Shown in pieces: positions 1-64,000 of a DNA stretch of 64,000 bases (positions within the stretch are counted from its first letter, which is position 1; the number at the start of each line of letters is the position of its first letter). Made by a program: the position numbers and the translations under genes. The notes beneath the pieces were generated by a model. It did no database searches, was not told where the DNA came from, and was given only the letters and a program-made list of their open reading frames with translations. The DNA comes from Pegoplata infirma (taxonomy: Eukaryota; Arthropoda; Insecta; Diptera; Anthomyiidae), in assembly GCA_963921195.1 (NCBI GenBank), contig OY992537.1, forward strand, positions 47,621,943-47,685,942. Reading direction: 5' to 3'.

Positions 1-790
1 TATAATATTAAAGTGTTATACTTTTGCAATAATTATAATATTTTGAATTATAATATTTAAGTTTTATAAAATTTTCGTTTTAAGAAATGTTTATAAATGT
101 TTATCATTGCAAACGTTTTTTTTTAAATTATAGATAAATATAAATGAACTGCAATTAATATAAAAGTTTAATTATGGTAAAAGCTTTTAAATTTATTACA
201 TGGATTTCTAGCTAAAAATGATTTTATTTTACTCAAGTACTTTTTTATAAAACTTCAGGATAATATGACAGAGTAAGCCGACTCTGTAAATGTAATACAG
301 CTAAGTATTTATAAGAATTTACTTAGATATGTGTCATATAAGAGGGCTTTTTTATATAAAAGTTTAAAGGATTGCGCATGGTCCGCAAATAATACAACAG
401 TTATAACTTGATAATGCTTTTAAACTTATAACGGAAATCTAAATATTATTTGGATTTCAAGCTTAAAATGCTTTTATCTTTATCAAGTAAGTATCTATCT
501 TAATACGAGTGGAAATTTTTTATAGCAACTTCAGAATGAATATAAATAAATTAATCAACGCCGAATATCTCTTAATATTGAAAGTGAAAGAGAAGATTTT
601 TCCTCTTATAACAAAGCTTTCAAAAGAAAACTTAAATTAATATTTTACCATAAGACTGTAAAGGAGTATTTTGCTGCATGAACATTTTTTGGAACAGTTT
701 CCTATGGCAGTAGAATTCATTATACGGTAATTAAAATAAAATTTTGAATGTAAAATAATTTTTATTAAAAAAACTACTTGGTCTATAAAA
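1..790. other. AT-rich stretch, no feature recognised
   Basis: No open reading frame of convincing composition, no inverted termini and no tandem array were found here. The stretch is very AT-rich. It may be old repeat debris. Confidence 0.5.
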
Positions 791-794
791 CGAA

Positions 795-1228
795 TGCTTT
801 CACCATTCTACAGCCAATATTAAACATGAACCGGATGATATACGTCTGAAAGATGAGATCAAATGGAGTAAAACTGCATTTAGAGTTTTTCATTTCGTGG
901 TCCTGTTTCCATTTAAAATGATTTCAAAGTTTTAAAGGATGCATTTCGTAATTTTTGAAATTGTTGTACTTGTCCTAGGACACAGTGGCGATGGCAAATG
1001 AAAGAGGAGGATCTCACATAATTTTTCCATTTTTTTTATTATGTTATATCAGGATAAAAGGAGGTGAATAAAGTCAATTAAAAATGTTATCAACATATTT
1101 TGTTGAAAATTTTGAATGATATTGAAAGATAAATTTTTGATAGGATGTAACTTACCTCCTTTTTCCCGAAATGTGAAAATAATAAAATAGCAAAATTGTG
1201 GAGATCCTCCTCTTTCATTTGCTATCAC
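795..1228. mobile_element. Relic of the CACCGTCCGACA (Harbinger-like) family
   Basis: The sequence from about 798 (ACAGCCAATATTAAACATGA) matches the start of the copies at 25034 and 26222, and the copy at 37913 more loosely. Text around 990-1010 (GGCAAATGAAAGAGGAGGAT) returns inverted at 1200-1220, so the relic keeps part of the family's internal inverted repeat. Its terminal CACCGTCCGACA is degraded and no target duplication is visible. No transposase is encoded. Confidence 0.55.
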
Positions 1229-1480
1229 TAGTGGCATGATAGAAGTCTTTGATATCCTGTTATTCACGGTTAAAGATGCGAAAAATATGATTTTTCCATT
1301 TTTTGAAAGCCTGCTTTTAAAAAAGGCATAAAATCACGTTTTTTTTCGCATTTTCAACCGCCAATAAATAAAATTTTAGACGTGATGGAAAAATTTGGAA
1401 TCAGAGAGTCAAAAGCTTTAATATTTTTTTGGTACCTTAAAACTGAGCCAAAAACCTTCGATTTGTTGACCGATTTAATC
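1229..1480. mobile_element. Relic of the CACCGCTCAAC foldback family
   Basis: This stretch matches both arms of the complete element at 35437-36302: the ATTCACGGTTAAA motif, the GAAAGCCTGC centre and the GACGTGATGGAAAAATTTGG arm. It ends near TTTGTTGACCGATTTAAT, where the complete copy has the terminal TTGTTGAGCGGTG. The left terminus is missing or mutated, so it is a truncated non-autonomous copy. Confidence 0.55.
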
Positions 1481-2220
1481 TAATGGGTTTTGAAACCGAT
1501 TGTTTGGAACGGAAAATTTTGCTGGGAAATAACATATTTCTGCAAAAACTTACACAGAAACTTAAACTCACTTGGTCCATGTTTGGTCTCGGGATCCATT
1601 CTCGCGGAAAAAAAACTGGTGTAGCGTATCATGTGGTCGGCCTTGACCGACTATAATTTTCTTACTTGTTTTGCATTATATAATTTTTGTGCAAAATCTT
1701 CGCAACTTCCTGTTTATACTGCTATTCATTGGGGTCACGAGCCATCATTCGTGAAACATTTTTCTACAATATCAAAACAATTTTGAGTATGAAGGAATAT
1801 AAGTGCAAAAACCCTTTTTGTTTGTGATTGCCTTTTTTACGTTGGATCGTTGGTTTCTTTTTACAAAAAAAAAAAAAAAAAAACATTGATTTTATATATA
1901 ACTACTATTTTCTTAATTATAAACTTAATAAACAAAAGCAATGTAGGTTCCTATATTTTTAATTTAATAAACAATCAAAGCGCAGCTATAGACGTCTATA
2001 AAATGTCTTGACCCCATTACGAACTTGTTAAACAACCCTTCTTAACTTAATACATGTTTGAAACAAAAAAGAAACTTATAAAAATCTAGACAAACACTAT
2101 TTTGCAAAAAAAAAAAAAAAAAACACAAAAATAAACTTTACAAGTAAGAACAAAGTATCGGGTAAGTATTCGAAGCTTTGGATACCCTACATTAAGAAAA
2201 AGTCTGATAACCCAAATTTT
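1481..2220. other. Unassigned AT-rich DNA with two poly(A) runs
   Basis: No gene is seen. Poly(A) runs occur at about 1864-1882 and 2106-2122. They could mark the ends of decayed retroposed copies, but no element body or target duplication is recognisable. A CGGCCTTGACCG hairpin lies near 1638-1652. Confidence 0.35.
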
Positions 2221-2224
2221 CTGG

Positions 2225-2570
2225 TCTAATCATATATAATTTGATACAATCTTAAATGAGTTAATATGCTTCCGTATAAATTTATATAAAATTTTATCTA
2301 TCACTTTGATACGGTTGATCCACTTTATATGCTTAGATATTGCTCCATATATGATTAGATTCGTATTTTGGTTTTGCTCATCAAATTATATAAAAATAGA
2401 TATTATAAGATCAATTTGATCTAATTAGATTTGACCAAATTCAGGATCAAATTGTATCAATTTTTATATTTTTTGATCTAAAGTAATACAATTAGATATT
2501 ATTTAATACAACCATTTTACGGATCAAATTAGATCTATTTAGTAAAATTAGCATAATATTTTTACTAGGG
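2225..2570. mobile_element. Partial copy of the CCCGAGTAAAAAT TIR family
   Basis: The stretch is rich in GATCTAATTAGAT-like words and ends with ATTTTTACTAGGG at 2570. That is one base different from the right terminus ATTTTTACTCGGG of the complete elements at 4435 and 49125. The GATC-rich subterminal region also resembles the right arm of the 49125 copy. No matching left terminus is found upstream, so the copy appears truncated. Confidence 0.5.
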
Positions 2571-2664
2571 ATTTTTTTTTTTTTAGTTTAAGAAACTTGT
2601 TTTATAATGTACACTCAAAAAAAAAGTTTGTTTTGTGTATAAATAACTGACAAAACATTAAATG

Positions 2665-4435
2665 CCCGAGTAAAAATTTTTATATGATGCAATACATAAT
2701 GATATATAACACAATATATATTTAAACGCAATTTAATCCGAATAATGGTGGATGTTTTTGCATTAAAAAAGATCATATTGTATAAAATATGATTCGATTT
2801 CATCCGAGTTTTGACCAGACATTGCCATATTTCATTGGATCCAATTAGATCTAATTGCATAAAAACATAAAAAAGTATTGGTGTGTTTTGGTTTGGGTGA
2901 GTTACACCACAGGTCAACGATACATTCACCAAACATATAATTTTCAAAAACAAAAAAAATGTTTGGGTACGCTTCGAACCAGATAGGTGATATACATAAC
3001 CCTAACAAGGAAATGTTTAGGAACATTTTAAAAGTTTCTTATACTTTGCTTAAAAAACTTAGAACATTTTGGTTAATTGGAAACATTTAATTGAAAACAT
3101 TTATAAATGGAACAGAATAAGCTACACTCAAAAAAAAAGTGAACTAAAATCTGGGAAAATTAACTCAATTTTGAGAAAAAGAGGGAATGATTTGGCTCCA
3201 AAGATTTTTTTTCTTGGTTTTAGTTCATAATTTTCCCAAAAATAAGGAAAACAAAGTTATTTAATTTTAAGCCAACTTTAACTAGAAAATGGGAAAAATT
3301 ATACTTCACATTTTAGAAATAGATTGGGTCTAGACCCTGGACCAATGGGTTCGGACCCCATTTAACTCAAGACCCCGTTGGGTCCTTTAAGTGTACTTTA
3401 AGGGATTTTGAACCAAAAGTTGTGTCCGTTTCGCTCTAACTTGCTTAGTTTTTGAGATACGGTAATAAGGGGCCTGATAGGGTCTTGAGAATCTTAAAAA
3501 CCGGATAACTCAAAAACTACTAATCGGAGGGCTTTCGGTTATTTTGCGGAAGTGTTCTACGAGTCAAGAGCTACAAAATGCCGTTGGACGTTTTCGCGTG
3601 TTGGCAGTATTTACCGAGATATGTCTATATATAAAATCTCGGGAATTTCAAATTTTATATCTAAAATTAGGGTCTTGAGACCCCGACAGATATGCAGAGC
3701 TAGGCTATTCCATATTTTTCTTTGTAGTCTTTCTTTTGAAAATTTCATCCGTTTCGCTCTATCTCGCTTAGTTTTCGAGATATCGCCATTTTGAATTTTT
3801 AACTAAATTCTAAGAAGTTATTTACTAAATTCTCAGAAGTCATTAACTAAATTCTAAGAAGTACACTTCCTCAATTCAAAGAAGAGAAATACGATGATGT
3901 TTTTTGTAGTAAATTTTAACTAAACTTGAACTAAATTGTTTTTTAAGAAATATGTCTTAAAAATAAAGATACGATTCTTAGATTTGTGGAGAATTTCTTT
4001 GGCAGTAAGAATTTTTTTCCTAATATTTAAAAAATCCATTTAAAGAAATCTATGAACTAATTATAAGTAAATGAACTAAAATTTTTTCCTCATAGTTAAG
4101 AAAATTTCTCATTTTTAAGTTAAATTTAACTAAATTTTAGGAAAATTCATGATAAATTTTCAAAGACATTTTTTCCTTAAATTTAGTTATGTCTTTTTTT
4201 TCAGTGTATATATAATTTTATATTAAATTATACAGAAAAACAAAATTTGTATTGGCCCTAATATTATTTCATATATTTATATCAACCGTATACCTTTTAA
4301 TCCGAATCATGATTAAATTATATATTAAGTACAACATATGACTGCATTTAAAAAAATTAGAAAATACCTCACGGGATGTATTTATTATGTTTGTATCAAG
4401 TTATATATTGTTATATATGTTTATTTTTACTCGGG
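2665..4435. mobile_element. CCCGAGTAAAAAT TIR element, copy 1, interrupted
   Basis: The left end CCCGAGTAAAAATTTTTATA at 2665 and the right end TTATTTTTACTCGGG at 4435 are inverted copies. Subterminal ATGATATATAACACAATATA near 2700 is mirrored by TATATTGTTATATAT near 4410, giving a foldback layout. The flanks show TG on both sides; the complete copy at 43130 has TA, so the expected TA duplication may have mutated. It holds the CACTC element at 3125-4206, leaving about 690 bp of its own sequence. No protein is encoded. Confidence 0.65.
3125..4206. mobile_element. CACTC-family TIR element, copy 1, TSD TA
   Basis: Termini CACTCAAAAAAAAAG (3125) and CTTTTTTTTTCAGTG (4206) are inverted repeats flanked on both sides by TA. 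Subterminal A/T-rich words such as GAACTAAAAT and GAAAATT recur in both arms. The core (about 3330-3790) shares sequence with copies at 13135 and 32330: GGGTC/GGACC-rich text, a GTCCGTTTCGCTCTA motif and GAGATATCGCCATTTT. It contains no transposase, so it is a non-autonomous, MITE-like element about 1.08 kb long. The reading frame at 3552-3794 lies in this core and is not credible as a gene. Confidence 0.72.
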
Positions 4436-6095
4436 TGTGTTTTGTACATGTGTTAAACAAATGGAACACAATGTCAGAAGACGTGCAGACTACAGGAAAA
4501 GTGATTTTGGTGCTAAAAATATTTGGATTTTTTATGACAAAGAAAACTTAATTATTTTTTGTTTTGATGAAAAAAAAAAAAAAATAAAACAAAAAAAAAA
4601 TATTGATAAAACAAAAATGACGATATAGAAATTTATGAAAACAAAATAATTTTTGATGAACAAAAAATGTTGGTAAAAATTCTTTTTTTAATAAGAAATA
4701 AATATAAATACCTGCACAATACTTAAAATATTTCAAATACAAATAAAACCCCGTTATAAGATTTTTTACAGCCTGATTTCTCTGAAATGCAATATTAAGC
4801 TGACCGGGAGAACGGCAATAATATACTCCAAGTTGCAGAAGCCTTCGAGTAGCGTTTCCAAAGTTTTCTACAGATCGACTTAAATCGGTCGGTGATTCTA
4901 AATATGTATACCAACATACTTTGCGGAGTTTTGATGGATATTTCAAGGCGTACCAGATTTAATGACACACTTTTATGTACGATCAATCACTGGAGGGTAT
5001 GCAAATTTATGAGTAGGTTTTTGTGGGGAGCCACATACTCCCTGTTCTAGTAAATTCATAATTTTTTAATAAATAACCCCAAAAAATAAATCAGAATTCT
5101 CATTTAACTATATCGCTATGATTTTGTTTTTTTTTAATTAAACGTGTTAACGTGCTTTAAATATGGTATTTATTTCGATGTCTTACAAATGTAATGAGAA
5201 AGAGTCTAACTACAAACCTAAAGACAAACCTAAAGATAATTTTTCTAATTTTAATTGTAAATATTTTTCTAATTTTAATTGTAAATTTTAATTGTAACAA
5301 TGAAAAAAAACTAAAAGAAAATTTTAATTAACTGCAAACTTAAAGTTGAAAAAGTAACTTAAAATAAAAACTAATTCAAACTATTTTTCAAAAATTTCGC
5401 AAAAACCATTTTTAGAAAAAAAAAAAAAAAAAATTGGAAGGGAATAAGAATCCAGCCACACAGGGTTGCCAGTCTTGAGGATTTACTCCCAAAGTAGTTG
5501 TTTTTATGCTTACCAAAAAATGACAAAAACTTTAATTAGGAATCTTCAAAAAACTTTTTGGGGTCTTTAGGGTTATTAAAGATAGCTAATGTTTTAAGTA
5601 AACGTTTAAAAAGCGCTGTAGTTGAGCAATTATTTCGAAATTTTACGAAATTTCTGGCACATTTTTTATCTAATAAAATTGAAAATGTGACCAATTTAAT
5701 TTTCATTTCAATTTTGAAAATTGTTAAGAATAATAAAAATTTTAATTTTATATGATTGGGGAATTTTAAGAGATTTTGTGTAATTTTTTTTGGCAACAAC
5801 AGAAAAAAAATTCTAGCAAGGCTGTAGCCACTTTATTAAACTTTTTGTAACTGCAAAAACCCACTTATATTTACAGAACTTACTATGGTTTTTACAGCAC
5901 ATACTACTTGTACACAAGTGGTAATTTTGGTGGAATTTTCCTAAGAACATTGTTTACACGTTAAAGGTGGCATAGTATAACCACAATTGTTGGCTAAGAA
6001 TATATAAAGTACCCATATGAAGTTAAACTATAGAATTTTACACTATTTAAAATAATTCTTGAAAATTGTAATTTTTTGATTACAATTTTTTTTTT
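4436..6095. other. Gene-free AT-rich DNA
   Basis: No coding region is supported. Short items seen: a triplicated TTTTTCTAATTTTAATTGTAA motif around 5238-5295 and a poly(A) run near 5418-5435. Overlapping frames on both strands at 5536-5799 look like AT-rich chance ORFs. Confidence 0.45.
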
Positions 6096-6099
6096 TTTT

Positions 6100-9000
6100 T
6101 TGTAGAAAATTTTTTATTGATAATTAAATTTTTCTGTAACAAATTTTTTCTATACGAAATTTTCTATAGAAAAGTTTGTTATCGATAACAAATTTTCTGT
6201 AGAAATGCTTGTTATCGATAACAAATTTTCTATGAAAAAGTTCCTTATCGATAACATATTTTCTATAGAATAGTTTGTTATCAATAAAAAATTTTCTATG
6301 GAAAATTTTGTTATCGGTAACAAATTTTCTATTGAAAAGTTTGTTATTAATTTTCTATAGAAAATTTTTTCTATAGAAAATTTGCTATCAATAACAAACT
6401 TTTCTATAGAAAATTTGTATCAATAACAAATTTTCTATAAAACAGTTTGTTATCGATACAAATTTTCTATAGAAAACTTTGTTATCGATACAAATTTTCT
6501 ATAAAAAAGTTTGTTATCGATACAAATTTTCAATAGAAAAGTTTGTTATTGATAGCAAATTTTCTATAGAAAAAATTTGGTATCGATTACAAGTTTTCTA
6601 TTGAAAAGTTTGTTATCGATAACAAATTTTCTATAGAAAAAATTTGTTATCGATAACAAATTTTCTATAGAAAATTTTTTTATTGATCACAAATTTTCTA
6701 AAGAAAAGTTTGTTATCGATACAAATTTTCTAAAGAAAAGTTTTTTTATAGAAAAGTTTGTTATCGATAACAAATTTTCTATAGAAAAGTTTGTTATCGA
6801 TAACAAATTTTTTATAGAAAAGTTTGTTATCGATAACAAATTTTCTATAGAAAAGTTTGTTATCGATAACAAATTTTCTATAGAAAAGTTTGTTATCGAT
6901 AACAAATTTTCTATAGAAAAGTTTGTTATCGTTAACAACTTTTTTAAAGAACAAATTTTCTATAGAAAATTTTGTTATCGACATAATATTTCTATAGAAA
7001 AGTTTGTTATCGATACAAATTTTTTATAGAAAAGTTTGTTATCGATACAAATTTTCTATTGAAAAGTTTGTTATCGTTACAAATTTTCCATTGAAAAATT
7101 TGTTATCGATACATAGTTTTCTATAGAAAGTTTGTTATCGAAACAAATTTTCTTTAGAAAATTTTGTTATCGATATCAAATTTTCTATAGAAAAGTTTGT
7201 TGTCGATAATAAACTTCTTAAGAAATTTTTTTATCGATAACAAACTTTTTTGTTATCGATAAAAATTTTCTATAGAAAAGTTTGTTATCGATACAAATTT
7301 TCTTTAGAAAAATTTGTTATCGATACAAATTTACTATAGAAAAGTTTGTTATCGATACAAATTTTCTATAGAAAAGTTTGTTATCGATACAAATTTTCTA
7401 AACGAAAGTTTGTTATAAATTTTCTATAGAAAATTTTCTAAAGAAGATTTTGTTATTGATAACAAATTTTTATAGAAACCTTTGTTATCGAAAAAAATTT
7501 TCTATAGAAAAGTTTGTTATTGATAACAAATTTTCAATAAAAAAGTTTGTTATCGATAACAAATTTGTTGTCGTTAACAAATTTTCTATAGAAAAGTTTG
7601 TTATGGATAAACAATTTTCTATCGGAAAGTTTAATATCGATTAAAGATTTTTCTAGACATTAAAGACATTCTGGTTTAATCGATAACAAACAAACTATTC
7701 TATAGGAAATTTTATCGATAATAAACAATTGTTTATATAGAAAAGTTTGTTATCAATAACAAATTTTCTATAGAAGAGTTTGTTATCGATACAAATTTTC
7801 TATAGAAAAGTTTGTTATCGATGCAAATTTTCTATTGAAAAGTTTGTTATCAATAAAAAATTTCTATAGAAAAGTTTGTTATCGATATAAATTTTCTATA
7901 GAAAAGTTTGTTATCGATACAAATTTTCTACAGAAAAGTTTGTTATCGATATAAATTTTCTATAGAAAAGTTTGTTATCGATACAAATTTTCTATAGAAA
8001 AGTTTTTTATCGATACAAATTTTCTATAGAAAAGTTTGTTATCAATTACAAATTTTCTAAAGAAAAGTTTGTTATCGATAGAAATTTTCTTTAAAAAAGT
8101 TTGTTATCGATAGAAATTTTCTTTAAAAAAGTTTGTTATCGATAACAAATTTGTGTCGATAGCAAAATTTTCTATAGAAAAATTTGTTATCAATTACAAA
8201 TTTTCTAAAAAAAAGTCTGTTATCGATAACAAATTTTCTACAGAAAAGTTTGTTTTCTATAGAAAAGTTTGTTATCGATACAAACTTTCTATAGAAAATT
8301 TTGTTATGGATACAAATTTTCTTTAGAAATGTTTGCTATCGATACAAATTTTCTATAGAAAAGTTTGTTATCGATATAAATTTTCTATAGAAAAGTTTGT
8401 TATCGATACAAATTTTCTATAGAAAAGATTGTTATCGATACAAATTTTCTATAGAAAAGTTTTTTATCGATACAAATTTTCTATAGAAAACTTTGTTATC
8501 GATACAAATTTTCTATAGAAAAGTTTGTTATCGATACAAATTTTCTATAGAAAATTTTGTTATCGATAACAAATTTTCTATAGAAAAGTTTATTATCGAT
8601 AACAAATTTTCTATAGAAAAGTTTGTTATCGATATAAAATTTTCTATAGAAATTTTTTTTTTCAAAAGAAAAGTTTGTTATAGATAACAAATTTTATAAA
8701 GAAACGTTTGCTATCGATAACCAATTTTCTATAGAGAAGTTTATTATCGATAATAATTTTTTTATAGAAAAGTTTGTTATCGATAACAAATTTTCTATAG
8801 AAAAGTTTGTTATCGATACAAGTTTTCTATAGATAAGTTTGTTATCGATACAAGTTTTCTATAGATAAGTTTGTTATCGATACAAATTTTCTATAGAAAA
8901 GTTTTTTATCGATACAATTTTTTTATAGAAAAGTTTGTTATCGTTATAAATTTTCTAAAGAAAAGTTTTTTATTGATAACAAATTTTCTAATGAAAAGTT

Positions 9001-11065
9001 TGTTATCGATAACAAATTTTCTTTAGAAAAGATTGTTATAGATAATAAATTTTCTATCGAAATGTTTTTTATCATTAACAAATTTTCTAAAGAAAAGTTT
9101 GTTCTCAATACAAATTTTCTAAAGAAAATTTTTTCTATAGAAAAGTTTGTTATCGATAACAAATTTTTTATAGAAAAGTTTGATATCAATTCAAATTTTC
9201 TATAGAAAGTTTGTTATCGATACAAATTTTCTATAGAAAAGTTTGTTATCGATACAAATTTTCTATAGAAAAGTTTGTTATCGAAACAAATTTTCTATAG
9301 AAAAGTTTGTTATCGATACAAATTTTCTATAGAAAAGTTTGTTATCGATACAAATTTTCTATAGAAAAGTTTGTTATCGATAAAAATTTTCTAAAGAAAA
9401 GTTTGTTATCTATGAAAATTTTCTAAAATTTTGTATAGAAAAGTTTGTTATCGATAACAAATTTTCTAAAGAAAAGTTTGTTATCGATAACAAATTTTCT
9501 AAAGAAGTTTGTTATCGATACAAATTTTTTATAGAAAAGTTTGTTATCGATAAAAATTTTCTATAGAAAAGTTTGTTATCGATACAAATTTTTTATAGAA
9601 AAGTTTGTTATCGATACAAATTTTTTAAAGAAAAGTTTGTTATCGATAAAAATTTTCTATAGAAAAGTTTGTTATCGATACAAATTTTTTATAGAAAAGT
9701 TTGTTATCGATACAAATTTTCTAAAGAAAAGTTTGCTATCGATAAATTTTTCTATAGAAAATTTTGTTATCGATACAATTTTTTTATAGAAAAGTTTGTT
9801 ATCGATAACAAATTTTCTAAAAAAAAGTTTGCTATCGTTAACAAATTTTCTAAAATAAAGTTTGTTGCCGATAACAAATTTTCTAAGGAAAATTTGTTAT
9901 AATTTTTCTATAAAAAATTTTCTTATTTTGTTATCGATAACAAATTTTCTATAGAAACGTTTGCTATCGATAAAAATTTACTAAAGAAAATTTTGTTATC
10001 GATACAGATTTTCTATAGAAAAGTTTGTAATCGATACAATATTTCTATAAAAAAGTTTGTTATCGATAAAAATTTTCGAAAGAAAAGTTTGTTAGCGATA
10101 CAAATTTTCTATAAATAAGTTTGTTATCGATACAAATTTTCTATAGAAAAGTTTGTTATCGATACAAATTTTCTATAGAAAAGTTTGTTATCGATACAAA
10201 TTTTCTATAGAAAAGTTTGATATTGATTCAAATTTTCTATAGAAAAGTTTGATATCGATACAAATTTTCTAAAGAAGTTTGTTATCGATAACAAATTTTC
10301 TAAAGAAAAGTTTGTTATAAATTTTCTATAGAAAATGTTCTAAAGAAAATTTTTTTATTGATAACAAATTTTCTATAGAAAAGTTTGTTATCGATAACAA
10401 ATTTTCTATAGAAAAGTTTATTATCGATAACAGATTTTCTGTAGAAAAGTTTGTTATCGATAACAAATTTTCTATAGAAAAGTTTGTTATCGATTCAAAT
10501 TTTCTATAGAAAAGTTTGTTATCGATGCAAGTTTTCTAAAGAAAAGTTTTTTATCTATACAAATTTGTATACAAAAGTTTGTTATCGATAACAAATTTTC
10601 TATAGAAAAGTTTGTTATCGATAACAAATTTTCTATAGAAAAGTTTGTTATCGATAACAAATTTTCTATAGAAAAGTTTGTTATCGATAACAAATTTTCT
10701 ATAGAAAAGTTTGTTATCGATAACAAATTTTCTATAGAAAAGTTTGTTATCGATAACAAATTTTCTATAGAAAAGTTTGTTATCGATAACAAATTTTCTA
10801 TAGAAAAGTTTGTTTTCGATAACAAATTTTCTATAGAAAAGTTTGTTACCCATAACTAATTTTCTGAAGAAAAGTTTTTTTATAAAAAATTTTTATCGAT
10901 ACAAATTTTCTATAGAAAAGTTTTTAATCGATGCAAATTTTCTATAGAAAAGTTTATTATGGATACAAATTTTCTATAGAAAAGTTTGTTATCGATACAA
11001 ATTTTCTATAGAAAAGTTTATTATCGATACAAATTTTCTATAGAAAAATTTGTTATCGATACATT
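6100..11065. repeat. Satellite A: ~33-bp palindromic tandem array
   Basis: About 5 kb of head-to-tail units built from two perfect palindromes in alternation: TTGTTATCGATAACAA (16 bp) and TTTTCTATAGAAAA (14 bp). Unit length is about 33 bp, or 31-32 bp in a subtype where ATCGATAAC is shortened to ATCGATAC. The most homogeneous block is 10580-10830, with consecutive near-identical 33-bp units; the edges are more degenerate. Because both halves are dyad symmetric, the array reads almost alike on either strand and could form hairpins or cruciforms. Frames translated from it (repeating KFVIDNKLFYR) are artefacts of the 33-bp period. Each unit contains TATCGATA or TATCGAT. Confidence 0.95.
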
Positions 11066-12285
11066 TTTTTTTGCTATCTAAAGCTTACTGGCACCTGGAT
11101 TAAAAAGAAACGGTGTAGTGGGTCGCGTTTGATTATCTCATCGTAAATAAAGGCTTGGAATTGTTAAGATTTATTTGTTAATTTTAAATCGTATATATTC
11201 TAACCACTTAACTTTGTGTTACTTTGAGCATAGACTCACACATTGCAAACAATTGTGTGTGTGTTTATCTTTTCAATATTTTAGAATTCCAGGTATTTTA
11301 AGTAATTAATTCCTATCGACCATAATGTATGTGCTGCGGTTGAATAATTTCTTTGTCTTTAGCTGTGGGTTATTTGATTTAAAATTATTTTCCTAGAAGA
11401 GAACCTTAAATTTTCTATTGTTTAAATTTAATTTTGAGGAAAACTTTAAACACTTCATATAAATTTTCATGTGAAGAATTTGTATATGATTTTCGGCAGG
11501 ATGTCTATGTGACAGCTGAAAAAAGAAAAACAAAAACAAATTTATATATTATGACCGTGAAGAAGAGACATGTTTTCATTATGTATCAGCATGTATTTGA
11601 AATTGATGAGCCTTTTGTTTGAATTTTAACATATAGTTACATACATAATGCGCCGCTCTTTTGTCAAATATGACAGCTTTATATTGTTACAGAAATATGT
11701 TACAAATGTCAGTTTTATATGTGTGTGTATGTGTTTTGGTTCATACATATTTCATAGAGATTTTACAATTCCCTTTCATACATTTTTTTATGGTTAAAAA
11801 AAAATAAATTTTTTTATGTGTCAAAGTCAAATACAAAAAAATTAATACTATAACGAACCTTTTCATTTACATTTTTATTTTTTTTTATTCTATTTTTTTT
11901 TAAATTCACTTTTCACTTAAGGGTATAGTGATGGTATAATGTTTTTATCCTGGGGTTCGTAACAACCATGATATAATCACGATAAACTCTTTTGATGTTG
12001 TCTTAAGTAAATTCTATGGTATAATACATACAAAAAGCATGTTAGTGTTTGCAGTATTTTTTTTTTTCAAAGTCAGACATAATTTATTCAGATTTATAAG
12101 TTTTTGTTTAAGTTTAACATTTTTTTAATTAAAAAAAAATGTTGTTATGTTAGCCCATTATGATTTCTTTATCTTATTTAAATGGAAAATATTGTTGTCA
12201 TTGTACAACACGACGTATGATTGTTATTATTATAAAACATCGAAATATAATGTATACGCAACGTGAAGCAATTAAGTGTTCGAAT
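11066..12285. other. Gene-free stretch between satellite A and a dispersed repeat
   Basis: No coding region, RNA gene or repeat structure was recognised. A short GTGTGTGTG run lies near 11258-11266 and 11720-11731. Small frames at 11434-11622 and 12160-12384 have no recognisable motif. Confidence 0.4.
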
Positions 12286-12289
12286 GAAT

Positions 12290-12540
12290 CGCTATTGTCA
12301 GTAGATTTTTTACATGATAATGTTTTTAGGCTGGTTTCTAATTTTAAAAATGTTGCAGGACGCCACCGCAGTTTGACTATATAAGCTACCGACTAACAAA
12401 AAAGAAAATAAGAATTACTGTTTCCATTTTCTTAAAACCAAAAAGGTTTGTAACTTTGATTTGTAAGTTGTATAATAAATCACCTGCTGGTGTATGAAAT
12501 CGTTTTTCACCAGCTTGTGAATAAAAAACAAAATAATTAT
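12290..12540 (-). repeat. TTCACCAGCTGGTGAA dispersed repeat, copy 1
   Basis: This is the reverse complement of sequences at 22065-22275 and 36325-36545, and it is parallel to 23135-23290. Shared landmarks are TATATAAGCTACCGACTAAC (12377-12396), AAAACCAAAAAGG and paired CACCTGCTGGTG / CACCAGCTTGTGAA palindromes. The palindromic end abuts the T-rich minisatellite that follows, as in the copies at 22065 and 23135. No TIR or target duplication was established. Confidence 0.6.
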
Positions 12541-12915
12541 TTTTCAACAAAAACGCTTTTTTCATAATTTTTTTTTTTTCATGAAATTTTTTTTATCATT
12601 TTTTTTATTATTTGTTTTTTTCATAATTTTTATTATAAATTTTTCTTTTCAAAATTTTTCTTTTTTTTTATAAAATTTTTTATTACATATTTTTTTTTTT
12701 TTATTTTATTAATTTTTTTCATAATTGCGTTTTTCTTAAATTTTTTTCATCAATTTTTTTTTTTGCATCAATTTTTTTTACATTAAAATTTTTTTTTTTC
12801 AATATATTTTTTTTTTCATAAAAAATTTTTTTTTGTTAAATTTTTTCTTTTATCAAAATTTTATAAATATTTTTTTATCATAATCGTGTTTCACGTAAAA
12901 AAAAATATTTTTTTC
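12541..12915. repeat. T-rich TTTTTCAT(AA) minisatellite
   Basis: Degenerate tandem copies of TTTTTCATAATTTTT and similar units. The same material occurs on the opposite strand at 21370-22050 and, as TTTTTCATCAATA, at 23290-23800. In each case it adjoins a TTCACCAGCTGGTGAA repeat, so the two probably belong to one composite element. Confidence 0.7.
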
Positions 12916-12929
12916 CCCATTACCAAAAC

Positions 12930-13095
12930 TTCCTGTTCACCAAGTCTAAAAATGTTCCATTTGATTAACAAATGTACAAAAAACAAGTGAGAGTGTTAAA
13001 TTCTTCGGTGCCGAATATTTTATACTCTCCAAAATGTAAAAACACTTTTTTGCAATTAGGTAATACACTCAATTACCAAATTTACTGCTCTTTTG
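12930..13095 (+). repeat. TACCCTCC-family 5' end fragment
   Basis: AACAAGTGAGAGTGTTAAATT followed by CTTCGGTGCCGAATATTTTATACTCTCC is the start seen in the longer family members at 14735 and 33804. The reverse-complement counterpart is at 21250-21330. Here only the head of the family is present, fused to the T-rich minisatellite block. Confidence 0.55.
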
Positions 13096-13994
13096 GTTGA
13101 AGGATGAATAATCAGAAATGGATCAATAACACCGCACTCAAAAAACAGACTTAACTTAAACTTTGGAAAAATTTTCTTCAAAACAGTTTATAAATTTTCC
13201 CAGAATTTAGTTAAATTTAACTAAAAGTTGGGAAATTTTCTTAAGTGTTGGGAAAAAATTAAAGTTCATGGAATGTTAAATAGTCCATTATTTCCTTAAA
13301 TGGAATTCCCAAATACATTGAAAAAATTCTTACCGCCAAAGAAATTTTCCCTAAATATATGACAAAAATCTTTATTTTTAAGACATATTCCTCTTCTTTA
13401 GTTTTAGGACGTAATTTTCTACCAACTAGTTTATTTTCTTAGATTTGATGAAGTTTTTTCCACTATTTTAGTAAAATTTTAGTAACTCGGACAAATTTTT
13501 TTGTTCAAAAACTTAAAATGGCGATATCTCGAAAACAAAGCCAGAAAGAGCAAAATGGAGGCCATTTTTGGATCTTAGAATTACCATAGTATCGCCGGTC
13601 CTCTTCACATGTGTGGAACCCAATGGGTCCTAATACATTCCCGAAAATTTTAAAATACTCATATCTCGGTACATAATGCCAATACAACAAAAAGTTCAAA
13701 AGCATTTTTGTAGCCCTTAACACGGAGAACAAGGCCGAAAAGCTCTTCAAGTCATAGTTTTTAAGTTATCGAGTTCTTTAAATTCTCAACCAAGGGGACC
13801 ACTGGGGGGTCCCCTAAATTTACGTATCTCAAAAACTAAGCAATTTAGAGCGAAACGGACAAAAATTTTGGATCAAAAAATATGAAGATTCTTAAGGAAC
13901 CCAACTGGGTCTGGGCCCATCGGGGTCTGAACCTATCGGTCCGAACCCAATGGGGCCTTCACCCATTCGGGTCCTCAAATGTGTATAAACTAAA

Positions 13995-14545
13995 TTGAAA
14001 TTAATAGTTTCTTCAGAATAAATTTTGACAGTTTCCAACACTACAATTCTATTTCTAGCAATCTCAACCCCAGTTCATACTTTCTTTAAACTTTTTTGTC
14101 TCTTAAATTATCTCGCAAGGGTTACCAACATGGTCTGGAATTGCAGACACAAATGATGGAATTTGCATTTTCTGTTTCGGAGACGTGCCTAATGGCGACA
14201 TATTTTGTCAGTAACTTTATTTGATTTTTTCTGTAAGTACAGATCGAGCACGGGCTCTAATTATATTTGTTATAAGGGTTCAAGTTGAAAAAATGCAGAA
14301 GAAAAATTGAATTTCTAAAAATTATAGACATTTCTGGTATTTTCCTTAACAAGACATTTAAAATCCTACTGATGATGACACTAACTAGGGTGTTTGAAAC
14401 CTGTATAGGAAATACCAGAAATGTCTATAATTTTTAGAAATTCAATTTTTCTTCTGCATTTTTTCAGCTTGAACCCTTATAACAAATATATTTAGAGCCC
14501 GTTCTCGATCTGTACTTACAGAAAAAATCAAATGAAATTAATTTT
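13995..14545. mobile_element. Hammerhead repeat family 1, copy A (inverted fusion)
   Basis: Two partial 442-bp-type monomers are joined head to head. The left arm (13995-14341) lies in the same orientation as the dimer at 39599-40482, with ribozyme sense on the minus strand. The right arm (about 14345-14540) is in the opposite orientation and carries a full hammerhead on the plus strand. The left arm breaks off within the segment CTGGTATTTTCCT, at or within a few bases of the ribozyme cleavage point. TGAAATTAAT occurs at both outer edges and may be a target duplication, although part of it resembles the repeat itself. Confidence 0.7.
14353..14425 (+). ncRNA. Type I hammerhead ribozyme, family 1 copy A
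   Basis: The core can be read directly: CTGATGA at 14369-14375, GAAA at 14396-14399 and a GTA cleavage triplet ending at 14405. Stem I pairs TCCTA (14364-14368) with TAGGA (14406-14410); after an internal loop, GACATTT (14353-14359) pairs with AAATGTC (14419-14425). Stem II is GACAC/GTGTT with a T·T apposition next to the core. Stem III is only AC/GT around a two-base loop, so efficient cleavage would need a dimer. The fold was derived by eye. Activity is not shown. Confidence 0.78.
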
Positions 14546-14734
14546 TCCCATTTTTTAGTTCAAATTGGGATAATATTAAATTTTTTTTTCTTTCCTTATT
14601 TTTAAGAAAAATATGAACTTAAAAGAAGGAAAACATGGCAATGGAGCTAAATCATTATCAAAATTCCTGGAATTTAGTTAGTTTTCCCATTTTTTAGTTA
14701 ATTTTTTTTCTGCGTGCGTCCGACAAAAATAAAA

Positions 14735-15192
14735 AACAAGTAAAAAAGTTAAATTCGGCCTTGCCGAATGTAGTAATACCCTCCACAATTTCAAAAAGAT
14801 TATTGCAAAAAACTTTATTTAAAAGGAAATTACTTTTGAAAAAAAAGTTTTTTTTTTTAAAAAAAATTTCCGCGAAAAAAAATTTTGGTAAAAAAAATCC
14901 GCGATTTTTATCTTTTTTTGTCAAAAAATATGTTTGTACTTGTTTAAATACCATTTGGTGTTCAATTATGTTCACACATGTCAACCAGAAGCCGAATTAA
15001 AGCATTTTGTATTTTTAGGTTATGTTGAATGTACTGAAATTTTTGAGGTGTGCTTACATTTTCGTTCATAACTTTTGAACCGCTGAACCGATATCGCTCA
15101 AATGCAATACCAAACTTCTCGGGAGAACTTCCAATAAATATGTTAAGTTTCAGTCATCTCTGTGCAATATTTTGTTCGCGACAGCATTTTCC

Positions 15193-15226
<34 letters not shown>

Positions 15227-15391
15227 GGACAGACGGACAGACGGACAGACGGACATCGCTGGAATGTCTTAAAATCGATCGGGCATCATGAATATATATA
15301 CTTTATGGGGTCCCAGATCGATATTTCGATGAGTTACAAACAGAATGACAAACTTATATATACCCTCTATCACTAAGTGGAGGGTATAAAA
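14735..15391 (+). mobile_element. TACCCTCC-family interspersed element, copy 1
   Basis: It starts with AACAAGTAAAAAAGTTAAAT, then a hairpin ATTCGGCCTTGCCGAAT, then TAATACCCTCCAC, and ends TGGAGGGTATAAAAA near 15391. The interior carries ATAACTTTTGAACCGCTGAA, a CAGA/CGGA microsatellite and ATCGATATTTCGATGAG. The same order recurs at 31105, 33804, 53141 (inverted) and 58760 (inverted). It is inserted in the Harbinger-like element at 13130. The terminal TACCCTCCAC / GTGGAGGGTA are inverted. The family has no coding capacity, and its superfamily is unknown to me. Confidence 0.65.
15193..15254. repeat. (CAGA)n/(CGGA)n microsatellite
   Basis: Tandem tetranucleotides ACAG passing into ACGG lie inside the TACCCTCC element. 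They occupy the same relative position as the GACAGACAGACAGG run at 34971 and, inverted, the CCGT run at 53276. Confidence 0.9.
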
Positions 15392-15714
15392 AGTCGTTAA
15401 ACACGAACTGGATAATATACGTTGGAAATGAGAGACTAAATGTAGTAAAACTGCATTTTCTGTTTTTCTTTTCGTGATCCTGTTTCATGGACTTCAAAGT
15501 TTTAGAGGATTAAATTTTGGGTAATTCCAAAAATTTTCGCCCCACTGTTCGGAAACATGTCTTTGGACGCCACTGAGAATTTGGCTCATATATATCCACG
15601 TTTATATGAGATATGTTGCATTTTTGGATTTTCAAAATTTGCTGTAGTTTTCAAATTATCGCGGGTCAAATTTCTACTTTTTTAGCAAAAGTCAGAAAAA
15701 TACATGACGTTTAA

Positions 15715-16435
15715 CGTGATCTAACTTTTTAACCAGTAATCCGATTATCACATGTAATGGCTCATATGAAAGCTTAATTATTCTTCTTTTAGGAAATATT
15801 TTCAAAAGCATACGGGTTTTTTTCAGAAGTGTTGCAAAAATTCAAAAACATTTTTTTTTTGCGAATATTTAAAAAAACACATCTTCGATTTTTTTTTTAA
15901 AAAAGTTTGGTGATAAACAATACAGTTTTGTACAACATATCCAAAATTCAGAGTGGGATCCCAATGGGATCAAAAAATATTCTGGTTTTAGTACGAAGTT
16001 TTTAAATTTTACCTTAGAAAATTAAAATTTTATGTTTCTTCAATATAAAAATTTTAATTTTCAAAGAAAATTATACTATTAAAATTTTGAAAAACATTCA
16101 AAACATTAGTAATTTAAATTTTCTAAGTGAAAAATATGAGAACATTGTACTTAAAACAGAATATTTTTTGATCCCATGGAGATCCCACTCTGAATTTTGA
16201 ATATGTTATACAAAACATTGTTATTTTTCACCAGAATTTTAAAAAAAAAAAATCGAAGATGTGTTTTTTTAAATATTCGAAAAGAAAAAATGTTTTTGCA
16301 TTTTTGCATTATTTCTGTAAAAAAAAAACTGTGTTATTTTAAAAATATTTTCTAAAAGAAGAACCCCAGCTTTCACATGAGCCTAAATTTGTGAAAATCG
16401 GGTCATTGGTTAAGAAATAAACTCTTTAAACCGGT
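15715..16435. repeat. Large palindrome (about 0.7 kb)
   Basis: The arms are approximate inverted copies. Left-arm landmarks are CATATGAAAGCTTAATTATT (15770), AAAACACATCTTCGATTTTT and CAGAGTGGGATCCCAATGGG (15949). They return inverted as CCATGGAGATCCCACTCTG (16175), AAAAATCGAAGATGTGTTTT and CCCCAGCTTTCACATGAG. The centre is near 16070. Likely a foldback DNA element; no target duplication was identified. Confidence 0.75.
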
Positions 16436-16748
16436 TTTAAAACTCTTTTCAAAATTAAATAATACAACAACACCCACATTAGTGAACAAATAACAAAAAA
16501 AAAATAGTCCTCTCTAAATACAAATAAACCAACAATAAAATATGCAAAATCTCTAATAAACAAATAAACATCAAAAAGAAATAGAAAACTAAAACCAACA
16601 ATTACACCGTGCAATAATAAACAACAAAAAAATCGTTTTAAACAATACCACTGCTAGTTAAAAATTTCAACACACATAACAACAACAACATAATCAACTC
16701 TAACAAACAAACAATAAAAAAAAAAATTATAAACACCGTTTAAATTTC

Positions 16749-16883
16749 ATGGAAATATACACCAATCCCTCGATCTACGAACCAATTGTTGAATTATCAT
16801 TTACGATGACCATGCAATGGGCTTTTATGCCTCTAATTACATTGTCATTGTTGTTGTCCTTCTCCCTTATTTTTTCCTTTTAG
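16749..16883 (+). CDS. Small hydrophobic ORF upstream of LINE 1
   Basis: A 44-codon frame starts ATGGAAATATACACC and ends TAG. The second half of the peptide is strongly hydrophobic (Ile, Leu, Ser, Phe). It lies about 150 bases before the LINE 1 ORF2 and may be part of that element's 5' region or chance. No recognised motif. Reported only as a possible short leader or ORF1 remnant. Confidence 0.15.
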   Translation: MEIYTNPSIYEPIVELSFTMTMQWAFMPLITLSLLLSFSLIFSF

Positions 16884-17035
16884 ACATTTTACTGGCGGCT
16901 TGGTACCGCATTGTTGTTAGCTACTTAGTAACGAAGGTATACACACTGGTCACTATTTAGCAAATTATAACAACAATTCCGGTGCTAAGTCACTTGTATC
17001 ACTGTCAGGAATATTAATTTGAATTTTTTCTCATT

Positions 17036-19936
17036 ATGACTGGCAGATTTCGTTTAGGTTTCTGCAACATACGGGGACTAAGGGCAAATTTTATCTTTGT
17101 ATATGCTCACATTCGATTTCATCGGCCGGATGTTTTCGCCTTATGTGAAACCCAGGTAGGAGGAGATGCTGATCCACAGGATTTCCAAATACCTGGGTAT
17201 CAATTTCTATCCCTTTTTGTTTCTCATCGGGGCCTTGCGTTATACATTCGTGAAAATGTTGTGTACCAACTACAGCCACATCTAGGCTGTAGTGATGCGG
17301 AATTTAACACCCTTTGGGTTAAATTCCAAATCAGGACACACATTTTGCACTTCGGGTTCGTCTACAGGAGCCCAAATTTGGACACGGCAAACTCTTACGA
17401 CTATTTAGACTCCGTTTCCGATTCCATTACGGGAATCCTTGGGGCCTGTCCGAGTAGTGAAATAGTCGTTGCCGGGGACTTCAACGTGCACAATTCGTCA
17501 TGGCTGCGCCATTCTAGTCATACGACTCCCGAGGGCTTATATGTTGAGCTCTTCGCTGCACACAATCACCTTGTGCAACTTGTGAATGAACCAACACATA
17601 TTCCGTGTGTTGAAGGGCAGTTTCGTAATACTCTCGACCTTTTTCTCACTTCGCATCCTGACAAATACGAAGTTGAGCTACTTGCGCCTCTCGGAAACTC
17701 GGATCATAACATCATTTCTGCATCCTTTTCATTTTCGGAACTTCATAGTACTTCGAAACCAGCAACGAAGCGCTCTATTTTTATATATGAAAAGGCTCGT
17801 TGGGCTGAGCTTAACGATTTCTTTCAGCATTTCAACTGGAAACTTTGCTTTCTTGATGACAATGTTAACGATGCGGCAGAAATGATTGTAAATGTAATAA
17901 TGCTGGGAATGAAACTATTCATTCCATCGAAGCAAATTTCGACTAAACCTAAACATAAGTGCTGGTTTAATCAGACGTGCCGGAATGCAGTCAGATCCAG
18001 AGAGGATACGTTCAGTAATTGGCGTAATGACAAAAACCCAGTTACTGACGCGTTACGTAAACAGGCGAGAAATGAATGTGCCAGAGTACTCAGACGTGAA
18101 AAGCTTCTTTACGAACAGCGTCTGCGTGCTAAGGTCCTTGCTGCTCCGCGGGGTAGTAAGACCTTTTGGTCATTTGTTAAAAGGGTAAAGAGTAATACTA
18201 GTTCATCCATTCCAACCCTTATAATGAATGACCAAATATTCACTGACCCGGTTGATAAAGCTAACCTTTTTGCTGACATGTTTGCAAGGAATTCATACTT
18301 GCCGGAAAGCAATCAACCACCGCCCGAACTCGAAAGGGTTTCCGTTACTATGTCTAAGATATTTTTTCGAGCGCGTGCAGTTAAAAGAGTTCTTGAAGAT
18401 CTCAACATAAATAAGTCCCCGGGGCCGGATGGTATTACGGCTGTTGTCCTGAAGAAGTGTGCATTGTCGTTGTCTCGTCCTTTGGCAACACTATTTAGCT
18501 ACTCGTACCGGGTAGGAGTTTTTCCCTCTTGCTGGAAGGTGGCTAACGTCCAGCCAATCCCGAAAAAGGGTGAGGCTACAAACCCTGAAAACTACCGTCC
18601 AATAGCAATTTGCTCTACGCTCTCGAAAGTCATGGAGAGCATGATCAATCACCACTTGGTTAATTATCTGGAGTCCAATTCACTCTTGTGTGATCGACAG
18701 TATGGCTTTCGTAGAGGTCGTTCTACGGGGGACCTGTTAGCGTTTCTTTCGGAACGTTGGAGCCGTTCTATTCACAAATTTGGTGAAAGCAAAGTGGTTG
18801 CTCTAGATATTTCCAAAGCGTTTGATCGTGTGTGGCACGGTGCACTCGTTTCAAAACTTATTGCGTTTGGTGTCGGTAGTGTTTTCTCTCGACTTATATC
18901 GAGCTTTCTCAGAGACCGCTCTATACGTGTTGTTATAGATGGGTTCTCATCAAATGAGTTTCATTTAAATTCAGGGGTACCGCAAGGCTCTGTTCTTTCT
19001 CCTACACTTTTTCTTATTTTTCTTAACGACCTCCTGGGTCTAACTTCCAATCCTATCTATTCTTTCGCAGATGACAGCAACATTTGTCATTCATTTTCCT
19101 TTAATCATAGACCAAGCCTTACTGAGGTTGAAGCTATGAGGCGGAACATGAATGACACACTCAATCATGACCTCACGAAAATCTCCGAGTGGGGTCTTGC
19201 GAATAGGGTCGATTTTAATGCTCGTAAGACCCAATGTTGTATGTTGACCCACAGACGACCTGTGGAATCAGCGTCATCTGTATCCATGGGTGGTATAGCT
19301 ATTGAGGAATCAGAAACTCTTGATGTTCTAGGCATGAAAATCCAATGTGATGTTCGTTGAAACAAACATGTTTTTCAAGTGTCGAAAGAAGCATTCAAGT
19401 GTCTTGGTTTCTTAAAACGGTGCAAGAATTACTTCACCCCGTCTGATCTCCTCACTATTTATACCGCCTATATCCGGCCGAAATTGGAATACAACTCCCA
19501 TATCTGGGCAGGTGCTTCAAGGTCTATCTTGAAGCTTCTGGATCGGGTGCAAAGGAGTGCGTTGAAGCTCATCAATGACAGTAGGGTATCCAGCTCTATT
19601 GACTCATTGGAGCATCGTCGGAATGTGGGTTGTGCGTCATTGTTCTATCGATATTACCACGGTAAGTGTTCAGCTGAAATGGGAGAACTCATCCCTGTGT
19701 CGCGGGTGCATGCCCGTAGTACTCGCCTTTCCAGCAGATCACATCCGTTTGTTGTTGACTGTCCAATGTCTCGCACAACGCATTACAGAGAAAATTCGTT
19801 TCTCGGTCGAACCAGCCGTATGTGGAATAAACTCCCGGCAGAAGTCTTCCCAGTCAGCTATAATTTAGAAAAATTCAAATTAAATGTCCACAAACACTAC
19901 TCCCTATTTCCTTCTCCTCATAACCTATTTTCCTAA
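17036..19936 (+). pseudogene. LINE 1 ORF2: AP endonuclease + reverse transcriptase, one stop
   Basis: This ORF would nick target DNA and reverse-transcribe element RNA. The N-terminal endonuclease/exonuclease/phosphatase domain (about residues 1-230) keeps Asn11, Glu38 (CETQV), GDFN 147-150 and SDH 222-224. The reverse transcriptase (about 440-720) shows NKSPGPDGI near 459, NYRPIAI, LDISKAFDRVWH, SGVPQGSVLSP and the catalytic box FADD at 677-680, with Phe where many RTs have Tyr. Codon 775 is TGA (19358-19360), and the same frame continues for another 191 codons to 19936 (SKEAFKCLGFLKRC and following). One nonsense change therefore breaks an otherwise open 966-residue frame. The clade is probably CR1- or jockey-like, not settled by eye. 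Confidence 0.88.
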
Positions 19937-19938
19937 TA

Positions 19939-19984
19939 CCAACACAATGCATTGCATTAGTAGGGGGCATCCCCTGAGTGTTGG
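19939..19984 (+). promoter_or_regulatory. 3' UTR stem-loop of the LINE 1 family
   Basis: CCAACAC (19939-19945) pairs with GTGTTGG (19978-19984), and inside it AGGGG (19962-19966) pairs with CCCCT (19971-19975) around a GCAT loop. The minus-strand copy at the window end preserves both helices; differences fall in the unpaired part. LINE 3' hairpins are often recognised by the element's own reverse transcriptase, so that role is inferred here. Confidence 0.55.
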
Positions 19985-20104
19985 CTCAAAGTAAAAAAAA
20001 AAAAAAAAAAATTAATCTGAGACACCATTTCCAAAAATGACTAAAATTTGAGCTAAATTTTCTGGAATGGCCCATTTATAAAATAATTGTTTAATATTTT
20101 TATT

Positions 20105-21240
20105 TGTCGTAGGATGCCACTAGTGATAGCAAATGAAAGAGGAGATAGCCCCAAAGTTTCCTATTTTATTATTTTTACATATCAGGAAAAGGGAGGTAAG
20201 ATCGTCCTTTCAAAATTAATGGGGTTCCGACCGATATTTTAATTCATTTTGCATGGAATGGTAAATAAATATAACATTATTGTTTCTAAAAAAAAGCTAT
20301 CATGATTTAATGTTTTGGGCAGGAGCACAAAATTCGCAGGATTTTTTTGAAAGTATCTACGCTTAAAAAAAAATACCTTTTTCCCCTACTTTCGAAAAAA
20401 AATCAACCCTACAATCTATCCCTGCATTAAAATTGGAAAAATTTCATTAAAAAAAAGTTTTTTAAGTTCCAATAATTTCAGATTTTTCTAAATGTATAAT
20501 ATTAACAGATCATTGCCCTGCTAAATATTTGGTTGTGCACAGTGGTTTATTATCGATTTTATTTTGGAAATAATTTGGCCATTCAGTAAGTACTGGACCG
20601 ATTGCAGTGAAATTTATTTACATTTATATTTATTTACGTTCGTAATTTCGAGCTTAAGTTTGGACGGAGAATCCATATGTTCAATAGAGGCGCCTCCAGT
20701 GGCCCCTAAAGTAGGACACCTTTTGCATACAAAGGCTTCAAGTGCTTGCCAATTTATTGTTTATTATCCGATTTTTATGAAATTTTGATTTTTTTAAAAC
20801 AATGTGCTCGATTCGGGAGTACTCTTTCACAACTCACCTAATCTTTAAAAATTTGGTATTCTTTCGATGTTAAAGATTTTTTTTCTTGTTAAAATTAAAG
20901 ATCTAGATAATATCTTCAATAATTACAAGAAAAAATTTTCAAATCTTAAAATTCGAAAGGATATCAAATTTCTGAAAAGTAGATGAATGGTGAAAAAGTA
21001 CTCCCGAATCGAGCACAATAGGTTGGTCACCTATCATCCGATTTTTTTAAAACTTAAAATTTTAATTAGCTAGATAAATTTGTGATATTTCAAAACCATA
21101 ACAAAAATGCCTGCGAATTTTGTACTCTTGCCCAAAACATTAAATCATGATAATGTTTTGCGGAAGATTTGGGTGTACTTGCCAAAGCAAAGTTTTTTTT
21201 TAGAAAAAATAATGTTATATTACATTTGTACATTTCGTAA
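20105..21240. repeat. Inverted-repeat composite with Harbinger-like debris
   Basis: GATGCCACTAGTGATAGCAA (20113-20132) and the following AAATGAAAGAGG match the internal part of the CACCGTCCGACA family. Further on, CATGATTTAATGTTTTGGGC (about 20300) returns inverted as GCCCAAAACATTAAATCATG (about 21131), and AAATTCGCAGG returns as CCTGCGAATTT. Arms are about 75-100 bp. The space between includes the small palindromic element at 20803-21017. No gene. Confidence 0.55.
20803..21017. mobile_element. Small foldback MITE with TGTGCTCGATTCGGGAGTAC ends
   Basis: The terminal 20 bases TGTGCTCGATTCGGGAGTAC are inverted at 20998-21017, and pairing continues inward (TTCTTTCGATGTTAAAG against its mirror). 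About 215 bp, no coding capacity. The target duplication is unclear. It lies within a larger inverted composite. Confidence 0.65.
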
Positions 21241-21249
21241 GTGAGTGCA

Positions 21250-22060
21250 AAAATAAGTGCAAAAAAGTATTTTTACATTTTGGAGAGTAGAAAAATTCGA
21301 CACTCTCATTTGTTTTATGTACATTTGATAAACAAATGAAAATTTTTATGCGAAAAGCTTAAACTTGGTGAAAAAGAATTTTGGTGAAAAAAATTATGTT
21401 TTTTTCACGTAAAACAAAATTATGTTAAAAAAATTTAATGAATCCAAAATTTTTGGTGAAAAAAAATTTTGATGAAAAAAAGTTTTTGATGAAAAGAAAA
21501 ATTTTGATGTAAAAAAATTGATAAAAAAAAAATAGGAAAAAATAATAGGAAAAAAAAATGTTGGTGAGAAAAAAGTTGGTAAAAAAAATTTGCTAAAAAA
21601 AATTAATGAAAAAATATGATAAAAAAAATTTATGAAAAAATATGATAAAAAAAATTTATGAAAAAAAAATTTTGGAAAAAAAATTTGATGAAAAAAAGTT
21701 TTTTGAACAAAAAAAAAATGATGAAAAAATTAATAAAAAAAAAAAATTTTGATGAAAAAAAATTTTATGAAAAAAAAAAATTGATGAAAAAAAAAATTTA
21801 AAAAAAAAGTTTGATAAAAAAAAAATTGATGAAAAAAAAGTTTGATAAAAAAAAATTGATGAAAAAAAAAATTTGATGGAAAAAAATTTGATTGAAATAA
21901 AATTGATGAAAAAAAAATTGAGGAAAAAAAAATTGATAAAACAAAAAATTTGATGAAAACAAAAATTTTTTTTCCATCAAAATTTGATGAAAAAAAAAAA
22001 AAAAAATTTCCATCAAAATTTGATCAAAAAAAAAAATTTTTTTTTTAAATAATTGTGTTA
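21250..22060 (-). repeat. A-rich minisatellite with TACCCTCC head (inverted)
   Basis: TTTTACATTTTGGAGAGTAG and ACACTCTCATTTGTTTTATG (21276-21320) are the reverse complement of the head at 12960-13060. From about 21370 to 22050 follow degenerate GATGAAAAAAAAATTT units, the complement of the minisatellite at 12541. The block is thus an inverted copy of 12541-13095. Confidence 0.65.
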
Positions 22061-22064
22061 CTTT

Positions 22065-22275
22065 TTATTCACCAGCTGGTGAAAAACGGTTTTATTCACC
22101 ACGAGGTGAATTATTATCCAAGTTACAAACCCAAGTTATTAAAATTTTTGGTTTTAAGGAAATGAAAATAGTAATTTTTGTTTTCTTTTTCGTTAATTGT
22201 TAGCTTATATAGTCAAACTGAGGTGGCGTCCTGCAACTTTTTTAAAATTAGACACCAGCCTAAAAACCTAATCAT
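22065..22275 (+). repeat. TTCACCAGCTGGTGAA dispersed repeat, copy 2
   Basis: It contains TTATTCACCAGCTGGTGAAA, a second imperfect palindrome CACCACGAGGTGAA, AACTGAGGTGGCGTCCTGCA and ACACCAGCCTAAAAACC. These align with 36325-36545 and with the reverse complement of 12290-12540. It abuts the A-rich minisatellite at 21370-22050, as copy 1 abuts its complement. Confidence 0.6.
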
Positions 22276-22545
22276 GTTAAAAAGAAAGTATGAGGTGATG
22301 TCGGGATTGCTATAAATAGAATTGTAGTGTTGGAAACTGTCAAAATTTATTTTGTAGAAACTGTAAATATTCACATATATAAAAAAACTATTTCCATTAA
22401 CAAGACAAGCCGACATTTAAAATTCTACTGATGATAACACCAACTGAAGTGTTTGAAACCGGTACGGGAATACCAGAAATGTCTATAATTTTTAAAAATT
22501 CAATTCTTCTTTTGCATTTTTTCAACTTTAACCCTTATAAAATAT
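22275..22545 (+). mobile_element. Hammerhead repeat family 1, copy B (partial monomer)
   Basis: About 270 bp matching the reverse complement of the 442-bp unit at 39599. It runs from the AAAGAAAGTATGAGGTGA region, through AGAATTGTAGTGTTGGAAAC, to the ribozyme and on to CAACTTTAACCCTTATAA. It follows directly on a TTCACCAGCTGGTGAA repeat. More diverged than the dimer. Confidence 0.7.
22412..22483 (+). ncRNA. Hammerhead ribozyme, family 1 copy B (diverged)
   Basis: CTGATGA at 22428-22434, GAAA at 22455-22458, stem III as self-complementary ACCGGT, and GTA at 22462-22464. The outer stem I is intact (GACATTT 22412-22418 with AAATGTC 22477-22483). Stem II is AACAC/GTGTT: the pair that is G·U in the other copies is A-U here, consistent with selection for pairing. 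The inner stem I is damaged (TTCTA opposite CGGGA, one mismatch and two G·U), so this copy is probably weak or inactive. Confidence 0.65.
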
Positions 22546-22720
22546 CTTTGTTTGCTCAAAAGTTACACTTTTTTAAAGTTTTAAAAAAAAAATCGAGTTT
22601 TTCCCCAAAAAGTACCAACACTCTTTTGCAGCCAACTTAAAAGTTTCCTTCAGAATATGCCAATTTTTTTGATTAAAAAAATAGCGTGTAAATTTTTTTT
22701 ATTTTGTGCTCCTCAGCCTC
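22546..22720. other. Unassigned AT-rich DNA
   Basis: No supported feature. T-rich and A-rich runs only. Confidence 0.3.
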
Positions 22721-22724
22721 ATCG

Positions 22725-23130
22725 GAAATTGACCCATTTTTAACACAAATTTTAATTTTTGGTACTAAAATAATACATTTAACTCGTCTATGAGCAACCC
22801 TTGCAAAGTTAGAGCGGTGGAAGCAAATTTTTAATAAATGGCATTGGAGAATGGCATTTGGTCGGAAAACGTAATGGTGGTAGTTCATACATTTAACGTC
22901 CTAGGGGGAAGTATGTGAGCGCTATAAGTTGTCCTAAAAAAACAAAATTTTTAATAAAAAAAAATTATCGTTGAAGAATGAGGGTAGGTATGTTCCGAGA
23001 AAATGATGGTGTTGCCATAATATTGGAGGTGTGTTATACATTTGACTCGTCTAGGGCCAACCTAGGAAAGTTAGAAAGGTGGCAGCCAAAAAAATAAATG
23101 TGAAACAATTAATGGGGGTCGGACTCCATT
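22725..23130. repeat. Degenerate repeat with GTTAGAGCGGTGG motif
   Basis: AAGTTAGAGCGGTGGAAGCA (22808-22827) and AAAGTTAGAAAGGTGGCAGC (about 23068) share a frame with CATACATTTAACGTCC and TATACATTTGACTCGTCTAG. The same motif set (GTTAGAGCGGTTGGAGCA, TAGGTGTGTTCAGAGAAAATG) lies in the spacer of the foldback at 31484-35172. It is probably a degenerate tandem repeat or spacer sequence of a related foldback element. No gene seen. Confidence 0.45.
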
Positions 23131-23134
23131 TTTT

Positions 23135-23800
23135 CTATATACGCTAACGATTAACAAAAAAGAAAATTAGAATTACTGTTTTCATTTTTTTTAAAACTAT
23201 AAATTTAAGTAACTTGGGATTGTATCTTGGATAATAATTAACCTCGTGGTGAATAAAAACAATATTCACCAGTTGGTGAATAAAACGTTACATTACTACT
23301 TTTCATCAATATTTTTTTTAAATCATTATTTCTATTTCATCAGCATCTTTTCCATAAATATTTTATTTTTCATCAATATTTTTTTTTTAATCAATAATTT
23401 TTTAGTCAATATTTTTTTTCATCAATATTTTTTTATCAATTTTTTTTTTCATCAATATTTTTTTCATCATATTTTTTGCATCAATATTTTTTTCATCAAT
23501 ATTTTTTTTTTTTTATCAATATTTTTTTTTTCCTCAATACTTTCTTTTTTTTTTTCATAAATATTTTTTTTTCAAACAATTTTTTGTTTTATCTATATTA
23601 TTTTCTTCATCGATATTTTTTTTTATCAATATTTTTTTTTTTTCATCAATATTTTTTTTTTTATAAATGTTTTTTTCATAAATATTTTGTTCAAACATAT
23701 TTTTTTTCATCAATAATTTTGTTATCAACATTTTTTTTCATCAATTTTGTTTTTATCAAAAATATTTTTTTTCATTAAAAGCTTTTTTCATCAAAAACTT
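23135..23800. repeat. TTCACC repeat fragment plus TTTTTCATCAATA minisatellite
   Basis: 23135-23290 repeats landmarks of the 12290 copy (TATACGCTAACGATTAAC, CACGTGGTGAATAAA-like text, CACCAGTTGGTGAATAAA). From 23290 to about 23800 follow degenerate 13-bp units TTTTTCATCAATA. Phe/Ile/His-rich frames translated from this block are artefacts of its composition. Confidence 0.7.
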
Positions 23801-23804
23801 TTTT

Positions 23805-24105
23805 ATCGACAAACACAGACAAACAGATTGCTGAATATCACTATAATGTCTGAGAAACCTTTAAGGATCAATAATATATAAACATAATGGTCGCACTGCC
23901 GGCCGTAAGGCCCAGATCTTCCCTTGAATAATGGGCTCCTCGACCGATATTTCAATGCGTTTTGCATGGAAAGACAAATTAATCTAGCGTTATTTTTTCT
24001 AGAAAAATTTTACTTCGGAAAGAACACCTCTTTATACAGCAAAACATTATCATGATTCAATGGTTTGGGCAAGATTACAAACTTCGCATACATTTTTGTT
24101 TCTCT
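23805..24105. repeat. Mixed repeat debris (TACCCTCC tail and inverted-repeat arm)
   Basis: CGACCGATATTTCAATGCGT (about 23951) matches the tail of TACCCTCC elements and the segment near 20229. CAAAACATTATCATGATTCA (about 24041) matches the arm at 20290-20330 and, inverted, at 21130-21160. No complete element could be delimited. Confidence 0.4.
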
Positions 24106-25030
24106 TTTGTAGCACTGTGTAATTTAATATCTGGTATTGATTTTTAGACTTAAGTTAACTTTTTCCAGAGTTTGATTTGAAGAAAATTTTCAATAATTCT
24201 TTTCAATAATATTTTCTTTAAACAATTTCGTTTTTTGTATACTATTCGAGCAAACTTAAAATGTAAGATTTATTTTCTTGGAAAACCTTTTGTATGTTTA
24301 TAAGTTGTTTTTGACTTTAAACATTTGTAAAAAAAACATATGAAATATATATGTATTACTTACACAAACATATACAACACATTCACCACTTGCTAGTTTT
24401 CGGTAAAAAAAAGGAAATATGAATCATTTCCTGTTTGAAACACGTACAACATATGTATTTGTTCGCGTATGCCCACATTTTCTAAGGACGACTTACATTT
24501 TAAATTTTTCATGAAAAATTTATATTTTTTTAAAGAAACGTCAAGGGTTTCTTTTTGTCGCAGGAAATTTATTTGCGGTTGTTAACTTTGAAATTTTCCA
24601 TATATTTTGTTGTTGTTGCTGTTGTTGTTATAGAAAACATACAAAAAAACTTGGGTTTATTTACAAAATTTACTGAAGTGAATAAACATTTTATTTTTAT
24701 ATTTTCAGTTCTTAAAAATAAAATATAAAAAAAAAATTACAAGTAAAATGGTATTTATTTCCAAAATCCAGCAAAAGAAAAATGTTAGAAAAACTCTTAC
24801 AGATTTTATTTTTACAAAACAAAAACATTTAAAAACTTTTAAACAGTTTAAAATAATTTTTTAGCAAAAACTTTTTAAAGTTATTTTTGAAAACAAAACA
24901 AAAAAGAAAACTTTTCTCTTTGAAGAAAATAAAAAAAAAACTTTTGAGTGACAATTATACATTCACTTAATGGAAAAACATACAAAGATGACTCTATGTT
25001 AAACTTAAACTATGCAAAGTATTTTATGTA
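24106..25030. other. AT-rich DNA with no recognised feature
   Basis: A TTGTTGTTGCTGTTGTTG run at about 24610-24628 is the only simple repeat. No credible reading frame, inverted repeat or array was found. Confidence 0.4.
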
Positions 25031-25419
25031 TAACACCGTCCGACAGCCAATAATAAACATGTACCGGATAATATAAGTCTGAATATGGTGATCAAATGGA
25101 GCAAAACTGAATTACAGTTTTTCATGATCATGTTTTCTTTTAAAAGGACTGAAAAGTTTTAAAGGATTACATTTTATAAAATATTTTTTAAACATTTGTA
25201 CTTTTCTGATAATGTCACAACTGATGGCAAATTAAAGAGGAGAGTCTCCGCTAAAATCCATATTTTGATTTTGCCATATCTAGTGATGGGATTCTACCCG
25301 GTATTTACCCGATGCATGCGTTAATACCGGGTAAATAAAAGATTTCCTTTTTTGGGAATTTATTTGGGTATTTATAAAAAGCATTTGAAATCCAACATAT
25401 GGCAAGCTCTGGTATACTT

Positions 25420-26110
25420 TTTTGGAAAAAAGTATTTTTTTCTAAAAAAAATATTTTTTTCTAAAAAAAAGTACTTTTTTGTAAAAAAAGTAGTATTAAA
25501 GTACTTTTTTTAGAAAAAGAAATTTTTTTAGAAAAATTCTTTTTTTTGGGAAAAAGTAAATTTTTTACAAAAAAAGGGCTTTTTTATAAAATGTATCTTT
25601 TTTTTAAAAAAAAGTACCTTTTTTAGAAAAACGTACCTTTTTTTTTAGAAAAAGTACCTTTTTTAGAAAAAAACTTTTTTTTAGAAAAGTTCCTTTTTTT
25701 AGAAAAAAGTACTTATTTTAGAAAATGTACCTATTTAGAACAAGTACTTTTTCCTAAAAAAGTAGTAAAAAATTTACTTTTTAAAAAAAGTACTGTTTTG
25801 TCTAAAAAGTAAATTTTTTTCTAAAAATATCTTTATTTTTTAAACAAGTACTATATTTTGTAAAATAATACTTTTTAGGTAAAAAATTACCATTTTTTAT
25901 AAGATACTTTTTTCCTGAAAAAGTTTCTTAAAGGTGATATAGTACTTTGCTAAAGAAGTACTATTTTACCAAAAAATGCTACTTTTTATAAAAGAAACAC
26001 TGTCTCTCTAAAAAAGTACCGTTTTTTCTAAAAAGTACTATTTTTCTAAAAAAAGTACTTTTTTCTAAGAAAGTACTATTTTTTAGTACAAAATTTTTTA
26101 AATTTTACTG
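25420..26110. repeat. GTACTTTTTTTAGAAAAAA minisatellite
   Basis: Degenerate alternation of AAAAAGTACTTTTTT and TTTTTTAGAAAAA blocks, self-complementary through GTAC. A second block of the same type occupies 26600-26690 and 27480-28060. It forms the interior of the hAT-like element. Confidence 0.8.
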
Positions 26111-26790
26111 CAAAATGTTTTTGTTCACCAAATTTTGTTCACCAAAATACCCGGTTATTTACCAATTTCTACCCAATTTACCTATTTTACTGGGTATTTA
26201 CCATTTGGGTATTTACCCTTTGCCAATATTAAACATGAACTGGATAATATGCGTCTGAATATAGAGATCAAATGGAGCAATACTGAATTACAGTTTTTCA
26301 TGATCATGTTTTCTTTTAAAAGGACTTAAATGGTTTAGAGGATTACATTTTGTAAAATATTTTTTAAACATTTTTACTTTTCCTAAAATGTTACAATTGA
26401 TGGCAAATTAAAGAGGAGAGTCTCCGCTAATTTTTACATTTTTTGATTTTTCCATACTTAGTGATGGGATTCTTCCCGGTATTTACCCGATGCATGTGTA
26501 AATACCAGGTAAATAAAAGATTGCCTGTTTGGGAATTTATTTGGGTATTTATAAAATGCATTTGAAATCGAACATAATGCAAGCTCTGGTATACTTTTTT
26601 GGAAAAAAGTGTTTTTTTTTTCTAAAAAAAAGTACTTTTTTGTAAAAAAAGTAGTATTAAAGTACTTTTTTTTAGAAAAAAAAAAATTTTATATATTCGA
26701 TTAGAGTTTTATTCTAGTTCGAGGCCCAAAAATATTTCTATTTATGATATTGTCATAATAGAGTATTTTTAATTTATTGCTTTAAAAAAG

Positions 26791-26866
26791 TTACTATCTC
26801 ATAGTATGTCTGTACTGATCAGTTTCATCCCCACTAAAGGAATCTTCAGCAGACTTTAGAGAATCA
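26791..26866 (-). ncRNA. Type I hammerhead ribozyme, family 2 unit 1
   Basis: Read on the minus strand: CTGAAGA (complement of 26843-26849), stem II TCC/GGA with a T·T apposition at the core side, GAAAC (complement of 26822-26826), stem III ACTG-AT-CAGT, and GTA with cleavage after it (complement of 26813-26815). The inner stem I pairs GTCTG with CAGAC (five perfect pairs). After an internal loop, TCTC pairs with GAGA. All invariant core bases are present. Stem III is longer (4 bp) than in family 1, which favours activity as a monomer. The fold is by eye. Confidence 0.75.
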
Positions 26867-27286
26867 TCGTTGGTCAATCAAACATCAAACCAGACATAAT
26901 ATTTGATATATTTCCCAAGTTATATGAGAAGTACTATTATGAAGGTCCGAAATCTGTTTTCCAACAAAAATAACTCTTTTAAAGCAAAAATTGTATATAT
27001 TAAATCACCGTCGGTAACTATTAATATATGTGTTGCTGTTATTTTACAATAACAACAGTGCCTAACCAAACAATAGTGTTGGTAGGATAAGTCGTACTAA
27101 ACTTTGTGTTAAATGTTGTTTTTTTATTTTTAGTACCAAAAGGTACATAAAAATAAAATGTATTTATTCGGCCTTTATATATGTATATATTTTCGATTAG
27201 AGTTTTATTCTAGTTCGAGGCCCAAAAATATTTCTATTTATGATATTGTCATAATAGAGTATTTTTAATTTATTGCTTTAAAAAAG

Positions 27287-27362
27287 TTACTATCTCATAG
27301 TATGTCTGTACTGATCAGTTTCATCCCCACTAAAGGAATCTTCAGCAGACTTTAGAGAATCA
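27287..27362 (-). ncRNA. Type I hammerhead ribozyme, family 2 unit 2
   Basis: The sequence appears identical to the ribozyme at 26791-26866 and lies 496 bases downstream: core CTGAAGA is the complement of 27339-27345 and GAAAC of 27318-27322. Two ribozymes in tandem would release a 496-nt monomer RNA from a minus-strand transcript. Confidence 0.75.
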
Positions 27363-28469
27363 TCGTTGGTCAATCAAACATCAAACCATAATCGAATATA
27401 TATACATATATAAAGGCCGAATAAATACATTTTATTTTTATGTACCTTTTGGTACTAAAAATAAAAAAACAACATTTAAAAAAAATTTTTTTTTGGGAAA
27501 AAGTTTTTTTTTACAAAAAAGTACTTTTTTATAAAAAGTAACTTTTTTTAGAAAAAAGTACATTATTATTAGAAAAAAGTACCTTTTTTTCAAAAAAATA
27601 CGTTTGTTTTTTTAGAAAAAGTAACTTTTTTTAGAAAATAGTACTTATTTTAGAAAATGTACTTTTTTTAGAACAAGCACTTTTTTCTAAAAAAGTAATA
27701 AGAAATTTACTTTTTAAAATAAGTACTTTTTTCTCTAAAAAGTAATTTTTTTTCTAAAAATTACTTTATTTTTGAAAAAAGTACTATATTTTCTTAAATA
27801 ATACTTTTTACGTAAAAAATTACCATTTTTTTTGAAATAAGTACTTTTTTCCTGAAAAAGTGTCTTAAAGGTGATATAGTACATTGTTAAGTAGTACTAT
27901 TTTACCAAAAAAATGCTACTTTTTCTAAAAGAAACACTCTCTCTCTAAAAAAAGTACTTTTTTCTATTTTTCCAAAAAAACTGTGTTTTTCCTAAAAAAC
28001 TACTATTTTTCTAAAAAAAGTACTTTTTTCTAAGATAGTACTATTTTTTAGTACAAAATTCATTAAATTTTACTGCAAAATGTTTTTGTTCACCAAATTT
28101 TTCCCGTTTTGAAAAATACCCGGGTTTTTACCAATGTCTATTCAATTTACCTATTTTACCGGGCATTTACCATTTGGGTATTTACCCATCTCTAGTCATA
28201 TCAATAACATAATTTTGTAAAAAAATTTAAATGAAATTAAAGAATACCCTTTTTAATGACATTACTTACCTTCTTTTCCCTGATATGTCAAAATAATAAA
28301 ATGGGAAAATTAGCGGATATCCCCCTCTGTCATTTGCTGTCACTTTAAATTTAATCCTCTAAAACTTTAAAGCCTTTTTAAAAGAAAACAGGATCCCGAA
28401 TGAAAAACTGTAAATGCAGTTTTACTACATTTAGTTTCTAGTTTCAAATGTATATTATCCAGTTGATCT

Positions 28470-30050
28470 TTACAGATTTTGTTTCCCCTTTTTGTCGCAT
28501 GGTGTAATCTAATATAAGATTATTATAACTATCCAAAAGTTAAATTATTGTGTAGACCAAATAAATTCGTTATTTGAAGAAACAACAAAAAAAAATTTTA
28601 AAGAATGATAAATTGCTGAGAATGTATAAATATTTTATGTAGTGGTCTTAGTTTTGATAATGGATTTGTTCAACAATTTTGAATTCAAAACTGGCATTAA
28701 TGTCAAAATTGTCATGATTATTATTTTTTTGTTTAAACTTTGTTTGATTGTTTGAATAATTTCTTAACTTTTCGTTAAGTAGATAATAGTTTTGACATTT
28801 TGTTTTCGAATATATATTTGTATGTTTTGCAGATTCGTAACGAGGGTTTAGATATGAAATTATAAAATGTCAAAAGTAAACAGGTGAAATATTGAAAATG
28901 TTAAAAAAATATGCGCTATCTTATGTCAAGCATCTATAAAAAACTAAGAAAAACTCCATTTCCAATTTTTTTATTTATCCAAAAACCGTTTCTAATTTTG
29001 TGTACTTTTCTTGTGTTGTTAAAATACAAAAACAAGTAAGCCAAATCAAATAAATAAATAAAATAAATTTAAAGAGCGTTACTTCCAACTTGACATAACT
29101 TAAATGTTGGATGCTTCTGAATAGTACGTATGAGTACTATTTAATAATGAAACAGTTAAATATTGCTCATACGACTTGAGGCACTTATTTAATAACTGTG
29201 TATGCATTATGAAATTTCAATCATTCTAATTCAGTGGTCGGCAGAAAGAGGCATATGAAAGTATTTGTGTTTTAATAAAAATATGCATGTGTTGGTGTAT
29301 TTCTTCAACAAAGCGACATCAACCTGCTTTGAAGAAAGTAAGCTTGCTACTGAATAAAATATTTGTTCTTTTTATGCTCTTTGTTGATTTTTTGTTGACA
29401 TTCGTGTTGTATACATGTGAATAACCGATTGTGTTCGGCTCCAGCGTGCAATGGGTGCCGACCACTGTTCTAATTATTATCTTTTTTTTATCTATTATGA
29501 AAATACCAAATTAGGCATTACAGATTCGGTAGAAAAATTTATAAAAAAGCCATCACAAATTTGAAAAAGTATCAGCTTCTGAGACATTTTTTTTTTGTAG
29601 AAAAACCATAGATTTTGAGAAATTTTTTCGATTGAACAATTTTCAGATTCTGAGAAATTTTATACTTCAAAAATGTCTTAGATTTAAAACATTTTTTTCT
29701 TAAAAAATTTTGTAGACAAAAACAAACGAAAAACACATTTAAAACAAGTGAATAAACAATTGAAAACCATCCCAGTAATTATTTATTTGTTTTAACAAAC
29801 ATCAAAATTTATTTTGAAATTTTCTAAAATAAATAACATTAAACATTAAAATATAACGTTTCATTCATTCTTTTTTACCAACAAATACGAAAAAAAAAAC
29901 TACGAAAACATTAAAAATGAATGATAGTTCTATTATTTAAACCAACAAATTCCAAAAAATAAACTACGGATGCATTAAAAATAAATGATTTCGTAGGTTA
30001 TTTTTTACAATTTTTTATTAAAATGTTTTTTTTTTTAATTTAATAAAATT
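28470..30050. other. AT-rich DNA with no recognised gene
   Basis: No coding region. A near-duplicate motif ACCAACAAATACGAAAAAAAA/ACCAACAAATTCCAAAAAAT (29877 and 29942) is followed each time by a CTACG-GCATTAAAAATGAATGAT-like stretch, a small local duplication. This lies directly downstream, in minus-strand sense, of the tRNA-like head at 30053-30124 and may belong to a SINE body. Confidence 0.35.
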
Positions 30051-30052
30051 TT

Positions 30053-30124
30053 GGGGAATCGATCCCGCAATCAACTACATTCTGGCCACACACTCCAACC
30101 CATCGTGCCAAAGTCACTTGATAT
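30053..30124 (-). ncRNA. tRNA-like head, probable SINE
   Basis: On the minus strand, TGGCACGATGGG (complement of 30099-30110) fits the RNA polymerase III box A. GATCGATTC (complement of 30056-30064) fits box B, and it sits in a GGGATCGATTCCC T-arm-like hairpin. Spacing of about 35 bases is tRNA-like. No cloverleaf with a clear anticodon arm was seen, so a tRNA-derived SINE is more likely than a gene. The SINE body would run toward lower coordinates; its end is not defined. Confidence 0.4.
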
Positions 30125-30579
30125 AAACATGTTTTTATATTTCTGTAAATAATTTTTTTGATTTTTTTTCTACAAAAAATAACCTACTTGTGCACGTAAA
30201 AACTAATGATAGCGCAATAAAAATACCAACAATTTAAAAAAAAAATACTTACACAAATCATTAAAAATTTAAAGAATAATCAGCAGTTTTTACTTATAGA
30301 ACAGAAAAAAAGACTTTAAAAATTAAATGTTAATGAAAGTCTCTATTTTTTGTGTGTTATTTTTTAAAACAAAGGACAGAAGTAGTCATTAATTAAAACT
30401 GAACGTCAAACAAATGTTTTTTCTTTAAAAAACGAGTAAACGTAAAACTTTTTAAATAAACTTCAAACAGTTAATGGCATTTTTTTTTTTGAGTGAATTT
30501 GTCTTTAGAAAAAGATTCTAAGAACTAGCAAAAGTTTCAGATTCTAAGATTTTTTTCTGTAGACAAACAGCCATTTTTA

Positions 30580-31085
30580 TACTCTCCAACCGCAGTATGG
30601 GGGTATACTCACTTTGTCATTCCATTTGTAACGCATCGAAATATCGGTCGGGGACCCCATAAAGTATTTATATTATTGATCCATGATCGATTCTAAGACA
30701 TTCTGTGAATGTCCGTCTGTATGTCCGTCCATCTGTCCGTCTGTAGATGGCACGATGCAGTCCAAAATAAAAGAGCTGGCCTCCTGAAATTTGGCACGAA
30801 TGTCTTATGGTCCTAGGCAGGTTATGTTCGTAAATTGGAAAAATCGGACCAGTTGGAAAAAACTTCCCCTTAAGGAACTAAACCAACCTCTGAAAAACAC
30901 GATTTTTTAACTTGTTTTTTATATTTTTGTTAAACTAAAGAAACATGTTTATGCAAGAAGAAGGTCAGAGTCGTGCACTAGGACCGGGGGACAAAAAAAA
31001 TTAGTTTTTTCCCGTGGATATAAAAATAGTTTAAATAATGATAAAATTGGATAACTTAAGTGCAAAAGTCACAATAAATAATTTA
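30580..31085 (-). mobile_element. TACCCTCC-family element, inverted partial copy
   Basis: TTATACTCTCCAACCGCAGT (about 30576), GGGGGTATACTCACTTTGTC, ACGCATCGAAATATCGGTC and a GTCCGTCTGT-rich run (30710-30745) follow the order of the complete inverted copy at 53141-53880. The distal hairpin end is not present or is degraded before the next element begins at about 31105. Confidence 0.6.
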
Positions 31086-32329
31086 GTTAATATGTATGGA
31101 ATGTATGGATACCGTCCACAATGTCACAAAAATTATTTGCAACAAAAAAAAAATTAAGAAAAAAAAAATTTCAGCGAAAAAAAAATTAACCGTAAAAAAA
31201 ATGTTTGTGAAAAAAAAAATCAGCGGAAAATAGTTTTTTCTAAAAAAATATGATTGTACATGTTCAAATTTTGTTTACAGTTGTCTACCAGCGTCCGAAT
31301 TAAAGCATTTTGTATTTTTAGGTTATGTAGAATCTACTAAAATTTTTGACGAATCATAACTTTTGAACGGCTAAACCGATATCTCTCAAATGCAATACCA
31401 AATTGCTCGGTAGAACTTCCAATAAATATATTAAATTTCATCGCTAGAATCTCTTAGAATCAATTAATCATCAAAAATATATATGGGGCATTCCATGTAA
31501 AATCGGACACTTTGAATTTTTTTTTTTTTAGATTTTCCCAATTTGTTGACAGTTTTTAGTACACTTCGAAGATTCCTTCGTGGTAAATTTTCGGATTTTT
31601 TTGATGACCCGTTCAAAAGATATCGAATTTTTAAAAATTGGCAGTTTGTTCCTTTACTCAAACTTCTTTTACTCATAACTTCTTCAATAATGGTTCAAAT
31701 TTAAATTTTGTTTTTCAAGATTTTTGTTTTTTTACGTACTTTAAAAAAAAATCCCCAAAAATTCTTAAAAGCGCTCTCGTATGCGATTTTTAAGTATTGA
31801 AATTAAAATCTAATTTTTGAAAATGTTTGTACTCTTCGATTTTCTTGAAATTTTTTTGTGGAAAAATTCTATCGATTCTAAAAATTTTTTGCCCTATAGG
31901 ATCGTGGGATAATGATTATTATTATTTTTTTAAATTTTTTGAAAAAAATCAAAATTACATTTTAATAAATTTGCTCCAACTGTTATTTGTATGGGAGTCT
32001 ACGTAGGGGGTGGAGATAGGGCGTAGGTATGTTTAAAAAAAATGTTGTAGGGTAAAAATAAATGGAGGTCAGTCTCGCTTATGACCCCCCTCGGACGCAC
32101 CATTGGACCGGTAGAAGCTGATTAAATAAAACAAATTTACAAAAAATAAAAAAAATTGCATGGGGACCACCTTAAAAGTTAAAGATAGAGGGTAGGTGTG
32201 TTCAGAGAAAATGTTTGGACTAAAAAAATATTGTGGGTCGGTCATACATTTTGTTGCTCTAAGGGCACTATTGGGCCAGTTAGAGCGGTTGGAGCAAATT
32301 TTAAAAAATTATGTTTTGTGTGGGAGATA

Positions 32330-33237
32330 CACTCAAAAAAATACGTTAGTAGATTTACTAATTTTTTTTTGCTAACGCTAGTTAGCTAACTTTTAGCAAA
32401 TTTTTAGTTGAGATTAGCATGTTAGCAAAAAATTCTTGTAAACTTCATTTAGCACATTAGCAATTTTAAACAAACTTTTAACTAATTTCTTTTGCTAAAT
32501 TTGAAATTGAGTTGACTACATTTTAACAAGATATTTTGCTAATATTAGCAAAATAAATGGTAAAGTTTTTTTTATTTTCAGAAAACTTAAAATGGCGCTA
32601 TCTCGGAAACTAAGCCAGATAGAGCAAAATGGAGGCCATTTTTGGTTCTCGGGCTCTGCATAGTATCGCCGGTCCTCTTCACATGTGTGGACCCTAATGG
32701 GCCCTAACTTTGGATCCAAAAAAGTTAGCATTCCCGAAAATTTTAAAATGCTCATATCTCGGTAAATATTGCCGCCACAACAAAAAGTCCAAAAGCGTTT
32801 TTGTAGCTCTCAACACGTAGAACAAAACCTCTCTCAAAAGCTCTCCGAGTAATATTTTTGAAGTTATCGAGTTTTTTAATTCTCAAGACCCCAGTGGTTT
32901 TAATTCTCAAGACCCCAGTGGTGCCCTATAATCACGTATCTCAAAAACTAAGCAAGGTAGAGCGAAAAGGACACAAATTTTGGATCAAAAACTATGACGA
33001 TTTTTAAGGAACCCAACTAGGTCTAGGCCCATCGGGGTCTGGACCTATCGGGTCCGAACCCAATGGGGTCCTCAGATGTGTATAAACTAAGTTCAAAAAA
33101 AAAATTATTTAGTTAACTAATTATTGGCAAAACATTTTTGCTAACTTTAGCAAAAAAATTGTGGGTTCAAAATCAGCAAATTTTCTTGTAGGTTTACAAG
33201 CTTATTTGCTAACATTACAGTTTTTTTTTTTTGAGTG
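32330..33237. mobile_element. CACTC-family TIR element, copy 3, TSD TA
   Basis: CACTCAAAAAAATACGTTAG at 32330 and TTTTTTTTTTTTTTGAGTG at 33237 are inverted termini with TA on both sides. Arms contain GCTAAC/GTTAGC words (TAACGCTAGTTAGCTAAC), while the core (32590-33080) shares GGCGCTATCTCGGAAAC, ATGGAGGCCATTTTTGG, AGTATCGCCGGTCCTCTTCA and AGGTAGAGCGAAAAGGAC with copy 2. The core is thus conserved while the arms differ between copies. About 0.9 kb, non-autonomous. Confidence 0.75.
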
Positions 33238-33803
33238 TAGGGTATTAGTTTGTTCCAAAGAAATGTTAAGACGTAAAAATTAATGGGATTTGGTCTTATA
33301 AATGACCCCTCTCTGACGCACCATTGCAGCAGTAGAAATGATTTTAAGATTGGAAAATTACAATAAAATTTTTTCAAAAAATTTTAAGAAATAGTAATAA
33401 TCGTTATCCCACGATCCTCCTGGGCAAAAAATTTGTAGAATCAATAGAAGTTTTACACAAACAAATTTCAAAAAAAATCGAAGAGTACAAACATTTTCAA
33501 AAATAAGATTTAAATTTTAAAACTTAAAAATCGCATACAAGAGCGCTTTTAAGAATTTTTGGGATTTTTGGGATTTTTTTTAAAAAAGTACTTAAAAAAA
33601 ACAAAATTTTGAAGAAAAAAATTTGAAATTTGGAGCATTATTGTAGAAGTTATGAGTAAAAGAAGTTTGAGTAAATTTCAAAATCAATTTTTCAAATTTC
33701 GATATCTATTGAACGGGTCATCAAAAAAATCTGAATATTTACCACGAAGGAGTTTTCGAAGGGTACTTAAAACTGTAAACAAATTGGGAAAATCTAAAAA
33801 AAA

Positions 33804-35136
33804 ACAAGTGAGAAAGCTGTATTCGGCAATGCCAAATCTTTAAATACCCTCCACAATATTAACCAATGCACTACAGTTTCGCAGACAACCAAAATTAAAT
33901 TTTCTCTTAATTGATTTTATAGAAAATCGTAAACACTTACAAACAACAAAAACACATTTTGTTTTTGTATACACTCATTTACCATTCAAAAACAAATTCA
34001 GCTAAAAATAAAAAAAAGTATTTTTTAAAATTTTTTAAATTATTTTTTTGAGTTTAAATACAAAAAATTTCTTATAATATTATACATGGAAAACAAAAAA
34101 ATTATAACAATTTTTAACACAAAACCTATTCCAAACCAAAATTTTTTTCCATTTTTGTTATTTTGGCCAAGAAAAGTGATGATCGGAACCATAGTGCAAT
34201 GTAAATATTTAAAAAACAAAAAAAAAAATATTTTATAAGTATGTATGAAAATTATATAAAAATTGTGAAAATAATTTCAAATTCTAATTAATTTTTATTA
34301 AAAAATAATAATTGTTTTATTCGACCTTTAAACATTATGAAAATTATATAAAATCAACCATGTGTATGACACATACTACGTATTTTTTACTTCTATTGAT
34401 CCAAATAACAATTAACAAGCCAACAAGCCAAACAAACATCAACAACTACAAAATGGCGCGCTGACACGCCATATCATATAGGTTTATATTGAAACTCATC
34501 ACAATTACTCATAGCTTCTTAACCCCTGAACCGATTTTGCCATAATTGGTACCAAACTAACCAGGAAAACGTTGAGAACAATAAAATATGAAACGTTTTA
34601 CAATTTTTTTGAATATGTCAACCATAAGCAAAGATAAATCATATTTAAATTTTAGGTTAAATTTCTGGTGCCTCGTCCCATTGTGCGATTCCGCCCAAAT
34701 TTTTTGTGAGTGTTAGGAATGATAAAATTACATTAAATTCCAAGTTTCGTTCACATTCATTCAACAGGTGTCAAGTTATTGCATTTTTTTGTGTAAAATT
34801 CACCATAATTTTTGAAGTACCTTTACATTTTCACTCATAACTTTTAAAATACTTAACCGATTTAAAAAAAAAATACATCAGTTTCTGCCTAGGAGAATTA
34901 CGCAACTTTTGGTATCCACGCGTTTAAATCGGTTCCGGATTATTGCAAAAAATATGATTTCAACAGACAGACAGACAGGCAGACGGACGGAGAGACGGAC
35001 ATCGCTAGATCGACTTAAAATCGATCAAGGATCGTGAATATATAAACTTTATGGTGTCCTAAATTAATATTTCAATGCGGTACATACGGAATGACAAACT
35101 TATATATTCCCTCTATCACCAGAGTGGAGGGTATAC
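33804..35136 (+). mobile_element. TACCCTCC-family element, long copy
   Basis: Starts ACAAGTGAGAAAGCTGTATT with the hairpin ATTCGGCAATGCCAAAT, then AAATACCCTCCAC. It ends with CCCTCTATCACC and GTGGAGGGTATAC near 35136. About 1.33 kb, longer than copy 1. It includes CATAACTTTTAAAATACTTAACC, a CAGA/CGGA run (34970-35001) and ATCGACTTAAAATCGATCA. It interrupts the right arm of the foldback: CAAATTGGGAAAATCTAAA before it and AATTTTCAAAGTGTCCGATT after it are continuous in the left arm's complement. Confidence 0.65.
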
Positions 35137-35279
35137 AAATTTTCAAAGTGTCCGATTTGACATGGAATGCCCCATATACTTAATGGGGTCTCAGACCGAT
35201 AATTCAATGAGTTAAGTTACACAACGGAATGACAAACTTATATTTTCACTCTGTCACTAAAGTTGAAAAAATATGAAAA

Positions 35280-35432
35280 AAAAAATTAATGAGAAAAAAA
35301 TTGATAGAAAAAATTTGACAAAAAAAAAAATTGAAAAAAAATTGAAGGAAAAAAATGATGGAAAAAAAATTTAAAATAAAAAAATTATAAAAAAATTACG
35401 AAAAAAAAAATTTATGAAAAAAAATATGAAAA
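35280..35432. repeat. A-rich GAAAAAAAATT minisatellite
   Basis: Degenerate units such as ATGAGAAAAAAATTGATAG and TTGAAGGAAAAAAATG. Low complexity, similar in character to 21370-22050. Confidence 0.6.
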
Positions 35433-35436
35433 ATAA

Positions 35437-36302
35437 CACCGCTCAACAGTCATTTTCCGGTTTGAATTCTGGTGATCAATTTTAGTAGACTTTGATCTCC
35501 TGATTCCAAATCTGTACTCCAAAATTTTCCATCACGTCCAGATTTTTAGTTATTCACGGTTAAAAATGCGAAAAATGACGATTTTTGCATTATTTGAAAG
35601 CCTGCACAGCAGCCATTGAGTGGAATACAAATCTGGTATGAAGCGCAAAAGTATAATTTGTCTTTGGTCTCCAACTTAGAAAACAATTTTTTTCTAATTA
35701 TTGCGTTTGGTTGGGTTACAATTGCGTTTTAAAATGACTCTGTTAAAATTATCATTTTTGTAAAAAAGATAATTTTTCAAAGAAAAACTAAAAAAAATAA
35801 TTATTTTACAAATTTAAGTTTTCTGTGTTATTTTTCGTATAAACCGGAAGATATCTTTAATGGGTTTAAAAGTCTATAAGAAAGAATGGGATTTTGTCTA
35901 AATTTTGAGCTCATCACACTAAAGATTGATCATCTGGTTTTTGTTTTAGAGCCTTTTAAAAATGGTGCTTTTTCTAATTTTGTTCACAGTGTTTTTTTAA
36001 AATACGCGTTTGGCCAATAATAGTGCAACAACTTGAAATTTTTTTGATCATATATTTGAGATCATAGTTCAATTCTACTCTAACGCTTTATACCAGATTT
36101 TTATTCCACCCAGTGGCTGCTGTGCAGGCTTTCAAAAAAGGCAAAAATCGCGTTTTTTCGCATTTTCAACCGCGAATAATTAAAATTCTAGACGTGATGG
36201 AAAAATTTGGACCACAGATTTGGAATCAGCGAGTCAAAATCTTTAAAAATTTTGTATCAAACTTCAAACCGGAGTCAAAAACCTTCGATTTGTTGAGCGG
36301 TG
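35437..36302. mobile_element. CACCGCTCAAC foldback element, TSD TAA
   Basis: Terminal CACCGCTCAACAG at 35437 is inverted as TTGTTGAGCGGTG ending at 36302, both flanked by TAA. Long arms: ATTTTCCATCACGTCCAGAT (35524) pairs with GACGTGATGGAAAAATTTGG (36192), and GCCTGCACAGCAGCCATTGAG (35611) pairs with GTGGCTGCTGTGCAGGC (36113). A 3-bp TAA duplication is typical of PIF/Harbinger elements, and the terminus resembles CACCGTCCGACA of the other family here. 866 bp, no transposase. The reading frame at 36113-36469 runs across this arm and out of the element, so it is not a gene. Confidence 0.75.
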
Positions 36303-36324
36303 TAATTATGTATATTTCTTTTTA

Positions 36325-36545
36325 TTCACCTGCTGGTGATAAACGGTTTTATTCACCATCAAGTGAATTATTATCCATGTTACAAACCAATGTAACAAAC
36401 CTTTTTGGTTTTAAGAAAACGAAAACAGTAATTCTTATTTTCTTTTTTGTTAGTCGGTATTTTATATAGTCTAACTGAGGTGGCTGCCTGCAAAATTTTT
36501 AAATTTAGACACCAGCCTAAAAAACATTATCATGTTAAAAAATAT
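36325..36545 (+). repeat. TTCACCAGCTGGTGAA dispersed repeat, copy 4
   Basis: TTATTCACCTGCTGGTGATA and TTATTCACCATCAAGTGAAT are followed by CTTTTTGGTTTTAAGAAAAC, TAACTGAGGTGGCTGCCTGC and ACACCAGCCTAAAAAACAT. Same order and orientation as 22065-22275. Confidence 0.6.
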
Positions 36546-37908
36546 GCATTTTTTAAACAAAACAGTTTTTTTTTTCAATAACACCTATTAAATCTAAAGA
36601 AATAAGTTAATAAAGAAGTTAGAATTGCGGTGTTAACAATTCTCTGGCAAAAAGGAAAAAGTGCTTAAGTCGAGTTATGTTAATCTGGTTTAGGTACTTA
36701 TATTCGATTACTCTTTACATTTTTATCCCTATCATAATTGTAGAAATAATCTTCAGCATATTTTTTATTGAAAATGCCAATTAACAGTGTATTTTGTATT
36801 AAAATTTATATCTCAAAAGTGCTCCCAAAAAAAAAAAATATTAACAAACACTTAGCAGTTTTTCCTTTTTGCTACAGAATTCGTTGTCTTTCAATAGAAA
36901 TGCGAATTCTTAAGTTCGGAAGTAAAAAGTGTTATTTTTGCAAACAAAAATATTGAAAATGAAAAACGTAAATTTGCAGATTATATTGGATTTCTTCCGA
37001 GTAATAAAATTTGTCTTCAGTCATTTTTTAATATCTCTCATCGTTTTCGAGATAAGTTTAAAATGTCAATTTTTTGACTTTTAGAACATGAGTGTTTTTT
37101 TTATAACGGCTATAGCAAAAATTTTGATTTTGACGAAATATATACCTTGGAGATGCGAAGATACATAATCAAGAAACACATTTACAGTTCTTGCAACTTG
37201 GGGTTAAAGTCATTTCCGACAAAACATGCATACATTTTTTTAAATAAATATACTCCATATCTGCAATTGTAAAAAAATTTATTTATCACTGTTATCACCC
37301 ACCCTTTGTCTCTTATTGTTAGTACTTTTTTAAAATACTAACAATATATGAATAGCAAAATTCTAGTGACATCTATCAACTGTTATGCAGTTGGGTATAC
37401 CATGCAATGACAACCGTATTAGTTACCAAAATGAAAACATGGTTTGAATTTTGAACTATGATTCGTATGCGAACACATATTTCTACATTTACAATCATAC
37501 TTTAGTTATAAATACAAAATGGGGGAAAATTTAATGTATTATTCCTTTTGATATTCCAAAATACTTAACTGAAACAGTTTGCCATTTTTTTTTTCTTGTA
37601 ATTTAGTTTTATGCATCTTTTGTTACAATTTGAAATATTGTTTCTCATTGTCATTAAGTAAACTAAGCAAAAAAATACAAAACTAACAACTTGTTATTTG
37701 ATGTCTCTATTAAACAATGGAATGAAAATTTTTAATTTTCACAAAAAAATATTTTGCTTTCGAAAAGCAACTAAATAAATTGCATTCGTTTTTATATCTC
37801 CATAAATCGTAAATAAATAAGTTATTAAATTTCCAAAGATTAAACGAATACTGAAAAAAATCTGAAAAAAATCACACTGAAATCAACTCAATCCACAATT
37901 CGAGTCTG
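36546..37908. other. AT-rich DNA with no recognised gene
   Basis: No array, long inverted repeat or credible ORF. A TCTTCAG word at 36751 was tested as a hammerhead core and has no partner GAAA. Confidence 0.4.
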
Positions 37909-38499
37909 ATTACACCGTCCGACAAAAATGAAAAAATATTGTTAAACACGAAGTTGATAGAGTCAATAATGTAAATTAAATGTAATATCTAGTTACATTT
38001 AATAAAACTAGAGACTAATTGTAGTAAAACTTCATTTACAGTTTTTCATTTCGTGATTCTGTTCCATTTTAAATGGAGTTCAATGGTTTAGAGCAGCGGT
38101 TACCAACCTATGGTACGCGTACCACTAGGGGGTACGCGAAACTGTCCGCGGGGGTACGCAAAATTTTAGTAATTTGGACACTTTTTTTAGATTAACCTTT
38201 CAATGCTGGTTCCGCATCTGGCTTCCAAAGTTTTCCATAACGTCAGGTTTTTAAGAAAGTTGAGGTCAAAGTTTACAAAAAACGTATTTTTGTGCAATTT
38301 AGAAAGCATTTTTTCGATATTTTTATATCTGACCACTTGTTTTCGATTAACCTTTCGATGCTCATTCCGAATATGGTTCCCAAATTTTTCTAAAATGTCA
38401 GGTTTTTGAGAAAATGTATGTCAAAGTGAGACGGTTTCTGATAGAGTGGAAATTTTGGTACTATTTTGTTAGGCTCAAAATGTCCTTTCATTGTACATA

Positions 38500-39507
38500 T
38501 GAGGCATTCCACACCAAATGTCCCGCTACAGAAAAACATGTGTCCCGTAAATAGGGACCTATATGGAACTAAGAAAATTGCGTTTTTGGTTTTTAAAATT
38601 TTCAAAAACTGGGCTTAGGAGGCGTGGTCAAATATTGGAAAAATGGTCAAATTTGTGGCGAGTTGCCTAGATTAAATATTTATCACATTAAAACGGAATG
38701 CACCACAATCTCAAAAATTAACATTCTTATTTAATTTTGTATGGGCTATCGATTAAAATTTTTTTTTTTTTAAATTTTCAGAACCAGTTCTGAAATTTTC
38801 CATTTTTTAAAAAAGTCAATTTATCAAAAATCCCGCCACTTTTTTTTTTTTTTTATTTTTTTTTTTTTAAGTTTAGATGTTTGTCCATCCACACAAAAAA
38901 AATCAGAAACACGTTCGTCGTTTTTTTTTCGAGAAAATCGCATTTAAATTTTAAATTTCATAACAATTTTGTAATTTGCTTGTATTTTCTTGTTTTAACG
39001 TGGTGAATGAGTATTACCAATTGCATAAATATTACTCATACGATCTGTTGAAACAAGAAAATATGTACAAGCAAATTACAAAATTGTTATGAAATTTAAA
39101 ATTCAAATGAAATTTTCTCGAAAAAAAACGACGAACGTGTTTCTGAATTTTTTTGTGTGGATGGATTTTTGATAAATTGACTTTTTTAAAAAATGGAAAA
39201 TTTCAGAACGGGTTCTGAAAATTTTCCAAAAAAAAAAAATTTAGTCGATAGCCCATACAAAACTATATAAGAGGGTAAATTTTTGAGATTGTGGTGCATT
39301 CTGTTTTAACGTGATAAATATTTAATCAAGGCAACTCGCCACAAAATTTACCATTTTTCAAATATTTGACCACGCCTCCTAAGCCCAGTTTTTGAAAAAC
39401 CAAAAACGCAATTTTCAAAGTTAAATATAGGGCTATCCATACAACCTATTCTGAAGTTTACGGTACACATGTTTTTTTTCGATGGACATTTGGTGTGGAA
39501 TGCCTCA
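38500..39507. mobile_element. TGAGGCATTCC foldback element, copy 2
   Basis: TGAGGCATTCCACACCAAAT at 38500 is inverted at 39488-39507 (TTTGGTGTGGAATGCCTCA), flanked by TA. Arms of nearly 500 bp pair throughout: TAGGAGGCGTGGTCAAATAT (38617) with ATATTTGACCACGCCTCCTA (39361), and the AACACGTTCGTCGTTTTTTT part (38909) with AAAAAAACGACGAACGTGTT (39122). The centre is near 39010. It belongs to the same group as the elements at 31484 and 59313 by its ends. No coding capacity. Confidence 0.78.
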
Positions 39508-39653
39508 TATATATGGGGGTATTTCATTCGAAAAGTCACGGAATTGTTAATCTGCCCCTGTATTAAAAAAAAAACATTTAAGAAAAATCAAAAATATAAT
39601 AAGGGTTCAAGTTGAAAAAATGCAGAAGAAAAATTGAATTTCTAAAAATTATA

Positions 39654-39726
39654 GACATTTCTGGTATTTCCTATACCGGTTTCAAACACCCCAGTTAGTG
39701 TCATCTTCAGTAGGATTTTAAATGTC
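39654..39726 (-). ncRNA. Type I hammerhead ribozyme, family 1 dimer unit 1
   Basis: On the minus strand: GACATTT, loop, TCCTA, core CTGAAGA, stem II GACAC/GTGTT, GAAA, self-complementary stem III ACCGGT, GTA cleavage triplet, TAGGA, loop, AAATGTC. Inner stem I is TCCTA/TAGGA and outer stem I GACATTT/AAATGTC. Every invariant base of the CUGANGA and GAAA core is present. Stem III has no loop of its own, so two ribozymes pairing through ACCGGT in a dimer is the plausible active form. The T·T next to the core replaces the usual G-C. Confidence 0.82.
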
Positions 39727-40095
39727 GGGTTGTCTTGTTAATGAAAACTGTTTTTTATATATGTGAATATTTATAGTTTCTACAGAATAAATTTTGACAG
39801 TTTCCAACACTACAATTCTATTTCTAGCAATCTCAACCTCACCTCATACTTTCTTTCAAGTTTTTTGTCTCTTACATTATTTCGCAAGGGTTACCAACAT
39901 GATCTGGAATTGCAGACACAAATGAAGGAATTTGCATTTTCTGTTTCGGAGACGTGCCTAATGGCGACATATTTTGTCAGTAATTTTATTTGATTTTTTC
40001 TGTAAGTACAGATCGAGCACGGGCTCTAATTATATTTGTTATAAGGGTTCAAGTTGAAAAAATGCAGAAGAAAAATTGAATTTCTAAAAATTATA

Positions 40096-40168
40096 GACAT
40101 TTCTGGTATTTCCTATACCGGTTTCAAACACCCCAGTTAGTGTCATCTTCAGTAGGATTTTAAATGTC
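40096..40168 (-). ncRNA. Type I hammerhead ribozyme, family 1 dimer unit 2
   Basis: The sequence appears identical to the ribozyme at 39654-39726 and lies exactly 442 bases away. Cleavage at both sites in a minus-strand transcript would release a 442-nt linear RNA. Confidence 0.82.
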
Positions 40169-41362
40169 GGGTTGTCTTGTTAATGAAAACTGTTTTTTAT
40201 ATATGTGAATATTTATAGTTTCTACAGAATAAATTTTGACAGTTTCCAACACTACAATTCTATTTCTAGCAATCTCAACCTCACCTCATACTTTCTTTCA
40301 ACTTTTTTGTCTCTTACATTATTTCGCAAGGGTTACCAACATGATCTGGAATTGCAGACACAAATGAAGGAATTTGCATTTTCTGTTTCGGAGACGTGCC
40401 TAATGGCGACATATTTTGTCAGTAATTTTATTTGATTTTTTCTGTAAGTACAGATCGAGCACGGGCTCTAATTATATTTGTTATATATAATATTTCCGCC
40501 CTCTGGATGTGTTTTTGGAACTTTTTTAAGAGTTCAAAAACATCCGTTGTTTTAAATTTTCGTGTAGAATCGACTGGTGGAATCAGATTTGCAATATTTT
40601 CAGCTGTTTTCGAACCATTGAAAAATCAGCTCAAAATCCGCGTTTTCAGAGGCATTGAACCACCCCAAGGAGCCAAAATTTGTCCCAAAAAATACCACCA
40701 TTGTTTTGATCTCCCCTAAAGCCTTCAAAAAAAATATATTTATATGAGAAGTTTTTTAACGAAAACAAAAAACTCGTTAGGGGGTACGCGTCTGACAAAA
40801 TTTAAATTTAGGGGTACGCGAGCCAAAAAGGTTGGTAACCGCTGGTTTAGAGGATTAAATTTTATAAAATATTTTTTGATATTTTCCCTTATTTTCCTAT
40901 TTAATAATTTTTACATATCAGGAAAAAGGAGGTAAGTTACGTCCTTTCAAAACTTTATCCTTCAAGATCATACAAAATGTTCAACAAAATATTTTTATAA
41001 AATTTTCAAAGGACTTTATTTCAAATCCTTTTATCCAGATATGGCAAAATAAAAAAATTAAAATTAGTGGAGATCCTCCTCTTTCATTTGCCATCACCAG
41101 TGGCACCCTAGGATAATATTTTACAAAATGTATTCTTTAAAACTTCAAAGTCCTTTTAAAAGGAAACAGGATCATGAAATGAAAAACTTTAAAATTTGAT
41201 CTCTACTTTCAGAAATATATCATCCGTTAATTAATATTGGCTGTCGGACGATGTTATGAGCATTTCAGGTTCAAAATTATGCTTATTTGAAGTTTACAAA
41301 ATTATAAGTCTGGCCAATAGTGCATAGAAAAAATCGTTTAACAAAATAAAATGATTCTAGAC

Positions 41363-41685
41363 CAATGGTTCCCAACCTTTTTGGGACATGCCCCACTTTT
41401 AATTTAAAAAACTAAAATGTCACCCCCAACACTCAAAAAAAGTGTTAAATTTTTCAAATTTGTTTTAAAAATAAAAATTTACTTGTAGTTAAGCTAACTT
41501 TTTGTTAAAATCATCTTTTAAACAAAGTTTTTAGCAAAAGTTGTCAACAACCAACTAAATAATTCAACTAAAATAATATTTTTTTAGTTTTTTAACAAAA
41601 AAAATCTTTAAAATTTGCTCGTTGCCCCCCTGAAACATTCAAATTGCCCCCCAGTGGGGCGAGAATCAAAGGTTGGGAACCATTG
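41363..41685. mobile_element. Short hAT-like MITE, 8-bp TSD TTCTAGAC
   Basis: CAATGGTTCCCAACCTTTTT at 41363 and AAAGGTTGGGAACCATTG ending at 41685 are inverted termini flanked by TTCTAGAC (41355-41362 and 41686-41693), a perfect 8-bp duplication. Subterminal CCCC-rich text (ATGCCCCACTTT, TGCCCCCCAGTGGGGC) mirrors at both ends. The interior holds an ACACTCAAAAAAAGTGTTAA stretch resembling a CACTC-family end, without a clear partner. 323 bp, non-coding. Confidence 0.82.
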
Positions 41686-42089
41686 TTCTAGACTAAGAAT
41701 GGATGAAGTCATGTTTGGAATTCATAAAACATTACTTAATCTATCATATAAAGCAATTGAAATAAATTTTCTATTATTGATTAACTGTATAATTTTCTAT
41801 AGAAAATTTCGTGTCGATAATGCATATACATATAACAGCATAACTTCTATTGACAATTTATAACACAAGTTTACAAATCAAAATAACAAAAATTTCGATT
41901 TACGATATTTTGCATTTATTTTCCATATAAATTTTTGAGCCGAATCCAGAAATGAAATGCTAGGGTTTAAAAATAAAAAAGTTGTCAATAAACTTCTAAC
42001 TTTTCAATTTTCCAACTCTTTAAAAAAACGGTTTAAAAGTCAGATATAAAACGTGAATAGAGAAATGAATTTTAGAAAAAAAAATCTTT

Positions 42090-43127
42090 CTGAAATTTAC
42101 TATAGAAAATTTTAAGTTGTCGATGTATCGATAACTGTAACAATTTTCTATACAAAATTTAAAAATATCGATATATTGATCACTGTAACAATTTTCTATA
42201 GAAAATTTTAAGTTGTACATCGATAACTGTAACAATTTTTAATAGAAAATATTTTGTTATCGATATATCGATAACTGTAACAATTTTCTATAGATAATTT
42301 TTTGTTATCTATATATCGATAACTGGAACAAATTTCTATAAAAAATTTTGAGTTATCGATATATCGATAACTGTTACAATTTTCTATAAAAAATTTTAAG
42401 TTATCGCTATATCGTTAATTGTAAAAATTTTCTATCGATCACTTTAAGTTATCGATATATCGATAACTGAAACAATTTTCTATAGAAAATTTAAATTTAC
42501 CGATATATCGATAACTGTAACAATTTGCTATAGAAAATTTTAAGTTATCGATATATCGACAACTGTAACAATTTTCTATAGAAAATTTTAAGTTATCGAT
42601 GTATCGATAACTGTAACAATTTTCTATAGAACACTTTAATTTATCGATTATTTTAATTTTCTATAGAAAAGTTTAAGTTATCGATATATCGATAACTGTA
42701 ACAATTTTCTATAGAAAATTTAAGGTAATCGATATATCGATAATTGTAACAATTTTGAAATTTTCTATAGAAAATATTAAGTTACTGTAACAATTTTCTC
42801 TAGAAAATTTTAAGTTATCGATAACTGTAACAATTTTCTAAAGAACATTTTAAGTTTCGATAACTGTAAAAATTTTCTATAGAAAATTTTGAGTAACTGT
42901 AACAATTTTTTATAGAAAATTTTAAGTTATCGATATATCGATAACTGTTACAATTTTCTATAAAATATTTTAAGTTATCGATATATCGTTAATTGTAAAA
43001 ATTTTCTATCGATCACTTAAAGTTATCGATATATCGATAACTGAAACAATTTTCTGTAGAAAATTTAAATTTACCGATATATCGATAACTGTAACAATTT
43101 TCTATAGAAAATTTTAAGTTATCGATA
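42090..43127. repeat. Satellite B, left block (~48-bp unit)
   Basis: Tandem units of about 48 bp composed of the palindrome AGTTATCGATATATCGATAA(CT), then GTAACAA, then TTTTCTATAGAAAA(TTTT). Variants lack one ATCGAT or carry deletions. A higher-order period is visible: TTTTCTATCGATCACTTTAA at about 42427 returns at 43004 as TTTTCTATCGATCACTTAAA, 576 bases on, with the same following variants. The array shares TATCGATA and TTTTCTATAGAAAA with satellite A. It is continuous with 49128-51395 once the inserted element is removed. Confidence 0.92.
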
Positions 43128-43413
43128 TACCCGAGTAAAAATGTTTAGATATAATTATATCTTACAAGATATGATGGTATATATTTATATCTTATGCGAG
43201 ATCAAATTATATATAACCAGATATGTTAGATCTGTTCCTATATACGACGATATCTTGTACCATATCTTGTTATATCTTCTATCATATCTGTCACTAGAGC
43301 AATATTTATATGCATTCATCTATAAACTCAATCAAACAACTTATCGTTATACAATTCGATTTTAAATGAACACCCTCTATTTTGAAAATCTTCATCATTT
43401 TAATTTGTTTTGA

Positions 43414-44010
43414 GATTTAATTCGGATAAGATATTTGTTGCATCAGACTGTTACTTGGGAGTCTCCCAGATCTAAGGAAAGGGAAATTCAATGCTACCGT
43501 TGTCAAATGTGGGGACACACGTCTCGTAATTGTAATAGAAAGTTTTGTTGTGTTAAATGCGATAAGGAGCACGAGCCGGGTAAATGTGGGGTTAGTAAGG
43601 ATGATGAAACTTCAGTACCTATTTGTACAAACTGCAGAACGGAGGGACATACTGCAAACTATAGAGGATGTCCGTTTTTTAAACAATATCAAAGGGATAG
43701 AAAGGCTCGGATAAGCTCTGCTATGCAGAAAAGATCTCAGGCAGTTAATAATGTTAGGGAGACGGTAACACAAGGTAATGTTGTGCCCGGCAGGTCTTAT
43801 GCCAGTAATTTTCACCCTGAATCTCAGGAGGTCCGTAGAAGACCAGCTATTATTGATGAATTTCTTAAGGTGGCAGAATATTTTGGAGAGGAAACCTTAG
43901 AATTAAAGATAGCCAATTTTATGCGTTCTTATAGATCATTTCCAAAAGAGATAGCTAGGGAAGAGTATGGTAAATTAATGCGGGAAGTTATGGCACAATA
44001 TGGCCCGTAA
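43414..44010 (+). CDS. LINE 2 ORF1: Gag-like protein, C-terminal part
   Basis: Nucleic-acid-binding Gag that packages LINE RNA. The frame is open from the first base of the insertion and no ATG precedes the zinc fingers, so the N-terminal part was lost by 5' truncation. Counted from the TTG at 43435, three knuckles follow: C20-C23-H28-C33 (CYRCQMWGHTSRNC), C39-C42-H46-C51, and C64-C67-H72-C79. A triple CCHC array is usual for Gag of jockey/I/R1-type LINEs. The C-terminal ~110 residues are basic then acidic (VAEYFGEETLELKIANFM) and end in EVMAQYGP. The stop TAA overlaps the ORF2 start region. As it stands the copy cannot make full Gag. Confidence 0.85.
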   Translation, partial: DLIRIRYLLHQTVTWESPRSKEREIQCYRCQMWGHTSRNCNRKFCCVKCDKEHEPGKCGVSKDDETSVPICTNCRTEGHTANYRGCPFFKQYQRDRKARISSAMQKRSQAVNNVRETVTQGNVVPGRSYASNFHPESQEVRRRPAIIDEFLKVAEYFGEETLELKIANFMRSYRSFPKEIAREEYGKLMREVMAQYGP

Positions 44011-46909
44011 TCATTTGAATATAATGGCTTTTAACGTTAGATCTTTAATAGAGACCAGTAGAAGAATAGAGTTGGGTAGGATACTTGAGGAGAATAGGAT
44101 AGACGTTGGCTTCGTTCAGGAGACTCATGTTTCTGCAAATATAGCCATTCAACTGCATAATTACAACACCGTAAGGGATAGCTCTCCTCAAGGCACGGCA
44201 ATATTTATAAAGAAGAATATAGAATTTTCAATAATATATATATCAGGAGTGGAATTTCCAAGTTGTTTTATAGAACTAAAACTTATCACTTCAGCTCAAC
44301 CCAAAAGAATCCTTTTAGGAAGTTTGTATATACCTACTAATTTTACAAATGACAGATTTTTATCGAGCTTGGATAATATAAGGAATGTATCGTGGTCATA
44401 TGATGGCACAATTGTAGGTGGCGACCTCAATGCCAGGAACATCACTTGGGGTGACTCTATGTCAAACATGAATGGCAGAAATCTATACAATTGGTTGGAA
44501 GACTCGTCGCCACAATTCAGAAGAATATGTGACAGTACCCCCTCCTTTCCTAATGGATCCTCTTTCCTTGACCACTTTTTGATCAGTGAGAATATACTAG
44601 ATTTCAATAATTCAAACTTTTCTATCTCTTCTGTTTCATCTTTTTCTGACCATTTCCCCCTTAAGCTGCAAATTAGCTTACCAAGTTTCGATCTTATATA
44701 TCTGCCGCCCCGCTGTTTCACTTCGTTTGAGAAGACTGTATGGAGTGATTTTAAAAGTGATCTCGATGTGGAATTAGCGGAATGTCCTATACCAGTTGAC
44801 AGATCCTTAGATGATTCGGAAATTGACACCTTTATTGAAAATTTTACAAATTGTGTTAATCGTACGGTAGAAGCCCACTCAGAATCAATTGAATTAGGAA
44901 ACAGAAAATTTTGTGTTCCAGATGATATTCAGAATCTTTTTAGGATAAAACGATGTTGGCAAAGAAGATTGAAAAAGATCTTTCACAGAAATCTGAATAG
45001 AAGAAATTCTGAATATATGACACTGTCAACGCAGATTAACTTGCTGAAGATAATTATAAAACAAAAAGTTGAAATACATCAAACAAATATGTTTAACGAA
45101 CGATTACAAAACATTAGGCCTGGGACGTCCGCTTACAGACAAATCTATAACGCAATTGGGAATAAGAGGAAAGAACAGTTTCCTAAACTTATTGTTGACA
45201 ATAGTACTTATGTAGAGGATTCGGATAAGGTTCAACAATTTAGGCACCATTTTTCGCAGATTTATTCACGTCAGTTACCATGCGGTCCTCATATTCCTGA
45301 TATTGTGTCAACTATCGATTCATGCATTTCCCCGTGTGCTTCGAGAATTTATTCTTTTAGTGAGGATTTTCAATCACTCGAAAATACCGATACATCTCAT
45401 TTTACGGACTCAGTTGAAGTTGTATCCACCATTGGATTGCTTAATGCCAAAAAATCTGCGGGTGTGGATAAAATTTCTAATTTTCTTATTAAAAAGTTTT
45501 CTTTGTATGCCGTTGATTATTTAGCAGTTATTTTTAATAATTGCATTAACAATGGCTACTTTCCGAATTCCTGGAAAGTAGCGAAAATTTATCCGTTGCA
45601 AAAGAAGGCAAATTCATATGAGATAAATAATGCTAGGCCTATTTCTATGTTGTCGAATTTGGGGAAGCTGTTTGAGAGAATAATAAGGAAGAAAATGGAT
45701 TTAAATGTTAACGTCGAATATATTCAGCAAAATCAATTTGGATTTAAGATAAATCATTCTTCAGCACACGCTTTGCTCAAGTTTCACGATGATGTATTGC
45801 AGAATCTCAGACAGGAGCGTTGCACAGTTGCAGTTTCGTTAGATATAGAGAAAGCTTTCGACCGTGCCTATCAGGATGGTATAATATTTAAGCTTATACA
45901 AATAGGATTTGACCCTTTTATTGTAAAGCTGCTTAAAAGTTTTTTTGAGAGCAGAACTTTCTTTGTTCAAATGAATCTGACTTGTTCTCAACGAGCTCCT
46001 GTGTACAGTGGGGTACCTCAGGGCTCAATTTTAGCTCCCCTTCTCTATAGTATATTAATCTACGATTTTCCTCACTACTTCAATGATTCCCAGAGCATCC
46101 TTTACGCGGATGATTCACTTGTATATGCCCATGATGCATCACCAAATATTGCATTAGAGCGAGTTTATGCTCATCTAATAGTTATTAATGATTATTATAT
46201 AAAATGGGGGGTAAAGATAAATCCGAATAAATCTGAGGCCATATGCATAAGGAATCCTTCCGGCAAGTGTCCATATTATGTGGTCCCGCAGAGTAAGCGT
46301 TTAAAATTGACATTGAATGGCATTAATATTCCTTTCCATGATAACATCAAATATCTTGGCGTAACGTTCAGTAAACTACTTAAATTTAATGGTCATGCTC
46401 GAAGTGCCAAAACAAGGGCATTCAAGGTGAAGTCAATGTTTTCTAAACTTTTAATGAATCGTTACTTGAGTAGGGAATCAAAGCTTCTAATTTATAAGGT
46501 GAGTATCAGACCTGTTATATTGTATGGGTTTACGATTTGGTTTACCATTTCACCTACGGTTGCTAAAGAGCTCGAAATTATGGAGAGAAGCGTATTAAGA
46601 ATGTGTGTTAATCGTAATTTCCAGTCATACAATAAAAGATTTTCGAATAGATTTATTTATGAAGAGTCAAATGTCACTCCCTTATTCAACTATGCCCTGA
46701 CTCTTTTGAGAACCTTTGTACAAAGAACCCAATTCCATGATAATACGTTGATTTCGGACATTTATAGCCGTGAAATAGCTTTTAGTTGGTCAGACAACTT
46801 TTATATATCCCCTATTGGGGTGCTTAACGAGGACGCTGGAGCGCTAAGCGATGTTCCACTCCTACCTGAATTTTACAGACAAAACGACCGCACTTGTCAT
46901 CGTGGCTAA
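44000..46909 (+). CDS. LINE 2 ORF2: AP endonuclease + reverse transcriptase, intact
   Basis: 969-residue replication protein with no stop or frameshift. The start ATG at 44000 overlaps the ORF1 end by 11 bases in another frame, as in many jockey-type elements, where ORF2 is reached by reinitiation or frameshift. The endonuclease domain (1-230) keeps Asn12, Glu41 (QETH), GGDLN 140-144 and SDH 216-218. The reverse transcriptase (about 470-740) has KKSAGVDKIS, NARPISMLSNLGKLFERI, LDIEKAFDRAY near 613, YSGVPQGSILAPLL and the catalytic YADD at 702-705. A C-terminal region (IYKVSIRPVILYGFTIW) follows. No RNase H domain was recognised. Jockey/I-group assignment is likely but by eye. Confidence 0.93.
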   Translation: MARNHLNIMAFNVRSLIETSRRIELGRILEENRIDVGFVQETHVSANIAIQLHNYNTVRDSSPQGTAIFIKKNIEFSIIYISGVEFPSCFIELKLITSAQPKRILLGSLYIPTNFTNDRFLSSLDNIRNVSWSYDGTIVGGDLNARNITWGDSMSNMNGRNLYNWLEDSSPQFRRICDSTPSFPNGSSFLDHFLISENILDFNNSNFSISSVSSFSDHFPLKLQISLPSFDLIYLPPRCFTSFEKTVWSDFKSDLDVELAECPIPVDRSLDDSEIDTFIENFTNCVNRTVEAHSESIELGNRKFCVPDDIQNLFRIKRCWQRRLKKIFHRNLNRRNSEYMTLSTQINLLKIIIKQKVEIHQTNMFNERLQNIRPGTSAYRQIYNAIGNKRKEQFPKLIVDNSTYVEDSDKVQQFRHHFSQIYSRQLPCGPHIPDIVSTIDSCISPCASRIYSFSEDFQSLENTDTSHFTDSVEVVSTIGLLNAKKSAGVDKISNFLIKKFSLYAVDYLAVIFNNCINNGYFPNSWKVAKIYPLQKKANSYEINNARPISMLSNLGKLFERIIRKKMDLNVNVEYIQQNQFGFKINHSSAHALLKFHDDVLQNLRQERCTVAVSLDIEKAFDRAYQDGIIFKLIQIGFDPFIVKLLKSFFESRTFFVQMNLTCSQRAPVYSGVPQGSILAPLLYSILIYDFPHYFNDSQSILYADDSLVYAHDASPNIALERVYAHLIVINDYYIKWGVKINPNKSEAICIRNPSGKCPYYVVPQSKRLKLTLNGINIPFHDNIKYLGVTFSKLLKFNGHARSAKTRAFKVKSMFSKLLMNRYLSRESKLLIYKVSIRPVILYGFTIWFTISPTVAKELEIMERSVLRMCVNRNFQSYNKRFSNRFIYEESNVTPLFNYALTLLRTFVQRTQFHDNTLISDIYSREIAFSWSDNFYISPIGVLNEDAGALSDVPLLPEFYRQNDRTCHRG

Positions 46910-47336
46910 TGGCAATATTACAACCTAACACATCTTATAAACAGTCTGCTATGTTCGTAGGGAGTGTGGGAGCTTATGATCTAACCTATCATTCGAATTT
47001 CCGTGGGAAGTCCGTTTTGAGGGGTCGGTAATAATAATAGTTTTAAGTAGTTTTAAGTATATTATGTTTAGTTCTTAGTTTTAAGTTTTTTTATTTTTCT
47101 GCTTTTGGGTCCGTGTCCACCCTAATACCGTAGTGCCGGGAGCAAGCACTTTCTTAAACATATATTTATCCGCTATATTATATACACACTCTTACGTTAA
47201 GCTAGCAAGACGCGTACTCTTTCCACTTCATTAGAATAATACACATAGTTCTAAGTACACTCTAATTTAACGTTAAAAAATAATCCTGTTGTTATTTATT
47301 ATGAAGTCTCAATAAAATCTTTACTTACTTACTTAC
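46910..47336 (+). other. LINE 2 3' UTR and (ACTT)n tail
   Basis: A 427-bp non-coding tail. It ends AATAAAATCTTTACTTACTT with four to five ACTT/TTAC units. Simple-repeat tails rather than poly(A) occur in some LINE clades, so this helps classification. Confidence 0.8.
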
Positions 47337-47350
47337 TTAATTTGTTTTGA

Positions 47351-48465
47351 TACCGAATGAAAACAAAATAAAATATGTTGATACAAAAAAAAAAAAACTG
47401 AATTTGCTGTCAAATAAAAAAAAAAACAATGTTTTAATTTAAAATTTTTAAATAAATAAAATATGTATTTTGGAACCAAAAATTTTATTATACATACATA
47501 TGTATCAATCAAAATGCGAAATTTCATTTCAGCTTTCAATGTTCTTAACGATGATGTAAGTATTTTGGCAATGAAAACGAAAATTTAGTATAAACAATTT
47601 TTCCTAATTTGCAGATTTTTTTCGAAATATGTACATAAATGAGGGAAAATTGGATAAGCAGATCTTGAATTTTATGGACATGAAAATTCAGCCAATTCAA
47701 CAATTTTTTCCAAAAGCAATTGAAGAACATCAAGTTTTCCCAGCAAAATTGCAAAAGGATCCGTTTGCCATAATGTGATTGTTTTTTTTTTTAATATCCA
47801 CAGATGCCGATATGGTATTTACAAGTACTTCAAACAAAGTCCACAAAAAACAGGATTTTCGCTAATGTAAATACAATTTATCGAGAGTTTCTACAAGTGT
47901 CATTTAATCTTGAAGTTTAGTCTAGAAGATTTTTTTTTCTTGCGTTCTTAACTCCTCGTTTTATCTTATTTGGTGCAAAATGATTTGCCTGGTTTTTTAG
48001 ATTAAAAAAAAAAACGTTTAGAACTGTTTTAAGTATCAGTTTGCATCCTTAGTACATTGGGGGGATAAAAAACACATTTTTTTTGCAGCTTCACCCCCTT
48101 CCCTCTCCCCATTTTATTATATTTTGCTCAAAAAGCCTAGCTTGATTTTTTTAAGATTTTCAAAAAAAATTTAAGAGGTGTTTCAAGCATCATCAAATGC
48201 ACTATGATGTTTGAAATACTTCTAAACATTTTTTAAAATGTCTAAAAAAATCAGGAAAACATTTTTGCACCACATAACATAAAATGGGATGTTTTAAGCA
48301 TCATTTTGCACTACGGATGCAAAATAATGCTTGAAACAGTTACACACATTTTTTAAAAATCTGAAAAATAAGACAAAGTTTTTTGAACCAATTAAAATGA
48401 TAGGGTGAACCACTTTAATATTCACCGTACGTACTAAAATTCTTACGTTTCGATTCTACTGGAGT
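47351..48465. other. Interior of the CCCGAGTAAAAAT element, non-coding
   Basis: AT-rich. Repeated variants of a TTTCAAGCATCAT / GCATTTGCACTA-type motif between 48190 and 48350 form a weak local repeat (CAAGCATCATCAAATGCAC, TTAAGCATCATTTTGCACTA). No coding region is supported. Confidence 0.4.
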
Positions 48466-48466
48466 T

Positions 48467-48596
48467 ATACCAAATTCGCATTCATTTTTTTAAACATGCT
48501 TAAGCACTTAAACATGTTTATGTACCTTAAAAAGTTTAAATTTAAACATGTTTAAGTGGTTAAACATGTTTAAAAAAATGAATGCGAATTTGGTAT
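48467..48596. repeat. 130-bp palindrome ATACCAAATTCGCATTCATT
   Basis: ATACCAAATTCGCATTCATT (48467) is inverted at the other end (AATGAATGCGAATTTGGTAT, 48577-48596). The interior repeats TTAAACATGTTTAAG words that are themselves palindromic. It could be a tiny MITE inside the TIR element; no target duplication was identified. Confidence 0.7.
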
Positions 48597-49127
48597 TAGC
48601 TTGATACCTGCAATGCAGGTCCTGCATTTTTGGCGAACTTTTCAAGAAACTTTATCAGGGTTTTTAAGTTAAAAAAAAACTGGTATTATATTTTCCTTAT
48701 GCCTCTACCTCTCATTACAACAATAATAAATGAGCCTTAATAATTGTTTATCTTTTTTATAAAAACTTTTTAAAAAATATTTTTTACCTATTTTATTGTA
48801 TGTAAATCATTATTAAGTAGTACTAAATAAAATTTAGTTATTATCATTTGTAATAAAAACGTGTTTTTTTCTATTTGTTTTTAAAAATTTTTTTGCAAAA
48901 ATCAATATTATTCCCATATACTACAATATCAGTTCTGATCAATTGAGATCCAATAAGATCAGAATATATATGGGACAAATGTCGGATCCAACGAGATCTA
49001 AATTGATCAGTTTGTATCAGAGCTGATATAATTAGATCGGGTCAATTTCCGGATCTAATAAGATCTGATTATATATTGATCGAGATCTAAATAGATATGG
49101 TGCAGTATCAAAATTTTTACTCGGGTA

Positions 49128-51395
49128 TCGACAACTGTAACAATTTTCTATAGAAAATTTTAAGTTATCGATATATCGACAACTGTAACAATTTTCTATA
49201 GAACACTTTAGTTTATCGATTATTTTAATTTTCAATAGAAAAGTTTAAGTTATCGATATATCGATAACTGTAACAATTTTCTATAGAAAATTTAAGGTAA
49301 TCAATATATCGATAATTGTAACAATTTTAAAATTTTCTATAGAAAATATTAAGTTACTGTAACAATTTTCTCTAGAAAATTTTAAGTTATCGATAACTGT
49401 AACAATTTTCTAAAGAACATTTTAAGTTTCGATAACTGTAAAAATTTTCTATAGAAAATTTTGAGTTACTGTAACAATTTTCTATAGAAAATTTTAAGTT
49501 ATCGATATATCGATAACTGTAACAATTTTCTATAGAAAATTCTTAGTTATAGATATATCGATAACTGTAACAATTTTCTATAGAAAATTTTTTGTTATCG
49601 ATATATCGATAACTGTAACAATTTTCTATTGAAAATTTTCTATAATAAATTTGAAGTTATTGATATATTGACAATTTTCTATAAAAAATTATTTGTTATC
49701 GATATATCGATTACTGGAACAATTTTCTATAAAAAATTTTAAGTTATCGATGTATCGATCACTATTTAACAATTTATATAAAAAATGTTAAGTTATGGAT
49801 ATATCGATAACTGTAACAATTTTCTATAGAAAAATTTAAGTTATCGATAGCTGTAAAAATTTTCTATAGAAAAAATCGATGTATCGATAAGTTAAAACAC
49901 TTGTCTAACTGTAGCAATTTTGTGTAGAAAGTTTTAAATTATCGATAGCTGTAATTATTTTCAATAGAATATTTTAAGTTATTGATAACTGGATAGTTTT
50001 CTATAGAAAGTTTTAAATTATCGATAATCGATCGCTCATTGATGTATCAGTTATTGTTCAATTTTCTTGTAGATTGATATTGCATAATAAAGAAAATTAT
50101 TCATTTATCGATAACTAAAAATTGTCTTAAAAAACTTTGCAGTTATCTATGTATCGATATTTTAACCTTTTCTTAAACAAATTTTGCAGTTATCGATGTA
50201 TCGATAACTTAACATTTTCAGGTAATTTTTTCGATGTATCGATAACTTAATTTTTTTTTTTTTGAAAATTATGCAGATGTCGATGTTTCGATAAATAAAA
50301 TTTTTTATAGAAAGTTTTGCAGTAATCGATAACTTAAAATTTTCTATAGGAAATTATGCAGTTATCAATGTATTAAGAACTTACAATTTTTTATAGGAAA
50401 TTTTTAAATTTTTAACTTAAAATTGTCTATAGAAAATTATGCAGTTATCGATGTATTGGTAACTTAAAAATGTCTGTAGAAATGTATGCAGCCATTGATG
50501 AATTGATAACTTAAAACTTTCCATAGAAAATTATGGATTTATCGATGTATATGTAACTTAAAATGTTCTATAGAATATTAAGCTGTTATCGATGTATCGA
50601 TAACTTAAAATTTTCTTTTAAAAATTATGAAACTATCAATGTATTAATAAATAAAAATTTTCTTTAGAAAATTATGCAGTTATCAATAGCTTAATATTTT
50701 TTAAAGAAACTTATCCAGATATCGATGAATTAATAATTGAAAATTTATAGAATAGTATGAAGTTATCGATGCATCGATAACTTAATATTTCTTAAATAAA
50801 ATAATGCAGTTATCCATAAATCAATAACTTAAAATTTTCTAAAGAAAATTATGCAATTTATTAAAATTTATTAAAGTATCGAGAAATCAACATTTTGTAT
50901 TAAAAATTATGCAGTTATCGATGCATTGACAACTCAAAATGTTTTTTAAATTGTTTATGGAAAACTATGCAGTCATCAATAAAATTAATTTTCCAATAGA
51001 AAACTACTAAAGTTATGGATGTATCGATAACTCAAATCTTTCTGTTAAAAATTATTACAGTTATCGTTGCGGCGACAACTTAAAATTTTCTATAGAAAAT
51101 TGTTGAAGTTATCGATGTATCGATAACTTAAAATTAGCTATAGAAAACTGTTGAAGTTATCAATAACTTAAAATTTCTATAGAAAATTATTACAGTTATC
51201 GATGTTTATAGAAATTTTTACAGTTTTCAATCTTAAAATTTACTACGGAAAATAAAAATAAAATTAGTTATAGAAAATTATTACAGTTATCGATGTATCA
51301 ACTTAAAATTTTGTATAGAAAATTATGAAGTTATCGATGAACAATTTTTTCACTGTATCGATTACAATGCATTTTTCTATTGATACATCGTTCTT
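49128..51395. repeat. Satellite B, right block, degenerating distally
   Basis: Continues the 48-bp array. 49128-49850 is regular and includes the same variant string as the left block: ACTTTAGTTTATCGATTATT at about 49206 against ACTTTAATTTATCGATTATT at about 42633. From about 50000 the unit shifts to a 46-47 bp form, TTATGCAGTTATCGATGTAT then CGATAACTTAAAATTTTCT, with growing divergence and insertions toward 51395. The gradient from regular to degenerate marks the array edge. Confidence 0.88.
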
Positions 51396-53138
51396 AGAAG
51401 TTAAGCTGTCTTACTTAATAATATTTGATTTATATGGTTTTCATACTGACTAAATTTGTGGTAAAAAAATTGTATGCAAAAATGACATTGTTATTTTTGA
51501 AATTTTTTGTCTTTATCTCTCAACCCTTTAATGACCAATAGTAATTCAATTGTAATTGTTAAAGAGTTAACCAACGTTTGATACATACAAGTGGTAAGTG
51601 TTAGTGTTGTTGGTGTTTATAACGATGATGTGATTATGTTTTAAACATCAGGAGTTTATAAGTTATTTTTTTTTTTTTGAAATCTGATTTTCTTTGTTGG
51701 TTGTTCAATTTGCAAGTACTTTGAAAAATCCATTTACTATAAAAATAAAAAATATTTTTAAAATTTTCTTTATTGTTTTGTATTTGATGCATGCAATAAC
51801 ATGCAGTATATCACACAAATAAATTGAGCGTATAACAACAGTTTTTGTATAAATGTACATATATTTTTTTTTATATATTGTTTGCTGCAACAGATAAAAA
51901 ATCATTTTTTTTTTTTTTTTTGTCACAGTTTTTGTTGAACGTTGCATGTATAGTATGTATATGTATTAGGATGGTCCGTTTACACTTTTTTCTTTGAATG
52001 GAAATGTTTGTCCGGAAATAGTGACTCATTAATAACGAAAACTAATCTGAATATTTTTTTTTTTTTTCAAATGATCAATATCTTCTGTTCGTTCTTTAAA
52101 AATTGTTTTTTTATATTTTTTTTAAATTTTTTTTTTCTCAAAAAAATTTTCTTTATAAAATTTTTTTATCAACATTTTGTTTTCTTATCAAAAAAGATAT
52201 TGACCGATTCGAAAATGATTTTACAGGTATGTTTTTGTTATGGATGGGCCACTTTAATCCGTTTCTGATCAGAGAAAAAGTTGTAAAAACGCCCCATCCT
52301 AATTTGTGTGAGGGTGGATATGTCTATGTGTAATTGTTCTAAATTTTTTATATATTTTTTTTATTTTTCATTTGTATTTATTGTAACTGCGTATTGTGGT
52401 TTGTTAGTTTTAAAACACGTTTTTCATGTTACAATAAAAAAATAAATAAACTATTGTGCAATTTTATAACTTTTTTTTGTTATTCAATTAAAATTTTCAA
52501 CAGTTTTAGTCAATGGTTTTTATGTTCCGTAACACTTTTACATTTACTTTTTCTATTGTTACTCTACAATTTATAACAGGCGATTAGGATTTGATTTCGA
52601 TTTTAAAGCTGACTTTGTCTTTGATGTCAATCCTTTAACATGGGTTAAGGGCATATGCATTTTTTTTAATAACAAATTTGGAGTCCATACTTAATAAGTG
52701 AATTTCTAGTACTTTTTATTTTTTTGGTAAAGTAATCAAGTCAGAAAAATGTCAACTGTAGTTGAAGATTTTTTTTTTAAGTCGACCATGACTTATTATA
52801 AATCTTTATCCGTTTTTCTATTTAACCATTATAATTCAACTGCAGTTTTTTTTTCTTTCAATCCTCTATTTTGTAACAGAAAAGTAAAAAATTATTAAAA
52901 AATTTCCTTCTCTTTATTTTTTTTTTATTGCATATTGTTGTTGGTGGTCTTTTTTTTTATATAAAAAATTTTCTATTTTTGTGCTGAGTTGGCATTTTAC
53001 TTTTTTTTTTGTATTTAATCTGAATTTCAAAACATTTATAGCATTTTATTGTAGCAACCACTATGATGGATTGTGCGGTGTTTTGTGTCCTTTATATTTT
53101 ATTACTATGTTGGCCATTTGCCATTTTAACATTATTTT
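51396..53138. other. AT-rich DNA with no recognised gene
   Basis: No array, TIR pair or credible coding region. Reading frames at 51705-51947, 52008-52333 and 52981-53259 are AT-rich, lack domains and overlap in several frames. Confidence 0.4.
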
Positions 53139-53140
53139 TT

Positions 53141-53880
53141 TATACCCTCCAACTACAGTATGGGGGTATACTCACTTTGTCATTCCGTGTGTAACGCATC
53201 GAAATATCGGTCTAGGACCCCATAAAGTATATATATTATTGATCAGTGATCGATTCTAAGACATTCTAGCGATGTCCGTCTGTCCGTCCGTCCGTCCGTC
53301 CGTCTGTCCGTCCGTCCGTCCGTCTGTCCGTCCGTCCGTCCGTCTGTGGAGGACACGATACAGTCCAAAATAAAAGTGATAGACTCCTGAAATTTGGCAC
53401 ATACATGTCTTATGTTCATAGGCTGGTTAAGTTCGGAGATGGGCAAAATCGGACCAAGGGGGGAAAAGTTCCCCCTTGAAGAACTAAACCAACCTCTGAA
53501 AAATATCATATTTTTACATAATTTTTTGTGTTTTTGTTTAACAAATCCAAAATTTTTATGCTACAAGAAGTTCAAGGTCCTGCATTTGGACCCACAGAAT
53601 TAGAAAATATAGTTTTACGGTCCGCCCCCCCCCCCCCTTTTATGGGCGTGGAAGAATTTTTTTTTTATATAATGATAAATTTGTATTTCTTTAGTGCAAA
53701 AAGCATAAGAATTATTTTTTTTTAACACTTATTCGAGAGGAATTGTGCCCCCCAATTACCACTACCAACCCCCCCACCAAAAAAAAAGAAGACGCCCCTG
53801 CAATTTTTTTTTTTTATTTATTTGCATGTTGGAGGGTATAAAAGATTCGGCACAGCCGAATTTAACACTCTTACTTGTTT
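53141..53880 (-). mobile_element. TACCCTCC-family element, complete inverted copy
   Basis: Read on the minus strand it starts AAACAAGTAAGAGTGTTAAA, forms the hairpin ATTCGGCTGTGCCGAAT, continues CTTTTATACCCTCCAACATG, and ends GGAGGGTATAA at 53141. The interior has TTAGTTCTTCAAGGGGGAAC, a CGGA/CAGA microsatellite and ATCGATCACTGATCAATA. 0.74 kb. Terminal TACCCTCCAA / TTGGAGGGTA are inverted. A poly(C) run lies at 53624-53637. Confidence 0.65.
53276..53347. repeat. (TCCG)n/(TCTG)n microsatellite
   Basis: CCGTCTGTCCGTCCGTCCGT units with regular CTGT interruptions, part of the TACCCTCC element. The frame on the minus strand encoding TDGQTDGRTDRRTDG is an artefact of it. Confidence 0.92.
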
Positions 53881-54174
53881 TTATTATTTTCTTCATTTTT
53901 TAAGAGTTTGTTTTAAAGTTATGCCAACAATTCAGAATCAACAGATTTAATGCTATTTTAAAAGAAAATAAATAAATTTGTTTTTAAACAATACAAAGGA
54001 TAATACTTAGCAAAATTTCAAAAGTAAAAAAAAAAAAAACAAATAACAAAAGAAACATTATTCAAACTAAAGGTTAAATAATTGAAAGGTTATTACTAGG
54101 GCTGAGATTTTAATGCACAAAAAAAATCTAAAATATGTTCAAATATGCAATAAAAATTTCAAAATACATTCAAA

Positions 54175-54625
54175 GAAAAAAGTTTCATCAAATTGATGAA
54201 AGGGTTTCATCACTTAATATAATTATAATAATAATTTGATGAAGGATTTTAATTCATTCTTATTTTTAATTACAACTCATTTTTCACAATTTAAAACTAA
54301 CCGAGAACTGATCACAATGACCTTCGTCTCGTTGTACCGAAACAGACCCAGGATTCTGGTGGGAATCAACCACCACGTTCAAAGGCTAGAACGCTAAAAA
54401 CTTTCCTACTGGAGCCACACTTGCTGTCATCAATTTTGATGACAAATTTTATCATAGTGATGAAATTGTTCTCCAATATGATGAAAGAAGTGATCAAAAT
54501 TGAAGAACAAGTGATTGATGAAACTATCATCATACTGAAGAACAGTTTCATCAATATGATGAAAGAAATCATTAAAATTAAAAATTAAAGAAACAAGTGA
54601 TGACACATTTCATCATGTCATCAAT
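54175..54625. repeat. TTTCATCA/TGATGAAA palindromic cluster flanking a SINE head
   Basis: Multiple TTTCATCAAATTGATGAAA-like palindromes: GTTTCATCAAATTGATGAAA at about 54191, TTTCATCAATATGATGAAAG at about 54549, plus CATCAATTTTGATGAC at 54428 and several single TGATGAAA words. They surround the tRNA-like head at 54356-54420. No fixed period was found, so this is a motif cluster rather than a clean tandem array. Confidence 0.5.
54300..54425 (-). ncRNA. tRNA-derived SINE head
   Basis: On the minus strand GTGTGGCTCCAGTAGGAAAG carries box A (TGGCTCCAGTAGG, complement of 54405-54417). Then AGCGTTCTAGCCTTTGAACG follows, and box B GGTTGATTCCC (complement of 54361-54371) in a perfect T stem GGTGG/CCACC (54358-54374). 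The box A version has one extra base and the T loop is one short of TTCGANNC, so it is a tRNA-like SINE rather than a working tRNA gene. The body AGAATCCTGGGTCTGTTTCG continues to about 54300. No poly(A) or TSD was delimited. Confidence 0.5.
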
Positions 54626-55340
54626 AAATGTCACCAATATGCCTTTTTAATGTTTTTTAATAATTCAAATAATATGAAAATAAATAAAAATATTAAATAA
54701 ATAAATTAAAAAAATATTTTGAGTTGTTTTTTTTTCATAACATTGAGTCATTACTTCCTTTACTAATTAAAACTTTGATATTCTCATAGAATAATTTTCA
54801 AGAAAATAAGTTTTAACTCACAGGGGAAGTCTCCCTAGTGCCACCCGCGGATCTTTATGGAATTGGTTTTATTTTGTAGAGCAGAAAAAAATAAAGGGAT
54901 ACGTATTTTTTTTAAGCGGCCCAAATTAATATTTAAGGGGTAAAAAGGAGGGGTGAAGACAAGACCGTTTTTCAGTTTTTTTCGTTTATCTCCTATATTA
55001 TGCAAAGAAACCTAGTCATGTTACATACCAAATGAAAGGTCTTTGGAAAACCTATCTAAGTGTGCTAAGAACGTGTCCAAACATGCACAACTTTTCGTCA
55101 TATTGAGTAAAATACCAACATTTTAGAACATTTTTGTTAATAAGTCGAAAAATATTAACTTTTTTGGCCCGTTGTTAGCACCACAAGATAGGTATTTTTA
55201 ATACCTTTAATCTGATACCACACATGCCTATATTAATATTGTTTAAATAGGCGTAAATCGTAAGAAACTGAAAAAGATCAATTTCCCCCCATACAAATCG
55301 ACCCCCCCTAAAAATGAGTTTGGGCCGCTAAAAAATTTTT
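54626..55340. other. Non-coding stretch with GCGGCCCAAA inverted motif
   Basis: AAGCGGCCCAAATTAA (54915) and TTTGGGCCGCTAAA (about 55319) are inverted, possibly a small TIR pair about 0.4 kb apart. No coding region and no target duplication seen. Confidence 0.35.
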
Positions 55341-55341
55341 G

Positions 55342-56119
55342 TTGTACAATGAGAAAATCTGAAAAACTTAACTGACAACACAGGCTAAGTGGAGATGTCG
55401 ACAGCTTTCGGAAGAAGAAACCTTTCAGCACTCTTCGATTGTCACTGTAGGTGTGTAAGATTAAAATCAGCTATTTAAACGTACATTAAGGTGAAAAAGC
55501 GGACGGGAATTAAATCACATTTCATCACTCATATGTTACGTTTAGCACGAACTTAATCAATTCATTTTTAACTTTTTTCTAACACAGTTGTAATTTCTTA
55601 CACTGTAGTAGATTTTCTCAGAGTTGCAACACTTAGTAGGACTTTTCAAGTCTTGAAAAATGTCCGTTAGGTTTGAATTTATATTTCATATTTCTAATTC
55701 TTATAAATATTACTAAATTGCATGGTTCCCTATGAGTTTAGTATTAATTTAAACGTACATTCACCTTAATGTACGTTTAAATAGCTGATTTTAATCTTAC
55801 ACACCTACAGTGACAATCGAAGAGTGCTGACGAAAGAAGGTGGCTTCTTCCGAAAGCTGTCGACATCTCCACTTAGCCTGTGTTGTCAATTAATATTTTC
55901 AGATTTTCTCATTGTACAATAAATAAATAATTAATTCTCAGAAATAATTAATATGGACTCAAACCGAAATAAATAAAACTTCAGTTATAAAATATAAAGT
56001 CCAACAATGAATAAAACGGAATTAGTACTCAACTCATTGGGTACCATGCAATTTAGTAATATTTCTAAGAATTAGAAATATGAAATATAAATTCAAATCT
56101 AACGGACATTTTTCAAGAC
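55342..56119. repeat. Two interleaved inverted repeats (A-B-A'-B')
   Basis: Arm A (55342-55494; TAAGTGGAGATGTCGACAGC, AAATCAGCTATTTAAACGTA) is inverted as A' (55762-55919). Arm B (55650-55725; GTCTTGAAAAATGTCCGTTA ... CTAAATTGCATGG) is inverted as B' (56044-56119). B lies between A and A', and A' lies between B and B'. Arms are about 155 and 76 bp with high identity. The order cannot come from one simple palindrome. No gene. Confidence 0.85.
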
Positions 56120-58250
56120 CCAAATCCCGAAATTTTTTTAAAAGTCCAAAAAGACAATTTGTTTAATTTTTATTCCCCCTACTCCAGTGATAGAGGCAAC
56201 GACCGTAGAGGCCGCCGCGCTTCACAGTGGACGGTTTGTATGGAAAACGCGCGCATCGAAGTTTTTTGACTATATCTTCTAAACGGTTAGGAGTTGTAAA
56301 ACAAAATTAGGCATTCTAAAAACTAGGGACCTTAAGCAATTAAAGCTGTGATCAAAGTTTGTTGTTCTCCTTGCACCCTACATATAAATTGAATACAAAG
56401 TTGGTTAATTTATTTATATGAACAAATGCTAAAAAAATGTTAAGATCATTGACATTTTTGATATACTTATTATTACTGAATGTCGTTCGCATAGAGTAAA
56501 TATACATCATTAAACATTATTAGTTAAATTGCATATAAAAAAATTGAGTTAAATTATGACCAAATGTATCGACATTTTTAGTTAACAAATCTGAAAATAT
56601 AAATATATAAGTGGAATTGCTTGTATCAAACCTATTTAAAATTGCACAAAAAAGATAAATTAAATATTTGCAAACATTACATTTCACCCTACACTAAAAT
56701 ATCCGGCACGTATGACTTTTTATCAATTTTATTTTATTAATTTATAATAAATAAATAGTAGTAATAAACCAAAAATGAATAATAACAGGATTAAAACATT
56801 AAAAAACAAATTAACATAGATACGATAATGCAATATCGTAATAAATAAATTAAAATAAAAATTAGTTCTTTTGTATTAGTTGCAATAGTTCCTTTGGATA
56901 AGGAACCTTTTTTACGAAGTTCGATGTTTCTTCACGTAAAATGAAAATTTTTGGATCTGATTCTACCATAAATTTTTGAAAAATATCTTTTAGATTGTTT
57001 GTTCTTGAATTTTTTCTGCTAAAATTGCTTTTGTAAATCTTAAATATTTATGCGACCTTTCTAAAGTTTCTTCTGATAACTGACCTAATATTTAAATTGT
57101 ATAAGTTAGTTAATGAATTGCTTATATAGTTCAAAATATTTTTATTACCAACTGGTAACACCGAATTTTGAATAATCTCACTTCCGTGTATCAGGACCTT
57201 ATGTACAGTAGGACTCATTGCCCACCATCCATACATTGAGATTATAAGTTTTGCTGTGTCGAATGACTTAACTCATTAAAAATTTGACAATTTTTAACTT
57301 TTTTTATTTTTAACACTTAAATGTGTTTATTACTCCCATTTGGTAAATAGCTATTTTACTTTTTATTGGTAATAGTTTTTTACTCCTCTTTAGTAAAACG
57401 AGAGTAACTAAGTACTTATTTATCTTAATTCTCATCACTATTAATTTTTGTCTCACGCCCTTGTTAAAATAATTAGTGTTTCAACAAGTAACTACTTATT
57501 AAGATTTGTTCCGGATTACAAATCCCATTACTAGTAATGCCAAATTTTGCTGGGTATTTAGTTAGTTTCTCAAGCCTATGCAGCATCACCATTTTTTTTT
57601 TGTAAATATCTAAATAGGTTGAAGCTGATATTTTATAATTTCGAAAACTAAAAATTTAAAAAAATAAATATATAGTAGTATAAGTTTTTTTTTTTTTATT
57701 TTTATGGACCCTACTTTGGAGCCTTATCCTGAATTTAGCTGCAAGTTACTGCAGACGAAATAAAGTTCCTCGTTTAGATAAATACCTCTAGTTTCACCCC
57801 ATATTGAATTTGTCTGTATCCACAAGGTTCCACAAAAGATGAAGTCTATAATTAAGAGTCTTTTTTACACATTTTTTAAAAAATGACAACATTTGGCAGT
57901 CAATTAACGAATAACGCGGTTTAAAATTTAAGCTTATAAGGGCAGTTTTAATTAGTTACATATATTGTCAAAGGTGTGTTAAAATTTCAGGATGTTAGCT
58001 TACTAAGAAATAGTTTTACTCAACCATTTAAAAAAGGTTTCCAAAAAATTTTAATTTTTTAAAAAAAAACTGAAAATGTTTGGACTTTGGAGAGACGCCC
58101 TGGTCAAAGTAAATGACATATAAATATTTTATGAATGGTTTTCTATCCACTAGGATGTCTTTTATCAAACCCATGTTCAACCGATCAAATCGCTGACAAT
58201 TTTGATTTTGTTACGATGCGCGTTCATCTTCCACTGTGCGCTTATAAGGA
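56120..58250. other. AT-rich DNA with a short GC-richer island
   Basis: CAACGACCGTAGAGGCCGCC and following bases (56199-56260, with CGCGCGCATCG) form a small GC-rich patch of unknown nature. The rest is AT-rich without credible ORFs. Confidence 0.4.
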
Positions 58251-58254
58251 TACC

Positions 58255-58755
58255 AAAAAGTTGTGGAAGGTGGCCAAATTCCGGCTGCCAAATTTGGCTT
58301 CCAAATTTCGTGGAGAGCATTTCAACGTTTACTACGTAAAATGTTGGACCCTACCGTGTGAACATTTAGTACATTTTTTTAATATTTAGTACATTTTTCA
58401 GTTTTTTTAAATTTTTTGTTTGTTTTTTATATAAAAAAATACCGCTATTATGAAAAAATAATAAAAACAACAAAATCAGAATTTTTTTGTATTTATTTTA
58501 TTTGAAATCATTTTTTTTTTTTCAAAAATAAAATAATTTTTTTTTATTTTATTATTATTTTTTTTTTTTTAATTTTAATTGTTTCTGATATTTTTCTGAC
58601 GTTTTCTCAATATTTCTAAAAAAATACCTTTTTAAGTAGTAGCGGGTATTTCGTACCATTCTGCCCGACATTTAACGTAGTAAACGTTGATTTGCTCTCC
58701 ACGAAATTTGGAAGTCAAATTTGGCAGCCAGAATTTGGCCACCTTCCTCTACGGT
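58255..58755. repeat. Inverted repeat, ~110-bp arms
   Basis: GGAAGGTGGCCAAATTCCGG (58264) and CCAAATTTCGTGGAGAGCAT (58301) return inverted as ATTTGCTCTCCACGAAATTT... (58690) and GGCAGCCAGAATTTGGCCACCTTCC (58723-58747). The AT-rich spacer is about 270 bp. Probable foldback MITE remnant. The frame at 58135-58389 runs over the left arm and is not supported as a gene. Confidence 0.7.
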
Positions 58756-58759
58756 CGTT

Positions 58760-59310
58760 GATAGAGGGTATATATAAATTTGTCATTCCGTATGTAACAC
58801 ATCAAAATATTGGTGTAGGGCCCCTTAAAGTCTATATATTTATGATCATCGATCGATTTTAAGTCGATCTAGCCATGTCCGTCAGCTGTCTGTATGTCCG
58901 TCAGTTGAAGTCCTGTTTTTGGCAATAATCCGGAACTGATGTAAACGCTTGGGTATCAAAAGTTGCGCAATTCTCCTGGTCATAGGGTTATATTTTTTTT
59001 TTCAATCGGTCAAGTATTTGCTGTATTTCACAAAAAAAATTCTATAACTTGACACCTGTTAAATGTATGTGAACAAAACAAGAAACATAATGTTATTTTA
59101 TCATTCTTAACTCTCACACAAAATATCGCACACTGGGCGTGGCACCTGACATGTAACCCAAAATTTTAAAATATTTTGAACATAAATTAGAAAAGTTTTA
59201 ATTTCCTTGAAAACAGAAACTAATTTACAAAAAAAGTAGTAGGATGAGATTAGATTTTTCGTATGTATTCCCATTCTAGTGGGTTTGAAATAAATCAAAG
59301 CTAATCTATA
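58760..59310 (-). mobile_element. TACCCTCC-family element, inverted 3' part
   Basis: ATAGAGGGTATATATAAATT (58761) followed by CATTCCGTATGTAACACATC, ATCGATCGATTTTAAGTCGA, a GTCCGTCAGCTGTCTG run, and ACTTGACACCTGTTAAATGT. These match the reverse complement of 34750-35130 in order. The distal hairpin end is lacking before the foldback begins at 59313. Confidence 0.6.
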
Positions 59311-59312
59311 TA

Positions 59313-61351
59313 TGGGGCATTCCATGCCAAATCACTCACTTTTAGGCCCGACCCCCTTCGATTAATTTTATTTTTGGATATGTTTTAGTACGTATTAAAT
59401 GCAACTTCCAGCCAAATTTTCAGCCTTTTATACCAAGGTGGTGTTGAGTAATCAATTTTTCAAAATGGCGATTTTTTCCAAAAAATGAAAAAATTTAAAT
59501 TTTCAATCAATTTTGACCAGTAAAAAATATAGATATATTAAAAAAAGATGGACAACATTTTGTTGGTAGTTAAATGTAGTTTTAGAAAAAAAAATATGAA
59601 AAATTATTCGAAGTAACTATCACTTGTTTTTTATCGTATAAAAATTAAAATCGACTTTTTGAAAAAGTCCGAAACCTTCGATTTTTTTTTTTAAAATGTC
59701 AAAAAATTCTACTCTAAATTACGCAACTTTTAAGTCATAATTCGAGATGTGATCGTAATTCGTTCTATTTTTATTCAAATTTTGAAAATTGCACTTTTTT
59801 TTTTTTGACTCTGGTTTATTTTATATGGTGCTCCAAAAAAAATAATTTGGTAAATATTGACCGTAACTTCCCCTAGATATATTAACTTGGGTGTAAAAAT
59901 ACGTCTCAGAAAATTTTAGGATGATCGGACATGGATAAGGCGTGCCGCATCGGCTTTGAAGTTTGAAAATCGGATTACAAGGGAAAATATGCATTTTTTT
60001 CTGTTTTCTTAATTTTTTTGGTATTTTAAGTTAATTTTGAATTCAAATGGTTACAGAATTGAAATGTAGAGTAAAATGTCTCTCTATTAAGGTCATAAAA
60101 ACCGAAATCGGTTTAAAATCAGCCAAGTTATTACAACTTCCCCAGGCATCTAACGTGTGGCAGACAACTTGATTAATCAATACAATCCGATTTTTGAAAT
60201 TCATTGAAATTTTCTACTGTAATAACATTTTTTTATTCTTCAAGTTCAAATGTTATTAGATGACAAGTATTTTTCATATTGTGTTTTGCTAACATTTTTT
60301 AAATTAGTGCTAAAAATGCCTGCATTTTCCACACCCTTTTGAAATCTCTATTTTAAAAAAAAAAATATTTTTTTTGTTTTAAAATTTGGAAAAGTCAAAA
60401 AAATATTACACTGAAACATGAATAATGAAAAAATGTTATTACAGTAGAAAATTTCAATAAATTTAAAAAAAGGGCCTCGTATTTTTTAATCAAGTTGTAT
60501 GGCACACGCTAGATGCCTGGGGAAGTTGTAATAACTTGGCTGATTTTCAACCGATTTTAGTTTTTAGTACCTTATTACAAAGGCATTTTACTCCACATCA
60601 TAATTCTGTAATCACTTGAATTAAAACTTAATTTTAAATACCAAAGAAATTGCGAAAACAGAAAAAAAATCATATTTTTCCTTGTAATCCGTTTTTTAAA
60701 CTTCAAGGACCATGCTAAGCGCCTTACACATGTCCGATCGTCCCAAATTTTTGTGAGACGTATATTTACCTCCAAATGAATATATTTAGGGTAAGTTAGG
60801 GTCAGTATCTACCATTTTTTTTTTTTTTGGAGCTCCATATAAAATAAATCAGAGCCAAAACATAAAAGGTGCAATTTTAAAAATTTAAAAAAAAAATAGA
60901 AAGAATTGTGATCACATCTCGAGTTATGGCTTAAAAGTTGCATAATTTAGAGTAGAATTCTTTTAGTTTTTTACAAAAAAAATCGAAGGTTTCGGACTTT
61001 TTCAAAAAGTCGATTTTAATTTTTAAACGTCAAAAAATAAGTGATAATTACTTCGAATAATTTTTTCACATTTTTTTTCTAAAACTACATTTAAATACCA
61101 ACAAAACGTTGTCCAACTTTTTTTAAAATATCTATATTTTTTACTGGTCAAAATTGATTGAAAATTTAATTTTTTTCATTTTTTGGAAAAAATCGCCATT
61201 TTGAAAAATTGATTACTCAACACCGCCTCGGTATAAAAGGCTGAAAATTTGGCTGCAAGTTGCATTTAATACGTACTAAAACATATCCAAAAATAAAATT
61301 AATCGAAGGGGGTCGGGCCTAAAAGTGAGTGATTTGGCATGGAATGCCCCA
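59313..61351. mobile_element. TGGGGCATTCC foldback element, copy 3, 2 kb palindrome
   Basis: TGGGGCATTCCATGCCAAAT at 59313 is inverted at 61332-61351, with TATATA on both sides. The two ~1 kb arms pair along nearly their whole length: GGCCCGACCCCCTTCGATTA (59345) with TAATCGAAGGGGGTCGGGCC (61300), ACGTATTAAATGCAACTTCC with GGCTGCAAGTTGCATTTAAT, and CAAGTTATTACAACTTCCCC (60122) with GGGGAAGTTGTAATAACTTG (60519). The centre is about 60330. No coding capacity. A transcript would fold into a long double-stranded RNA. Confidence 0.85.
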
Positions 61352-61375
61352 TATATAAAGTAGTTGCGTGATTGA

Positions 61376-61400
61376 CTGATGACTGACTGACTGACATACT
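61376..61400. repeat. (TGAC)n microsatellite
   Basis: GACTGATGACTGACTGACTG precedes ACATACTAATCACGCATC, at the head of the tandem repeat that follows. Confidence 0.8.
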
Positions 61401-61419
61401 AATCACGCATCATCCCACA

Positions 61420-63865
61420 GCCCAAACCACTGAAGCTAGAGTCTTGAAATTTTGATTGTAGTTTCACCTCCTGGAATACATATCCACTAAGGCTGGGTTT
61501 TTGGAAATGTTGATTTTAAGGGGTAAAAATGAAGGGTTGAAAAAGGGGAAAAAGCGACTACTTTGGTACTTTTTATTTTTTCTGAAAAAAATTCAATTAA
61601 TTTGAAATTTGAAATTTAGGATCCTCTAACGGAAAAACATTCCCAAAAAAAGAACTTTCTGGAAATTCGGATTCCTAAGGGTTAAAAGGGGTAAAAAATT
61701 GTACTTTGGTACTTTTTATATTTTTTGAAATTAAGGTCCTACAAAAATATTAAAATTTTCAATGGTGGTTCCAACAACGGAAAAAATTCTGAAAACGTAC
61801 TTTTTCGAAATTCCAATTCTAAGGGGGGTAAAAAACGAGTACTTTGGTACTTATTATTTTTTCTGAAAAAAAATCCTATTAATTCGAAAATTGGAATGTA
61901 GGATCCTCTAACGGAAAAACATTCCCAAAAAAAAGTACTTTCTGGAAATTCGGATTCCTAAGGGTAAAAAGGGGTAAAAAATGGTACTTTGGTACTTTTT
62001 ATATTTTTTAAAATTAAGGTCCTACAAAAATATTAAAATTTGCAATGGTGGTTCCAACAACGGAAAAAATTCTGAAAACGTACTTTTTCGAAATTCCGAT
62101 TCTAAGGGGGGTAAAAAAACGAGTACTTTGGTGCTTTTTATTTTTTCTGAAAAAAAATCCTATTAATTCGAAAATTGGAATGTAGGATCCTCTAACGGAA
62201 AAACATTCCCAAAAAAAGTACTTTCTGGAAATTCGGATTCCTAAGGGTAAAAAGGGGTAAAAAATTGTACTTTGGTACTTTTTATATTTTTTTAAATTAA
62301 AGTCCTACAAAAAAAACTAAAATTTGCATTGTTGTTTCCAACAATGAAAAAAATTATGAAAAAGTACTTTTTCGAAATACCGATTCTAAGGGGGGTAAAA
62401 AGCGAGCACTTTGGTACTTTTTATTTTTTCTTGAAAAAAATCCTATTAATTTGAAAATTGGAATGTAGGATCCTCCAACGGAAAAACATTCCCCAAAAAA
62501 GTACTTTCTGGAAATTCGGACTCCTAAGGGTAAAAAGTGGTAAAAAAATTTACTTTGGTACTTTCTAAATTTTTTGAAATTATGGTCCTACAAAAAAATT
62601 TTAAAATGTTAGTTCCAACAACGGGGAAAATTTTGAAAAAGTACTTTTTCGAAATTTCGAAAAATAAAAAAATTTATTTTGGTACTTATTATAATTCTTG
62701 AAATTATAGTCCTGGAAACTTTAAATTTGGAATACAGATTTCTAAAAAAGGCAAAGAATTTTTTGTTTTTTAGCGCCTACCGAAGTGTAGATCCTTTAAG
62801 GCTGAGTTTTTGGAAAGGTTGATTCTAGGGAATAGGGGTAAAAAAGGTATTTTGGTACTTTTTATATTTCCACAAACCACTGAAGCTAGAGACTTGAAAT
62901 TTGGAATATAGATGCACCTCCCGGAATATAGGTCAACTAAGGCTTGGGTTTTGAAAATGTTGATTCTAAGGGGGTAAAATGTGCAAAAACAGGTACGTTA
63001 GTACTTTTTATAGTTCCACAAACCAATGAAGATAGAGATTTGAAATTTGAAATGTAGCTGCATCTCCCGGAATATAGATCCACTAATGCTGGGTTTTTTG
63101 AAATAATGATTCTATGGGGGTAAAACGGGTAAAAAAGGTATTGTGGTACTTTTTATATATACTTAAATAATGGCTTTATTAGCTTTAAATTTGGAATGTA
63201 GCATCCCATGCTTAAATAACGATCATAAAAACTTAAAATTAGGAATGTAAGATCCAACAACAGAAAAAAACTATTTCTAGCAAATATCAAACAATCAATT
63301 TAGCTGCGATTTTGGAAATGTTGATTCTAAGGGGGTAAAAAAAGGTATTTTGATACTTTATATATTTCCACAAACCACTGAAGCAATACACTTGAAATTT
63401 GGAATGTAGGTGGACCTCCTGAAATGTAGATCCAATAAGGCTGGGTTTTTGGAAATGTTGATTTTAAGGGGGTAAAAGGGGTAAAATAGGTACTTTGGTC
63501 CTTTTTTTATTTCCACAAATCACTGAAGCAATACACGTGAAATTTGAGACCTCCTGAAATGTAGATCCAATAAGGCTGCGGATTTGGAAATGTTGTTTCT
63601 AAGGGGGTAAAAGGGGTAAAAAAAAGTACTTTGGTCCTTTTTTTTATTTCCACAAACCACTGAAGATAAACACCTAAAATTTGGAATGTGGGTGCACCTT
63701 CTGAAATGTAAATCCAATGAGGCTGTATTTTTGGAAATGCTGATTCTAAGAGAGTAAAAGGGACAGAAAAGGTACTTTGTATAGCACATTTTATATTTCT
63801 ACAAACAACTGAGGCTATAGACTTGAAATTTGGAATGTAAGTGCACCTCCCGGAATATTTTATAT
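61420..63865. repeat. Tandem repeat array (~283 bp, then ~145 bp units)
   Basis: From 61555 to about 62700 a ~283-bp unit is repeated four times: TACTTTGGTACTTTTTATTT words at about 61558, 61841, 62124 and 62406, each followed by AGGATCCTCTAACGGAAAAA, TTCTGGAAATTCGGATTCCT and GGTTCCAACAACGG. On both sides (61420-61555; 62700-63865) shorter ~145-bp units run CCACAAACCACTGAAGCTAG, ACTTGAAATTTGGAATGTAG, AAGGCTGGGTTTTTGGAAAT, TGATTCTAAGGGGGTAAAA. The 283-bp form looks like a dimeric variant of the shorter unit. The array is cut by a LINE 1-family copy at 63866. Confidence 0.85.
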
Positions 63866-64000
63866 TTTTTTTACTTTGAGCCAACACTCAGGGGATGCCC
63901 CCTACCGATGCAATGCATTGTGTTGGTATTAGGAAAATAGGTTATGAGGAGAAGGAAAGAGGGAGTACTGTTTGTGGACGTTTAATTTGAATTTTTCCAA
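63866..64000 (-). mobile_element. LINE 1-family 3' end, minus strand, cut by window edge
   Basis: The complement reads AATTAAACGTCCACAAACAG, then CATAACCTATTTTCCTAATA, then the family stem-loop (CCAACAC / GTGTTGG, AGGGG / CCCCT) and GGCTCAAAGTAAAAAAAA. It aligns with 19870-20000 of LINE 1, including the ORF2 end, with scattered substitutions. It continues beyond the window. Confidence 0.88.

Follow-up and report, generated by a model that had tools for sequence, protein, structure and literature searches.

The Pegoplata infirma DNA analysed here (64,000 nucleotides of contig OY992537.1, assembly GCA_963921195.1, hereafter the window) contains a head-to-tail dimer of a 442-bp unit, and the minus strand of each unit carries the core of a type I hammerhead. 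We give a probability of about one half to the reading that the dimer arose by a single insertion of a retrozyme-like, non-autonomous retroelement, which a Penelope-like element (PLE) would have copied from circular or multimeric RNA. As far as the letters tell, the ribozyme and the insertion ends of the dimer look like those of PLEs. The elements may be a further example of the known retrozyme-like kind, their interest lying mainly in a possible tie to PLE copying.

The dimer and its hammerhead core

A 442-bp period of 2.0 copies was found by TRF at 39599-40485, and direct comparison of the two units gave a single mismatch in 442 positions (39860 G / 40302 C), which bears out the head-to-tail pair described in the earlier note. 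The units thus diverge by 0.2%, against approximately 4-10% between the unit and the other loci of this family (family 1) in BLAST. Therefore, one template appears to have given both dimer units. The features of the dimer are as follows.

39599..40040, minus strand: unit A of the family 1 dimer, 442 bp (TRF and direct comparison)
40041..40482, minus strand: unit B of the family 1 dimer, 442 bp (TRF, direct comparison and flanking repeats)
39602-40484: dimer insertion, taken as the stretch between the flanking repeats
39654..39726, minus strand: unit A hammerhead core, with the cut predicted between 39674 and 39673
40096..40168, minus strand: unit B hammerhead core, with the cut predicted between 40116 and 40115
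39754..39761, minus strand (second copy 40196-40203): putative TATA box TATATAAA, 57 nt upstream of the unit AUG, in AT-rich DNA
39594..39601 and 40485..40492: direct repeat ATATAATA, 8 bp, putative target-site duplication

On the minus strand, the dimer core reads GACATTT-aaaa-TCCTA-CTGAAGA-T-GACAC-TAACTGGG-GTGTT-T-GAAA-CCGGTA/TAGGA-aataccag-AAATGTC, with the slash at the predicted cut. Both the conserved letters and the stems of a type I hammerhead are found in each unit as previously described, while the word 'complete' for this ribozyme was an overstatement. Stem III of the dimer core is ACC/GGU with zero loop bases, and stem II opens with a U.U pair in all four family 1 cores as well as in a second family (family 2, see below). 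CUGANGA, GAAA and an NUH cleavage triplet are present in all four family 1 cores and in both family 2 cores. The dimer has CTGAAGA and the cores at 14369 and 22428 have CTGATGA; position 7 of the hammerhead is variable, so CTGAAGA is permitted. Stem I of these cores is interrupted by an internal loop, as in classical type I hammerheads.

Since stem III is minimal and loopless, it would be weak or impossible within one molecule. Its self-complementarity could let it join two copies. In co-folding, two family 1 cores are predicted to join via the outer stem I and not via ACCGGU, and the family 2 cores through a 10-bp palindrome.

An AUG in the dimer (CTGAAG-ATG-ACAC) overlaps the start of stem II, which puts the predicted cut at +31. 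The frame that follows, read directly, stops after 20 codons. An AUG in this position is also found at 14369. The core at 22428 carries ATA there, preceded by an ATG one codon upstream, and family 2 carries ATT. We infer that an AUG over A9-U10.1-G10.2 would account for the U at position 10.1, but this leaves the ATT of family 2 and the ATA at 22428.

Both dimer cores also contain a hairpin, GGTAT-aggaa-ATACC, that lies across the predicted cut and rivals the hammerhead fold (-11.1 vs -10.5 kcal/mol for the hammerhead in the dimer core). Judged from folding predictions, it might be a switch or it might be incidental. A candidate tertiary contact between loop II and the internal loop of stem I (CUGG/CCAG in the dimer, UAGU/ACUA in family 2) was rejected: shuffled loops match in approximately 10% (dimer) and 13% (family 2) of cases, and the 4-bp match is absent from the two other family 1 cores.

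Further loci in the window

The dimer reported in the earlier note stands, and the window holds two more family 1 loci and a second hammerhead family that had been missed.

13996-14540: inverted pair of family 1 (locus 14), minus arm 13996-14342 and plus arm 14353-14540 (BLAST)
14353..14425, plus strand: hammerhead core of locus 14, CTGATGA at 14369, stem III of only 2 pairs
22281..22541, plus strand: 5'-truncated family 1 monomer (locus 22), ending at the dimer's ACCCTTAT(AA) site
22412..22483, plus strand: core of locus 22, CTGATGA at 22428, found by the covariance model
26691..27477, minus strand: family 2 element, an inverted arm and approximately 1.4 units of 496 bp
27293..27358, minus strand: family 2 hammerhead core, first copy (descriptor and covariance model)
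26797..26862, minus strand: family 2 hammerhead core, second copy (descriptor and covariance model)
26679..26690, partner 27478-27489: A8T4 flanking repeat of family 2, 12 bp, low complexity

Both arms of locus 14 cross the unit junction, so that the junction CTTAT/AACAAATAT occurs in the dimer and in each of the two arms. At locus 22, the first pair of stem I is broken and the strict descriptor does not match. Family 2 consists of two 203-bp stretches 496 bp apart, each with a hammerhead (100% identical with an ungapped repeat finder, 99.5% in BLAST), preceded by an inverted arm (27099-27208 vs 27380-27489, 94%). Its stem III is ACUGA/UCAGU. Outside the core it is unrelated in sequence to family 1, with short matches only in BLAST, and it served as an independent control.

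Insert-free counterparts in the window were retrieved for locus 14 (approximately 3125-3519, 72% over 420 columns) and for family 2 (25259-25806, 82% over 552 columns). At locus 22, paralogues were limited to the left flank, and two of them reach the insertion point; those of the dimer in the window cover part of its left flank only.

Support for the hammerhead fold

An ordinary tandem duplication at the DNA level, carrying a chance look-alike of a hammerhead, would leave a similar dimer. Part of the folding evidence is in line with this. The check with Infernal and Rfam proposed in the earlier note returned nothing at gathering score, and at lax thresholds a hammerhead model (RAGATH-1-hammerhead) was named in one of six scans, with 12 bits and an E-value of 8.4 against a gathering score of 56.3. 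The folding energy of the core is ordinary (z of -1.53, with 12 of 200 shuffles folding as well). The hammerhead is the minimum-energy fold at 14369, but not for the dimer, 22428 or family 2 cores.

However, a descriptor made of the conserved letters and the three stems gave five matches at three loci in the window, compared to 0.03 on average across 200 dinucleotide-shuffled sequences, six of which had a match. A looser descriptor scan of the window added no further loci. When one strand of the stems was shuffled, the observed pairing was reached per 100000 shuffles 0 times for the dimer, once for 14369, 5 times for 22428 and 192 times for family 2.

The two families also match by structure and not by sequence. 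A covariance model with hammerhead pairing was built exclusively from family 2 (its two rows being identical), and the window was scanned with filters off. Directly after family 2 itself, this model ranks the four family 1 cores, with 27.9 bits and an E-value of 3.8e-5 (twice), 23.0 bits and 0.001, and 22.3 bits and 0.0016; the best background match has 14.1 bits and an E-value of 0.4, the E-values being rough after a short calibration. With a sequence-only model of the same letters, the dimer cores come after three background matches (E-values of 0.84 and 0.92), and the cores at 14369 and 22428 are not listed. In an alignment of six matches (four distinct), 98.3% of the 60 cells pair and 9 of the 16 pairs have changes on both sides, although the alignment had itself been fitted to this structure and the changes amount to a single contrast between the two families. 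None of 500 shuffles reached as many both-sided changes, and slid versions gave at most one.

Since the families match by structure where the sequence-only model fails, the hammerhead fold common to both looks real. According to the earlier note, the lack of both a covariance-model hit and cleavage of a dimer transcript would speak against the ribozyme; on the covariance side, the missing Rfam hammerhead at gathering score is partly answered by the family 2 model. A model of one family that finds a second one is also a route, in this window, to minimal hammerheads which escape Rfam. With the dimer junction occurring at locus 14 as well, a duplication with a chance look-alike is very improbable.

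Insertion ends and flanking repeats

The earlier note saw the dimer bracketed by ATATA. A flanking repeat does exist, but it is the longer 8-bp ATATAATA. An 8-bp match arises in approximately 5% of 20000 draws at AT-rich control places, and as a target-site duplication the repeat is therefore only suggestive. Direct repeats at loci 14 and 22 were rejected as target-site duplications, as they measure merely 5 bp.

The dimer and locus 22 share their 3' end, at unit position 442, or at 439 when the shared TAT is counted as flank. Counted from the AUG, this common end falls at +103 to +106; it is 72-75 nt further downstream than the predicted cut, which indicates that the inserted copy is not an end-to-end self-cleaved linear monomer. 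Ends near +106 are found in two of the four insertions (dimer and locus 22), with locus 14 ending elsewhere and family 2 at approximately +153. The dimer insert comprises two whole units, with both of its ends at one point of the unit circle. A circular template would explain these ends; microhomology at TATA could do so too.

Comparison with known elements

According to PMC11167929, the PLE PAc of Anolis carolinensis has its cut at +26, its reverse transcription start at +111-118, an AT-rich target and an AUG where stem II begins, and its insertion in vitro is independent of ribozyme cleavage. As described in PMC7761336, PLE hammerheads are minimal, i.e. without the non-conserved nucleotides of helix III. 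They have also been described as devoid of tertiary contacts. The families reported here resemble published PLEs in the minimal type I hammerhead, the tandem and inverted copies, the AT-rich target and the flanking repeats of 8-12 bp and, at some of the loci, in the AUG over the start of stem II, the cut approximately 30 nt into the frame and the internal 3' end approximately 106 nt in. The inverted arms and the 8- and 12-bp flanking repeats fit PLE copying more weakly than the other features. In contrast to PLEs, no reverse transcriptase or GIY-YIG ORF was found among the 10 of 131 window ORFs tested, the units directly adjoin each other, an internal loop interrupts stem I, the AUG is missing from family 2, and family 2 and locus 14 end elsewhere. 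In Penelope of Adineta vaga, head-to-head inverted repeats are usual and the repeat ends 12 codons into the ORF, or 22 with the tail (PMC3846280). The start site is thus not fixed among PLEs, and the agreement with PAc (+106 vs +111), which rests on few positions, may be accidental.

Short, tandem, non-coding and dispersed type I units, as expected of a retrozyme, are all found here, and 442 bp is slightly above the reported size range. According to PMC7229834 and PMC7761336, metazoan non-LTR retrozymes share with the present families short non-coding type I units in dimers upwards and direct repeats of more than 4 bp. A GC content below 50%, also reported for retrozymes, is seen in the units here (32% and 28%), but the window itself has 28%. 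They differ in size, with approximately 170-400 nt reported against 442 and 496 bp here. Invertebrate retrozymes are described as having mostly a stable helix III, whereas it is minimal in these families, and retrozymes are reported to use circRNA, which is a putative intermediate here. The retrozyme-like reading of the earlier note thus keeps its tandem, non-coding and dispersed type I units, the junction at two loci and the flanking repeats, while in detail the elements look more like PLEs.

The newt satellite 2 and axolotl retrozymes (PMC6155905, PMC7229834) are likened here by architecture only: in these, too, stem III is too short for a monomer and a dimeric hammerhead is expected, although the amphibian copies are very many, compared to a short array in one window. 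Hammerheads have also been described in dipteran genomes, including Musca domestica (PMC7936874); unlike the present ones, these have type III topology and are said to resemble HDV-like agents. Insects are mentioned once in PMC7229834 among the taxa with such repeats. A limited literature search found no published description of this family, which is no claim of its absence from print. Exact-pattern scans of virus and prokaryote contigs gave 0 stretches, a result that the host groups make weakly informative.

Proposed origin of the dimer

In the literature, the machinery that mobilises metazoan retrozymes is open, with PLEs named as likely candidates without proof. Copying by a PLE, the reading preferred here, would proceed as follows; its transcription, cleavage, circle and PLE enzyme are deduced from the features above. 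The unit would be transcribed in the minus orientation, and the hammerheads of a multimeric transcript would cut after GUA, probably via two copies joined at the self-complementary stem III or with the aid of a protein. The unit-length RNA would then be circularised, or an uncut multimer used instead. A PLE enzyme acting in trans would nick AT-rich DNA, with reverse transcription beginning inside the RNA, approximately 103-106 nt downstream of the AUG over stem II. Copying of at most two units would result in head-to-tail, truncated or inverted copies.

Alternatively, the unit might be the pLTR (pseudo-LTR) of an autonomous PLE and the dimer two such pLTRs whose ORF was lost, with neither an independent family nor a circle. 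The pLTRs of PLEs are described as carrying minimal type I hammerheads, as standing in tandem or inverted, and as including the ORF start, and solo pLTRs are known in rotifers (PMC3846280). However, the junction without an ORF is shared by two loci, as it occurs in the dimer and in each arm of locus 14; this speaks for an ORF-less form that propagates, and the 20-codon frame after the dimer AUG also stands against a pLTR. This origin is considered rather doubtful.

A metazoan non-LTR retrozyme moved by other machinery, e.g. a LINE, is unlikely. The window does contain LINE ORFs with a reverse transcriptase and an Exo_endo_phos-type endonuclease, and LINEs as helpers are left open in the published accounts, but the fixed internal 3' ends without poly-A, the inverted arms and the AUG over stem II fit PLEs better.

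Within the preferred reading of PLE copying, it is tentatively possible that the families link PLEs and retrozymes as pLTR-derived, ORF-less circular RNAs, which PLEs would copy from a fixed internal site, so that the dimer ends coincide. With 3' ends near a PLE-like internal start, an AUG over stem II and hardly any ORF, such insertions would make the mobilisation of retrozymes by PLEs open to test in a fly.

Other features of the window

In a non-LTR retrotransposon at 43435-46909 (RVT_1, Exo_endo_phos_2), a zinc-knuckle-like ORF is overlapped by the endonuclease/reverse-transcriptase ORF that comes after it. For the LINE ORF at 44000-46909, the best named relative is from Haematobia irritans, with 51% identity over 32% of the query, and 40 matches score higher; this makes a muscoid fly a likely host. 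A second non-LTR retrotransposon frame (RVT_1, endonuclease) is split in two ORFs at 17036-19936. Using TRF, long degenerate arrays of short palindromic units, e.g. TTTTCTATAGAAAA and TATCGATA, were identified at 6096-11068, 42094-43129 and 49126-51205, together with a 283-bp tandem repeat at 61545-62660, with four copies that are 91% alike.
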